A DNA stretch of 64,000 nucleotides, taken from Lepisosteus oculatus (taxonomy: Eukaryota; Chordata; Actinopteri; Semionotiformes; Lepisosteidae). Position numbers and translations under genes: made by a program. Shown in pieces: positions 1 to 64,000 of this stretch. The DNA is taken from NCBI RefSeq assembly GCF_040954835.1, contig NC_090698.1, forward strand, positions 6,694,501 to 6,758,500, given 5' to 3'. Positions within the stretch are counted from its first letter, which is position 1. Each line of letters begins with the position of its first letter. Below the pieces are notes generated by a model. The model saw only the letters and a list, made by a program, of their open reading frames with translations. It had not been told where the DNA came from and did not search any database.

Positions 1-1577
1 AAACATTGTATCCCATTGCAGAGCTCCAGCTGGTTACATTTCAGGCAGTTCAGTAACTGGTACAGGGACGATTCACATTTTCAAGAGTCAAAATCAAGTT
101 TTGAAATTTTAAGATTTAAGATTTTAAGCACCAAAACCAAAACCAAAAACTGAAACTTATTATCCTGTCCTGACCTGTGTCAAACCACATAATCTATTCT
201 TATATATTACGCACATAAACAAAGAACTCACATAAAAAAGACTTAATTACTGCTTCAGACTAATAGCAATGACACAGACATCCAGGCAGTGTCTTCTGGG
301 AATACGATTTTACAAATCATATTTGAGGGTTTTTTTCTTAGTAATTTGTCATGTTTATATATCTTCTGTGTAGTTAAGATTTTCCTGTTAACTGTAATCA
401 TTTTGCTTACATCTTTTCCAGTATGTGAAGTTTTTACATTTTTCTTCGTACTACAGTATTAATCATATTCCCTGAGCTGTTTTTTTTAAAGATTGCTCAG
501 TCTGGATAAAGGCATCTGCCAAATACATTAAGAACAGCAATAATATTCTTAAAATATGTGTTCAGCTTTAAAACCTCCCATTTCAGGGGTGCGTAATTGC
601 ATCCTGCTTTTTAGCTTTTCTAAATGACTCCTAAAGCACAGCTGGATTGTAAAACTGGTTCTGTTGATCACAGTCTAAATAAATTTCATTTTAGTGTTTA
701 TTTGCTTAGCAAACACCCTTATCCTGGATGACTTAAGTTAAGAACAATTTAAATACAATATAGAAAAATACAGTAATATCATACACTGGTACAATATTAC
801 TGAAGTTAATATTACATTTAATAACACATTTAATATTGTCAAGCTATGATATACGTATTGTTAAGCTATTAATGAATATTAATATCATTCTTAACAACAT
901 ATTAATTACAAAAGAGATGCAGAAAAATCTGGAGGTTCTGGCCTCACTGCTCTTCGCCAGCCTGTGGCACAAATCACAACAGACACCTACACCCACTTCA
1001 TTAGTAACCCTAGCAACAAATTGGTAATTTCACATGATTGATACACACTCATATGATTGAAATTAAATTATCAAGCCCTGTTTTCATGTGGTCTTTAAGA
1101 CTGGAATACTATAGGGCACCATGCCAATAACTAGACATAATTCTGCCAAGCTGGACTTATAATGAACACTGCTCAGATTTTGTCAACTTTGAGTGTTAAG
1201 ATGAAATGTACAATCATCAGTTTAATCAATAGAAAAATTAATGTTTTGTTATCCCCATAAACATTGCAAACTCTGACATTACTGGTGTCGCCCAGACATT
1301 ATTCCAGCCCAATGCCCTGTGGTTTTGTATAACCAGATCTCTTCAAGAGAACATGCTTCCTCTCTTCCAGTTCATGAGGATCTGTGCAAGGCTCAGTTTT
1401 CATCAGACAGCTGTTCCGGAAAGACCAGCCAACTTTGCCAGGGATGGGCTCCAGGGTGTTGTTACCCCCAGTAGAATAATCTCTCTTTAAACTCAGATTA
1501 CATCTGATTCATTTTAACAGTCCCTCTCTGTGCATCTCTCTCCCTCTCCATCTTCCTGCCTGTCCCTTTTCTCTCAG
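1..1577 (+). other. Intron of tgfb1 (5' part of gene lies off the window)
   Basis: This AT-rich stretch lies upstream of the first visible tgfb1 exon. No open frame here resembles the TGF-beta prodomain, and the short frame at 836-1027 has no family features. The first visible exon matches exon 3 of a seven-exon TGFB1 gene, so this should be intron 2, with exons 1 and 2 outside the window. I recognise no repeat or RNA gene in it. Confidence 0.6.
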
Positions 1578-4500
1578 TGCAAGGGGAACAAAACTCACTA
1601 CCTGAACTCACGCACCGTGTCGAAAGCATCACAGGATACATGGCTGTCCTTCGACGTAACGGAGACTGTCCGGGAGTGGCTGGCACTGTCTGGTCAGTCT
1701 CTGTAACAATAAGTTCTACTGTTGTACAGTAGAGCTGTGTGCTAGCAGTGCTGTGTGTTGTGTAGCGATATAATTGTGTATTTATATTCATCTGTGCTGT
1801 GTTGCGGTGATATTGTATATTATGTAATAATGCTGTTGTTTTCTTGTTGGTATATATTGTCTTGAAGCTGCTGGGCGTCCATGTTTTGTAACAGTGTGTG
1901 CAGTAATGCTGATGTATGTATAGTAATATGGTTGTGTGTTCTGTAGTAGTATTGGTTTGCTGTGTAGTAACATAGTTGTGTGTGGTCTGTTGTGTAGAAG
2001 AGGAGCAGAAATTGGAGCTGACACTGTTCTGCGGGTGTAACACTGACAATCCAGAGTTCCAGTTCTCTATCTTAGGTAAGAACGACCATCTATTACAGCA
2101 ATTCTTTCCAATTCCTCTGCACCTTCTCCCGTTCTCCTCTCCTTCCCTCTCCTGTATCATTTCTGCTCAGACTGTCTCCCACAGATTTTCTGATGTCTCA
2201 CTGACGTCTTTTTCTGTCTGTCTCTCCCTGCTCAGTTTCCCACTCACACTGTTATGCTTAAAATATATAGTGTGCATCACGGCATTTAAATGTTTACTAT
2301 ATATACAGCATTTAAATTATACGGTGCAGAATTATACGTTTTTACGACATTTGTTGTAACATTGTCTTCCGTTGTTGTCTTTCTCTGCCTGTGGGTCTTA
2401 CTGTTTGTTGTGTGTGCTTTTGCGTATCTGTATGTATTTGCGTGTGTGATAGGATTCGATAAGACCAGAGGGGATATGAAGATCATTTCAAAGCAAACCT
2501 CCAAATCCCCCCATATCCTGGTGATGTCCCTCCCCCCTGACGTCTCTGGCCAGCTTCGTTCCTCTCGCCGCAAGCGGGCTGCCCCCGATGAAATCTGCTC
2601 AGAGTGAGTCACACCGCGGCTCGTCCTCTTGGTCAGCTTTCAGTTCTGCACTGGGGCACAACATGTTGCTCAGTACACATATAGGACAGGCACGGCGAGA
2701 GGCTGCGTGGAGGACAACTACAGCGTGTTTCTGACTCACTGGCAAGACACTGCTGCGACAACTCCCTCTCTCTACTCTCTCTCTCTGTTCCTCGATACGT
2801 CTCTCCTCTCTGTTAGAAAGATCGACAGTTTTCCCTCCTGGCACTGCAGCAGGAAACCTCCTGTTCTGTCTGCCAGTCTGGAGGCTCACTGCTGTGCGAT
2901 TCCTCTGCATTTCTCACAGTGGGCGCCCATCTCAGTCTCCCTGGCACTGGGTCTCCCTGTTCTCTAATAGCTGGGTACGCAGTCAGATATGCGGCGCTGT
3001 GTTAATTATGCTACGCAGGTGTCTGTGCCTCTCTCTTCCTTTCTTCTTCCTCTCCCTCCCCCTGTCCCCTCTGTTGATAATGATCCGTGTATGAGTGGTC
3101 TAATTGCTGGTTTATTCACTGACCGTGTAGGAAGATGGAAAACTGCTGTGTGCGCCCGCTGTACATTGATTTCCGCCGAGACTTGGGCTGGAAGTGGATC
3201 CATGAGCCCAAAGGCTACTATGCCAACTACTGCATGGGCTCCTGCACCTACATCTGGAATGCAGACAACAAGTACTCCCAGGTACGCAACTGCACATCAC
3301 TGCATAGCACTTCACAACATGCCTACAACTGGAATAGACATGGCAGATATTTCCCAGCTATAAAGCTGTAATGCAAATAAATATTTACAGGTACATAATT
3401 AACATTTTCCACTGTAGGTTTAGGGTTACGATCAGGAATCTGTTTATGTTAAGGTTAGAACTAGTATTGGAAGCAGTGTGCATATATGCTGTGTGTGAAC
3501 AGTGTGCGTGCAGAATGTCAGTTTGTCTGTGTGCTTGTACAGTGTATGAAAGTACTGTCTGTGTGTATCAGTATATGTACATATGTACAGTATATGTTTC
3601 TAAGTTCAAGTTGTGTCAGTTTGTACATGTATGGTGTGAATTAGTATAATCCATGTACAGTACATGTCAGTGTGTGTTAGTAAAGTCTGTGTGGTCTATG
3701 TGTGCAGTGTGTGTTAATACAGGTTACTGTATGTATGTACAGTGTTTGTTAGTACAGTCTATGCGTGTTAGTGTGTGCTAGTAAAGTCTGTGTGCATAGT
3801 GTGTGTTAGTACAGTCTATGTGTGTATGTGATCGTAAAGTCTAAGTGTGTGTTAGTACAGTCTATGTGCATGTACAGTGTGTATTAGGACAGTTTATGTG
3901 TGTAAGTGTGTGCTAGTAAAGTCTGTGTGTGTGTACAGTGTTTGTTAGTACAGTCTGTGTGTGTATAGTGTGTGTTGGTACAGTTTGTATATGTTAATAT
4001 AATCTAGGTACTGTGTTTGAAAACTGTATGTCAGTACAGACTGTGTAATGTGTGTTGATAAAGTGTGTATGTGTGTGTTAGCACAGTATAATATACCGTA
4101 TGTGTAGTATAGTGTATAGTGTGTGTACAGTTTATGCTCATTATGACTCCAGCTTGGTGTGTCTGGTGATTTCCAGTGTATGTTTGTATGACATTGTGGG
4201 GAATTCCCCACTGAAATCAGAGGAAAATAGACACACTCACTAATAACCCTGTGTTAATAGTATTAACCCCCTCTTTCAAATTTAAAATCCACAGCCTGTA
4301 CTTGCCGGGCTAACTTTAGTAGTAGTGCCAAAACATTTCCGTAATACATTAAGCAATATGTCACATATAAACATTCTAAATACTCTCACTCTTGACGCAC
4401 TGTACAGCCAAACATTCCTCTCTTAATGCACAGTACAGTCTAACCCCCCTCTCTTAATGCACAGTACAGTCTAACCCCCCTCTCTTAATGCACAGTACAG

Positions 4501-5207
4501 TCTACCCCCTCTCTTAATGCACAGTACAGTCTAACCCCCCTCTCTTAATGCACAGTACAGTCTACCCCCTTCTCTGTTAATGTACGGTACAGTCTAACCT
4601 TCCTCTCTTAATGCACAGTACAGTCTAACCTTCCTCTCTTAATGCACCGTACAGTCTACCCCTCTCTCTGAATGCACAGTACAGTCTACCCCCTCTCTTA
4701 ATGCAAAGTACAGTCTACCCACCTCTCTTAATGCACAGTAAAGTCTACCCCCCTCTCTTAATGCACAGTACAGTCTACCCCCTTTTCTCTTAATGCACAG
4801 TACAGTCTACCCCCCTCTCTTAATGCACAGTACAGTCTACCCCCTCTCTTAATGCACAGTACAGTCTACCCCCTTCTCTGTTAATGTACGGTACAGTCTA
4901 ACCTTCCTCTCTTAATGCACAGTACAGTTTAGCCCCCTCTCTTTTGATGCACATTACAGTTTACCCCCCCCCCACATGCACACTGCAATCTATTCCTTCC
5001 CTCCCAGTACACACTACTGTCTAACCCCTCCCTTTCTCTCCCTGGAAGATCCTGGCCCTCTATAAACACCACAATCCTGGAGCGTCTGCCCAGCCCTGCT
5101 GTGTACCCCAGGTGCTGGAGCCTCTGCCCATCCTCTACTACGTGGGCCGGCAGCACAAGGTGGAGCAGCTTTCCAACATGATCGTCAAGACCTGCAAGTG
5201 CAGCTAG
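1578..5207 (+). CDS. tgfb1: Transforming growth factor beta 1, 3' five exons (5' partial)
   Basis: Secreted cytokine precursor: the latency-associated prodomain keeps the C-terminal ligand inactive until integrins or proteases release it to signal through type I/II receptor kinases. Exons: 1578-1692, 1998-2075, 2453-2603, 3131-3281, 5049-5207, all with GT-AG borders, total 654 nt in one frame. Sizes 115/78/151/151 resemble human TGFB1 exons 3-6 as I recall them. The prodomain part shows [14 protein letters not shown], the CGC pair that crosslinks the latency peptide, and an integrin site RGDM in the third exon. A furin site RRKR precedes the mature ligand of 111 residues, which begins AAPDEIC, has all nine knot cysteines and ends VKTCKCS. 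The blocks [14 protein letters not shown] and [19 protein letters not shown] match fish TGF-beta 1 as I remember it, better than TGF-beta 2 or 3. Exons 1-2 are off the left edge. Whether this is a tgfb1a or tgfb1b paralogue cannot be said. Confidence 0.95.
3440..4200. repeat. Degenerate GT-rich tandem repeat in tgfb1 intron 6
   Basis: Imperfect repeats built around AGTACAGTCTGTGTGTG and GTGTGTTAGTA fill most of this intronic stretch. Unit length drifts, so it looks like an old microsatellite-derived array. No coding signal. Confidence 0.7.
4388..4968. repeat. 28-31 bp minisatellite in tgfb1 intron 6
   Basis: About 18 head-to-tail copies of a unit that reads CTCTCTTAATGCACAGTACA followed by GTCTAACCCCCC, with 27-31 bp spacing and scattered changes. 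The array ends about 80 bp before the acceptor of the last tgfb1 exon at 5049, so its pyrimidine-rich units adjoin the natural polypyrimidine tract. Confidence 0.9.
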
Positions 5208-8140
5208 AAGTAGGGTCCTCGAACCCGAGTCTTCGGCCCCGGCCCTCACCCTCACCCTCTCCAAGTCGTGGCATGGCATGTCAGCTGTTCTCTCCCTCCC
5301 CTACACAAACATCAAGACCAGCTTGTTGACCTGACAGTGAAGCTTAACCTGGGCCCTGACATCTTCTGTCTCATTCCCATGGCACTCATCTCCTCCTTTC
5401 TGCAACTTTCTCGCCATCCGTCCTGCGCTTGCAAGCTGGTACTGGGGGAGAGCGACAGTGACCAGATCAGGGAGAAGAGGAGGCATCCCCACTGCGAAGA
5501 GAGGGAGGGAGTGAGGCCTGGGGATGAGATGAATGGGGGAATCCAGTGCTGCTCTCTGGTGCATCAAAGTTCCTGTGTCCCCTCCATCCAAAAACGCTAG
5601 AGGAAGAAAAATCTGGGCAACACAGGGAAATTCCAGAATTTAAGTTTTTTTGGGGGGGTAGGGGTTTGAAAATGGTATCAGAAGTTCTGCAGACATTGGA
5701 AAATAATTTATTGCTGTTTTGTAGAATGTAGAGTGCTTTCTTCAGTGCCTTGTGTAATTTAGGAAATGGACACTGCAGAGCACTGGACTGGAGCGGAATG
5801 GATTCCGCTAAATTACACTGGACTAGACTTGACCGGGCTAATATACACTGGACTGGACTAAAGCTGACTGAACTGGGCTTAAATACACTGGACTGGACAG
5901 AACTGGGTTTAATACACTGGACGTGACTGAACTACGTTTTTATGAAATACACTGGACTGGACTCTCCTGGGTTAGATTGGACGTGACTGATTAGGCTGGA
6001 CTGAGTGGGACTACTTAATTGGAATGAACCTGTTCAGATTGGACAGAACTGGGCTCGTGTAAAATGGAATGGGCTGAATTAAGGAGTCTATTCTCAGGCC
6101 TAGTTTATTTCAAACTGAAAGCAGAACTGTACTTTGATCTCAACAGAGAAAATCCACACCAAGTGATCAATTAGAAGGACTGATCCAGCACTTACCAAAG
6201 CGCCAACTGCCAGGCATTACTATAAAAACTGTTTTGTGTGAAGGACAATCTGATATTGCCATTTCTAAAGACACTGGTTGAGATGGGGGTTCCTTGTCGA
6301 GATCTGCGAATAATCTGAGAGGATGACATTTTGAGCCTGAAGAAGAACTGAGGCCTTTGGGAGATTAAGGAGACTGTTATGATTCAGGTCCATTAGCCCC
6401 TTTGTCTAGGTCTTTCTACATAGTCTTCTGTCCCGAACAGAAGAGATTACAGAGCTGACAGACTCAACCCGGTGGACACCTTCATGATCAACAAGGAAAC
6501 AAAGATCTGAGGGGACAAGTGGAAACTAAAAGGAAGTGCTTTGAAGACCTGCAACAGGAAGCACATCTTTACAAAAAAATTGTTGGGGATCTAGAACATT
6601 TTATCCAGCCATGATAAAATGGCTGTTATTTTCCATGATTCCTTCAGGAAGCAGCTGAACAGAATCCACAAATCTGTTGGCTACTGGCAACCAAGGTTCA
6701 AATAGATTTATCTTGTTTGTGACCTTGGTGTTCTAGCATTTCTTAATTAGCAACCCAGAGCAACAGAGGTGACAGGAGAGAACGGGCACCCAGTTAATTA
6801 GAGCTCCGGGCCAGGTCATATATATTTGCTGTGCACTTCAATGCCATGCGGCAGACAGATGAGCCATCCGTCACCAAGATCAGGGAAATTGCCCGGCTCA
6901 CCTACAGTAGTATCACCAAGAGTGCATCAACCTGTCTGAACCACTGGGCAGCACAGGACGAGTGTGGAGTTGTGCATTCCTCCTGTGCAGTGGGCAGCTT
7001 TCCATCTGACTCACTGTGCAGAGCAGAGCAAACACTGGAGGAGATGTGCGTCTCTTGCTGACTGCACTGCAACCTCATAGGTACACAAACTAGTCCCTGG
7101 GGTCTCAACAAGGTAGAGATCCCCAGGCTGACTCACATCCATCCCAATCCGATCTGTGTCAGCATGACAGCTGTGAGCCAGCGACATAGCCCAGACCAGA
7201 AATGTCTGGACCATAGGCAGCCATTTCTAGAAGGGTTACCCCCGAGCAAGTATATCTTTAGAACTGAAATGTTTACACAAACAGTTCTTAATGCGAAGGA
7301 ATCTGAAGTTTTGGAAATGGTGATATTTACTTGGATGGAATTTTGTTGTAGGCAGCAGTTGAAGGACCTGGGTTTTCCGCTGGAAAGATTTGAGTGGTGA
7401 TGAGATGGCTGTCTTGTCTTCCTGTTGTCGGTGTCAGACAATCATGCTGTCACCCTGTGACTGGACTGTACATTTTTATTGTAATGATTTGTATTCACTT
7501 TGGGGTTACCAACCTCGTATGTTTCTGTCGTTTAGTTAGCTTATTGTTCCCGTGTTTGTTTAAACTTTTTTAATGATTATAATGATATTAATAATAATGA
7601 TGAAAATAATCACAAGGTTTCTACTGTTGTGTTTGTCACTGTGACTTTGAAGCTGTGGGCAGAGGAAATGACCTGGAGACGAATGTGTAAGTGTGCAGTA
7701 CAGACTAGACACACTGCCTCTCTGGGGTTTGTGGTCAATGGGTGTGCAATACAGACTGGACACAGTCGCTCTTGGGCTCTGTGATCACACTGTCCGCTCT
7801 TTCTCACAACGTCCACACTGTTTTTCTGACCACCAGGTCAGTCTGCCCAATCAGGCACCCTTCCCACTTCCTCCCTCTCCTTTCTGTTTCCATGTCCGTT
7901 CGGTCACCTCATCTCAACCACCACCCTCGTCTGGTTAATCACCAGATCCACTCTGTCACCCCGTCCACATCACAAACATCTCCTGCCCCACCAGCCTGTC
8001 TCCTCTGTCGCCTTGTCCACCCTCTCACCCTTCTCAGAGCTGTTTCATCTAACCTTCTGAAATGTTTACGTGAGTCATACATGATAAGGGGGGGAATGTA
8101 AATAGAAATTTCACACATTGTATAATAAATAAATAAGATG
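5208..8140 (+). other. Likely tgfb1 3' UTR and downstream flank
   Basis: Non-coding sequence directly after the tgfb1 stop. It includes a short-period array around 5,770-6,080 (ACACTGGACTGGACT variants). The first clear AATAAA signals I see are at 8124-8129 and 8166-8171, which would imply a 3' UTR of about 2.9 kb if they are the ones used. None of the small open frames here looks like a gene. The true transcript end is unknown. Confidence 0.4.
5770..6080. repeat. Short-unit degenerate tandem repeat
   Basis: Repeated CACTGGACTGGACT-type units of about 15-35 bp, strongly degenerate, in the presumed 3' UTR or flank of tgfb1. Confidence 0.6.
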
Positions 8141-10070
8141 AAATCTAATTTTGAAATGAAAAGTCAATAAAAACCAGTCCCCTGCTTCTCCAGTCCCTGG
8201 CTCCCCATATTAGTTTATTAAAGCTCTGTTATTGGACCAGGTTAAAGAACCACAGCTAACAGATTTATCTCTGTTGCTCTTTGCAGAAGCCGCCTTATGA
8301 GGTTAGAGCAGCTGCAAGCAGACATTGGCCAGATGCTAACAAATGCTTGAGAATCAATCATGAAGGGTCTGTGTGAGGCAGTGAGAGGGGACTATGAGAG
8401 GAAGCCACTATCTTGGCTCAAAACCCAGGCCCGGTGGTGGGGCCTTGAGCCAAGATGGCCGCCCGGTTATTGGAAATTGCTGCAGAATGAGACACAGCTG
8501 GGCTGATTGAGTCTGCTTGGGGAGAGAAAAGAGCGGTTAGGATAGGCTCTTTATGGAATCAGCCAAAGCTCTCAAGTGATCAGGAGGCTTGTAAGCCCTG
8601 CCAGGAGGAAAGAGGTTCAATCTGCAGGTTCCAGCTGGGAAGGAGAGAGAGTGAGGGCTCGGCTGCCCGGGCTTCCAGCTAGAAAATAATTTTCTACCTG
8701 GACTTGGAAGAAGAAGCAGTGAATGCTGTGCAGAGGCGCATCGCAGACCCTGGATGGGCGGGTGGCTTGAGTAGCATGCCGGCCAGACCCAATGGTATGG
8801 AAGTGAGGTGCTGAGGAAGATGAATGGCTAAGTCCAGTGTTGACAGGAGGCGTGGGATGGCTGACTGGAGGAAGGCTGAGTGGAGCAGTGCGGCATCGCT
8901 TGCCAAGTTACCAGTGTACCCTCTGACCACAGAAGGGAGAGCAGCAGTCTAGACAGCACAGGTTGAATCACTAGACCACCCTCTATCTTAAGAACTGCAG
9001 ACAGACGGGCGGTCAGACAGGGGGAGAGAGGACACTGAGGACAGGAGAGGTAAGGAGAAAGAGAAGGAAACGGCAAACCGACCGCTTCTGTGTCAGGGTC
9101 TCCAGGGTTTGTTATAGAGAAGGATCCCTGGCTCAACAGGATCAGCCAGGTGGAGAGAGAGGTACGAGAGAATGTGGAAGAGCTCGGGGAGTGTATCTGA
9201 GCGTAGCGAAGGGAGAGAGCTGGCCATCCTGCCCCGAGTCAGAACGGATGCTCCCTGGCCATGTGTGAAAGACGTTATGAGAAGACCAAAGGATCAGGCG
9301 ACTGTGACGGGTAGCAAGAGGCCTGCGTGTGTGAGGAGAGTGAAGGAAAGAAGGAGTCAGCTCATTCTTCCCCCGAAGAGGGCTAGCAAGAGAGCCAGGA
9401 TCCTGGAGCTGCTGCTAGAGATAGCTGCTAGGGATCACGCCAACAGATCACGTGACACTCGCAGTGAGTAGCATAGGTTAGGGCTGCAGCCTGGTCGCAG
9501 GTTACTGCCTAATTTTGTTCATATACATTCGATTTTAAATATTATACATATAGGCTTAAAAGACAAAAATGTAGCGAAAGATCAAGATGAATTATTTTAA
9601 AATCCACATGTGCTCAGTTGCTTTTTTGGTCTGGCTCAGTTCAGGGTAACTGACTCGAGGGGAAAACTGCTTGAACCAATCCTGAGTTTGCCAGTTGCAG
9701 AGGGGCTCTTTTACAAACTACACTGCAGAAGAGGATAAACAAACAGTTATGTTTAATGATGTCATGCATGTTCCACCCTGAGCCTGAAATGCTCAGCGCC
9801 TGGCACTAGCTCTGCCGACTGGTAAAACCTGGAGTGGATCTGGATCGCTGCAGGGATCAGTGGGGGGGAGCCCCTGTGCTTCAGGAGCTAATGCTTCACC
9901 CTGCATACATGCTCCATTGTCAGGGCTGCCATGGCTGATGATGGGGAGCTGCCAACAGACTCAGAGCCGCGGGATCTGTAATGCGGTGCTACAGGCCTCA
10001 ACTCGCCAGGCACACAGCCTGCAATTCTGGGGCCCTGACTGCACGGAAAATTAAACACACTGTACACATA
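8141..10070. other. Intergenic, no gene recognised
   Basis: Several small open frames lie here (for example 9172-9471), but none has a recognisable domain, splice-consistent partner or family pattern. The stretch contains a perfect 12-bp inverted repeat at 8410-8421 and 8445-8456, listed separately. Confidence 0.5.
8410..8456. repeat. Inverted repeat able to form a hairpin
   Basis: The arm ATCTTGGCTCAA at 8410-8421 is the exact reverse complement of 8445-8456, with 23 nt between. The right arm overlaps CCAAGATGGCCGCC, which resembles the vertebrate YY1 motif. Function unknown. Confidence 0.6.
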
Positions 10071-10074
10071 CCGT

Positions 10075-10640
10075 GTGCGCGTGTGGACACACACACACAG
10101 CACACAGTGACGTGCGCTGAAAACCTTGTAACGCACACACACACACACGCTGTACCAGATTCTCTGACACATGAACAGAACATGAAGAATCTAGATGTTT
10201 TGCCTTGCATATTGACACACACACACACAGTAATGTATAATGCACACTCCGGCTCTCTCTCACACAGTAATATGAGTGTGTTGGTGCAAATAGACAATCA
10301 CAGATTAAAATCCCTGTTTTAAAGTGCTTCAGTGGCAAGGCTGTGTGACAAGAAAGCAGGTCCAAAAACAACCCACAATTGTAAAATAATTATTGACAGA
10401 CATGATGAATATTTACACCTCTCCCTCTCACACAGACACACTGTCTCTTTCTCTTGTACAGACACTCAGTCTCTGTGTCTGTCTTACCCTAACTGACAAT
10501 ACTGTCTGTGTCTCACACAGACACACATACTGTACATACACCTACTCTATCTATCACAACAGAGACACACAGTGTCTGTTTTGCACAACAACAGGCACAC
10601 ACTGCTCCTCTTTCACACACAGCCACAGGCAGACACGCAC
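10075..10640. repeat. CA-rich microsatellite tract
   Basis: Runs of ACACAC alternate with CACACAGACACACTG-type words. The long open frames in it on both strands are a consequence of the repeat. Confidence 0.7.
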
Positions 10641-13600
10641 TCAATGTCTGATTCTCTTGTGGAATACTACTGAGCTGACACAAATACTGCTGCTGCCCTG
10701 TTCAGCTGTAGTCAAGTTGACTCCACTTTGGAAACTTGTGGAAAATTCCCACTGGCAAATTTGAGTCACCGGGGATCTGGTAGGAGGAATAAATAAAGCA
10801 ACATGTACTATTAAAACATTTTCAGGCCCTGCACTGAGAATCCCCTGAGCCACACAGCTGGGAGATTGAGAAGGGACTGTTGTCTGGGCCAGGAATTAGT
10901 CAAGGAGCTTCTGTTGTCGGTTCTACAAAAGGTTTAAGAAACTTCCAGGAAATCTTCAATACAGTCATGACAAAATTTGTCATCTATCTCTGTTTTTCAA
11001 AGGTGGACTCATGTTCATTATTTCCTGTTCTCAGGTGATTCACTGGCCTGAAAACGGGTATCTCTCTCTGCAGGGGTTTGTGCACAACAGCCCTGCAGCA
11101 CCAATCAGCTGACAAGAACAGCGCTGCCCCTCCCACTCTTCTCCGTCTCCACCAATTGCCTGCAGAGGACAGAAGGTTTGGAGGCGGGACTTCGTGATGT
11201 TACCGCTTCCTTCTGCATTTGCCAATCTGCAGGTCTAATCACATAGAGTTTGAATTTTTCATTTTTAAGTCTTAACTTTGTCAAATCAAGATCTTTAATC
11301 TTATGCTTAGGGTAATGAGAATAGCAAATGTGAATTCGTCGTGTAGCCCATCACTTCTGTCACGGCGCAAGTTGCTGACGTTATGAAAGGGAATGATATA
11401 GTTGGAAGAGTCTGCTTTCCTAATGTGTCCTTCTGATTTTGAGTATCCTTTCCCAGGGGAGCAGAGGTTTGAGTCCTCAAAACAAAGGACTATTTTTAGG
11501 CTCTCTGCTCCAGGGCAATTGTTGGTTTTTGCTGAATTCCCAAATCCATATACTCAGTGATGTCACAGGGTTCTACAGACGGACATCTCTGCACTTGTGT
11601 AGCTTCAGGAGTCGCACTACTATGGGCACAATCAAAGGAGACTCGTGGGTTAAGGGTGTGATCCTGGTGGTCTCCGTTGGGGAATATCACGCCTGGAAGT
11701 CCTGGATGAGACCTTTGCATTTGGCACCTCCGTAGCTTAAGACCGCTTCCTGAAGGATCCTATGAGTCATCCCAGAGAGGAAATAACAAATAATTTGGAG
11801 ATGTTTTCTGCTCTCCACCATTCTCTATCCCCTCTCTCCCCTCTCACTAATTAATGGCAATTACATGGCACCACAACATGTATAACCCAGCCTCTCACCA
11901 GCCCCAATTACCTGACAGCAAGCTGCAACAGCACCTTCAGCAGTGGCACCGCCCCCAGCGTGTCTGCGGTTTATGGATGAAGTCTGCAGGGAGACGATAG
12001 GCTCTCTTTGAACCAGACGACAAGAGGTGTTGGGGGTGGGGTTGACGCGAAAGGAAAGTCAAACTTCCAGTGCACAGCAATCCCATCCACCCCAGGCTTT
12101 ACCAGCTGCGGGGCTCCGGTGCAAAAGTGCATCGGCGAAGGGGAAGAATAGAGGCATACAAAACTATTTTCAGCTTCACATCTGTCAGTGTAAGTCTGAC
12201 ACCACAAGATGACAAGCCGGAGATATGCAGCACCTGGGATTGGCGTTTGTCCAAGAGCCCCGCTGCTGCCAGATCCTGAACTGGATCACATCAGCTGTGC
12301 AGCGAGAGCCCTTTCAGATGTCCGATATGCATTTATTGTTGGATAGATACAACTTAGTGAAGAGAAGAGTAAAAAAAATCGATTCTAGAGCTCAAGAAAG
12401 TAAGGTGGAGGGATAGAGAGAAGGACCATAGCCACTCCAGTCTTTGTTAAAGACCGCTAAGGGAAAACCTGACTGACAATTTCCAAATCATAAAGATGAA
12501 GTTCAGTGAAGCAGAAAATGGGAACAAGACAGGAAAAAGGGCAGAAGCTAGTTTTCCACGGGCATGTAAAGTTCTGATTTGAACGGTGTGGACTAGGTCA
12601 CCAAGATGTGCTGCGGGAGGAAGAGACGCTCTCTATGGCTATTGCTGACATGGGCTCACTCGGGGCAGAGGGCAATGAAATCCTCTCTCTGATCTGCGCT
12701 TCCAGCCTCACGGAGACGGCTGGGATCTCTCCCAGCTTTCCCGTCGCTTGTTTATGGTTCCAGAGCAACACATGGGCGACCGCGGCGTTAACACCTGAGT
12801 GGGAAGCAGGATCGGAGCAGCTTGTGTTGGAAGTTTAATGACAGTGCCCGCTTTCACTAACTCCTGCTGGTCCCACCAGACACACAGACACCTGTAATAA
12901 ATCTCGTTTCCGCGGAGAAAGATGAAAGATGTTGCACGACATCAAGGCGTTTCATGCAAAAGGAGCGAACAATGGAGCACGAAGGCCGGTGTCTCTCTCC
13001 TGCACAGAGAACTCCTTTGTGTGTTTAATTAGGAGGTAATTACTGAGACACACAGAGCCTGGAGCCATAGAACTGCAGTGGGGGGAGAGAAGATTTTTCT
13101 TCAGAAGAGAGAGAGGGGGGTGTGTGGAGAGGGAGCTGAGGACGGAGAATTTAAGACTGCAAAGAGAGAGGGATGGAACGGAGAGACGCTGCCAGTTTTT
13201 GGAAAGAAGGGAGAGAAAAAGTGCGATGGACAGAGATGGGAGTGGGGACAGAGGATGGAGTGTTCGGCAACGGGGGAGAAGAGGGGGGAGTTAAAAACGG
13301 GTCTTCAGTGTCTAAGACGGTGAAAGAGAGCGACAGGGTAAGGTGGAGAAAATGGCAGCTTTTTAGTTCAAAGAGTGTTTGAATGTCAGACACCGAGGGC
13401 GGCGTAGTCTCCTCCCAGTTCGTATCCAAGACACAACAGCTGCCCCCCGAGTCGGAGTTATTCTTGTCATTGCTTTGCTCTGTCTCTTTGTTCACACCTG
13501 GTGCTGAGAGACGAGAGATTGCAATCACCTCCCTCACTCTCCCTCCGTCTGTGCTCTTAGGGTGTCAGAGGGCCAGCTCTTTGAAGGTTCTCCCTGGACC

Positions 13601-14015
13601 CCTATCTCCACGATCGGGAGAGGAGTGGGGGAGTGAAAGAGACCACACACCTGTCTCAGGTGAGAGGAGAGAGGGCCGTCCCCCAGTGGCTATGCCAGAA
13701 TCCTCCCAGTGACTCATTGATGTATTGATCGGGGGTCAGCACTCACTGGTGGGTTACACCTTTGTCCTTTTCATGATGAGTTTGTCACTGATCCTCATGG
13801 GGTTGTGCGAACTCTGGAGAGGAATCCCTCCTTCCCTTCTTTCTCCTCACGTCCTTCTCGGTTTCTGCGGGGGGGTCTGGTGCAACTTTTGGGGAGGCAG
13901 GAGGGGAGACAGATTCTGGAGTAAACAGCCCCCAGCCCTCTCCTCTCTTGGCCTTGCATGGGGTATGGGGTGATGCGGCAGTGCAGGAAAATGCAGAAGA
14001 CAGAGTACAGCATAG
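10641..14015. other. Intergenic, no gene recognised
   Basis: Mixed sequence with a purine-rich part at 13,075-13,350. Open frames are short and lack family features. TGAGTCA/TGACTCA motifs occur at 10762, 11763 and 13710. Confidence 0.5.
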
Positions 14016-14019
14016 TGCT

Positions 14020-15200
14020 GTCTGTAGGCATTGCTGTGTGTGTCAAAGTGTGTGCACAGCAGTGTGTGGGTGATTCTGGTGTGTGTGTGTGCAAGCTGTG
14101 TGTGAAAGCCCTGTATTTTGTCCATCAGTCTGTGTATGAGCCGTGTGTGTAAACAGTGTAAACTATATACATCACTGTATGTAAGTGAGTGCAAGCTGTG
14201 TGTATAATTTATATGTGCAGGTGTAACGGAGCTTGTTCGGATACGGTGACGTCAGTGCCCTCCCTGCGCGTAGCAGGGACCTCCACTGCCTGGGCTGAGG
14301 GAGGTCTCCTTTAGCTCACCCGGCTGGTTCCCCGTTGCGTTACGCCGGAGACCCAGTTCGCGCCCCAGGTGCTGCAGGACGAAACAGGTGGCGGAGGGCA
14401 CGAGCCCATGCCGAACCGCGACGGTCACGCAAGTCTTGTGTGTACACTTGTGTATTTGTGTTATATGTGTGCAGTATGTACACCAGTGTGTGTATAAACT
14501 GCGTATGTGTAAGCCATGTGTAGGTACACCAGTGTGTGTGTACACCAATGTCTTTGTGTTAGGACCAATGTCTTTTGTGTGTACCAGTATGTGTGTAAAC
14601 TGTGTGTGTATTCCAGGGTGTGTGTGTAAACTGTGTGTATATACCAGTATATCTGTAAACTGTGTGTGTGTGCACTAGTTTGTGTGTACACTAGTGTGTG
14701 TACTCCAGTGTTTGTGTGTACAATAGTGTGTGTGAAGTGTGTGTGTGCACAAGTATGTGTGTGTAAACTGTGTGTACAGCAGTGTGTGTGTACACCCGTG
14801 TGTGTGAGTACTGTGTGTGTGTACACCAGTGTGTGTAAACTGTGTGTGTGTACACCAGTGTGTGTGCACCAGTCTGTGTGTACAGCAGTGTGTGTGTGTG
14901 TGTGTACCAGTGTAATGTGTAAACTGTGTGTGTGTACAGCAGTGTGTGTGCACCAGTGTGTGTGTACAGCAGTGTGTTTGTGTGTGCACCAGTGTGTGTG
15001 TAAACTGTGTGTGTACCAGTGTAATGTGTAAACTGTGTGTGTGTACAGCAGTGTGTGTGCACCAGTGTGTGTGTACAGTAGTGTGTGTGCGTGTACCAGT
15101 GTGTGTGTAAACTGTGTGTGTGTACAGCAATGTGTGTGTGCACCAGTCTGTGTGTACAGCAGTGTGTGTGTGTGTGTGCACCAGTGTGTGCGAGCGATGC
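14020..15200. repeat. GT-rich minisatellite
   Basis: An array of GTGTGTGTACACCAGTGTGT and GTGTGTAAACTGTGTGTGTA words, interrupted at 14,228-14,440 by a GC- and CpG-rich insert (separate entry). Lack of stops in the repeat produces misleading frames of 132 and 194 codons on opposite strands. Confidence 0.9.
14228..14440 (+). repeat. CpG-rich insert with tRNA-like head, probable SINE fragment
   Basis: This roughly 210-bp block differs sharply in composition from the GT repeat around it. Within it TTAGCTCACCCGGCTGG resembles a tRNA A box and, about 40 nt on, CAGTTCGCGCCCC resembles a B box. The stretch between them resembles tRNA-Ile in outline. The stems do not close into a convincing tRNA, so a tRNA-derived SINE or tRNA relic is more likely than a working gene. 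A TGACGTCA palindrome lies at its left end. Family not recognised. Confidence 0.4.
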
Positions 15201-15239
15201 ATGCCGCCCCTCCCCTGGGGCAGTAATGTCTTCAGTGTG

Positions 15240-16680
15240 GCACGCTCAGGCTGACTCACCCTCTGGAACTCTGGAATAAATATTTGCTAAAAAAGGAAAG
15301 GTAGCAATTAAACTTCTAATGCTGCTTCTCACATACTGCCCCCTCCCTTTCCTGTCGCTGACATACTCTCCCTCTCCCCCGTCCTCCCCTGTCCACTCTC
15401 CCTCCATCGCCCTCTCCCTTCCGAGAGGGGCCGGGGGCAGCGGGGGCAGCCGGGGCACGAGGGGGGTGCAGAGAGGCTGAAATCCAGGGTGGGGAGTCCT
15501 CTGACTCATCCCCAGAAAGGAGGTATGCGTGTGTGCGAGAGGGAGAGGGAGAGGGGGGACGGGGAAAGTCTGGGAGTAAAAGAAATGAAAAGTTCGAATG
15601 AAAGTGGCCGCGCTGGACAAGGCCGCCCTGGCGTGTGCTGAGTCACCTGCAGACGCCCACTTCCTGCGTGATGTGAGTCTTCGTGGGGGAGGGGGGTCGG
15701 CCGTCAGTGTGTCAGTGTGTGTGTGTGGGGGGGGGTGGGCATGTTTTTGTAATCCCTCCATTGGGACACTGGCCTCCTCGGCTTCTCTGAACTGAGAGGG
15801 AGGCAGCTAACTAAGCCCATACTGCAGCGCAGTGCGTTAATTCAACACAGACCCGAGTGTTGGGAAGACGCCGCTCCATCTTGCTCCTCCAGGTGCCGGT
15901 AACTGAAGGATCCAAGAGTCACGCGAAGCCGTTTGTTAAGGGATCGCTTAGAGGTAGTGAAGGGGTTTGTTGCAGACCCCTCTCCTCAGGTTCCACTGTG
16001 TTCCCCCAGGGGTCCTCGTATCACTGTTGCAAAGCCCGAGACTGACTGCGTGTGTGGCATTGCTTTGCTCATTGCTTGGATACAGCCTTCCCACCTAGAG
16101 CTGTGCTAGTGGCACACTGGCCTAAAATAGGAGTCGGTGAGCCTGAGTCATGTCGTTTTTTCCGAAAGCGACTGGGATGCCTTGAGTGGTGGCGCACAGC
16201 TGGCCACGAGCCGGTAAGCTTGGCAGGGGTGCCCTTGGCTCGCCACGCGCCAGCGCCCCCCTGTGGCTGGCGGGGGCATCTGCGAGCTGACTCTCTGGCA
16301 GCGAGAGTTGCCTCTGTCCTCCATCTGACGGCCTTAGCAGTGCTGTGGGTGACATGGGGCTCACAAGGTGACAAAGCAGGGGACTGTGCAGTACGAGAGC
16401 TGGAAATGAAAGATTGTACGTTCCACAGTGGGGCGTAACATTCTATGGCCTTGTTCTCACAGACTCCTAGAGCAGAAAAACAACAGAAACGAAACCCACC
16501 CTGAAACTGGGTTCGCACTGTCCCCCTTCTCTCAGTGACCGACTTGTTTTCGTGTGATCTTCTCTATTCTCATGCAGGTTTTGACTTCACAGCTCTCTCC
16601 ACCCTTCTGCACTTTGCACTTCCTGAGTGGCCTCTCCTGCCTCCTCCCCTCTCCCAGCTTCGTCTCTTCTGTGCTCTTTA
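15240..16680. other. GC-rich intergenic stretch with AP-1-type motifs
   Basis: TGACTCA/TGAGTCA occurs at 15252, 15502, 15639 and 16144, that is, four times in about 900 bp. The sequence is GC-richer than its surroundings. Open frames at 15,598-15,795 and 16,052-16,438 lack recognisable domains. It could be an enhancer or an unrecognised repeat (16,120-16,440 has a SINE-like look, but I see no second copy here). Confidence 0.35.
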
Positions 16681-16705
16681 ATCTTTGCTGTCTGCCCTGT
16701 CTTTC

Positions 16706-16795
16706 TCACACCTGAAGAAGCCTTCGCAGCCGAAACGTTGTGTTTTCTCTCTTCTCTTTTCAGCCTGGAATAAACCTTTACTTTTTCCCTTGCAG
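16706..16795 (+). mobile_element. Penelope-like element tail fragment (tentative)
   Basis: The stretch reads CTGAAGA (16712-16718), a short stem-loop, GAAACGTTGTG, a pyrimidine run and GGAATAAACC. I associate this arrangement with 3' or terminal parts of fish Penelope-like elements. A second copy lies on the - strand at 36,066-36,155. No reverse transcriptase is present. The family name comes from memory and needs a repeat-library check. Confidence 0.4.
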
Positions 16796-17049
16796 ACTAC
16801 GCATGAGGACGCAGCCCCCCACCTGAACTACTATAGACTCTTACTATTTATTTTGCAACGTGTGGTAGAACGTGTGGTATTGCCTGTCTTTCTGGGTCGT
16901 CTGTTGTATTGTGCATGTCCTGAGAGTAAGAATTCCAATGTACATGTACATACGGCAGGAAACGCCACTCTTCTGCAAGAGGGATATTGTTACTGTAGAA
17001 GAGGTGCCTGGGGAAAGACGTGAATGGCCCATCAGAGAAAGTGAGTCTC

Positions 17050-17365
17050 TTTAGCTTTGAACAGAGAGGATTAAATGGTGAAGGGTTTGGGTTTACAAAA
17101 TCCTTAAAGGTTATTGACCTTATTAAAGTCAATCAAGAGGATGTTTTAAAGAGCAACAATACAAGGAACCAGGGATGCAAGTGGGCATTATGTTTAGGAG
17201 CATTCAAGACAGAAGACGGGAGACACTTCTTTACACAGAGACTGGTATGGGTATGGAACTAAATGCCTAGAGCCTCCTTCAAGAAGTTGTTTTTGGGATC
17301 TTAGCTCATTAACCTACTAGCAAATGAGCAAGACAGGCTGAAAGGCATCTCTTGTTTGTAAATAT
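17050..17365 (+). repeat. Dispersed repeat, 'TTCTTTACACAGAG' family, forward copy
   Basis: Contains the ordered words AGACGGGAGACACTTC, TTTACACAGAG, TCAAGAAGTTGTTTTTGG and GGCTGAAAGGCATCTC. The same words appear reverse-complemented at 19,950-20,096, 20,960-21,245, 42,810-42,995 and 48,360-48,560, so this is a multi-copy family seen here in forward orientation. It resembles the 3' end of a non-LTR element common in fish. I cannot assign a clade. Confidence 0.6.
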
Positions 17366-18034
17366 TATACTTTCATTCTAGAGGTACAGGAAAAGAAATG
17401 GCATAGAGAGCCCTTAGGAGACTGGAGAGTGTGCTGGAGAGGCTGCCCCGGAGAAGGCAGAGCAGTCCTGAGTGCCAGGGCCAGCTGAAAGGTTCAGGAG
17501 CCATCTGACGCTCTGAACAGACAGACAGTAGGCAGGAGAGACAGAGAGCTGCCGAGGGAAAAGGTCACAGACGGAGAAATGAAAGGGGGAGAGACTAAGA
17601 TAACAAATAAAGAGAATGGTCAGTCTTAGAAAAGAGAGTGAGAGAGCCAGAGAGCTTGGGAGCCAGCGAGAGAGAGATGAAGTCAGCGTTTTCAGCACTG
17701 ACAGCAGGTTTACAGGAAGGCCTGTCTGGAAGCACAACAGTCAGAGGAAGTGGTCCAGCACAACATCCTGTCTGTGTTTGTGTAATACGGACAGCATCGA
17801 CTTTGTGTGGAGAAAAGATTATTGGATCTCTGTCTGCACTGTGTGTGGCAGTATTGTAGTTAAGCAGTGTTGACTGTGTGTGAACGTAGTAGTGTTGTCT
17901 GTGTGTGAGTGGATCAGTGTTGTCTGTGTGTGTGAGTGGATCAGTGTTGAACACTTTCTACTGTTCACTCTCTAGCATCTGCTTTATGTGATTTGATCTT
18001 AAAGGAAAAACATGAATAATTATAGCAACCAAAA

Positions 18035-19260
18035 GTATTGTAACGTGGTTGTGTCAGTGTACTTGTCTCTACATGGACTGTAAGAGTCTAGAGCCCTGTG
18101 ACTGGGCTGTGTCAGTGTGCTGAACTCCACAGGGACTGTAAGAGTCTAGAGCCCTGTGACTGGGCTGTGTCAGTGTACTGAACTCCACAGGGACTGTAAG
18201 AGTCTAGAGCCCTGTGACTGGGCTGTGTCAGTGTGCTGGACTCCACAGGGACTGTAAGAGTCTAGAGCCCTGTGACTGGGCTGTGTCAGTGTACTGAACT
18301 CCACAGGGACTGTAAGAGTCTAGAGCCCTGTGACTGGGCTGTGTCAGTGTACTTGTCTCTACATGGACACTGAGAGTCTAGAGCCCTGTGACTGGGCTGT
18401 GTCAGTGTACTGGACTCCACAGGGACTGTAAGAGTCTAGAGCCCTGTGACTGGGCTGTGTCAGTGTACTGGACTCCACAGGGACTGTAAGAGTCTAGAGC
18501 CCTGTGACTGGGCTGTGTCAGTGTACTGGACTCCACAGGGACTGTAAGAGTCTAGAGCCCTGTGACTGGGCTGTGTCAGTGTACTGAACTCCACAGGGAC
18601 TGTAAGAGTCTAGAGCCCTGTGACTGGGCTGTGTCAGTGTACTGAACTCCACAGGGACTGTAAGAGTCTAGAGCCCTGTGACTGGGCTGTGTCAGTGTAC
18701 TGAACTCCACAGGGACGGTAAGAGTCTAGAGCCCTGTGACTGGGCTTTGTCAGTGTGCTGGACTCTACATGGACTGTAAGAGTCTAGAGCCCTGTGACTG
18801 GGCTGTGTCAGTGTACTGGACTCCACAGGGACTGTGAGAGTCTAGAGCCCTGTGACTGGGCTTTGTCAGTGTGCTGGACTCTACATGGACTGTAAGAGTC
18901 TAGAGCCCTGTGACTGGGCTGTGTCAGTGTGCTGGACTCCACAGGGACTCTAAGAGTCTAGAGCCCTGTGACTGGGCTGTGTCAGTGTACCGGACTCTAC
19001 AGGGACTGTAAGAGTCTAGAGCCCTGTGACTGGGCTGTGTCAGTGTACTGGACTCCACAGGGACTGTAAGAGTCTAGAGCCCTGTGACTGGGCTGTGTCA
19101 GTGTACTGGACTCCACAGGGACTGTAAGAGTCTAGAGCCCTGTGACTGGGCTGTGTCAGTGTCCTGTACTCTATATGGACTCCAAGAGACTAGAGTACTG
19201 GACTTCACTGTATGGTACAAATCTAGAGCTCTGTTACTGGCCTGTGTCAGTGTATTGTTC
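18035..19260. repeat. 58-bp minisatellite, about 20 copies
   Basis: The unit starts ACTGTAAGAGTCTAGAGCCC and continues TGTGACTGGGCTGTGTCAGT. Spacing between copies is 58 bp (e.g. 18077 to 18135). Copies are highly similar in the centre and decay towards 19,200, where the last units diverge. No transcript or protein is suggested. Confidence 0.95.
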
Positions 19261-19499
19261 TCCACATTGATAATACGCAGATAGTCCTGTGACTGGGCTG
19301 GTTTCTTTTAGCTCCTGTTTGTTCATGGTGTTGTATCTATGGAGTATTAATCTGTGTATGGTCTGCCCTTAGTGTTTTTCCAGGACTGTATATACTGTGT
19401 GTGGTCTGTGATGTCTGGTTGTGTTGTGGTGATGAGGATACAAAAAGGGGGAAAGAGACAAAGAGGAAGATTAAAAATTGCTACTGTCTTGTTTCTGTT

Positions 19500-19945
19500 T
19501 ATAAAGGAAAACTGGTTTCCTTTCACAAACCTCCTTTCCCTCCTTCTCTCCCTCTTTATCTCTGTCTTTCTCCCTCTCCCACTCTCTGTGTGTTTCCATT
19601 TCTGCCACCCACCAGATTCCTCTGTCTGTCCTCTCCTCCTCTCATTCCCCTCTTCGCTTTCCCTCCATCTTCCTCCTCTCTTCTCTGCCTCCTGTCTCTC
19701 CCCGTTGCTCGGTCACTCAAATGCCAGACCCCCCCCCCCCCTCCCCTCTCTATTTTCTTGAATTTCTCATTTCCTGTTTTGGGTGTGTGTCCAATCCCTT
19801 GTTCGTCTGCCCAATACACATCAAACGCTCATCAGTCCGAGGGAGAGGGTAGAATGCATGAAAAAGAAAGAGGGGGTGGAGGAATGAGAGATGGAGGAAG
19901 AGGGAGAGAGAAAGAGAAAAGAGAAAGAGGGAGAGAAAGGTTGCA
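19500..19945. repeat. Polypyrimidine tract followed by polypurine tract
   Basis: The + strand is mostly C/T from 19,500 to 19,760 and mostly A/G from 19,845 to 19,945. This arrangement can fold back on itself or form triplex DNA. A C12 run lies near 19,729-19,742. Open frames on both strands are low-complexity Ser/Pro/Leu or Arg/Glu shadows. Confidence 0.7.
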
Positions 19946-19949
19946 GACG

Positions 19950-20096
19950 ATAGGCGCCCCATTTGGCCCATCTTACTTGTTTGGTTGCTAGCAGCTTATC
20001 AAACTGCAAATCTCATCCAGCTGTTTCTTGAAAGTTCGCAGGGAGCATTCTTTCACAACATGGCTGGCTAATTTGTTCCAGATACCCGCTAGAAGC
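19950..20096 (-). repeat. Dispersed repeat, 'TTCTTTACACAGAG' family, reverse copy
   Basis: Shows CATTTGGCCCATCTTAC, CTCATCCAGCTGTTTCTTGA and ATTTGTTCCAGATACCC in the order expected for a reverse-complemented member of the family seen forward at 17,050-17,365. Confidence 0.6.
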
Positions 20097-20097
20097 T

Positions 20098-20560
20098 AAA
20101 CAAGGATGGGTCTAACCAGGACTGGGATGGGGGACCTGTAGGGGAAAACTGTGTTGCTGCTGCGCGTGGTGTTAGTGGACCAGTAGGTGGTGATATTTCC
20201 CTCTTTCCCAGAATCTCCCAGCTGAAGCCACTGTAATGGCTGGGTGCACTGGACTATGCTGAATAAGGCTTTGTCCTTCAGGTGAGATGTTAAACCAAGG
20301 TCCTGGCTGCTTGATCTTAAAAGATCCCCTGACACTGTAAGAGTAGTGGTGTCATTCCCAGTGTCCTGGCTAAAGTCCACTCTTGACACGAGTAATGTCA
20401 ACTGGTGAAGCAGTTCCTCACGCCTCCCTCTGATCGGCTGTATAGTGGGTCTGGTGGTGCAGAACGGCCGCTCTGTCTCACTCTGCCTCAGCAATACATG
20501 ACTGGTGAATTTGTCGGGGTAAAAAAACACTACAGAAATGCAGTTCATTCATTTGAGCAA
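20098..20560 (+). mobile_element. 5S-rRNA-headed SINE (SINE3-like), diverged, + strand
   Basis: Opens with GCTAAACAAGGATGGGTCTA then ACCAGGACTGGGATGGGGGA, which tracks the internal promoter region of 5S rRNA. The body word TGTTAGTGGACCAGTAGG and the later TAAGAGTAGTGGTGTCATTC align with the reverse complement of the better copies at 31,538-32,107 and 43,333-43,880. It is older and more diverged than those. The 5S-like part is a transposon head and not a 5S gene. Confidence 0.6.
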
Positions 20561-20959
20561 TTACTCTGTTGAAAGAATCCACTTCCATCCGCTTGCTTCA
20601 TATTTCAAGATGGTGAACTTGTAGGCCAGTCCCTGGGGTGGACCTGTTCACAACCTTTGAGGATTATTTCATATTAAAATCACGTCCCCTTGCAGACGTG
20701 TCTGTCGAATACTGAAAAGATACAGTTCCAGGTCCTGTAAGCCAGTTGGGTGATATACCAACAAACCAAGAACTGCTCTAGTTAATTTTCTTCTCAGGGC
20801 GACAACGTCTTTTTAACAGTATAGTGACCCATGTGGTGCACGAGTCTCTAAATCAGATATTAAAAAGAAATTGCATACTTTCAGCATTACAGTCCTTGAC
20901 TGTAGCCTCAACAGCTTTCAGCTCTGAGGCATCTTGATGGCCTTTTGAGCTACTGAATA

Positions 20960-21245
20960 ATTACAACAATTTCCAAGCGAGGGGAGGCCTTTCAGCCCAT
21001 TTAGGTCATTGGGACTTGAGTAGACTCATCTGAGGATCTCATCCAACTGGCTTCCTGAAAGGATCAATGGCATCGGTAGCTTGTTCCAGACACCCACAAC
21101 TCTTTGTGTATAGAGGGACCTGCTTTTCTGAAGTGGCTCTTGATACATAGTAAATGGGCGTTATAGATATATTATAGAAGAGAGTGGAAAAATCAGTCAC
21201 AGAACCCATGTGATGCGTCCGACTATCTGTGCCTAGGCAGTTCAC
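20960..21245 (-). repeat. Dispersed repeat, 'TTCTTTACACAGAG' family, reverse copy
   Basis: Contains GAGGCCTTTCAGCCCATTTA, ATCTCATCCAACTGGCTTCC, TAGCTTGTTCCAGACACCCA and CAACTCTTTGTGTATAGAGG. This is the best-preserved reverse copy of the family in the window. Confidence 0.65.
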
Positions 21246-22905
21246 TTAACCTACAGGTTTACCAAAATCCCCCCAGACGGTGTTTTTCACGAAACTTTTA
21301 TAATCCTCGATAATGAACTTGTCAGATTTTCCCTCCCGCTGGGCTCCGGGAATGGGAGTTGTTTTGTTTCTAATTTTGAAGGGATTATACAGTTCTGCGT
21401 TCTTTTATATTATTATTCGAATACGTTTCCTGATGCCACGAATCCGGCCCTAACGACGCGGCGGAGCCAGCTTGGCCGGGAGATGAAGGCGGCCGGCAGG
21501 GAGTCGGCAGCAGGAGCTCGATGTTCTCACCCCTGTAAAACCCAGACCAGCGGGCACACCTCCCTGCGGTGACCGTCCAGCGCCAGGTGCTCCCCGCCCC
21601 CGCGGGAAGACCGCTGCGTACCCCAGGAAAGCAGAAGGAATTTCCCCGCAGCTCCTAAACCCGGAGTGACCCCTCCTGAAGTCATCAGTTTCTGAGCAGT
21701 TGGCGCAGTTTCATTTTGCCCACTTAAGAAGGTAATTTGTCCGATTACACAGTTGAGAAACAATTTGACATGAAAATGCCAGCGCCCCGTAGCTCTCAAA
21801 TAATCCCAACTGGCAGCTGCTGACTTAATTGATTCTTGCGTTGGGCAAAATGCACGTGTTTGCAGTGTCGGTGATTTGAGGTTGAATTTTAGGACCTGCT
21901 GGGCTGTGGCTGCCCGGCTCCACAGATGCAGAATCCCATCTCTCACCGCTCCTCTGAAACTGACCCTGACCCCTGACTCAGACAGTGCATTCGTGTGACA
22001 CCAGCTCTAAGCAGTTAGCAGAAGGAGGAGTTTGCGTGCTGCTAGTTTGCTGATCACTGGCTGGACCTGTTTAGTTCCATGCGTGTCGTCCATTTCAGGT
22101 GCGAATTAATCAACCTTCCTGGAAATTGCTGGCGTTTGGCCTCCTCAGGAGCAACGCTGTCCAAACCGACAGCAGCTGTGCACAGGGCAGGTAGGCAGAG
22201 TGAGGCAGGGCCGAGTTCCTCTGAAGGCCCGCCTCGGAGAGCTATAACCTTCACGCTGCTGGGCTCTCAATCTCACGTGTCAACTCTGGCATGCGAGGGC
22301 TTGGGCTGGTTTCGATCAGGCTGTCCTCGGGGGAGCTCTGTTCGTTTCTCTCCCCGATCAGGAGTGCTGTCGCTCTCTCATTAGTGGGGGGCTCCTCGGC
22401 CAGTGCTCTGAGCAGAGGCAGCTGTGTCCTCGCAGGGGGTGAAAACACTTCCCACAGATATGTAAACATATCCCTCTGTTCAGTATAAACACCGCCCCTC
22501 TCTCCCCCTCGCTCCCTCTGGTTCAGGGCGGTACAGCAGCACGAGAGGGATGCTTGCCGAGTGGTGTGAAGGCCCCCTGGCGTGATTCACGGGTCAGTGC
22601 TGAGGTGTGCTGTATTTGGGATCAGCATTCATTTTCTCGATGGCTCGTCTGAATCTTCTTGGGCAGATTTGGGCTCATGGCCTGTGAGCCACACACTGCA
22701 TGGCCACCCGCTCCTTCTTCTGCTCCATGTGAACCCCAAGGCGTCAGTGACAGAGGTTCGTGTCCTCCCATCATAGAGAAGACAGAGGCAGCTGTCACTG
22801 ACTAAAGTGTCCTTGCCAGGCACGGGGGGCACCACTGCCAATTCACATTGTTCTCATTTTAGCAGCATGAGGCCAGTTGTGCACCATTGCATGGGGTGAT
22901 AGACA
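21246..22905. other. Intergenic, no gene recognised
   Basis: GC-rich in places, with CpGs near 21,450-21,620. No open frame has a recognisable domain. One AP-1-type TGACTCA at 21974. Confidence 0.5.
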
Positions 22906-22914
22906 CCGCCCAGA

Positions 22915-23960
22915 CTGGTCCAGTGATCTCTGGACTGTAGGGTTACAGTATGACACAGACTGGACCAGTGATCTCTGGACTGTAGGGCTACAATATGACA
23001 CAGACTGGACCAGTGATCTCTGGACTGTAGGGTTACAGTATGACACAGACTGGACCAGTGATCTCTGGACTGTAGGGTTACAGTATGACACAGACTGGAC
23101 CAGTGATCTCTGGACTGTAGGGTTACAATAGGACACAGACTGGACCAGTGATCTCTGGACTGTAGGGCTACAATATGACACAGACTGGACCAGTGATCTC
23201 TGGACTGTAGGGCTACAATATGACACAGACTGGACCAGTGATCTCTGGACTGTAGGGCTACAATAGGACACAGACTGGACCAGTGATCTCTGGACTGTAG
23301 GGCTACAATAGGACACAGACTGGACCAGTGATCTCTGGACTGTAGGGCTACAATATGACACAGACTGGACCAGTGATCTCTGGACTGTAGGGTTACAATA
23401 GGACACAGACTGGACCAGTGATCTCTGGACTGTAGGGTTACAGTATGACACAGACTGGACCAGTGATCTCTGGACTGTAGGGTTACAATAGGACACAGAC
23501 TGGACCAGTGATCTCTGGACTGTAGGGTTACAATATGACACAGACTGGACCAGTGATCTCTGGACTGTAGGGTCACAATATGACACAGACTGGACCAGTG
23601 ATCACTGGACTGTAGGGTTACAATAGGACACAGACTGGACCAGTGATCTCTGGACTGTAGGGTTACAGTATGACACAGACTGGACCAGTGATCTCTGGAC
23701 TGTAGGGTTACAATAGGACACAGACCGGACCAGTGATCTCTGGACTGTAGGGCTACAATATGACACAGACTGGACCAGTGATCTCTGGACTGTAGGGCTA
23801 CAATATGACACAGACTGGACCAGTGATCTCTGGACTGTAGGGCTACAATATGACACAGACTGGACCAGTGATCTCTGGACTGTAGGGTTACAGTATGACA
23901 CAGACTGGACCAGTGATCTCTGGACTGTAGGGTTACAATATGACAGACCACTCAGGTCCA
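22915..23960. repeat. 45-bp minisatellite, about 23 copies
   Basis: The unit CAGTGATCTCTGGACTGTAG plus GGTTACAGTATGACACAGAC plus TGGAC is exactly 45 bp and repeats with small substitutions (GGTTA/GGCTA, TATGAC/TAGGAC). Because 45 is a multiple of three and the unit lacks stops in two - strand frames, it gives frames of 247 and 365 codons that encode a 15-residue repeat. I read these as artefacts. Confidence 0.95.
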
Positions 23961-24313
23961 GACAGGACCAATGATCTCTGGACTATTCGACCCATATTTG
24001 GCATACTGTATAGTATGTGTACACCACACAACACAATTATGTAGTGCAAACCCACAGGAATAGCAGGCTGTCTTGAGTAGAGTATGGCTTCTTTTTGAAC
24101 ACTGTAATTAAAGGTCACATAGTGTCAGTTTCAGAAATGAAAAACCTTTATCTTAGCATGAAGTATGTCCACATTGTGCCTTAAGCGTTCTGTTTTATAA
24201 TACAGTACTTTGGAAATGTCCCAGACATAACAGACACAGGAGTTACAATACATGTGTGTTATGAGCATTAGAACTGGATTCAAAGCCACCACTAGTGACT
24301 TCTACTCTTATAG

Positions 24314-24600
24314 CACTTGTGAGTGTTGCTGATGCAGCTCAGTGCGGGTGAGAAGAAGCCAAGCTTGTCATTCAGCATCTTGCATCACGCTGATCAGAGT
24401 CTCCAGTAGCCTGAGCCCAGCAGCTCCAGGTAAACTGCGCAGGAGCAGTCAGTGTGTGGTGATGCAGTAGCTCCTCCACCCCATTCGCCCCCCAGTCTCA
24501 CTGACTCGCTGTCATGAACTGCAGGTGCTCCTCTCTACACAGCCTCAGAGCTGAAAGGCTACCATGTGTCCTACAAACCACACATCTGCTGGGATTAACT
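24314..24600. repeat. 287-bp near-identical dispersed block, copy 1
   Basis: Matches 44783-45069 over 287 bp without gaps. I count two substitutions, both close to the right end. The sequence further left (about 24,250-24,313) is also related to that left of copy 2 but strongly diverged. The right edge abuts a SINE tail at 24,604. No protein or RNA family recognised. The small frame on the - strand has no domain. Confidence 0.85.
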
Positions 24601-24603
24601 AAG

Positions 24604-24890
24604 ATAAGATAAGACCACTTTATTGGCCATATAGAATTTCTTGCATTAGGAATTTGTCTTTTTGCAGACCCCAGCTTGCTCTCCATGAGGCACACAGATG
24701 GGGAGAGAGAAGCTGGGGGTCAGAGCGCAGGGTCAGCCATTTATACACCCCTGGAGCAGCTGGGGTGAAGGGCCTCGCCCAGGGGCCCAGCGGAGAAGGA
24801 TTCCTCTGCCAGCCGCAGGATTTGGATCTTCCAGCCACAGGCACAGATCCTGAGCCACAGAGCCGGCGCTCCACCCCCTGTTGCCCTGGC
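24604..24890 (-). mobile_element. tRNA-derived SINE, - strand
   Basis: Read on the - strand it begins with a tRNA-like head (GGCTCAGGATCTGTGCCTGT), passes through GACCCTGCGCTCTGACCCCC and ends ATGCAAGAAATTCTATATGG followed by an A/T-rich tail. The same family is on the + strand at 62,990-63,290 and truncated on the - strand at 33,600-33,815. Confidence 0.8.
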
Positions 24891-25430
24891 TACAATTTCA
24901 CTAAGTCAGCAGCAGCGGATTCTACACATCAAAGGGAAAAACACTGGGCGAAAGGAGCTGGACCATGAACTCGCCTACGATCCGTGCCCAGCAGTGTGGT
25001 AATTTCAGCAAAGACAGTCGTGTGGCTCATGGAGTTTAAGTCCAGTGTGGCAGGCGTATGGACTCTGTATGACCTGTATGACCCTGCACACTGTCAGACT
25101 GCACTGATGACTCAGCCGCAGTGATGGAGCCCCTCGGAGCTGTGTGGCATTACTGCCTCCCGCGCTCCAGTCGGGGGGGAGTCCGGCTGACTCACGTGAG
25201 ACCTCCTGGGTCGGGGTGACTCGTGGCCCCCTCAGCCTGCCTGAGAAAGAGAGAGGGAGGGAGGCAGTACATGCGTCGTTGTGTTGTGGTTGTCTTAGCA
25301 GTTTACATGGCCTGTGCAGGTCACTCAATGTATGTACCTCATTGCTGGTTTAACAGCTTATGGATTGTTGGAGTGGGAAATTGCTTGTGGCACGACAGTT
25401 CAATAACTGTGCTAGTGAAGCACCTTGCAC
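24891..25430. other. Intergenic, no gene recognised
   Basis: Nothing recognisable apart from two TGACTCA motifs at 25108 and 25188. Confidence 0.5.
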
Positions 25431-25431
25431 T

Positions 25432-25815
25432 CTGTCACAGCCTGAAGGCCACACGGTGAGAGCTCTGAACACAGGTACCCCTGGGGTTCTCTCTGTCACA
25501 GCCTGAAGGCCATACAGTGAGAGCTCTGAAGACAGGTACCCCTGGGGTTCACTCTGTCACAGCCTGAAGGCCATACAGTGAGAGCTCTGAACACAGGTAC
25601 CCATGGGGTTCACTCTGTCACAGCCTGAAGGCCATACAGTGAGAGCTCTGAACGCAGGTACTCCTGGGGTTCACTCTGTCACAGCCTGAAGGCCACACAG
25701 TGTGAGCTCTTCAGACAGGTACCCCTGAGGTACACTCTGTCCCAGGCTGAAGGCCACACAGTGAGGCTCTGCACAGAGGTACCCCTGGGGTTCACTCTGT
25801 CACAACCTGAGGGCC
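25432..25815. repeat. 61-bp minisatellite, about 6 copies
   Basis: Units start CTCTGTCACAGCCTGAAGGC with 61-bp spacing (CCTGAAGGC at 25441, 25502, 25563). They include GAGAGCTCTGAA and GGTACCCCTGGGGTTCAC. Confidence 0.9.
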
Positions 25816-26420
25816 ACACAAATATAGTCAATGTTAAAGTTTGTTTCAGGTTACACTGCAGTTGTAAACATTACTGCAGGTTCTGGTTTGTTTTTATATT
25901 TTTTTGTGATTGCAAACTCTCCCTTTTATACTAGTTACCATGAATGCATTGTGATATTATTTAATTTCTTTATAATCTTAATATTTAAGTCAGTAGTTTT
26001 CATATACTGTAGGTCATGCCAATAAAGCATTTTCCAATCAGAGACAGACAGGGGGCGGTAGTGAGGGCAGACGTAGTGAGAAGGGAAGAGAGAAACACAG
26101 ATCTGGGGAGCAGATGAATTCATCAGCAGAACCCCAGAAAGGGGAGAGTGCGATGGGGGTGTGAGAAAGGCAGCCGCCTGAACTGCAGACAGAGCAAGGG
26201 AGACAGAGTGGGAGAGACTGAGTGGGAGGGAGAGAGAGAGAGATTGCGCTCTCTCCTGGGTGATGGAAGCGTGGGCTGGGGGTCCTGGGAAAGTTTAAAC
26301 AGAAAGGGAGAGTGAGAGAGGGAGGCAGTCACCAACAGAGAGATGCACAGAGAGGCGGACTGACAGAGGGAGAGAGAGTGAGGGGGAGAGGAGAAGACAT
26401 TCCAGTTCCCTTTTGGCAAG
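25816..26420. other. Intergenic, partly purine-rich, no gene recognised
   Basis: AT-rich to about 26,030, then a GA-rich tract to 26,400. The frame on the - strand (26,123-26,518) is a low-complexity shadow of the GA tract. Confidence 0.5.
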
Positions 26421-26424
26421 TAAG

Positions 26425-27590
26425 AGCTCTGCTCCCTGCACTCACACCTCACTGAGCCCTGAGCCCTGACACACAAGACTACAGAGACCCCATCCCTGCA
26501 CCCTGCTCCTGCACTCACACCTCACTGAGCCCTGAGCCCTGACACACTAGGCTATAGAGACCCCATCCCTGCACCCTGCTCCTGCACTCACACCTCACTG
26601 AGCCCTGAGCCCTGACACACTAGGCTATAGAGACCCCATCCCTGCACCCTGCTCCTGCACTCACACCTCACTGAGCCCTGAGCCCTGACACACTAGGCTA
26701 TAGAGACCCCATCCCTGCACCCTGCTCCTGCACTCACACCTCACTGAGCCCTGACACACTAGGCTATAGAGACCCCATCCCTGCCCTCTGCTCCTGCACT
26801 CACACCTCACTGAGCCCTGAGCCCTGACACACTAGGCTATAGAGACCCCATCCCTGCCCTCTGCTCCTGCACTCACACCTCACTGAGCCCTGAGCCCTGA
26901 CACACTAGGCTATAGAGACCCCATCCCTGCCCTCTGCTCCTGCACTCACACCTCACTGAGCCCTGAGCCCTGACACACTAGGCTATAGAGACCCCATCCC
27001 TGCCCTCTGCTCCTGCACTCACACCTCACTGAGCCCTGAGCCCTGACACACAAGACTACAGAGACCCCATCCCTGCACCCTGCTCCTGCACTCACACCTC
27101 ACTGAGCCCTGAGCCCTGACACACTAGGCTATAGAGACCCCATCCCTGCCCTCTGCTCCTGCACTCACACCTCACTGAGCCCTGAGCCCTGACACACTAG
27201 GCTATAGAGACCCCATCCCTGCCCTCTGCTCCTGCACTCACACCTCACTGAGCCCTGAGCCCTGACACACTAGGCTATAGAGACCCCATCCCTGCCCTCT
27301 GCTCCTGCACTCACACCTCACTGAGCCCTGAGCCCTGACACACTAGGCTATAGAGACCCCATCCCTGCCCTCTGCTCCTGCACTCACACCTCACTGAACC
27401 CCGGATACTGACACAGGACTAGACAGACCCCATCCCAGCTCTGCACTCTGACACAGGACTAGAGAGACCCCATCCCTGCTCTGCACTCTGACACAGGACT
27501 AGAGAGACCCTACCCCTCTTCTCTGCTCCTGCACTCACACCTCACTGAACCCCGGATACTGACACAGGACTAGAGAGACCCCCGTGTGTG
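26425..27590. repeat. 73-bp minisatellite, about 14 copies plus degenerate end
   Basis: The unit ACTCACACCTCACTGAGCCC, TGAGCCCTGACACACTAGGC, TATAGAGACCCCATCCCTGC, ACCCTGCTCCTGC totals 73 bp (e.g. 26513 to 26586). Two subtypes alternate in blocks (CACCCTGC versus CCCTCTGC), a sign of local expansion. One unit lacks the second GAGCCCT. Past 27,390 the units become shorter and variable. Confidence 0.95.
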
Positions 27591-28990
27591 CCTGTGTCTG
27601 CCAGTGATGTGTCATCTTGAGCCAGACTGTGTTCCATCCCCAGCGGGAGAGAAACAGCAATAGAGGAAGGGGGAGAGACCCTCTCCATTTACTCCACCCA
27701 GCTGCTCTGTTTTTCCTGACCAGAGATTAGTAAGCTCTCCACATCACACACTGCTCTCCCTCACCTGGGGTTAGCTGCAGCCAGGATAACCTGGCAACAC
27801 AGCCAGCCAGCGCACACGCAAACTCTCACACACACGCAGTCTCCTACGCTGCCACACACACGTTCCCATTGACGCTCATTCGGTTTTTATTTACTCTTCC
27901 CTTCCCCACCTCAATGAAGCTCCACACGGGGCGAAAACCCAAGGTAAACAGCCCTGGTACTTGCAGACTGTAAAGGCAAGTCCAGCCAGTTTCTAAAAGG
28001 GCCGTGTGCCTCGTGAGCACCTCCTCCCTGGTCCCCCACGACGCCTGTTTGTCCGTGCGAGGACTTTCTCTCAGATGTGGCCCACACAGATATAGTCATA
28101 CCTGCTCACTCACTCGCCCTGACACACACGGCCCCAGCTGTCAGTGCTGTGTGTGCTGGCGGGGGGATATTAGAACCACATGCGTCCAGAGAAACCACTT
28201 CAAAAGGCAAACATGAAAGAGAAGCCGGCAGCAGGCAACAAAAGGGGAAGTGCTTTTCCCTGATCTTGTCCTCTCACTGGGCTGCTGATCTCGTTCACTC
28301 TCTCTCTTCCTCCCCAAGGCTCTCCCTCTCTCCCTCTCCTTCCCCCACCCCAGCGGTCCTCAATCGGGTGTCTGCTGGCGGGTTTAGTTGGCGCAAGCTG
28401 AGTGGAGACGAGACCAGCGTGGGTCCTGACCAGCGAGTCACAGGAGGTGAAAAACGTTGAAAAGCCCTGTCCTATCGCTCTCGCTCTCTCCTCCTCTCCC
28501 TGTCCCTCTGTCTTCATTCCTCTGTCTCCTCACCCTCTCTCCTTCTCTCCCTCGCGGTTTCTGTCCGCTGTTACATCATTGCGTTGGTGGTAAATGTCAT
28601 TCACACCCTCTGAAGGACTCGTGGTGATTAAACATAAACAAAATAACATTTGGATTTTTTAATGCCATTACAAATGTGAACCTGCATCATATTTGTTGCA
28701 ATGTTTGTTTAAAAACATACTGTATGAACAAAGGTTCTTGCTGATCACAGATTTTATGAGTTCAACTGTATTCTACCTGGACAGAAGTATTTATTCTGTC
28801 TAGTCCCTTGCCCTGTGTCCTTCTGATATGGGCAGGTAGTGTGTCCACATGCCTGTTCTCCCCCAGAATGATGTCTGTCTCTCTGGATTTGTCTCATCGT
28901 ATTAAAGAGACTGTGTACAGTACTTCCTATGTTTCCTTATCAGTTTTTAAAAGATACACAATTCAGTAACTAATATAGCAGAAGCTGAAA
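27591..28990. other. Intergenic, no gene recognised
   Basis: No domain-bearing frame. Pyrimidine-rich around 28,290-28,560 and AT-rich afterwards. Confidence 0.5.
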
Positions 28991-28994
28991 TAGC

Positions 28995-29435
28995 AGGAAG
29001 CAGGAAACCATACAGTCCAGCTAAAATGGACACACTGGGCACCCTATAATCCAGCTCAGCTGGACACACAGGACACTGTATAATCCAGCTCAAATGGACA
29101 TACAGGACACCCTTCTGTCTAGCCCCAATGGACATACATGACAGTGTTCGATCCAACTCAGATGCATACACAGCAAATCATAGCGTCCAGCTCAAATGGA
29201 CATACAGGACATCCTTCTGTCCAGTTGAAATGGACATACAGTTCAGCTCAAATGGACACACAGCACACCCTACAGAACAGATCAAATGGACACACATGAC
29301 AGTGTTCAGTCCCACTCAGATGGATACACAGGAAATCATAGAGTCTAGCTCAAATGGACATAGAGGACACCCTTCTGTCCAGCTCAAATGGACACACAGG
29401 ATACCGTACAGTCTGGCTCAGCTGCACACACCTGG
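28995..29435. repeat. About 34-bp degenerate minisatellite
   Basis: Repeats of TCCAGCTCAAATGGACACAC and AGGACACCCTTCTG spaced 34 bp at the left end (29016, 29050, 29084), with decay to the right. It creates a spurious 148-codon frame on the + strand. Confidence 0.85.
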
Positions 29436-29734
29436 GGATTCCAGCACAACAGCTGAAGTCTCCAGTTTTTCCTGCCCACAGAGAGAGAGAAGACAGCAGG
29501 GGAGAGATCTAGGAGGACAGCGAGAGAGGACTGCCTGCGAAGAGGATTATGTCAGTTCTGTTTTCGATTTCTGATGATGTTGCAGGTTTGCGCGTTAGTG
29601 AGCAAAATAATAACACGCCTACAGCATGTAATTAACACGTGACTGTGCTGGCTCTTTCCACTCTGTGTTTATGTGACCACATGGATCCCACTGACACGCA
29701 CACACATGCACATGGTTATACAGGCGTGTGAGTA

Positions 29735-30560
29735 TGTGTGTTTTCGTCAGTGTGAATCTGTGTGTCAGTGTGTGTATCAGGGAAAGTATGTGTCAGTATA
29801 AATATGTGTATCAGTGTGAATCTGTATGTCAGTGTGAGTGTGTACATTGTGCATGTCAGTTTAAATCTGTCTCAGTGTGTGCATCAGGGTGAGTGTGTTT
29901 CAGTGTAAATGTGTTTATCAGTGTGAATGTGTGTGTCAGTGTGAGTATGTATTAGTATGAAAGTGTGTGTCAGTGTGTATGTCAGTGTGATAGGGTGTGT
30001 GTCATAATAAGTATGTGAATGTGTGTGAGTGTGGGTATATCTGAGAGTGTGTGTCAGTGTGAGTGTGTGCATCAGTGTGTGTGTCATGATGACTGCGAGT
30101 GTGTGTCAGTGTGAGTGTGAGTATGAGTGTGAGTGTGAGTATGAATGTGTGTGAGTGTGAATATGAGTGTGCGTTAGTATGAGTGTGTCAGTGTGCGTGT
30201 ATGTGCGTCAGTGAGTGAATATGAATGTGTGTCATGGTGAGTGTGAATATGAGTGTGTGTTAGTATGAGTGTGTGTCAGTGTGAGTGTGAGTATGAGTGT
30301 GTGTCATGGTGAGTGTGAATATGAGTGTGTGAGTGCGGGTGTCATTGTTAGTGTTTGTCAGTGTGAGCGTGAGTGTGAATATGAGTGTGTGTTAGTATGA
30401 GTGTGTCAGTGTGAGTGTGTGTGTCAGTGTGAGTGTGAGTATGAGTGTGTGTCATGGTGAGTGTGAATATGAGTGTGTGTTAGTATGAGCGTGTCAGTGT
30501 GAGTGTGTGTGCATCAGTGAGTGAATGTGTGTGTCAGTGTGAGTATGAGTGTGTGTTAGT
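29735..30560. repeat. GT-rich microsatellite/minisatellite
   Basis: GTGTGAGTGTGTGTCAGTGT and GAGTATGAGTGTGTG words with no fixed long unit. Confidence 0.85.
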
Positions 30561-31537
30561 ATTGACACACCTGTATCCAGGACTCTCTCTCTCTGTTTCC
30601 CAGAAGCAGCCCCTCAGTTGTCAGGAAACACCTCCCCCACTCCCCCAGCCCCACTGCGAACACACAGCCAGGCGTGAGGGGGGGGATCCACTCTCCCTTT
30701 CTCTGCCCCCCTTCCTGTACCTCTCTCTCTGTGTGCAGCTCAGGGGGTCTGGAGCAGCTCCAGAGCACATTGCACAGTCCTGGGTGACAGGGCGGTGGGC
30801 AGTGAGACGCTGCAAAACAGTGCCGTCAGGCGAATTACAGTGTCACCTTGCAGAGGGCTGGTGTCGGACACAAGAGCTTCTTTAAAAAAAAACACGCTGC
30901 CCTCGTGTAGGTGTATTCTCTGTGCTGGGAGAGAAGGTGCATCACTGTTTCCACCAGTCCTGTCTCCTGGTGACCACACAACACAGTCCTGCTGGGCAGC
31001 CCGGTCTGCCTGAGCTGGCCAGGCGGGAGAGCCAGGCTGTGGTCACTAGGTCTGCGGTCAGGATCTGCCTCTGAGTAGCAAGAGCTCTCTCCCTTCCTCT
31101 CTCAGGGCCCTGTCCTTTCACAGGCATTCTGACTGCCTGCCCCCAGCGACAGCACCTGCCCCTCATGGGCAACAAGCTCTCCCGGGGCCTGTTAAAATAC
31201 CACAGCAAATCTGTTTCTGTCTTCCGCTCCCTCCATCTCTCCTCTCATTTTCTGTCTGGTTCTCTCTCTCTCTCCCTCCCTGCTGCGGCTGTTTCCCTGC
31301 AGCTCTCCTAAGCTTATTTTAATGATACAGGGCGGTGAGGTGAAGCACAGCCACGGCAGGGTGCAGCTTAGTTCAAGGAGTGCGCCGCTCAGTCAGTTTA
31401 CGGAGACGAGCTGCTGTGCGTATTTTTTTATTGCCTTCGCAGAGCTGCTTTGTAATGGGCATTTGGCGCCCTCTGCTGGCCACAGTGCAATACAGCACGA
31501 CTGACTGTTTGAACTGCATAAATAAGATACTTGCTGT
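30561..31537. other. Intergenic, no gene recognised
   Basis: GC-moderate sequence with small frames on both strands, none with family features. Confidence 0.5.
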
Positions 31538-32107
31538 TAATAATAATAATAATTATAATAATAAATAATTGCTTACGTAAATAGCGCTTTTCTGGACACT
31601 CCACTCGGAGCACTTTACAGGTAATGGGGATCCCCTCCACCCCAACCAGTGTGCGTCGGCACATAGTGCGCCAGAACGCTCACCACACACCAGCTCTCAG
31701 TGGGAGGAGAACAGAGTGATAAATCCAGTTCAGAGATGGGGATTATTAGGAGGCCATGATTGGTAAGGGCCAATGGGAAATTTGGCCAGGACGCCGGGGT
31801 TACACCCCTACTCTTTTCGAGAAACACCCTGGGATTTTTAATGACCACAGAGAGTCAGGACCTCTGTTTTACGTCTCATCCGAAGGACGGCGCCTGTTTA
31901 CAGTATAGTGTCCCCGTCACTATACTGGGGCATTAGGACCCACATGGACCGCAGAGTGAGCGCCCCCTGCTGGTCCCACTAACACCTCTTCCAGCAGCAA
32001 CCTTAGTGTTTCCCAGGAAGTCTCCCATCCAGGTACTGACCAGGCTCACACCTGCTGAGCTCCAGTGGGTTGCCAGTTTTGAGTTGCAGGGTGATATGGC
32101 TACTGGC
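31538..32107 (-). mobile_element. 5S-rRNA-headed SINE (SINE3-like), near full length, - strand
   Basis: Read on the - strand, the head runs from 32,107: GCCAGTAGCCATATCACCCT, later CTGGTCAGTACCTGGATGGG, tracking 5S rRNA with its internal promoter. The body follows, then a tail CAGAAAAGCGCTATTTACGT and an AT-rich simple repeat at 31,538-31,565, an L2-type ending. The head lies about 330 bp upstream of the vwa5a start codon. A sister copy in the same orientation is at 43,333-43,880. Confidence 0.85.
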
Positions 32108-32317
32108 GTAATATGCAGAGGATCTGTAAACCCGCACTGTACTCAGTGTTCAACTCGGTGAAGTATGCGGATCCGTGCTGCAGCGATTTGAAGAAGTTCA
32201 CGGGGTTAACAGTTGATTGGTTCGTCTCTTGTGTCTACCTGACCAATCAGAAGGCGCAAAGGGAACACGTGCGCTCAAGCTGGCGGATTTTATGACCAAA
32301 GGTTACGAAGAGGCGTG

Positions 32318-32325
32318 TGACGTCA
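32318..32325. promoter_or_regulatory. CRE palindrome TGACGTCA upstream of vwa5a
   Basis: A perfect cAMP-response-element octamer lies 110 bp before the predicted vwa5a start codon, in a likely promoter or 5' UTR region with no TATA box that I can see. CREB/ATF binding is an inference from the motif and its position. Confidence 0.5.
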
Positions 32326-32434
32326 TAGTTTACAGAGATTTCAGGAAGTGGTTTTCAATTCTCTGCTTGTGTTTACAGGCGTGGATCGCTAATTAAAGCA
32401 GAGGAAGAAATCTGTAAAACGTCAAGCTAAAACC

Positions 32435-35400
32435 ATGTGTGAGCCAGAAGGTAGGTGAAATGGGAACCTTATAACTTTTTGTTTTTAAAGAGCTTCGCAC
32501 TTCTAAACGTGTTGTGTATTTTAAAACTTTGACGTGACTCCTTCCTGTTTTTATTCGCGTACTTGACATGAGTGTATCACTGAGTTTTAACTTGCGTATT
32601 TTTAGAAATATTACAGGCTCTCACGGGAGAAGGTTAAACGGAAAAACTTCATATTTGAACGTTTTGTAGTTCAAGCGTTCTAGCGTAATAAGCTCTGCGT
32701 GTTTTCAGGTAAGTGTAATTGAGCTTTTGAACTTGCAGGGGTCTGGCTGTTCTGGGAGACATGGACTGCCCGATGGGTGGTCTCTAGACTACAGAGAGCT
32801 GTGGTTTCAGGGGTGCGTCAGGCGTAGTCGCGCAGGTTTTTATGGGTCATTTTAAATGATGGATTCCTAACTACATGGAGCAACATTCTTGGTCAGTGAA
32901 ACTGCTGGTGTGTCAAAGTAGCATAGTCTTCATCTGACATAAAGAAACACTTAGATCCTGTTGCTCACGAGGACTACAGCTGGTCTTTCCTGTCTTGATT
33001 GAACCCATTAACTCACCAAATTGGTCGAAGCAGAGACAGGACTGGGCTGTGGTTCTCCAGGACCAGGCCTGGAAATCCCAGCTGTTGGTGATTCAGGAGT
33101 CACTCCCTGCCTTACCAGCCTGCTCAGCCTGTCTGATGGGCAAGAAAAAGACTCCAAAAAGAAGAACTTGATTTTTTTGGCCTTTTCTGCATTTACCAGA
33201 CTAAAAAACTCTGGACCTTGTCGTTCGTTGAGTGTGTATTTTTGGCTTTAAATAAAGAGCTGCTGGTGAGCATAAGAATTAAACACCTGCCTTTGCAAAG
33301 TCACACAAATGGATGCATTTTTTTTAAATAGATTTAAATAGATGAAAGTGTTTTAATTCCACAATATCCAAGACAAGAATAAATGGTTACATGCTTTCAA
33401 AGACTTCAGTTTTCCCTCTAACGTGCTTTTTTTTCCTGTGCCCAGTGATAATGGAGGAGCACTGTGGGCTGATGACTTCGAAGGCGTCCCCAGGTGAGGT
33501 CCGACTCTGCCTGTGGGTCGCTGGGCAGGGCCCCGAGTTACCGGCTGTGTTTCGGCTCTCTGGTCTGGGTGCTGCAGGATCTCGGGGCGCTTTTAATAAT
33601 AATGTTAATAATGTTTCTTTATTAGCCCTATACAATTTCTTGCATTAGGAATGCATCTTTTCGCATACCCCAGCTTTTCTCCAGGGAGACACAGACACAG
33701 AGACAGGGAGAGAAGCTTGGGGTCAGAGCGCAGGGTCTGCCATTGAACTGGCAACCTTCCGGTCACAGGCGCAGATCCTTAGCCACAGAGCCACCGCTCC
33801 GCCCCTATTTCCCAGCGAGGACGTAGGAGTCAAGCCGAGTGGGCATCGGGATTTCCCAGCCCACGGGGTGGTTGGTCAGGCGCTCTCTGCTGCCTGGACA
33901 CTGCCAGTCAGAATCGGCTGTGCTGCTCCCTGGCCCAGCCTGGAGCCAGACGTACTGGCGTCTGGGCTGTAATCATGCTGTCAGCCCGTCCAGACCTGAG
34001 CCGGTCAGAGTCCGTGCCGTTGAGCAGCGCATCAGCCTCTGGCTTTGTCCCGGCGGCCGTGAGGGCAGTGCTGGGGTAACACCGCTCTGTCTGCCCCGCA
34101 GTGCCTCTGAGGGACGTGTCCGTGGAGGCGACGGTGTACGGCCTGGTGGCGGAAGTGAGCTTCAGCCTGCGGTACGAGAACGCCGAGCCCAGCCCCCAGC
34201 CGGTGTTCTTTCTGTTCCCAACCGACGGCAACACTGCGGTCAGTCGCTTCTCCGCCCGCATCGGGGAGCTGGAGATCGTCGCCAAAACAGTTGACGAGTA
34301 TGAGGTGAGGCAGCAGCCGGACACGGAGTTCTCTCTGCGTTTCCTGTTCCTCTGCTTCCTCCATCTCACGTGGATCAGTGGCGTCTCTCTCTTTTTCTCG
34401 GTGACTGTGTGTCTCAATGACAGTTTGTGTAATTTGGGCTTCTCGATATGTGCAGCACACTTTTGCTTGTTGGGTTTGCGGGTTTTTGTTTCAACTACGG
34501 CTTCCCAGTTCGTTTAGTTCTGCTTATTGTTTGTATTGGGCATACTGCAGATCATACTGTTTATGGTGTTTTTGATTCTTTTGGATACGCACTCGATTCC
34601 ATTGTGTATTTTACAGTCATGTATAAAAGCACTAACGTTGTGCGGGTGTAAATCTAGGATTTTAATTTAATGAGAGTTCTGAGATGTGGGTGTACATTAA
34701 GTTTATATATACAGTATGTGCATCAATCTTTCTCTTATTCCCTCTCTAAAGCCTTTAGATTGCAGTCAGGAATTTGCCCAGTCATTGTTCCTGCACAAGA
34801 ATCAGGATCTTCCTGACCTGTTCCGAATCAGTTTGGGTTTCCTTCCCCCTGGGGCAAGTGCCTCTGTCCACCTGTCCTGTGTCACTGAGCTGTCTGTCCA
34901 GGAAGATGGGGCTGTGAGATTCATTCTACCCACAGTGCTCAACTCCCGCTGCATCTCTCCAGGTGAGTGCACAGGGCACGCAGTGCTCAACTCCCACTGC
35001 ATCTCTCCAGGTGAGTGCACAGGGCACGCAGTGCTCGGCTCCAGTTGAGTCCTCATTGTGATCCTCACCACCTGTACACCCTACATCATGTCCCTCCCTT
35101 GTGTGCCAACACTTGATGTAGGATTAAGTACAGTAATGAGATTATATTTTCCCAAAGTGGAGTTTCAAACCTCAGTTACTCAGTGACATCACAGGAATAG
35201 ACGTTTTACTTGCAACAGGAAGCTATGAGTCCTGTCTTGCAGATTACAGTCTAAGTAGACTGATTTGTTAATATCTTTCCATTTCCCCCTTTTACCTTCA
35301 CCTCCCCATGTTCTTCTCCTGTCTCAGGCTCTGACAGTGATGCATCTGCAGACCCAGGTGCCCCCAGGGTCTCAGCTCCGTCCTGCATTTCCTTCAGAGC

Positions 35401-38400
35401 CGACATCACCTCCCCCAGTGGCATCAGCGGAGTCCAGTCCAGCTGCTCCCTCGACCCCGTGGAGTTCCTGGACCAGCACCGCACGCAGGCCAGGGTACAG
35501 ACTCGGTGTGATTGGTGCCATGTCTCTCCCTCCTTGCTCTGTGTGCTACGGGCTTGGGACTTGAAAGTGCAGGAGTATTTCACAAATAAATAAAATGCAA
35601 TGTATTGGCCTTGACATGAATCTCAGTTTTGATTCATGATCTGTAAGTGTGCTTTCAGGCATTTGGCCTGTAGTCTGCCCCCTGCCAGAGCTCGCACACT
35701 GAGACGTGACACTTTCTTCAAGGTGAAACACGGGACGATCTGATTCTCTCTCTCTCTGTTCTCTCCTTTATCGGTCTCCTTCTGTCTCCTCTCTGTCCTT
35801 GCTCTCTCTCTCTCTCTGTAGGTCAGTCTGGTCGCAGGCCACCCCTTCACCCGGGACGTCCAACTCTCGATCTACTACAGAGATGTCCACCTGCCCACAG
35901 TCACTGTGGAAGCGGGACTCCAGTCTGACCTTCATGATGAGGAGGCCATCCCACTGAAGATCTGCCCAGGTCTGTCAGTCTCCCTGATATCTCCAGGTTT
36001 CTTCAAATGAGATTACTGAAGCAACTAGGAACAGAGTATCTGATGCTCCTTCAACTGAAATGTCTGATGAGGAACAAGGAAGGGTTTATTCCATGCTGAA
36101 AGGAAAAGAGACGAGACACAATGTTTCAGCTGTGGAGCCTTCTTCACCCGATGCAGCTCCCTACTTGATGTGTCTGGTGATGTTTGTATATCAAGGGAGA
36201 GGGGGAGTTAGAAGTGGTCCCTCTAATTTCTCTTTCATTCTCAGACTCGTTGATGTGGGACCCTGTGGTCATGCTCAGTCTTTACCCAGAGTTTCCTACA
36301 GCACTGTCGCATTCCCTGTCGTCTCGTGGAGAATTCATCTTCCTGCTGGATCTCTCGGACAGCATGAGGAGACCTATGAGCGGTCAGGCTGCAGGACAGA
36401 GGCGCATTGACTGTGCCAAGGTACCACAAAGAGGGAATATGTGGAAGACAGTATGGGACAGTTCTGTAGTGATTTCTAAGCGTCCTGTTTACAGGGAGTG
36501 CCGACAGCCGGGCTAGGCTGTAGTGTATCTGTACTTCTGTACCATTATGCTTGTGTAAACTTTGTGCTTAGTGGAGTCTCCATATATACGTGTCTCAAAA
36601 TATTGGGCCCAGTCTACTGATGCATGTTGGCTTGGTCAGCTCTAGGGCTTCTGAATGGCTCAATGCTCGTTAAGTTTCAGGTAGCGTCCTGAGTCTTGAT
36701 AGCAGGTCAGGGGCTGGTGTGGGTTGGTCCTTCTCCCTGTCTAACCTGGGGTGCCCTCAGCTTTCAGTGCAACAGCGTCCCCTGGGGCTTGCCAGGCTCC
36801 TGTCCGCCTGCAGTTTTGCGAGGAGATTGCTCTGCAGCGGCTGTTAGAGACACTGCCCTTGGACTCTTACAAGCTTCCAGGCATGTTCCAAGAGCAAGCC
36901 CTTGGGTCAAATTGAGCAGCAGTATTTCAGACGCTTGAGTCACGTCCTCACTAACTCTCTTTCTAGGAGATCTTGCTGCTCCTGTTAAAGAGCCTGCCCG
37001 TGGATTGCTACTTCAACATTTGTTTCTTTGGGGCAAAGTTTGACTCATTATTCCCGTGAGTAACCAGCTATTCCCTGCATCTTCATGCTTTGCTTTTTCT
37101 GCGGCAAAAATCTGTCGTGCTGGAACATGAGGCAAGACTGTTCCAAACCCCTTTTCCAGGATGTAGTACTGTAGCAGCATCATGGAAGTAATCGAGAAGT
37201 GACAGCTGATCGCTCTGCATTGGGGACACAGTCAGAGCTGCACTGGGCGACCCATCCTGCACTTGTTCTCCGTCCTCCACAGTCTTGCGACTGTTGTGCT
37301 TGAATTTACAGCGCTCTTTCTTTCGGCAAATGGTGTACCCTCTTATTTATATGCACATGTTGGTGCCTGATTGTACAGCTGGGTTTTCCTGGAGCCTTGC
37401 TAAAGTGCCTTGCTCAGGGGAACAGCATCAGTGTCCCTAAATGGAATTTGACCCCTTGACCGTAAACAGTCAGGCGTCCAGACCACTATTCCTATCCTAT
37501 CTCTTGTTTACTCTGCTTACTACAGTATTTGAGATGCTGTCTCTCTGTCCTCTGTGTCCACACCGTGTTGCTGTCTCAGGGAGAGTGTGCAGTACAACAA
37601 GCAGACTGTGGACACTGCCATGAAGAAGGTGAAAGGACTGGAGGCTGATTGGAAACATACAATGATCTTATCCCCCTTGAGCAAGATCTACAGGATGCCC
37701 TACCGCCCAGCGCACCCTCGACAGGTCAGCCTCAGGCCTTTCTGCAGCTAGCCTTGATGGACACTGGCCATAGGGTGGCCATCCTCAGCCGAACTGCATC
37801 TGCGGGGCGCCAGGGGCTGGTAGACTGAAACCGGCTGAGATGAAGGGCTCTGAGCAGCTGTGCGCAGGCACACGTTGCACTCGGAAGTGCAAACTGCTAA
37901 TTAAATGTGTGCGCCAACTTGTTAGATGTAACAGGCAACAGTCACAACTTGTCCACGCTTCCCCATTGGTCCAGGAGGACACCCTGAGCCATCCTCTTCA
38001 GGCTCCTCTGATCCAGAATTAGTGTGGCATGTCTCCTGCATTTCCCACCCTGTCATTGTTTTCCCAGCTTTTTGTTTTGTCCGATGGTGGACACGTGTGG
38101 GATGCTAAAGTGACCGCTGATTATGTGAAGAGGCATGCTTCAGTTCACAGGTGAGTATAAAGTTCCTCTCCCTCTCTCAGACTGGTCATGCCCATCCATC
38201 TGAGTGTGCTCAGGACAGTTAGTGCTATTGGCAATTATAGCTAAATTAATTTGTAAATACCTGCCTTTGTGCAAATTTGTGCAAAGATTTAGGTCAAATT
38301 TTGTCAAAAAAATAAAGGAAACCTGCAGCTGTGTAAGAATGGTTATTGGCCAACTGTTCTGAGGTGGAGGTAAATCTATTTGTGCCTGACGAGTATTAAC

Positions 38401-41400
38401 TGAGCTGTTCTGCTCTTTAGATCTCGGCTGGGTGGTAGAGCCTGTCAGTCAAGGTGATCAAAGTGCAGGTTTCCTTCCCATATGAAGACCTCACTGTAGA
38501 GCCTGTGCTGTTGATGCAGAGTTCCTTCTTAGGACTGTGGATAGACCTGGAAATTCCAGAGATCTGGAGCTTGGGGTGAGGTGGGGGGGGAGTCTAGGAT
38601 GGGAGGACCCTCAATCGGAGTGCCGATACCCAAACAAAGGAAGAGCAGGAACTAGGCGCTCACTTCCACTCACATGTGGAAGGAAACGAGGAACATGCAG
38701 GGAATGTACAGTAGAAGGAGAGCAACAGCAGATCTGAAACGTTCACTGGGAGAAGCGGTTTCTCCTGGCTCCCCCAGCCTGCGTGCGGCATGTTGCCGGT
38801 GCAGTGTCTGCACTGTTTGAGTTTTGCGCTGTGCTGTCCAGGTGCTTCACTTTCGGGATTGGGGAGGGCGCCTCTTCCAGCGGCTTCCTCTCGGACCTCG
38901 CCAGAGAAACCGCGGGCCTGGCCCAGTTTGTGACCGCCTCCGATCGCCTGCTGCCCAAGGTCAGACGCGGCTCTATCAGCTAAATCAGCTCGACGCTGAT
39001 TTAGAACCCCCCCCCAGAATCATGTCTAAACATCGCCATCGTAGGATTTTGAGTCAGCCCTCCTCTCCTCTCTGTCCCTTTCCCTCTCTTTCCTCTCCTC
39101 CTGATCCTGTCTTTCAGGTGGTGCAGTCTGTGCGCTCTGCGCTGCAGCCTGCAGTGCAGGAGATCTCCGTGCGCTGGGATCTGCCCCCCGGTCTGGAAAT
39201 CACCCCCTTGTCACCCGCACAGTCGGTGGTGTTCTGGGGCCAAAGGGTGCTGCTGTATGCCCAGCTCAAGGGACAGGTGAGGACAGTCTAAGGGCTTCAA
39301 TACTGAAAGCCTCCAGGAATTGAATTTTCTTTATCTCTTTTCCAGTGTCTTTGCATTGTTACAGTACACTCAGTGTGTGTTAAACTCCTCTGTCTCAGTG
39401 TGACATTGTTACAGTACACTCGGTGTGTGTTATACCCCTCTGTGTCTCAGTGTGACATTGTTACAGTACACTCGGTGTGTGTTAAACCCCTCTGTGTCTC
39501 AGTGTGACATTGTTACAGTACACTCGGTGTGTGTTATACCCCTCTGTGTCTCAGTGTGACATTGTTACAGTACACTCGGTGTGTGTTAAACCCCTCTGTG
39601 TCTCAGTGCGAAAGCAGTGCTGTGGGATCTGTGCACCTCCAGTACGCGCTAGGAGAAGATACGGTCCAGAATGACCTGACCTTCAGCCTGACCCCTCAGA
39701 CACGCACAGGGTGAGACCAGCTATCTGTGCCTGTAACCCTGTCCCCAGCTCTCTCACTTACTGCCCTTTCCTTCTTGAATCTCTCTGTGTGCTGTAGGTA
39801 ATTAAGATTGTTACAATGATTTCAAACAAGAGAAGTTTCGATTTGACCCATCTTGCCCATTTTGCTGTGTGTAGCTTCTGTTTATTTTTGGTTCTCACCC
39901 ATGGTGTTGACGATTCCCATTGGTCCTTCAAGAAATGATCTGATACTCAATGCAGCCCTAGAATCTACTTATATTCTGAGAACTAAACAGAAAAGAAACA
40001 CAGGTAGTGGGTCCGGAGGTGTTCCTGCTGCACTCTCTCGGAGAAATGTCTCTTGTTGCCCTGTCCTGTTTTAAAGGAAGTGATGCTCGTGTGTACAGGA
40101 GTAGAGTAGGATTTTACAGATGATAATGGAGGCTTCCTGCTTTTCTGACGACTTTCTCACAGGCTAATTCTGCACAGACTCCGGGCTCGCGCCGTCATCC
40201 GCGCACTAGAGGAAGAAGTAAATTCTTTGAGCCGGCATGAGCTCAGAGGCCAGAGAAAGAAGTTTGTTGAGCTGGGTGCTCAGACAGGAGTCGCCTCAGG
40301 CTTCACCATCTTCATTGCGGTCGACAAAAAAACCAAGCAGCCACTGCAGAAACTTCCATGTATCAGAACGTTCAGGTCCTACGTGCGCTGGACATGTGAG
40401 TGTGATGGAGAGGAGGCTGTATCTCTGGGTTTCCTGTTTGTTACATGTTGTGAGAACCCCATGCTCCCTCACAAAGGTTCCTAAGTGACTTAGGTAGTGG
40501 CTGAGCTCTGCTATTGTAATGCGCTTGAGTCAGATGCTGTGCAGCGAGACACTGTATTGGTGCAGTTCTGTATTCTGTGAATGGGGTTTAGTAATTAGTC
40601 CTTTTTTTTCTTTTTGCTTTACCAGCTGAAGGAGTTGCAATCTCCTTTGAGGAGGCAGCAGAAGGTATGTTATCACAGAGCAGGATGATGGTAATGCCGA
40701 TGACGCTAGGGGTGAACCCATTCAATCAGGCCTACACTTGCATTTCTGTGTGTCTGTAGACTCTGCTTGCAATGACCAAGTAGAGGAGATTGAGTGGTTG
40801 CCCGTCTGACCAGGGACTTGAAACCCTGCTGCTGGGAGATGCAGTGACACAGACTGACTCGCGATAAGGAAGGCCCGAGGTTTGGCCAGGATGAGCTGAC
40901 AGTGTACAGTTTAGAGGAGGTGTGCATGATGGCTTCAACCCTGCCTTCTGGTTTTAAGACAGTCTGAGCTCCCAAAGGAGAATCGCAAATATTTTACATT
41001 GACCTTGAAACTAAACTGCCAATCTTGTTCAGATTTCAGGAAAATTAATTTTCTTTCTGACAAGCAAATTTAAAATTCTTTTTTAATCTATTATTGGTGT
41101 GGTTTCTAAATAGTTTAATGTGTACTTGAAGAGTACTCTAAACCTCATTTCTGTTATAATAATAGTGGTGTAGAGTTCTATACTTAAATCATAGTAATAC
41201 AACGTTGGTTGAAATAACACCATATGTGAATTTGATTTTAATCTTCTTCTGGTGCGTTCCGGATGCATTTTGTAAATCATACTCGTCACTTTTTCTCAAG
41301 AGTAGACATTGTTAAACCAGCCTGAATTTAGTTTGATTTATTTTTTCTTGTTTTCTGAAATCCATTAGCAAAGAAACCAGAGGAGTCGGACAGTACGTCC

Positions 41401-43113
41401 CTTGGTAGAAAACTAGGAGACAAACTAAAGCTGAAAGTTTCAGGTAAGAGGGTGTTGTGGTTGAGAAATCCACTAGGTGAGGGGCTCCTGGGTGTTATGA
41501 TGGTATTTACCTCTTTAGAAATTAATGGCACTGTTCCAGCACTTAAGGGATGCCTTAACTCAGCAACCCCCGAAGCAGAGGAACAAGGGGATGCCATGCT
41601 CACGCTGATCACACTGCAGAGAGCAGAAGGGGCCTGGGATCTGGAGGAGCTGCTGGCTGCCACTCTTGGGCACTCAAAGGCAGAAGTGGAAAGAAACAGG
41701 CCTACCAAGGTACCCGAGCACTGAGAGCCAGACCGATAGAAGGTAGAATCACACTGGTCATGTACAAAACCTGGCTTTTATGAAAGATAAATCTTATGTC
41801 CGGGGGCATAAAAGTATGATGTCATTAATCATCTAGAGTGTGGACGCCTGATGTCAGTGTGAAGCTGGAAAACGAGATTTTGTTATGGTTTTATATGGCT
41901 GTGCTGATGAGGGATGAGTCCCTGAGAAAGTGTCTGAACTGCATTTAGTTATCTGCCCTTCTCGCTACATCCACTGTCTAAAATGATCATCTCCTTTGAC
42001 CGTCTGCAGAAGAAGCGGAAAAAAAAATAAATATTTTTTGTAATTTAGCTAACCACACTTGAAGTGTTTCAAAGCTGGGGTGGTGTTGAATTCTGAGTAG
42101 CGATTTGGTACATTCAAGGAGGTGAGCAGCCTGTGTTTCTTCATCAGGCCGAGAGCAGTTGTCTGGGTCGGGGTGAGCCTGCTTGCTGGGTGCAGTGATG
42201 AAGTGATGACCTACAGCGGTGAAGGGCAGGGTGCTCCAGGTGGTACTAAAGAGCTGTGCTCTGTTGCTGTGGTGGATACTTGTTCGCACGGATCCATAAC
42301 GAGTGTTTTTAAACCTTGCTTGTTTGTGAGCTGTGGTGTTGTGTCACACAGATGATCTCCAACCAGCACACTCAATCACACCAGTCTGGAACCGCTGAAG
42401 GTAGTGAAGTCAGTCCTATGTCTGAAATACTGCAGATTGCAAGCGTTTGGTTTGACGATCTCCGAACTGCTCAGCCTGGGGACCGGCTCGCTCTTGGAGC
42501 CCGAGAGATGACAGGGCTCCCCGGTGTCTCTCCCCCAGGCGCCCAGCAGCAGAGTGTGGGCCACGGTGCTGGTTCTGCTGTGGCTGCACGGACTCCACCA
42601 GGACTGCAGAGACGAGTGGGTCATCCTGGCCATGAAAGCAGCCTCCTGGATCAAAGCGCAGTCGGGTGAGGATACGGCCGTGGGCGGGACGGTGTGTTCG
42701 GGGTTTGTGCCGTGAAGGATCTCGCAGTGGCCGGGAGAAACGGTCCGGTCACCTACCTGGTGCCTTGAGCAGCGGGAGGTCTGGCAGTTCCGAAAGGAAA
42801 TCGTAAGCGGAAGTGAGAGAAGGCCCGTTCGGCCCCTTTCCCTCTTTTGCTTGCTAGTGGGTACTGTATTGGGTTCATTCATCCCATCCAGCTGTTTTCC
42901 TGAAGGAGGGCTGGGACTCTATGATACGGTTTGAGGAGTTTGGTCCAGGCACTTATTTTGTGAAGGATTTACAACACTTTTTGGTTTGAAGTGCTTTCTC
43001 ACGATGGACAGGGTGTGTGTTGCTGTGTTGCAGGAAGCGGGGTAACGCAATGTGTGGAGGCCGGGAACTCCCTGCTGGGGCTCCGGGTCGATCCACAGAC
43101 CCTGGGGCTGTAA
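32435..43113 (+). CDS. vwa5a: von Willebrand factor A domain-containing protein 5A-like, 19 exons
   Basis: Predicted intracellular VIT-plus-VWA protein, family of human VWA5A (BCSC-1), a candidate tumour suppressor without a known enzymatic activity. Coding exons: 32435-32450, 33446-33493, 34102-34304, 34752-34962, 35328-35494, 35822-35969, 36245-36420, 36967-37055, 37580-37724, 38068-38150, 38842-38959, 39118-39276, 39607-39710, 40163-40395, 40626-40664, 41369-41443, 41519-41709, 42539-42665, 43034-43113. They sum to 2,412 nt, 803 residues, versus 786 in human. The VIT domain covers about residues 15-145 (VPLRDVSVEATVYGLVAEVS). The VWA domain begins near 294 with metal site D300-L-S302-D-S304, T380 and D407-G. 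The C-terminal helices (AWDLEELLAATLG, VWATVLVLLWLHG) match VWA5A. The start is at 32437 or the in-frame ATG at 33451; exon 1 (MCEPE) stays in frame. The exon 4 acceptor at 34752 is the least certain border, and exon 4 has a duplicated donor. Confidence 0.92.
33600..33815 (-). mobile_element. tRNA-derived SINE, truncated, - strand
   Basis: In vwa5a intron 2. On the - strand it reads tRNA-like head, GACCCTGCGCTCTGACCCCA, AGCTTCTCTCCCTGTCTCTG, then ATGCAAGAAATTGTATAGGG and an ATT-repeat tail. It is the same family as 24,604-24,890 and 62,990-63,290, but the central stretch with the word GGCCCCTGAG is missing. Confidence 0.8.
34934..35045 (+). repeat. 48-bp tandem duplication spanning a splice donor of vwa5a
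   Basis: The end of exon 4 plus the start of intron 4 (GTGCTCAACTCCCGCTGCAT, CTCTCCAGGTGAGTGCACAG, GGCACGCA) is repeated once with one base changed, then a partial third unit follows. This yields two identical CAG|GTGAGTGC donors at 34963 and 35011. The step of 48 bp keeps the frame, so use of the second donor would add 16 residues with no stop. Confidence 0.85.
36066..36155 (-). mobile_element. Penelope-like element tail fragment (tentative), - strand
   Basis: Read on the - strand: GGTGAAGAAGGCTCCACAGC, then TGAAACATTGTGTCTCGTCT, a pyrimidine run and GCATGGAATAAACCCTTCCT. It matches 16,706-16,795 in order of words. It lies in vwa5a intron 6. Related sequence may continue to about 36,000. 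Confidence 0.4.
39355..39606. repeat. 50-52 bp minisatellite abutting a vwa5a splice acceptor
   Basis: Five units of ACATTGTTACAGTACACTCG, GTGTGTGTTAAACCCCTCTG, TGTCTCAGTGTG fill intron 12. Each unit ends in a pyrimidine tract plus CAG. The last unit's CAG at 39604-39606 is the predicted acceptor of exon 13, so the array offers several acceptor-like sites upstream of it. Confidence 0.85.
42810..42995 (-). repeat. Dispersed repeat, 'TTCTTTACACAGAG' family, reverse copy
   Basis: In vwa5a intron 18: AAGGCCCGTTCGGCCCCTTT, CATCCAGCTGTTTTCCTGAA, GTTTGGTCCAGGCACTTATT. Diverged member of the family seen forward at 17,050-17,365. Confidence 0.55.
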
Positions 43114-43332
43114 GACTGGTCTGGGGCAGGAGGGCATGAGCTCTGCACCCTGGGTGTTCAGTGCCTCATGTCACAGTATCCTACAGACCGGGCTCCGACC
43201 ACTGCACCGTTGCTCCATCTTCAGCTGTCCTTGCCACATGTTACAGGTGCGCTATGGAAAGTGTGCACACTGCTTGTGCTGACTTGCTTCTTAACTTGTT
43301 GTTGCTCCTGCTGCAGGTCTCCATTTATGTTA

Positions 43333-43880
43333 AATAATAATAATTATAATTGCTTACACTTATATAGCCATATATATACACTTATATGGACACCCAAAGA
43401 GCTTTACAGGTAATAGGAAATCCCACTGCCACCACCAGTGTGCAGCCCCACCTGGATGATGCGACGGCAGCCATAGTGGGCCAGAATGCTCCCCACACAT
43501 CAGCTATCAGTGGGGAGGAGAGCAGAGTAATGAAGCCAGTTCAGAGATGGGGATTATTAGGAGGACATAATTGATAAGGGATAATGGGAAATTTGGCCAG
43601 GACGCCCCTACTCATTTCGAGAAACGCCCTGGGATTTTTAATGACCACAGAGAGTCAGGACCTCGGTTTTACGTCTCATCCGAAGGACGGTGCTTGTTTA
43701 CAGTATAGTGTCCCCATCACTATAGTGGGGCATTAGGACCCACATGGACCGCAGGGTGAGCGCCCCCTGCTGGCCCCACTAACAGCTCTTCCAGCAGCAA
43801 CCTTAGATTTTCCCAGGCTCACGCCTGCTTAGCTTCAGGAAGTTGCCAGTTGTGAGCTGCAGGGTGATATGGCTGCTGGC
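43333..43880 (-). mobile_element. 5S-rRNA-headed SINE (SINE3-like), near full length, - strand
   Basis: Begins on the - strand at 43,880 with GCCAGCAGCCATATCACCCT, then a 5S-like head partly deleted relative to the copy at 31,538-32,107 (the GTACTGGATGGGAGA part is missing). The body carries words such as GTTAGTGGGGCCAGCAGGGG and CCAAATTTCCCATTATCCCT, and the tail ends TATAAGTGTAAGCAATTATA. It starts about 220 bp past the vwa5a stop codon, in the opposite orientation. Confidence 0.85.
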
Positions 43881-44070
43881 ATATATTATGCTTATTAAAT
43901 GTAAATAAGCATTTCATTGCACTTGTGCATATGACAAATAAACTTAACTGAATTTATAAATGACACTATATGACATCAAAGGCATCAGCAAAGAAGTGAA
44001 ATGCTGTGGTATTGTGATGTTTCAAATGCCGTGTGGGTGAAGGCTACAAGCCACAACACAAATAAAGAAG
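43881..44070 (+). other. Candidate vwa5a polyadenylation region
   Basis: AATAAA lies at 43937-43942 and 44061-44066. The first sits in ATTTCATTGCACTTGTGCAT, ATGACAAATAAAC, which looks like the tail of a fish retroposon and not a host signal. The second follows in AACACAAATAAAGAAG. Either could end the vwa5a transcript. Confidence 0.3.
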
Positions 44071-44782
44071 TTTTTAATATTCAGTGGAAGTTTGCAATCT
44101 TGTTTTCTTATTTTGTAAGAACCATTTAAAGCAAAGTGAGCTTTTCCATTCAGTTCATCAGTCACTACAGTCCCTCAGCCAAAATGCAAGCACTCCTGGG
44201 CCTGTGATGAGGTGGGGCTCCCGCAGGTCTTTGTGCTGAGGACAAACTCTCAGAGGACAGTTCAGAGCAGCCAACTCAAACCAGTTAAACCAGTCAAACC
44301 AGACCCAGAACAATCCCCTGTGAACGCCAGGAACCCGTGTCCCTGGATCATTCTGAACCAGGGTCAGTGTAGATTAGAGGAGTTCTTAGCAGTCATTTCA
44401 TTCCATCGTCCTTTAAAATGATCAAATTTAGAAACAGTGAACTGATAGATTTTTTTTCTACTTCTTAACCATTCACTTATTTAGGATTGAGCATGAAGCA
44501 TTTGCATAGATTAATTCCCAAGGTTGACTTTTCTGTGCTCAAGGGTATAACAGCACTGTCTCACCCTGGATTTGAACCTACATCCTTTTAGTTATGAGTC
44601 CAGTAAATGAACAACCATATTCCAGTCTGGGAGCTCTTATAATGTACATAAACAATATAAACAATATACTGTCTTTCAGAGGAGTTTTTAGTTTAAACAC
44701 CTTACGCAGATTCAGGAACTAATTTGTGTTATGAACATTAACAATTAAATCAAAACCTCCAGGTGTGTTTTCTAATTTAAAA
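44071..44782. other. Intergenic between convergent vwa5a and TRIM gene
   Basis: No gene recognised. The right part (44,700-44,782) is distantly related to the sequence left of copy 1 of the 287-bp block. Confidence 0.5.
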
Positions 44783-45069
44783 CACTTGTGAGTGTTGCTG
44801 ATGCAGCTCAGTGCGGGTGAGAAGAAGCCAAGCTTGTCATTCAGCATCTTGCATCACGCTGATCAGAGTCTCCAGTAGCCTGAGCCCAGCAGCTCCAGGT
44901 AAACTGCGCAGGAGCAGTCAGTGTGTGGTGATGCAGTAGCTCCTCCACCCCATTCGCCCCCCAGTCTCACTGACTCGCTGTCATGAACTGCAGGTGCTCC
45001 TCTCTACACAGCCTCAGAGCTGAAAGGCTACCGTGTGTCCTACAAACCACACATCTGCTGGGGTTAACT
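44783..45069. repeat. 287-bp near-identical dispersed block, copy 2
   Basis: Gap-free match to 24314-24600 with two substitutions by eye. It lies 160 bp beyond the stop codon of the TRIM gene. The sequence continuing to the right (GTCACCCTGAGACTAAATG) has no counterpart at copy 1, where a SINE begins. Confidence 0.85.
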
Positions 45070-45228
45070 GTCACCCTGAGACTAAATGAATTAAAGTATT
45101 AGTAGGCGCCATAGAATTTACTGCATAAAGGAAAACAACCAAGTGAAATGAACACATGAAAATTTGTAAAGGCTTCTGCACATCAGTAAATTCCACCACA
45201 CATCCACTGCCACAAACTGATTAGTGCT

Positions 45229-48200
45229 TTACTTCAGCTGGCAGATGGTAACTGAGGAGCCCACGCCGAACCCTGCACACAGCGGCTCAGTGAATGTGGC
45301 GTGGAACGTGTGTATGAGCCTCATCGATTCGGAGACGTTATAAAATGACATACTGCCACCTGCATAGTCTACGTACACCCCTATTCTAGTGGCACTGTGG
45401 GGGGCAGCTATATCTTTGACCACCTGATTGTGCCAGGCAGAGTAACCCGTCTCGGAGCAGAGCAAACTCCAGGATTTATCATTGTATCCAAGGAGACAGA
45501 GGGGAGTCTTGCCCTTTCGCCGGATGCTTTTGTACGCGACGCCGATGGTGAACTCTCCACTCCCCTCGGCCTCCCAGTAATACCGGTGTCCCGAGAGCGC
45601 TTCCTGGCACAGCACCTGGGAGTAGCAGTCAAATCTCTCCGGGTGATCGGGATAAACCTGGAGATCTCTCTTCCTTATCGCTCTCCTGTTCCCGGCGGAC
45701 AGAGAGAGCTCCCGGAACGCCGTACAGGGGTCGAACGAAAGCCGACAGGAGTCTGATCGGAAAGGAGAAACCAAAACCATTGAGAAGAGCGAGCGAGAGA
45801 GAATATTTCAATCCTCGAGTCAGTTACGTGTGTATGGCTGGGTGTGCACACATCGACTGACTCGCTGAGGTCCTGCCATTGAAGCAGGAACAGCTGTAGA
45901 GGGAATGTTTTTTTGTTGTTGTTGTTGTTTTTCGTATAACTATACATATATTCATTTATTACTGATTTCATTCATTGAGCACGGATACAATAGGGGTACA
46001 GCCATTCACCGTTTGACATGTCTGCACTGGTACAGAACCTAGCAATCAGAAAACGGGTGAAACTGTCTTGAGAATTAGCATACAGTACCGAGGCCCCCAT
46101 GACCAAATAAAGGCTAACCTCGATAATCAGCCTAAATAATGCAGACTACAGCAAAACGACTGACTTTGAAAAGGGAATGAATGTCCGGAAGGAGTATTGT
46201 AACCAGCTTGAGATGCTTCTCCGGACCTCTAACTAAAAGAAACCGAGAACCAGCAGTGTCATCGACTCCTTTCGAACTGGGATCCTATCGCAGCCACGCA
46301 ATCCGTGGTGTCGTAACTCTTCCGTATCTGATATTGGCCTATATCTCGGCTTCTTCCAAAAAAAAGAAAACCTGGATGAGATCCTTGGATCAATTAATGG
46401 CTAATCACCAAAAGGGCAAGTTGCCTCTTGACTGTAACCTTTCCTATGTTAAGTCAGTCTTCTGCCCCTCAAGCTCATCCCCCGCAATTCCCAAACCACA
46501 CAAAGTGTCTCCTTTCATGCTTCAGACACACACCCACCAGCAACAGAAATTAAAAATGCACAAACTCACACTTGAGGAAGTCTGTTCTGGTCTGGGGATC
46601 AGGAAGTGGCCCTTGCCCAGGAGCTGGGAGGAAGGGAAAGAAGGCGGAGCTCAGGCTGGTGATGTCACGCCCGTCACGCCGACAGGCGCATCACTGTGAT
46701 GGTTCGGTCCGGAATAGAGGAAGCTCATTAACCGGAACCATTTTCTTTCATAGCTCTTAAAAATCTAATTCTTCATTCAGTGAAGAGTTTCAGAAGTAGC
46801 TGGACTGGGGTTACCAAAACTGGGACTGAGACACCCTGCTGTAAATTGTTAAATACCAAATGCTCCTTGTCGGGGTTTGGGAGGAGCTCCGAGCGTCTCT
46901 GGTTCAAATCAATATCTCTCTGAGGGAAGACCAGCATGAGGTCACTTTGAAAACATACTAATTCCCTTTTGGGTGAGCTTAGCTGACCTCGAAGGGCAGG
47001 TATCCCCCAATGTGGTCTCTACAAGAGAAAAAATGATGTGTCTAGTCTGGAGAGTTGCAGGTAACGCATGAGGTTGTGTGATGAGCAAAGGGGGAATATC
47101 TTTTGTTGCTGCTCCTCTGAGTGAGAGCAGCTGCCGGGAGTGATCTTGGAATAACATTCCCATTTAGCTGTGAGGCCCTCTAGTGGTGACCAGCGGAAAT
47201 TCGGCTCAAGAGTCCAAAAATTGCATTATACTTTTTTTTGCATTCTTAAAAATATTTAGCATGTGTTCCTGTTTCTTGCCTCCATGACGTTAATCTATCG
47301 TATGCTGGTTGAGGATTCTGAGTATCTGGGACTTTGAGTAGATAAACTCTGCCCTCATCCTTCTGTCTACCCTGGTGGTGTCTGTGCTCCTAGTGACCCA
47401 CACTGCTCTTCTGCAGGAGGGGCTTGTACCTGGTTAGGAGTCGGGGGGCAGGTGGTACCATGCACTTTGCTCCAGTAGTTACGCGAGCGCGTGCGTCTGT
47501 GCCCTGCATACATGGTCCCAAACGTGTGCGCAAAGTTCTTTCCAATATCTGTTTCCTGATGTGGTCCAGGTTACCTGTGTCCATTATAAACCATGCACAC
47601 CTGAGCGCTCAACAGATGAAGTTTCTTTACACAAAAGGTCTCCTGTTGCTGCTGATTCTTATGAACAGTATCTGAACGTCTCTGGGCATTGAATCTTGAC
47701 ATGTTCCCCAAACCATGAGTGGGACACAATCAAGACCGCTGATAAAAGCACTTGCATTTGAATGAGGTTCAACAAATGCTTGGTTACAACTTTTGATCTG
47801 ATTGACTCAGTTTTGCGATACAATTACTGTACTGTGCACCGTGCTGTCCAGGCCCCAGAGAGTTTCTGAAAAAAAACTGTTCAGATAGGAGCAAAAAAAC
47901 ACTTGTCCTAAACCTGACTTTGGTCTCAAAATCCCAAGTAGTGTGTGAATGCTAACCCTAACGCTACCTGGGGTGTCACCTGAGCATTTCCGTGATCTAC
48001 TGTATGATTTTCTAAACTGCGCACGTCACTGCATGGCCTTACCTTTTAAGAGTTTCTCGCCAGTTCTTGGTATCTGGAGGTAGACTGGAGTCTCATCCAC
48101 TGCAAATAAAATAAAAAAATGACTAAATATGTGGAACAACAGGAACAGAAGATGGTTTTGAATGTCTCCCACCTCTTTTGGAGATCTTGGCCAATTCCTT

Positions 48201-51133
48201 TCTGCAGATGTCCTCCAAATACTCCTTCATGTCGGTGACACCTTTGCTTATGACCCCCAAGGAGAATTCTGGATTTAGAACCACCTTGGGCACAACTCCT
48301 TCATGAGGGACACACAGGGAAGGGTAATTCTAGCACGAGAAGGAGAACAGAGGGCTACAGGTTATCAAGGAGAGGAGACCACTTGGCCCATCTTGCCTGA
48401 TTGCTTCTCAAGGATTCCTGGGAATGTACTTTAACAGCATGACTGGGCAGTGCACCAGCAACCCCAAGTGTGAAGAAATGCATGTTCTTAAATGTCCTAT
48501 CACCTATTCTCCACCTGTCCTCTGCTTTGTGGATAAAACTGCACACTCCTGGAGGTTTGAAAGGACACCCACACTCTCCAAAGGCTAAGGACCCGGAAAG
48601 CAGATCTAACTGCGACCAATTAAATCAGTCACAGACTGATGATGTCATTCAGAGACCAGGTAGGACGCGAGCCGGAAGACCGCACAGCGCCGCGTGACCA
48701 ACGATGAGGATTACCTGCAGGAAGTGAATGTGATCCTCTGTGTCCAGAACGAGCCTGAGCTCCCCCTCTCTCTTGCGAAGACCCATGATCTCCTCCTCCA
48801 GGCGCTGGACGTGTCCCTCCACCTGGACGATGGCCGCCTTCTCGTTCGCTGCGATGAGGCTATTGGCCTCACTGCAGAGTCTCTCCGTGGACCGGATCAT
48901 CTCTGCGAAGATCTTGCCGCTGTCTGCCATCACCCGTCGCGCAGAGCTCTAATGTTTACAATTTAACAGAGGTTTACAATTTTTAACAGTTCTTTAAAAC
49001 TTCAAGACTTTAAACCCCAATATAACCTTCTCTTAGACTTCTTTTTTTTACCTGAACAGAAAAGCTGCTTCAGTCTGTCTTCGTGCCTCTAAGACCTGGC
49101 CTTTCTCTAATAAAGGTTTGCGTTTTAAATACTACAGGAGCCTCAGGTCATATGCAGCTGGTCCTCTCTTGTGTCCTTGATCTCCGCTACGTATTCAAGT
49201 GTCCTACCGATCCTGCACGATTTCATTCATAGTATTTCTTTCAGGATTGCTAGAGGCCAGACTCGACAATGATGACCAAATCAGTATTAGGTCTGGACTG
49301 AATTGTATTCTGCAGCAGCTCTGCAGGGGTTGTGAAATTCATCAACTGTTTACAGCTTTCAAACGTGGCTGAAGGAAACCCTTCACACTTCCCCTTGGAT
49401 TTAATCTGTCTTTCCATCACTAATCTCCAGTCCTGCATCCTTCCATTCTCCTTTCCTGCCCACAGCCCACCTGCGCTCCCTCTTTTCCCTGTCCACAGCT
49501 GAGGCTCTAGGTGCCAGACTCTGTGTGTCGTCCTCTGTGGAGCGGACCTCTTGCCTGAGAGCCAGGTGCATCCCCAGCCATGGCTATAAAACAGAGCTGA
49601 ATCCCTGCACACGTACTTTGAGAGACTCTGCTTCGTGCCTCAGTTCTTCCAGCTCCTTCGCTCTTTCCTGGATTGTCTGTTGGACTTCGGCCTGCGTAAT
49701 CGCCAACACCTTCTGTGGAGGAGCACAGGAGGCAGAGCAACCTGTTTACTTCAGGGGACAGACGTCAGGGGACAGACAGCCGGGGCTGGAAAGCTGAACG
49801 GAGACCTGGCTCCACCGTGTGGGTTGACAGAGGTGTGACATGTTAAATAAAAACCCTAGCAGGGGGTTCTGAGACGATGACCCACGACAACAAGATATCT
49901 GATGCCTTCACCGAAGAAGAGATCTGTGGGCAGATGCATAAAACACCTCAAATGAAATTTAGCCTTTTAAGTGTTCCTGAAATCCAAGGATGTCCTTAAC
50001 TAAGGGAATGTGCGTCTGTGTTTGATACCTGGCGTACTTGGTGCAGCTGACCCTGAGAATTTAGTGATGTTCAGTCTCCTGAGCATCTTAAAAAAGAGGA
50101 TGTTGTATTAAAAAAAAACACATCTCCAGTCCTTGAAAAGTGGGTGTTTCCATTTTTTTTAACATCAGTGGCTTTGAATGAGGATGCCCAGTTTAAATTA
50201 AATCACACTGTTACTGTTATATATTTAGTATAACGGTAAGACAGTCTTACCGTTATACTAAACTAATAAAAAAGAGAAGATTTCTTCATTCTTCTCCCCA
50301 GTCTACCTCAACGGGGACTATCCCTTTGCTAGTTGGTGTTGACAATAGAAACTTTAAGAATTACTTAAATAGTATTGTAGGGTATATTGATTCTCAATTA
50401 ATGGAATTGGCTTTTCAATTATTGAGAGAAGAACTCCTTTCCCGTGTTTCCACAGGGCTGCCCAGTCTTGATCCCGGAGGGCCGGTGTGCCTCTGAGCTC
50501 AGTCGGCTTGTTCTCTGCTAACACTTCTCTCGGGTGCTTGGGCAGCCGGGAAGCTCTTACCTGTCCCTCGGTTCGCTCTTCCTCCGCGGAGACGACGTCG
50601 TGGTCCCTGTGCTCCCGCACGGCGCACAGCGCGCAGACGCACATCCGATCGGAGCGGCAGAAGAGCTCCAGCCTCTTCTCGTGCTGGGGGCAGACCTTGC
50701 GGGCGAGGTGGCCGGTTCCGTCCACCAGCTTGTGCCCGCGGAAGGCGGGCGAGTCGTAGTGGGGCCTGACGTGGGCGTCGCAGTAGGACGCCAGGCACAC
50801 CAGGCAGGACTTCACGGCTGTCCGCTTCCTGCCGGTGCAGAAGTCGCAGGGCACGTCCCGCCGGGCGGGCGGGAAAGGAACGAGCTCCGGCCTCGGCAGC
50901 CTCTCCGGAGGGGGGGTCGGGGCGGCCCCCCGCAGCGCCGGCCGGGGGGTGAAGGTGGCCCTGCACTGCGGGCAGCTGTACACCCCTATGGGATCTGCCT
51001 GAGCCCAGCTGACCTCGATGCACTCCAAGCAGAAGGTGTCCCCGCAGGCCAGCGTGACCGGCTCCCTCGGCCAGTCCGCGCACAGAGGACAGCGGAGCTC
51101 CTCGTCGGACAGCCAGGCTCCGGAGCCTGCCAT
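45229..51133 (-). CDS. TRIM-family RING E3 ligase (RING, B-boxes, coiled coil, PRY/SPRY), 6 exons
   Basis: Predicted cytoplasmic ubiquitin (or ISG15-type) E3 ligase of the fish TRIM16/TRIM25-like group, often tied to antiviral immunity. Exons on the - strand: 51133-50561, 49712-49617, 48948-48715, 48329-48173, 48099-48043, 45752-45229; sum 1,641 nt, 546 residues. Exon sizes 96 and 234 are those typical of this TRIM class. Exon 1 encodes a RING from C15 (CPLC...CGDTFCLEC...CPQC) and two B-boxes (CDFC..., KVCPQH...HRDHD). Exons 2-3 give the coiled coil (ERAKELEELRHEAESLK, GHVQRLEEEIMGLRKREGEL). The last exon is PRY/SPRY (LSFDPCTAFRELSLS, YPDHPERFD, GYNDKSWSLLC, GVYVDYAGGSMSFYNVS). The RING His position is Asp32. 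The usual 23-bp micro-exon seems fused to the next exon. An in-frame ATG further upstream (51337) exists; I prefer MAGSGAW because family members start close to the RING. Exact orthologue not assignable. Confidence 0.88.
48360..48560 (-). repeat. Dispersed repeat, 'TTCTTTACACAGAG' family, reverse copy
   Basis: In a TRIM gene intron: GGAGACCACTTGGCCCATCT, TGCCTGATTGCTTCTCAAGG, GTGTGAAGAAATGCATGTTC. Diverged but in the family order. Confidence 0.55.
50224..50262. repeat. Perfect 19-bp inverted repeat with 1-nt spacer
   Basis: The arm TTTAGTATAACGGTAAGAC (50224-50242) is followed by a single A and then its exact reverse complement (50244-50262). It lies in the first intron of the TRIM gene. As RNA it could form a tight hairpin. 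It may be joined ends of an old DNA transposon. Confidence 0.85.
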
Positions 51134-53999
51134 GCTCAGCAACGGCTGCAGAGACGAGACTGCGGCGCGGCAGACAGAGCCCGCCTGTATTTCAGCAGCC
51201 CCGCAGTTTGGTAAACAAGCTGGCCGATGGGGGTGCGATAAAGATAAACCGACTCGGCAGAAAGTCTTTGAGAACAAAGTTGTTGTGCTGTGCAAAGGAA
51301 AAAATACAGTTCTTTCATGAACGCTGGGGTTTTTCACCCACGGGATACAGATTCACCATACATCAGATTGAAAACACTACATCGAAAAAAATGGATTGTT
51401 TCTGCCAGGTTTAAGACAGTCGAACGTGCTCTCCTGACGAGTGCGTGCCTGATCTACACCATCTAAGAAACGGGTAACGTTCATGGGCAAAAATATTAGG
51501 AACCCCCAATCTAAGGATCTCTGTGAGCCAGCCCAGCGGACAGTGTTCCATCACCTTCCCAGGCTAGACCCATCCTGGGATCTCAGTCCTGTGGAAAACT
51601 TCTAGGACCAGTAGAAGGTACACCTCTGCACCACACATGACCCCTGGTCCCAGCCCCACCGCCTGGAAGAGTCTCACCACTCCCTGTCCTCCCTGAGACC
51701 CAGGGTCTGGGTGCTCGGCCAGCGAGTACGACCGATCCAAAGCGCTCGTCTTTTCCGTCTTTCCTCCCTCGTATATCTCTTTTGTTCAAAGGTGTTTTCG
51801 TTCCCCTGAATTTTGTACCACCGCTGTAGTGGCAGCCGGCAGGTTATAGTGACTCGTCATACAAAACGCTTGACGCAGCGAGAAGCAGCCTGTCTGCGGA
51901 TGCTTGAACACGAGTTTGACGAGTCTGAAATAAGAGGCGTTTCATTCCTGCGACACTTGCCTGCTGGATTATCTGGAATGAGGGGGAAACAAAATCTCGT
52001 ATTTAGGGATCGTGCTTTAAAGAAATGCATTCAAGGCGAGATCACCTCTGTACCCTGTCTGCAGTGGCTTATGCTCTTAGGGGAAAGGAATACTTCCCTA
52101 TTACAGCTCCAGGCAAGGGAGAGATGGGATACAACTGGCATGAATTCATGACTTTCGAGTACACTTTCCCTGTGTGATGAAACCAAACAGAGGCAAAACC
52201 AACACAAGGGGCTGAGACTTTCTGTAAATAAATAGTCTCGCCTGCATGACCTTCATGCCGTGTTGCTGGGTTGCTGTTGTTTATGGTATCTGTAAGACAT
52301 GCAGCATCAGCACTGTACCGCTGCAGGCTGTGGGATTACCAAGCACCTAGAGGGGACGTTTTGTTTTCACCAACAGCACGCCCTTGGCGAAAGATGTGGG
52401 GTGTGTGATGCAGTTTTCCATAAAACAAAGGAATGATAGGCTGCATGGAAGGGATCGGTCGATGTCTGGTGTATAAAAACATGCCTGTTAGTTAAGAATT
52501 CCCAGGAAGGCCATTGGTTTTGGGGGGCCCTCCCTCCCCTTTAGGGTTCAGTTTCTAGCCTGTGACATCCCTGTAACCAGATCCAACCGAGTCAGAGAAC
52601 AAATTCTCATTGACAGTGATGACGCAGAGACTTGTTTTTACAGTATTTAACGGAGCTGAGCCGAGTAGCTCACTCAAGGTCACCTACAGCACCTGCTCCA
52701 GAGCTCTAACCACTACTCCAAACCACTACGTTTGACCGTTATCCCAGTTAGAAGTGCGGCTAATTCTAAAATAAGGCCAAGTGCCACAAGTCTGCTGATG
52801 TGATCCTTGGATCTTCAAACCACTAGCAGCTGGATGAACAAGTTGAGCTGAGCGACCCTCTCTAGTATCTGATCGACTTTCTTGTTAGCTTTTTAAACTG
52901 TAAGAGATCAAGAACCTGTGGCTATTCTTTTAGTTAGGATATTGTATATAAAATTAGGAACACTTGTTTTCTTCCCGTCAGCATAGATATTTGGAGCATT
53001 TGCAATCAAACTTACTTATCGCAGACAGCATGTAGCTGATCACACGTAAGGACAGAGGGCCTGATGGTGACTCATTTCAGAGATCCACTGCAAAAAGACT
53101 CAAGTCTCCTTAAAAAGCCCCTAACAGGACCGTCAGTGATTTATTACAAAGAGGGAACTTCTCTTAGGAAAAATGTATCCCAGTTACATCCTCCCCATTC
53201 TCTAGATACTGTGCACTTATAAGATTCCTAGCCATCGATTTTGCTTCAAATTGTAACTGTAACTTAACTCTTCCCTTTTGTAAACCCCTTTTCCCAGCCT
53301 TTTGTTTAACCCCTTCTTTAATGTGCAAAAATCAGTATGCTGTTACATGCTTTAACACAGAAACTCTTAAAAGGGTGGTGCTACAGTATCTGAACTGAAA
53401 AATCTAAACTGTACTGTGTTTGAGGGCAGTCCTGACCCAACCATTTAACAACAGAATCTTGTGGATCAAGATTCTCCTTAATGCCTGTGGCTGATGTTTC
53501 TTTTTTGTAGTCTACTATTCATGAATTTGTTTCTACCTTAACATATTCACAAACAACAAATGCCAGAGTGCGAGGCAGACAAGATACACGGCCGTTGCAT
53601 GAAATAAGAACTCGAGGCCTTGTTTTCTTAGCAACCTGCACATTTATTTGAAGGGAAAGGAAACAGTTCTTGGCAGGGCTGCCTTAAAGATCAATAAAAA
53701 CTTGATCAAGACCAAGCTGGGGAAACAGGTGTTAGCTCTGAATCTGCTGGTTTCTCCCCATAGAGCAAATGACCGAGGCAGTTCGCATGTCTGTCTGTGT
53801 GCCTGCAGAGGAGAGGAATTCGAAATCCCTGGAATTCTGTAACGGATACTGTCTCCATTGAGAAACTCGGACTTTCTGCAGAATTATACAGAGAGGGCAA
53901 TGAAGGATGGGAAAACGATAATAAACGTTCTCCAGAAAGTTTCGTCCGGACTTTGGCTTGCCCCTGCCTCTCCACTCCACACGCCCCGGCCAGTTTCGC
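51134..53999. other. Intergenic: TRIM promoter side and ZNF 3' flank
   Basis: Upstream of the TRIM start codon and downstream of the - strand zinc-finger gene. Small frames only. TGACTCA at 53068. No RNA gene or promoter element could be fixed with confidence. Confidence 0.45.
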
Positions 54000-55127
54000 T
54001 TAACCGACGACAACCGTTCTGACGCCGAGCCCCGCCTGGGGCGCCTCGGCCGCGTGCACGCGCTGGCGGTGGCGCTTCAGGTCCGAGGACGTGATGAAGC
54101 GCTTCCCGCAGGACGCGCAGGGGTGCGGCTTGTCCCCCGTGTGGATCTGCTGGTGCCTCTTGAGGTTCCTGAGCTGGCTGAAGCTCTTCCGGCACGCGGC
54201 GCACTCGAAGGGCTTGGCCCCCGTGTGGGTGCTGTGGTGCCGCCTGAGCTCGGCCAGCGTGATGAAGCTCTTCCCGCACCGCGCGCAGCAGTAGGGCTTC
54301 TCCCCCGTGTGGGTGCGCCGGTGCCTCTTGAGGGAGCCCAGCTCGTTGAACCTCTTGCCGCAGTCGGCGCAGCTGTAGGGCCTCTCGCCGGAGTGTGTGC
54401 GCAGGTGCGACTGTAGGTGGCCCACCTGCCGGAAGCCGCGCTGGCACTGGGCGCAGCGGAAGGGCTTCTCGCCCGTGTGGGTGCGCTGGTGCCGCTGCAG
54501 GACCGCCAGGGTGGTGAAGCTGTTGCCGCACACGGGGCAGTGGAAGGGCGTCTCGCCCGTGTGGACCTGGTAGTGGCGCCGCAGGTTCCTCAGCCGGTTG
54601 AAGCCCCTGGCGCACTCGGAGCAGCGGAAGGGCTTCTCGCCCGTGTGGATGCGCTGGTGCTTCCTCAGCTCCGACAGGGCGGCGAAGCTCCTGCCGCACT
54701 CCAGGCAGAGGTGGGGCTTCTCCCCCAGATGGACCCGCTGGTGCTCTCTGAGCCTTTTTGATTTGCTGAAGCTCTTCGCACACTGGCTGCAAGGAAAGGG
54801 CTTCTCTGCCGCCGGATCCATGCGGTCGCCCGGCTCTCGGCTTCCCGCGTCGCCACTGTCCTGAGTGGAACCTGTCCCGGGAAAGGGCAGCGTCTTACAC
54901 ACCCTCACGTCCTTGACGGGCAAGCCAAGGTCCGGGTCTGTGACCTTGGCAACACGAAAGGAGTCCTTCAGGAGCTCTCCCTTCGTATAGAGGAGCTCGG
55001 ATGTTTCCTCTGACTGTGCCGCACAGTCATGCTGGTGTTTCACCACTTCGCCGTCGAGAGGCGCGAACTCCTCTTTAATGTGGACCAGCACGATCTCTGA
55101 CACCTGTTGCATTCCAGGGTCAGCCAT
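54000..55127 (-). CDS. C2H2 zinc-finger protein, nine fingers
   Basis: Likely nuclear DNA-binding transcription factor of the large fish poly-zinc-finger class. The 375-residue frame starts MADPGMQQVSEIVLVHIKEE. The first 110 residues are acidic and unstructured, and the IKEE at 17-20 fits a sumoylation consensus. Nine C2H2 fingers run from C113 to near the end, all with CX2C...HX3-4H spacing and mostly TGEKP-type linkers (LGEKP, TGETP, SGERP, TGAKP and TGDKP are variants). The last finger ends HRQRVH, followed by a short tail ending VRTVVVG. No KRAB, SCAN, BTB or THAP domain is visible. The ATG may lie in a second exon: GTGAACAGGAG just upstream follows a plausible acceptor, so a 5' non-coding exon is possible. 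It is divergent from the THAP-ZNF gene 4 kb away, which has a similar VVCIKEED motif. Exact orthologue unknown. Confidence 0.85.
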   Translation of the reverse strand: MADPGMQQVSEIVLVHIKEEFAPLDGEVVKHQHDCAAQSEETSELLYTKGELLKDSFRVAKVTDPDLGLPVKDVRVCKTLPFPGTGSTQDSGDAGSREPGDRMDPAAEKPFPCSQCAKSFSKSKRLREHQRVHLGEKPHLCLECGRSFAALSELRKHQRIHTGEKPFRCSECARGFNRLRNLRRHYQVHTGETPFHCPVCGNSFTTLAVLQRHQRTHTGEKPFRCAQCQRGFRQVGHLQSHLRTHSGERPYSCADCGKRFNELGSLKRHRRTHTGEKPYCCARCGKSFITLAELRRHHSTHTGAKPFECAACRKSFSQLRNLKRHQQIHTGDKPHPCASCGKRFITSSDLKRHRQRVHAAEAPQAGLGVRTVVVG

Positions 55128-55190
55128 CTCCTGTTCACCTGTGAACGAACAGGATTTAGCAACTCAGTGCACTTGCAGAAGCGCCTTTTC

Positions 55191-55346
55191 TACACTGGTG
55201 CACTAAGACCCACACAGACTACAGGGTGAGCGCCCCCTATTGGTCCCACTAACACCTTTTTCCAGCAGCAACCTTAGCTTTCCCAGGTACTGGCCAGGCT
55301 CACACCTGCGGAGCTCCAGTGGGCTGCCATCTGTGAGCTGCAGGGA
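55191..55346 (-). mobile_element. 5S-rRNA-headed SINE (SINE3-like), fragment, - strand
   Basis: Shows CAGGGTGAGCGCCCCCTATT, ACCTTTTTCCAGCAGCAACC and GGCTCACACCTGCGGAGCTC in the reverse-complement order of the head and first body part of the copies at 31,538 and 43,333. The outer head and the tail are missing. Confidence 0.75.
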
Positions 55347-56099
55347 GAGTAAAGAGAAGTGTGTTTTAGCCGTACCGTAAATCTTTGTCAACCAAGTCAG
55401 TTCATTCCTGTATGTTTTGGGTAAGCAAGTTTTAATTCTAACCTTTCAGCTAAAGCATGCCTGTTTTCTGTAACTGCAGGGCAATCAGAGCCTTGGCTCA
55501 AATCAATCACCCCCAACACCCCACTCAGAAATACTGGTTAGTAAACTAAGAAATCCATTTCTAGACAGCTCAAGAAGCCCCGTCTTTTTTCTGTTATATT
55601 TTAAGTCGGAATCATTTTTTATATTGTATAGCTTCCCAGCATGAAATAAGCACTTGTTTATCGACATACTTCAAAGCTACAACCATCGTACTGGGATGTG
55701 AAATTGAGGTGGAACGCCGGCTGACTCCCAGTCAACAGCAGGGGGGCACAAAGAAGGGAGAATCCCAGTCACAGTGGGCTAGTGACTCATCTGGAACATC
55801 AATGTGACCAAAATGCCCGATTTTCTCTGCCCTTCTGAAAAGGAAAAAGAAGTGTGCTCCCTCTTTCAGCGCAAGCCCCAGTGTGAACCGAAGAGTTAAC
55901 AGGAATAGTGCAGGCCTAATTATCTACACCACATTATAACACTGTTTGATAAAATGCTCATGAAACCATAGCTACACATCTTCACCGCTAGGTGTATGAA
56001 TTAAAATGCCTAATGGCTAACAGAATACCTTTACCTACTGTTAAAAAATTGGAAAACAACATAAAGTGTTCCTGTAATATAATGAGATGTCCAGCCTGA

Positions 56100-56245
56100 A
56101 GCCATTAAAGATCCCCTGGCACTGTTCGAAAGAGTAGGGGACTTAACTCTCGTATCCCTGATAAATTCCACTCAGGTCCTGCAAAATCAGACCTTCACAA
56201 AGTCTTGGGGATGAAATGCTATACAAGAGCAAGGAATTGTTACCT
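56100..56245 (+). mobile_element. SINE3-like body/tail fragment, + strand
   Basis: AAAGATCCCCTGGCACTGTT, GAAAGAGTAGGGGACTTAAC and the end GCTATACAAGAGCAAGG plus TTATTATT parallel the element at 20,098-20,560, without the 5S head. Heavily diverged. Confidence 0.5.
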
Positions 56246-59039
56246 TTATTATTTTAACACTGCGATTTTGCATTATTTTAAAGGCAAATGGTGATAAAAT
56301 GTGTGGAACCCAGGGGGTCTTCAACTTGAGTAACAGAAATGTCGAAGTCCTAATTATTATCAAAATAATTCATACATTACTTTAGAATCCATAGTTCAAT
56401 GGACATAGATGGTAGAGAGCCGGACTAGAGACAAACATGTTTGAACAGTGCAGGCGATTTGAAACTGTTACCTCTTTAAAGTCATTCCATAAAGACTGCG
56501 TGGACTTTGCATTCCTGTAAAATAATATGCAAATATATTTACATTAATAAAACATCTTTGTACGTCTGGCTATTTGCAGATACAGTTTGCTAACTAGTGT
56601 ATACGGGACTCTGCTGTCAGTTATATTTACTTTACATTCTTTATATGTCATACCCAGCTGCACAATCTCTCTTCACTTATACTTGAAAACAAAAATCAAG
56701 TTTTTCCATTTATTCCCTCATTCATTTTTTTACAATGGTGAGAGGTTGCACAGTTCCAGCCGCAGTTTATGAAACTAGAGGGCTTCCAAATATAACGCCG
56801 AATTTAAATTAGCCGATGTTGCTGGTTAAATTAAATAACCGTAGTTTGGCGCCCAAGAACGTTTACAACTACGGACATGAAAAGAGACTATTCAGTTGAT
56901 CCACGTAAACTTTGAACTACGTTACAGATAGATCTGTTGCTGGTATTTTAAGTCCTCACCTTCTGAAAGACACAAGGACAGCCTCCTCTATCTTTGCATC
57001 TTTGTTTTGGCGCCCGACCACTGAATTCCGTCCCCCGAGCAGTAATCGCTCTGGGTAACTGGTTCCGCGTTATTTAGTTCCTAAGAGCAACTTTGCGGAC
57101 TCCTTGTTGTAAATCTCCATTATTAAATTTTAATTTTAATGTGTATTCGTTATTTATTAAGGTTTAAAAGGCAAGCATTGATACAAAATGTTTCTCCATT
57201 GAATGATCACTTTTTCGTTATCCATGTCACGAATACATTGTACAGTAGGTGTGACAACTTGGGATGCGTGGATTGGGGATACGAAAAGCTCTACCGTGGT
57301 GGCGCAATGGCACAGGGGTTGGCATTAACCGTAAAGGTGGTTAGGGACTGCGATTCTACCTTACCAGCAGGTCCTGACGTCTGGACGGTGAGGTAATGTA
57401 CTCGCCGCGGAAGAGGGCGACTAGGATATACTGTACAAAGTGTAGTTTCAAAGTTTCAAATTCAATGGGAATTTTACCGATGTGAGATAAAAGCCATTTT
57501 GAGGTAAACGCCTACGAACAAAGACCAATGTGTCTGAATGATAATAAGCAATCGTGACGCCAAAGACGAAACCCACAGCTCGGAACCAATATCCATCACG
57601 CCGGGGTGCTGGAGGGAAGACGTCTGTTGCTGGAACCTGCAGTGTAAACCAAGGTATGATGAGGGGCGTAAGAAATAAACAGGTAAACCCTTATAAGTTA
57701 ATAAGAATAATAAAATAGTGACTAAGGATGTATTATTTTCAGTAATAAATGGAATACGCATTATAACAAGTACGGTATGAGTTTTAAGTTGTGTACTTTT
57801 ACTATCTGCAAAAAAAACAGCCGTATTGAGAAAGTGCTTACATATGAATAGTAGTCCGTGATGGGCATTTAGGTTCTGTTTTCCGCAGATACTCCGAGTG
57901 AGTTTTCTAGCTCCAACAGAAAGTTATAGTTTCCCCGTATTAGCTCATAACTACCAGTGCCGCCTGCAGCTTTGAAACCGTCCTCGATTGCCTTGAGAAC
58001 CCTGTCGATCAGTGGTGTCACTTGTGCTCCAATCTGCGTGCAGAACTATTCCTAGCTAATATTGTACTTCATATAAAGTATATGTTACAGTAATTTGTAG
58101 TAAGACGACAGCAAGTTGTGAGGCAGGTAGATACATTCATTGATCTGTACTTTTCAGATAGTCTTCAATTACGTCTTCCTTTGATCAAGGCTTAAGATTC
58201 TTAATTCTTTTAACTTGTGTTGTTTTTTTTACCGTGCTATGAGAACAACAACTCTATCGTAGTTTCTATTCTTTGCAACGTGTACAGAGCTGCAAAAAAC
58301 ATCAGGAAAGAGGGGACCAAAACAGAACACAATCTTGTAAAAAGGGTCAGGTTAGCACCCGTGCTTCTAACTCTGTCGTCTCTATTGAAGTATAATACTC
58401 CCTAGCTGTTGGACAGTCATCTCATTTTTTAATGAAAATTGTGAAATGAAAACCGTCGATGTTTATGATGATAATTCTGTGTTAGCACCTTCCATGCAGC
58501 AGAATAGTTGAATAAATTATTTAACAGACTGAACATTACGTGTATATTAGTCTGAAACCATGTGGAAGTGGAATTTAACCAATGGGACTGGGACTAGCAC
58601 CCCTGCTGTAATGTCTTTAATGAGAGTGTGATATACCTGTGGGCACCTCACAACAGGAGGTTTGAAAATTGGTGGGTCCAGACCAACAAACACACCCCAG
58701 TGCCTTTATTGGCATCTCTGCCAGATTCTTTCAAACAGAACCTCAAAAAGTCCCCAAAAGTCCCCAGTCAGGCAATTAGCACATACAGGTATTCCCCCCT
58801 CAGGCTACAGCCACCCAGTCCCACAGACCAACGCTGGAAATGGTCTATTCCTGGTTCTTATAGAGTCACCTGACCAATTGGCTTCCTGCAGCTGGTCAGG
58901 TGACAGAGCAGCTGCTCATTCCCCCAGAGGAATCTAGGAAATGTGGTCCCTATAGCACTGTGCTCTCACAATAGCAAAGCAAGATGTCAGGACCCCTGTA
59001 CATCATCTCAGTGAGAGCTGCAATCAGATTCTTCTTAGA

Positions 59040-59130
59040 GATCCCATCTCTCTCCCAGTACTAACCGGGCCCAACCCTGCTCAGCTACTGCGGTCTAATG
59101 AGATGAGGACACAGGGTGGCGGCGCTAGGT
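59040..59130 (-). mobile_element. 5S-rRNA-like SINE head fragment, - strand
   Basis: On the - strand CATCTCATTAGACCGCAGTA, GCTGAGCAGGGTTGGGCCCG, GTTAGTACTGGGAGAGAG follow 5S rRNA across its internal promoter. Only about 90 bp is kept, so it is a relic and not a 5S gene. Confidence 0.6.
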
Positions 59131-59294
59131 GGAATGTATGTGACTTTAATTTTTGTGTTTGCCTTTCACAGGAGGCAGATCAAAGGTTGAACTGGTTGGC
59201 GGAGTGTCTAGCAAGCTAAGATCTCCTGTCAATTCCCATTCTGATCAACTGTGAGTTTTTTTTTTGTACCCGGATAGAGAAGACAGATTTCACA

Positions 59295-62200
59295 ATGTCT
59301 TCAGGCTGCGTTGCAGAGAATTGCAGAAGGTCAACCAAAGACGGCGTCGCGCTCTTCTTTTTCCCGAAAGACCCTCGCATGTGCAGCCTTTGGAATGACT
59401 TTCTGAGGACGAGACAAACCGGCTGGAGGGGGCACTCCAAGCGCAGCAGATTGTGTTCAGTGCATTTTCAGGATGATGCATTTGAGCTCTCCTCTCTGCT
59501 CAAGTTTAAGCTGCACTTTACAAATCGTCTGAAACTGAAAGAGGATGCCGTTCCCACAATTCACTGCCCTGATGCTCTTTCTGTGTCCTCGCCTGAAAGG
59601 CTAGCTGCTGTCTCTGCTGGAACATCAAAGAAACCTCTAAGAATAAAAGCACCTTCTACGAGGGAGGTTGTTTTGCAAGTAAGTTTTAAGTAACAGTGTT
59701 TAATCATGTGAATTCAGAAATTGTATGGAATGTCTTTTGCATTTTCCTTTTGTAGCACTTGCTCTATTGCTTTCATAGTGTTCCTTACACTCCCATTTGT
59801 CACTCAGTTGACCCCATTAACCGGATGATTCTACATTATGAAGTCATCAGTAGAAAGCTCATTGAGATCTATGGTGAGTGAAGTGCCTCTGTTGCAGGGG
59901 ATGAGGCACAAAAGCAAAGAGGATGAAGGAGCTTCTGATGCCGGGCCTGAAACCACACATACCCACATCTCTGATGCCTTCGAGGGGGAAAAGAAGAGTA
60001 AGCCTTTCCTTTCACACTTGAACTATAAATGTGAGCAGAAAAGGCTGACAGTTCTCTTGAGTGTGAAACAGAGACGATTGCCATCAGCCTGGACAGAGTC
60101 AGCCCAGTGAGCTTCATCAACAACGCAGGAGCAGAAGAAAGGCTATAGATGAGAGGAGGCTGTCTGGCCCATGTAGTCCATTGCTTGTAGCTCTGGTTGT
60201 TCTGTCTCTCTCATTATGGCTGCGTTACTTGTCTCTGACCTTGTGCTGAAGAGTGAAGAATTTCTAAATCAAACGCTGCTCTAGGGCCTTGCTGAAGGCA
60301 GAGGTGGACCAGAATGTGTCAATTCAGACACCTTTTAAAGTTTACAGTCCACAGACTTCACTTCCACTGAGTGCATTAGGGATATTCATGAACGCTGCAG
60401 CTCACTACATAGCTGTGGCAACAGCCGTTGGCCTAGTGGGCCTATATCTTCTGGAAAATCTGTGAACATGTGGTAGAATCTATGTTGAGTTGCATCTGTA
60501 ATAACAGTACATCTGGTGTTGTGATTGTTTAATATTTAAGGACAGCAGTGTATGTACATGTTTTTTAATAATTCTTTTTGAAAATGGCACATGTTTATGG
60601 ACTGCTCTGGCTACTTCTTCCTCAATAGCATCTCTGACTGGCGAATCGGACCCTGCGACAGACGAGAAACCAGCATGGTCTTCATCTGTGTCCTCCCTGC
60701 AAACCACCCAAGCGATGTCACTGTAAGTCAGATTAATATGTTGTTCTTCTGAGCCGAAGCTGAGTTTGCATTGTAGTCTGCTATTAGAAATCAAGGCGTA
60801 TGTGCCACACATGAAGGGATTCATCTGCTTGTGAGGCTTGGTGCCCTCTGTCCAGAATCTTGCAAGGGTTCTGACTTTGTGAATTTGCATTCCTTTTCTC
60901 AGTCAAGGATAGTGATAGTTGTCTAAAAAACAGGACAGCTTTCTTTTTATTTCTACAGGCAGTTCTGTATGTGTGTTCTATACAGCATCACCATTTCTGT
61001 TCTTGTAGGTGCCCAGGTGAGAGACTTTCCAAAGCAGATCCACAGCAAAGAGAGAAGGCAGGTCTCGTTTGCGGCATGGAGGAGAGCCCTTCACGAGGCG
61101 CCCCCAGCGTTGACCCGGGGTTTCCAGAAGTGGCTGTGGTGTGTATTAAAGAAGAGGACTGTGAATCTGAGCGCCAGGGCGACGCGGGGGTAGAGACCTC
61201 GGCCCCCTTGAGAAGCGGATTTAACTGCCCCGACTGCGGGAAATCGTTCTCACTGCTCAGGAACCTTAAGGTGCACCAGCGGATCCACACCGGAGAAAGA
61301 CTGCATCACTGCGGCGTGTGCGGGAAGGCGTTCACCAAGCCCTGGGACCTGAGGGTCCACGAGCGCGTTCACACGGGAGAAAGGCCCTACCGCTGTCCCG
61401 ACTGCGGCAAGGACTTCAGCCAGCTGTGGCACCTGAAGAAGCACCAGCGCGTCCACACGGGCGAGAAGCCGCACCTCTGCGCGGACTGCGGGAGGGCCTT
61501 CACTCACCTGGGCTCCCTGAAGGAGCACCGGCGCATCCACACGGGCGAGAAGCCGCACCTCTGCGCGGACTGCGGGAGGGCCTTCAGTCACCGGGGCTCC
61601 CTGAAGGAGCACCGGCGCATCCACACGGGCGAGAGGCCGCACCGCTGCGCCGTGTGCGGCAAGAGCTTCAGCCACGCCTCCACCTTCCGGGAGCACCGGC
61701 TCGTCCACACGGGCCAGAAGCCCCACCGCTGCGCCGAGTGCGGCAGAGGCTTCTGCAAGCGGGGCAAGCTCAAGGAGCACCAGCAGCTGCACGCCGGCGA
61801 CAAGCCCTTCAGCTGCGCGGAGTGCGGGAGCAGCTTCACCCGCCTGTACCACCTGAAGCGGCACCAGCGCGCCCACACGGGTGAGAAGCCCCACCGCTGC
61901 CCCCACTGCTCGAAGAGCTTCAAGGAGCTGAAGCACCTCAAGGTCCATCAGGGGATCCACAGCGGGCGGAAGACCAGCCCCTGCCCCGTGTGCGGGAAGA
62001 GGTTCAGCCAGCCGGGCAACCTGCGCGTGCACCAGCGCATTCACACCGGGGAGAAGCCCTTCCTGTGCCCGGCGTGCGGCCAGAGCTTCCTTCAGCTGGG
62101 CACCCTGCAGGAGCACCAGAAGATCCACTCCGCAGCCCGGCCCTCCCAGTGCGCCGAGTGCGACCAGGGCTTCGCCGAGGCGGAGAGGCCCTACCGGTGC

Positions 62201-62860
62201 CTGCTCTGCTGGCACAGCTTCAGCGAGCCTGGCCAGCTGCAGAAGCACCAGGGGGCCCACCGGGAGAAGAAGCCCAACTGCTGCTCCGAGTGCGGGAAGA
62301 GGTTCAGCGAGCCGGGGAAGCTGAAAATCCACCAGCGCACTCACACGGGAGAGAAGCCTTACAGCTGCCCGGTGTGCGACAAGAGGTTCACTCAGCTGGG
62401 CACTCTGAAGGAGCACCGGCGCATCCACACGGGGGAGAGGCCCTACAAGTGCGCCGCGTGTGAGAAGAGCTTCACCCACCTGTCGAGTTTCAGGTCCCAC
62501 CGGCGGATTCACGCGCGGGGCAGCCCGCAGCCGCCCTCGCCGGGGCGCCCCCCGCAGGCGCCGAAGGAGAAGCGCCACCCTTGTGGCCAGTGCTGGAAGA
62601 GCTTCAGCGAGCCGAGGTACCTCAAGGTGCACCAGCGGATCCACACGGGCGAGAAGCCCTACAGCTGCTCCTCCTGCGGCCAGAGCTTCAGGCACTCCAC
62701 CTCCCTCAAGAGGCACCTCCGCGCGCACGGCGGCGAGGGGCGGACCGGCCCTGCATCTGGGCCCGTCGCCGGGGAGACGGACCGGAGCCACCCAGATCCT
62801 GCCCGAAGCACAGGTCCCTTCAAAACGGGAGCCGCCTACGAAATTGAGGTCGTAATATAA
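59295..62860 (+). CDS. THAP domain fused to C2H2 zinc-finger array, four exons
   Basis: Predicted nuclear DNA-binding protein with two unrelated zinc domains. Exons: 59295-59678, 59756-59873, 60629-60722, 61009-62860, all GT-AG; sum 2,448 nt, 815 residues with no stop. Exon 1 encodes a THAP domain: C5, C10, C54, H57, P24, W33, F58 and the closing AVPTIH at 85-90. Exons 2-3 encode a linker without recognised domain. Exon 4 opens acidic (VAVVCIKEED, a possible sumoylation site) and from C272 carries about 17 full C2H2 fingers plus one half finger (PSQCAECDQGFAEAE, lacking its His pair) and a proline-rich spacer before the last two. Fingers 4 and 5 are a near-identical duplication. The exon joins are predicted from phase and splice motifs only; two separate genes are the alternative. 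A further open stretch at 59,898-60,010 may be another exon, but no proper acceptor distance was found. Confidence 0.75.
60130..60310 (-). repeat. Dispersed repeat, 'TTCTTTACACAGAG' family, weak reverse copy
   Basis: In THAP-ZNF intron 2: GAGGAGGCTGTCTGGCCCAT then a diverged continuation. Assigned by the opening words only. Confidence 0.35.
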
Positions 62861-62989
62861 TGGCGAGGGAGGTGCAGGACTGAAGGTGAAGCTGATGGTT
62901 TGCTCGCGTGACGTTCCCCTGTGTGCTCAGCTGCTAGTAAAGTGTGGGGTTGCTGCAAGCTGGTGAAATGTACAAAATATGTGTAAAAG

Positions 62990-63257
62990 GAGAGGTGGCT
63001 CTGTGGCTAAGGATCTGCGCCTGTGACTGGAAAGTTACCGGTTCAAATCCCGCGGCCGGCAGAGGAATCCTACTCCGTTGGGCCCCTGAGCAAGGCCCTT
63101 AACCCCAACTGCTCCAGGGGCGCCGTACAATGGCAGACCCTGCGCTCTGACCCCCAGCTTCTCTCCCTGTCTGTGTCTGTGTCTCCATGGAGAAAAGCTG
63201 GGGTATGCGAAAAGACAAATTCCTAATGCAAGAAATTGTAGAGGGCTAATAAAGAAA

Positions 63258-63290
<33 letters not shown>
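62990..63290 (+). mobile_element. tRNA-derived SINE, full length, + strand
   Basis: The tRNA-like head has an A box TGGCTCTGTGGCTAAGG and a B box GGTTCAAATCC. The body contains CCTGAGCAAGGCCCTTAACC and GACCCTGCGCTCTGACCCCC, and the element ends ATGCAAGAAATTGTAGAGGG, CTAATAAAGAAAC and a (TTA)n run at 63,258-63,288. It is the most complete of three copies in the window and lies 130 bp past the stop of the THAP-ZNF gene, so its AATAAA could serve as that gene's polyadenylation signal. Confidence 0.9.
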
Positions 63291-64000
63291 AAGAGTTCAT
63301 TTATCTGGGGCGTACCACCATCATTCTTTGTTGTCAAATTCCCGACACCTTTTTTGTACTGTTATAGAGAGGTAAAGGCATGCAGGGTCTTTTCTTGGCA
63401 AAAGGGAGGTAGAAGATCGCAGCTGGTTATCCACATCTGCCCTTGCGGTTTGAATTCCGAGGCAAGGAAATAGAGTTAATGTGCAGGTTGTGGGACTTTG
63501 TGAAAGTATTTATTTTTCTGTTCTTCTGACCGCTTCATCTGAGGAGAAGGAGGGCCTCTTATCAATTATGTGGTGTAAGTTGGCCCCCACTGAAAGTATA
63601 TGAGGAAGTACAGATGCAGCCATTCAAGAATAGCAATATTATGGACAATCAATTGACTTTTATATTTCAGAATATCACAACATGATCGATTCTAAGTCAT
63701 TTTTGATAGCAATGAATAGTCGCCTTCTTCCCTTCTGACAACGGTCCCTGCGTCCGCTTCCTGCTTCTATTGTGTGTGTGTGTGGGGGGGATTCCTTCAG
63801 AGATTTAAAAGGTTATTAATCATATCTTCGGTGTCGCATCTTACAAGTGCAGCTGATCTTTTGCTGCCTGGGTGGGTCAACTATCACAAAGCTTTAGAGA
63901 ACCTAACATTTCTATTATCAACAAATTGTAAATTTGTAATAGAGTAAATTTTTATAGAGAAATGGAGGCTGGACAGTATGCGTTACAATATAAACATTTG
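63291..64000. other. Flanking sequence, no gene recognised
   Basis: Mixed AT-rich sequence with a short (TG)n(G)n run near 63,770-63,790. Nothing else is recognised before the window ends. Confidence 0.5.

Follow-up and report, generated by a model that had tools for sequence, protein, structure and literature searches.

A probable two-module gene in Lepisosteus oculatus: a THAP exon ahead of a 17-finger C2H2 exon

In FiNZ-ZNF genes, a single N-terminal exon lies upstream of the finger exon, and FiNZ is described as unique to cyprinids in the accessible part of the article (PMC10547256). THAP in combination with other zinc-finger domains is known from the sea cucumber Holothuria glaberrima, for which the available portion of a survey defines a THAP-C class of such proteins and says that the class is absent from humans (PMC13228809). 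P-like elements occur in fish, and the accessible text on the medaka element Izanagi describes a degenerate THAP domain in three putative exons (PMC2820524). In the open-access literature, as far as titles and abstract starts among the matches listed go, no vertebrate protein with THAP and a C2H2 array is described.

Here, we discuss a locus of Lepisosteus oculatus that carries a THAP exon and a large C2H2 finger exon. It lies in a stretch of 64,000 nucleotides (contig NC_090698.1, positions 6,694,501 to 6,758,500), referred to as the window, the numbering of which is used throughout. The two exons are probably spliced into one host transcription factor carrying both modules. The architecture itself, THAP together with a C2H2 array, is already present in deposited vertebrate proteins and is not new.

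The THAP exon and the finger array

The features of the locus are as follows.

59295..59678, plus strand: THAP exon, with its ATG at 59295, a complete THAP domain (residues 5-90 of the predicted protein), and a phase-0 donor, GTAAGT, at 59679
59756..59873, plus strand: predicted small exon 2, 118 bases, acceptor phase 0 and donor phase 1, open in frame
60629..60722, plus strand: small exon 3 of the earlier model, 94 bases, doubtful
60903, 60908, 60959, 60963, and 61017, plus strand: same-frame alternative starts of the finger exon, from acceptor scores and splice paths
61009..62860, plus strand: zinc-finger exon with the stop codon, in an open frame that spans 60875-62860
61076..61078, plus strand: in-frame ATG, with a G at both -3 and +4, candidate start of a finger-only protein
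61145..61156, plus strand: IKEE motif, seen in the sequence
61226..62728, plus strand: array of 17 canonical C2H2 fingers, from motif and Pfam matches
62150..62194, plus strand: truncated finger inside the array (knuckle without helix), from the translation

The exon at 59295-59678 is a member of the THAP family. Its match to PF05485 covers the full profile (1-87 of 87) at 55.3 bits and E 1.1e-14 in the Pfam scan, above the curated cut-off of 23.9 bits, and the full-length scan of the joined 815-residue model gives the domain 49.9 bits. The original prediction of a complete THAP domain ending at a phase-0 donor is thus borne out. NCBIfam gave no match for this exon. THAP domains are recognized by their C2CH zinc ligands and an AVPTIF-type box. 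The zinc ligands C5, C10, C54, and H57, as well as W33, F58, and P87, are invariant across the THAP domains of the window and of P0079 and P0040, two vertebrate proteins discussed below. The closest relatives of solved structure are the human proteins THAP1 (2ko0, E 0.00042, 23.6 bits) and THAP2 (2d8r, E 0.0013, 22.0 bits); the AVPTI box of the window aligns to both, while AEPSI occupies that place in P0079. AlphaFold2 models of the exon, with a mean pLDDT of 42.9 alone and 45.0 with three sequences, are too poor to compare.

The donor at 59679 ranks at the 99.5th percentile among the GTs of the window, and the unspliced THAP frame reaches a stop at the fifth intron codon. There is no further copy of the exon in the 64-kb window, where the best other THAP match outside the exon has E 0.37 (tblastn). 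An SLWNDF identity within 56478-56534, on the minus strand and upstream of the neighboring finger gene, might mark another THAP exon in decay; with a tblastn E of 1.5, it was attributed to chance and rejected. No relatives were found in viral and prokaryotic contigs, as expected of an animal gene. No tRNA was found, and upstream of the THAP exon, Rfam gave one sub-threshold match only.

The finger exon holds 17 matches to C-x2-C-x12-H-x3-H and 17 Pfam zf-C2H2 stretches, and the approximately 17 fingers of the original prediction are accordingly found as 17 canonical fingers and one truncated one. The C, F, L, and H positions are conserved in the 17 fingers, and nine of the 16 linkers between them are of the TGE[KR]P type. 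Among 26 fingers, taken from this gene and its neighbor, the entropy at helix positions -1, 2, 3, and 6 is 2.77, 2.58, 3.22, and 2.32 bits, respectively, compared with 1.94, 0.39, and 1.42 bits at positions 1, 4, and 5; in the same set, variability is also seen outside the contacts (2.92 bits in column 3 and 2.60 bits in column 9). Tandem fingers with conserved linkers and varied contact residues, both expected of C2H2 poly-zinc-finger transcription factors, are present, and judged from the sequence the array looks like a working DNA-binding array. The solved structures that it matches, ZNF568 and a protein named Aart, give no help on function. The IKEE motif upstream of the array matches the SUMO consensus, and the neighboring finger gene has VHIKEE near its N-terminus.

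This neighbor is a second C2H2 finger gene, with nine fingers, at 54000-55138 on the minus strand (acceptor 55138, ATG 55127), and is divergent to the THAP-finger gene. The finger-exon DNA of the two genes is ~73% identical over 597 aligned columns. Between the divergent genes, the region 57000-57800 is CpG-rich (o/e 1.06), not GC-rich (GC 0.42), and is possibly the promoter of the minus-strand gene. Just 3' of the plus-strand finger gene lies an interspersed repeat (62997-63254) that recurs at 24618-24864 and, in its 3' part only, at 33594-33752; its tail supplies the nearest downstream AATAAA (63248). Further away, the window contains a TRIM-like gene on the minus strand (45232-51352; RING and B-box in 50357-51352, PRY-SPRY in 45232-45807) and, on the plus strand, a VIT domain match at 34080-34514 that fits the vwa5a-like gene of the original prediction. 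A 5S rRNA-like sequence on the minus strand (31989-32107; Rfam 45.4 bits, cut-off 38) is adjoined by, and partly held in, a repeat at 31652-32017, the other copy of which (43460-43817) is 89% identical; this repeat is probably a short interspersed element derived from 5S rRNA. The window also has several minisatellite arrays, the units of which were sized by self-alignment offsets; they lie at 4389-5034 (~31 bases), 18047-19204 (~58), 22911-23945 (~45), 25428-25820 (~61), 26427-27582 (~73), and 39354-39608 (~51).

THAP domains ahead of other finger arrays

When the THAP part of the joined protein was the query, no protein relative was returned at E≤0.001, and a 199-residue query against short proteins returned none at E≤5. 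The search at E≤0.001 was insensitive, because it missed P0079 and P0040 despite their lengths being within its range; an ortholog of the fusion was seen in neither search. Residues 199-480 as query scored 7,886 proteins, which shows that vertebrate finger proteins are well represented in the same database, and the best 120 were compared with the THAP exon. At least two of these best 120 of 7,886, P0079 and P0040, carry THAP ahead of a finger array, and since the set is ranked by finger similarity, 2/120 is not an unbiased rate. A small THAP profile recovers both and places no third protein among the 120 above its inclusion threshold; since it was built partly from P0079 and P0040, this recovery is a confirmation and not a discovery. 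The two proteins are automated gene models.

P0079 is annotated as "zinc finger protein 721-like" in the kelp perch Brachyistius frenatus, a teleost of the surfperches. Like the window protein, it has THAP N-terminal to a C2H2 array (39.5 bits over profile positions 1-64 of 87, plus 16 zf-C2H2 stretches), and the two THAP domains are 33% identical over 82 residues. The guess, made in the original prediction, that THAP-C2H2 pairings may exist among predicted fish proteins was therefore correct. P0079 differs from the window protein in its length (1251 residues), its two finger blocks, its repeated acidic segment, and its linker, and its THAP match, unlike that of the window, is partial and starts only at residue 80. 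A composite gene model is therefore possible. The N-terminal part of the finger exon matches P0079 weakly (E 0.15), and this match is not used as evidence.

P0040, the uncharacterized protein LOC142183329 of the frog Leptodactylus fuscus, resembles the window protein in having THAP at its very N-terminus followed by C2H2 fingers (20 zf-C2H2 stretches), but differs in that a KRAB box sits between the two. The THAP domain scores 54.9 bits over 1-87 when the first 109 residues are scanned alone, and is 26% identical to that of the window over 94 columns. The full-length Pfam scan at E≤0.001 missed it, whereas it detected THAP in P0079 and in the joined window protein, and PF05485 is listed among the precomputed domains of neither P0079 nor P0040. 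The miss in P0040 shows how domain tables may under-count the N-terminal modules of finger proteins, and with a fish and a frog protein lacking THAP in their precomputed Pfam tags, the THAP-finger pairing may be under-counted in vertebrates. Another protein of the set, P0054 from Anguilla anguilla, has a TINF2_N (shelterin-type) match (E 6.5e-20) before 13 zf-C2H2 stretches, likewise an unusual partner for a finger array.

Splice paths and readings of the locus

The original prediction joined 59295-59678, 59756-59873, 60629-60722, and 61009-62860 into a stop-free frame, and its arithmetic is reproduced exactly (2448 bases, 815 codons, one terminal stop). Allowing no more than two internal exons, we searched at three splice thresholds for paths that connect the THAP donor with the finger exon, and found three, five, and six in-frame paths at the strict, medium, and loose settings, respectively. 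The six paths give proteins of 761 to 819 residues, each of which includes THAP and the complete finger array. The four-exon chain, although in frame, is only one of the six, and it is seen at the loose setting only because its acceptor at 60629 is weak: with a score of 1.21, at the 91st percentile of all AGs in the window, this is the weakest acceptor among the paths (the donor of the same exon is at the 97th percentile). Exon 59756-59873 has an acceptor at the 99.0th and a donor at the 99.6th percentile. The open frames of the two small exons have no Pfam match.

The top acceptor is 60959 (score 11.1, 99.9th percentile), which allows a direct in-frame join to the THAP donor; acceptor 61017 scores 3.16 (95.7th percentile). 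Among the paths, we slightly prefer the one from 59756-59873 to 61017, because its phase-1 AG|GTGA junction resembles the start of the neighboring gene's finger exon (55138), and because a start at 60959 would turn the pyrimidine tract before 61009 into coding sequence. After the junction, the coding parts of this and the neighboring finger gene give no alignment at E≤100, and the idea that the two finger exons share an ancestral N-terminal part was therefore rejected.

How much weight can be placed on the frame fit was gauged with shuffled sequences. When 201 bases before ATG 61076 were kept, an in-frame path was found in 300/300 shuffles at each of the three thresholds, so the fit proves little, and as proof of one gene it was rejected. 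With 95 bases kept, such a path was found in 28, 144, and 216 of 300 shuffles (strict, medium, loose), and the observed number of paths (3, 5, 6) was reached in 0, 8, and 45 of 300; with everything before this ATG shuffled, 3/200 gave a path at the strict setting. The fit thus owes most to the stretch of open frame that precedes the first Met of the finger exon. The 67-codon stop-free run before that Met is unremarkable, as runs of this length occur at 9.5% of sampled window positions.

A fused transcript is nevertheless the best reading of the locus, because the THAP and finger exons are on the same strand, only 1.3 kb apart, with a strong phase-0 donor after the THAP exon and no AATAAA or ATTAAA between that donor (59679) and 61144. 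The single factor with two DNA-binding modules of the original prediction remains the most likely reading and has two precedents in P0079 and P0040; the exon chain given for it is one candidate among several. In the joined message, which we infer to exist, exon 59756-59873 would lead to the finger exon, perhaps at 61017. In its product, the finger array would determine the DNA target, and THAP would serve as a second DNA-binding or partner-binding module. At the usual three bases for each C2H2 finger, the 17 fingers could read up to ~51 bases, with fewer probably used. By analogy with KRAB, SCAN, and FiNZ finger genes, the protein would bind a long site, with repression as its most likely effect.

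CpG content bears on whether the finger exon has a promoter of its own. The observed/expected ratio is 0.58 at the 5' end of the THAP exon (59050-59500) versus 0.22 at 60700-61010; across the window, the median is 0.39 and the upper quartile 0.55, and the peak at the THAP end is accordingly modest. The finger exon is also CpG-rich, with ratios of 0.60-0.82 in 400-base windows between 61001 and 62800. CpG content therefore argues less strongly for a fused gene, and a promoter internal to this exon is possible.

An alternative that we consider unlikely is that there are two genes, a short THAP gene that ends before 61 kb and a finger gene that starts at ATG 61076 and has noncoding first exons. 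The G residues at -3 and +4 of this ATG agree with such a start, and the neighboring finger gene likewise has its ATG (55127) a few codons past the acceptor. Moreover, with an open frame already present before 61076, chance alone would be expected to leave the two exons in compatible frames, and a variant poly(A) signal, TATAAA, is present between the exons at 60024, in addition to the CpG-richness of the finger exon. Against two genes, however, speak the lack of AATAAA and ATTAAA between the exons, the low CpG ratio in 60700-61010, and the THAP frame, which stops at the fifth codon past the donor unless it is spliced. The same domains are, furthermore, joined in two other vertebrate proteins, as discussed above.

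More improbable still is a single locus with two products, the main message beginning at an internal start and encoding the fingers only, and an upstream promoter giving rise to a minor THAP-finger isoform. The acceptable context of both start codons (59295 and 61076) and the several alternative acceptors before the finger exon would permit this arrangement, with which the low CpG ratio just before the finger exon does not agree.

Origin of the THAP exon and comparison with known systems

The original prediction attributed the pairing to exon shuffling, perhaps through a transposase gene, a route that we find unsupported. No transposase family was found in 14 open frames scanned at 57.4-61.0 kb, between the exons or close to them, and none of the eight gapless inverted pairs of 14-17 bases in 57400-63400 resembles element ends. 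Pair I3 (15 bases) brackets the THAP exon, with its right arm inside the finger array, and pairs I7 and I8 each have one arm inside the THAP exon. With neither a transposase in the tested frames, nor end-like inverted repeats, nor a second exon copy, a P-element origin was rejected. That the THAP exon is the remnant of a P-element-like transposon inserted beside the finger gene, and no part of it, is very improbable, for although P-like elements such as Izanagi are present in fish, these same three features were not found in the stretches scanned, and the THAP frame of the window is intact, in one exon with a good donor, whereas the accessible description of Izanagi (PMC2820524) gives a degenerate domain in three putative exons.

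Given the P-like elements of fish, an older P-like origin of the THAP exon is possible. Returning to the fused gene, we suggest that it would have arisen when the THAP exon was acquired in front of a finger exon already equipped with a start codon, taking there the N-terminal place held by KRAB, SCAN, or FiNZ exons in other finger genes. The low identities among the THAP domains compared above (33% and 26%) are compatible both with one old family and with several separate captures. A tentative and rather unlikely extension is that vertebrate poly-zinc-finger genes have captured THAP repeatedly as an N-terminal module (in the window gene, in the surfperch, and in the frog, where it precedes KRAB), and that this was overlooked because profile scans of long finger proteins lose the THAP match. 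If so, a transposase-type DNA-binding domain would have been recruited to aim or anchor the finger array.

Compared with the THAP1 and THAP2 structures, the window domain shares the THAP family, the zinc ligands, and the AVPTI box; these structures are single domains, and the sequence match to them is weak. To our knowledge, neither THAP1 nor THAP2 has a C2H2 array. In THAP-C proteins of Holothuria glaberrima, as in the window, THAP is joined to another zinc-binding domain, but the partners named in the available part of the survey are zf-C3HC4_2 and zf-SAP30 (PMC13228809), whereas that of the window is a C2H2 array. A real joined message would mean that one protein combines two unrelated zinc-dependent DNA-binding modules, and would raise the question of whether THAP provides a second site or, like KRAB, brings in partners.

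The arrangement of the proposed gene is that of KRAB-ZNF and FiNZ-ZNF genes, with an N-terminal module exon upstream of one large finger exon. The joined window protein differs from KRAB-ZNF proteins in having no KRAB box, neither KRAB nor SCAN being detected at E≤0.001 in the Pfam scan. Should recurrent capture hold, a THAP-ZNF class would stand in parallel to KRAB-ZNF and FiNZ-ZNF. Rather than representing a new kind of protein, the window gene is likely one more case of module swapping.
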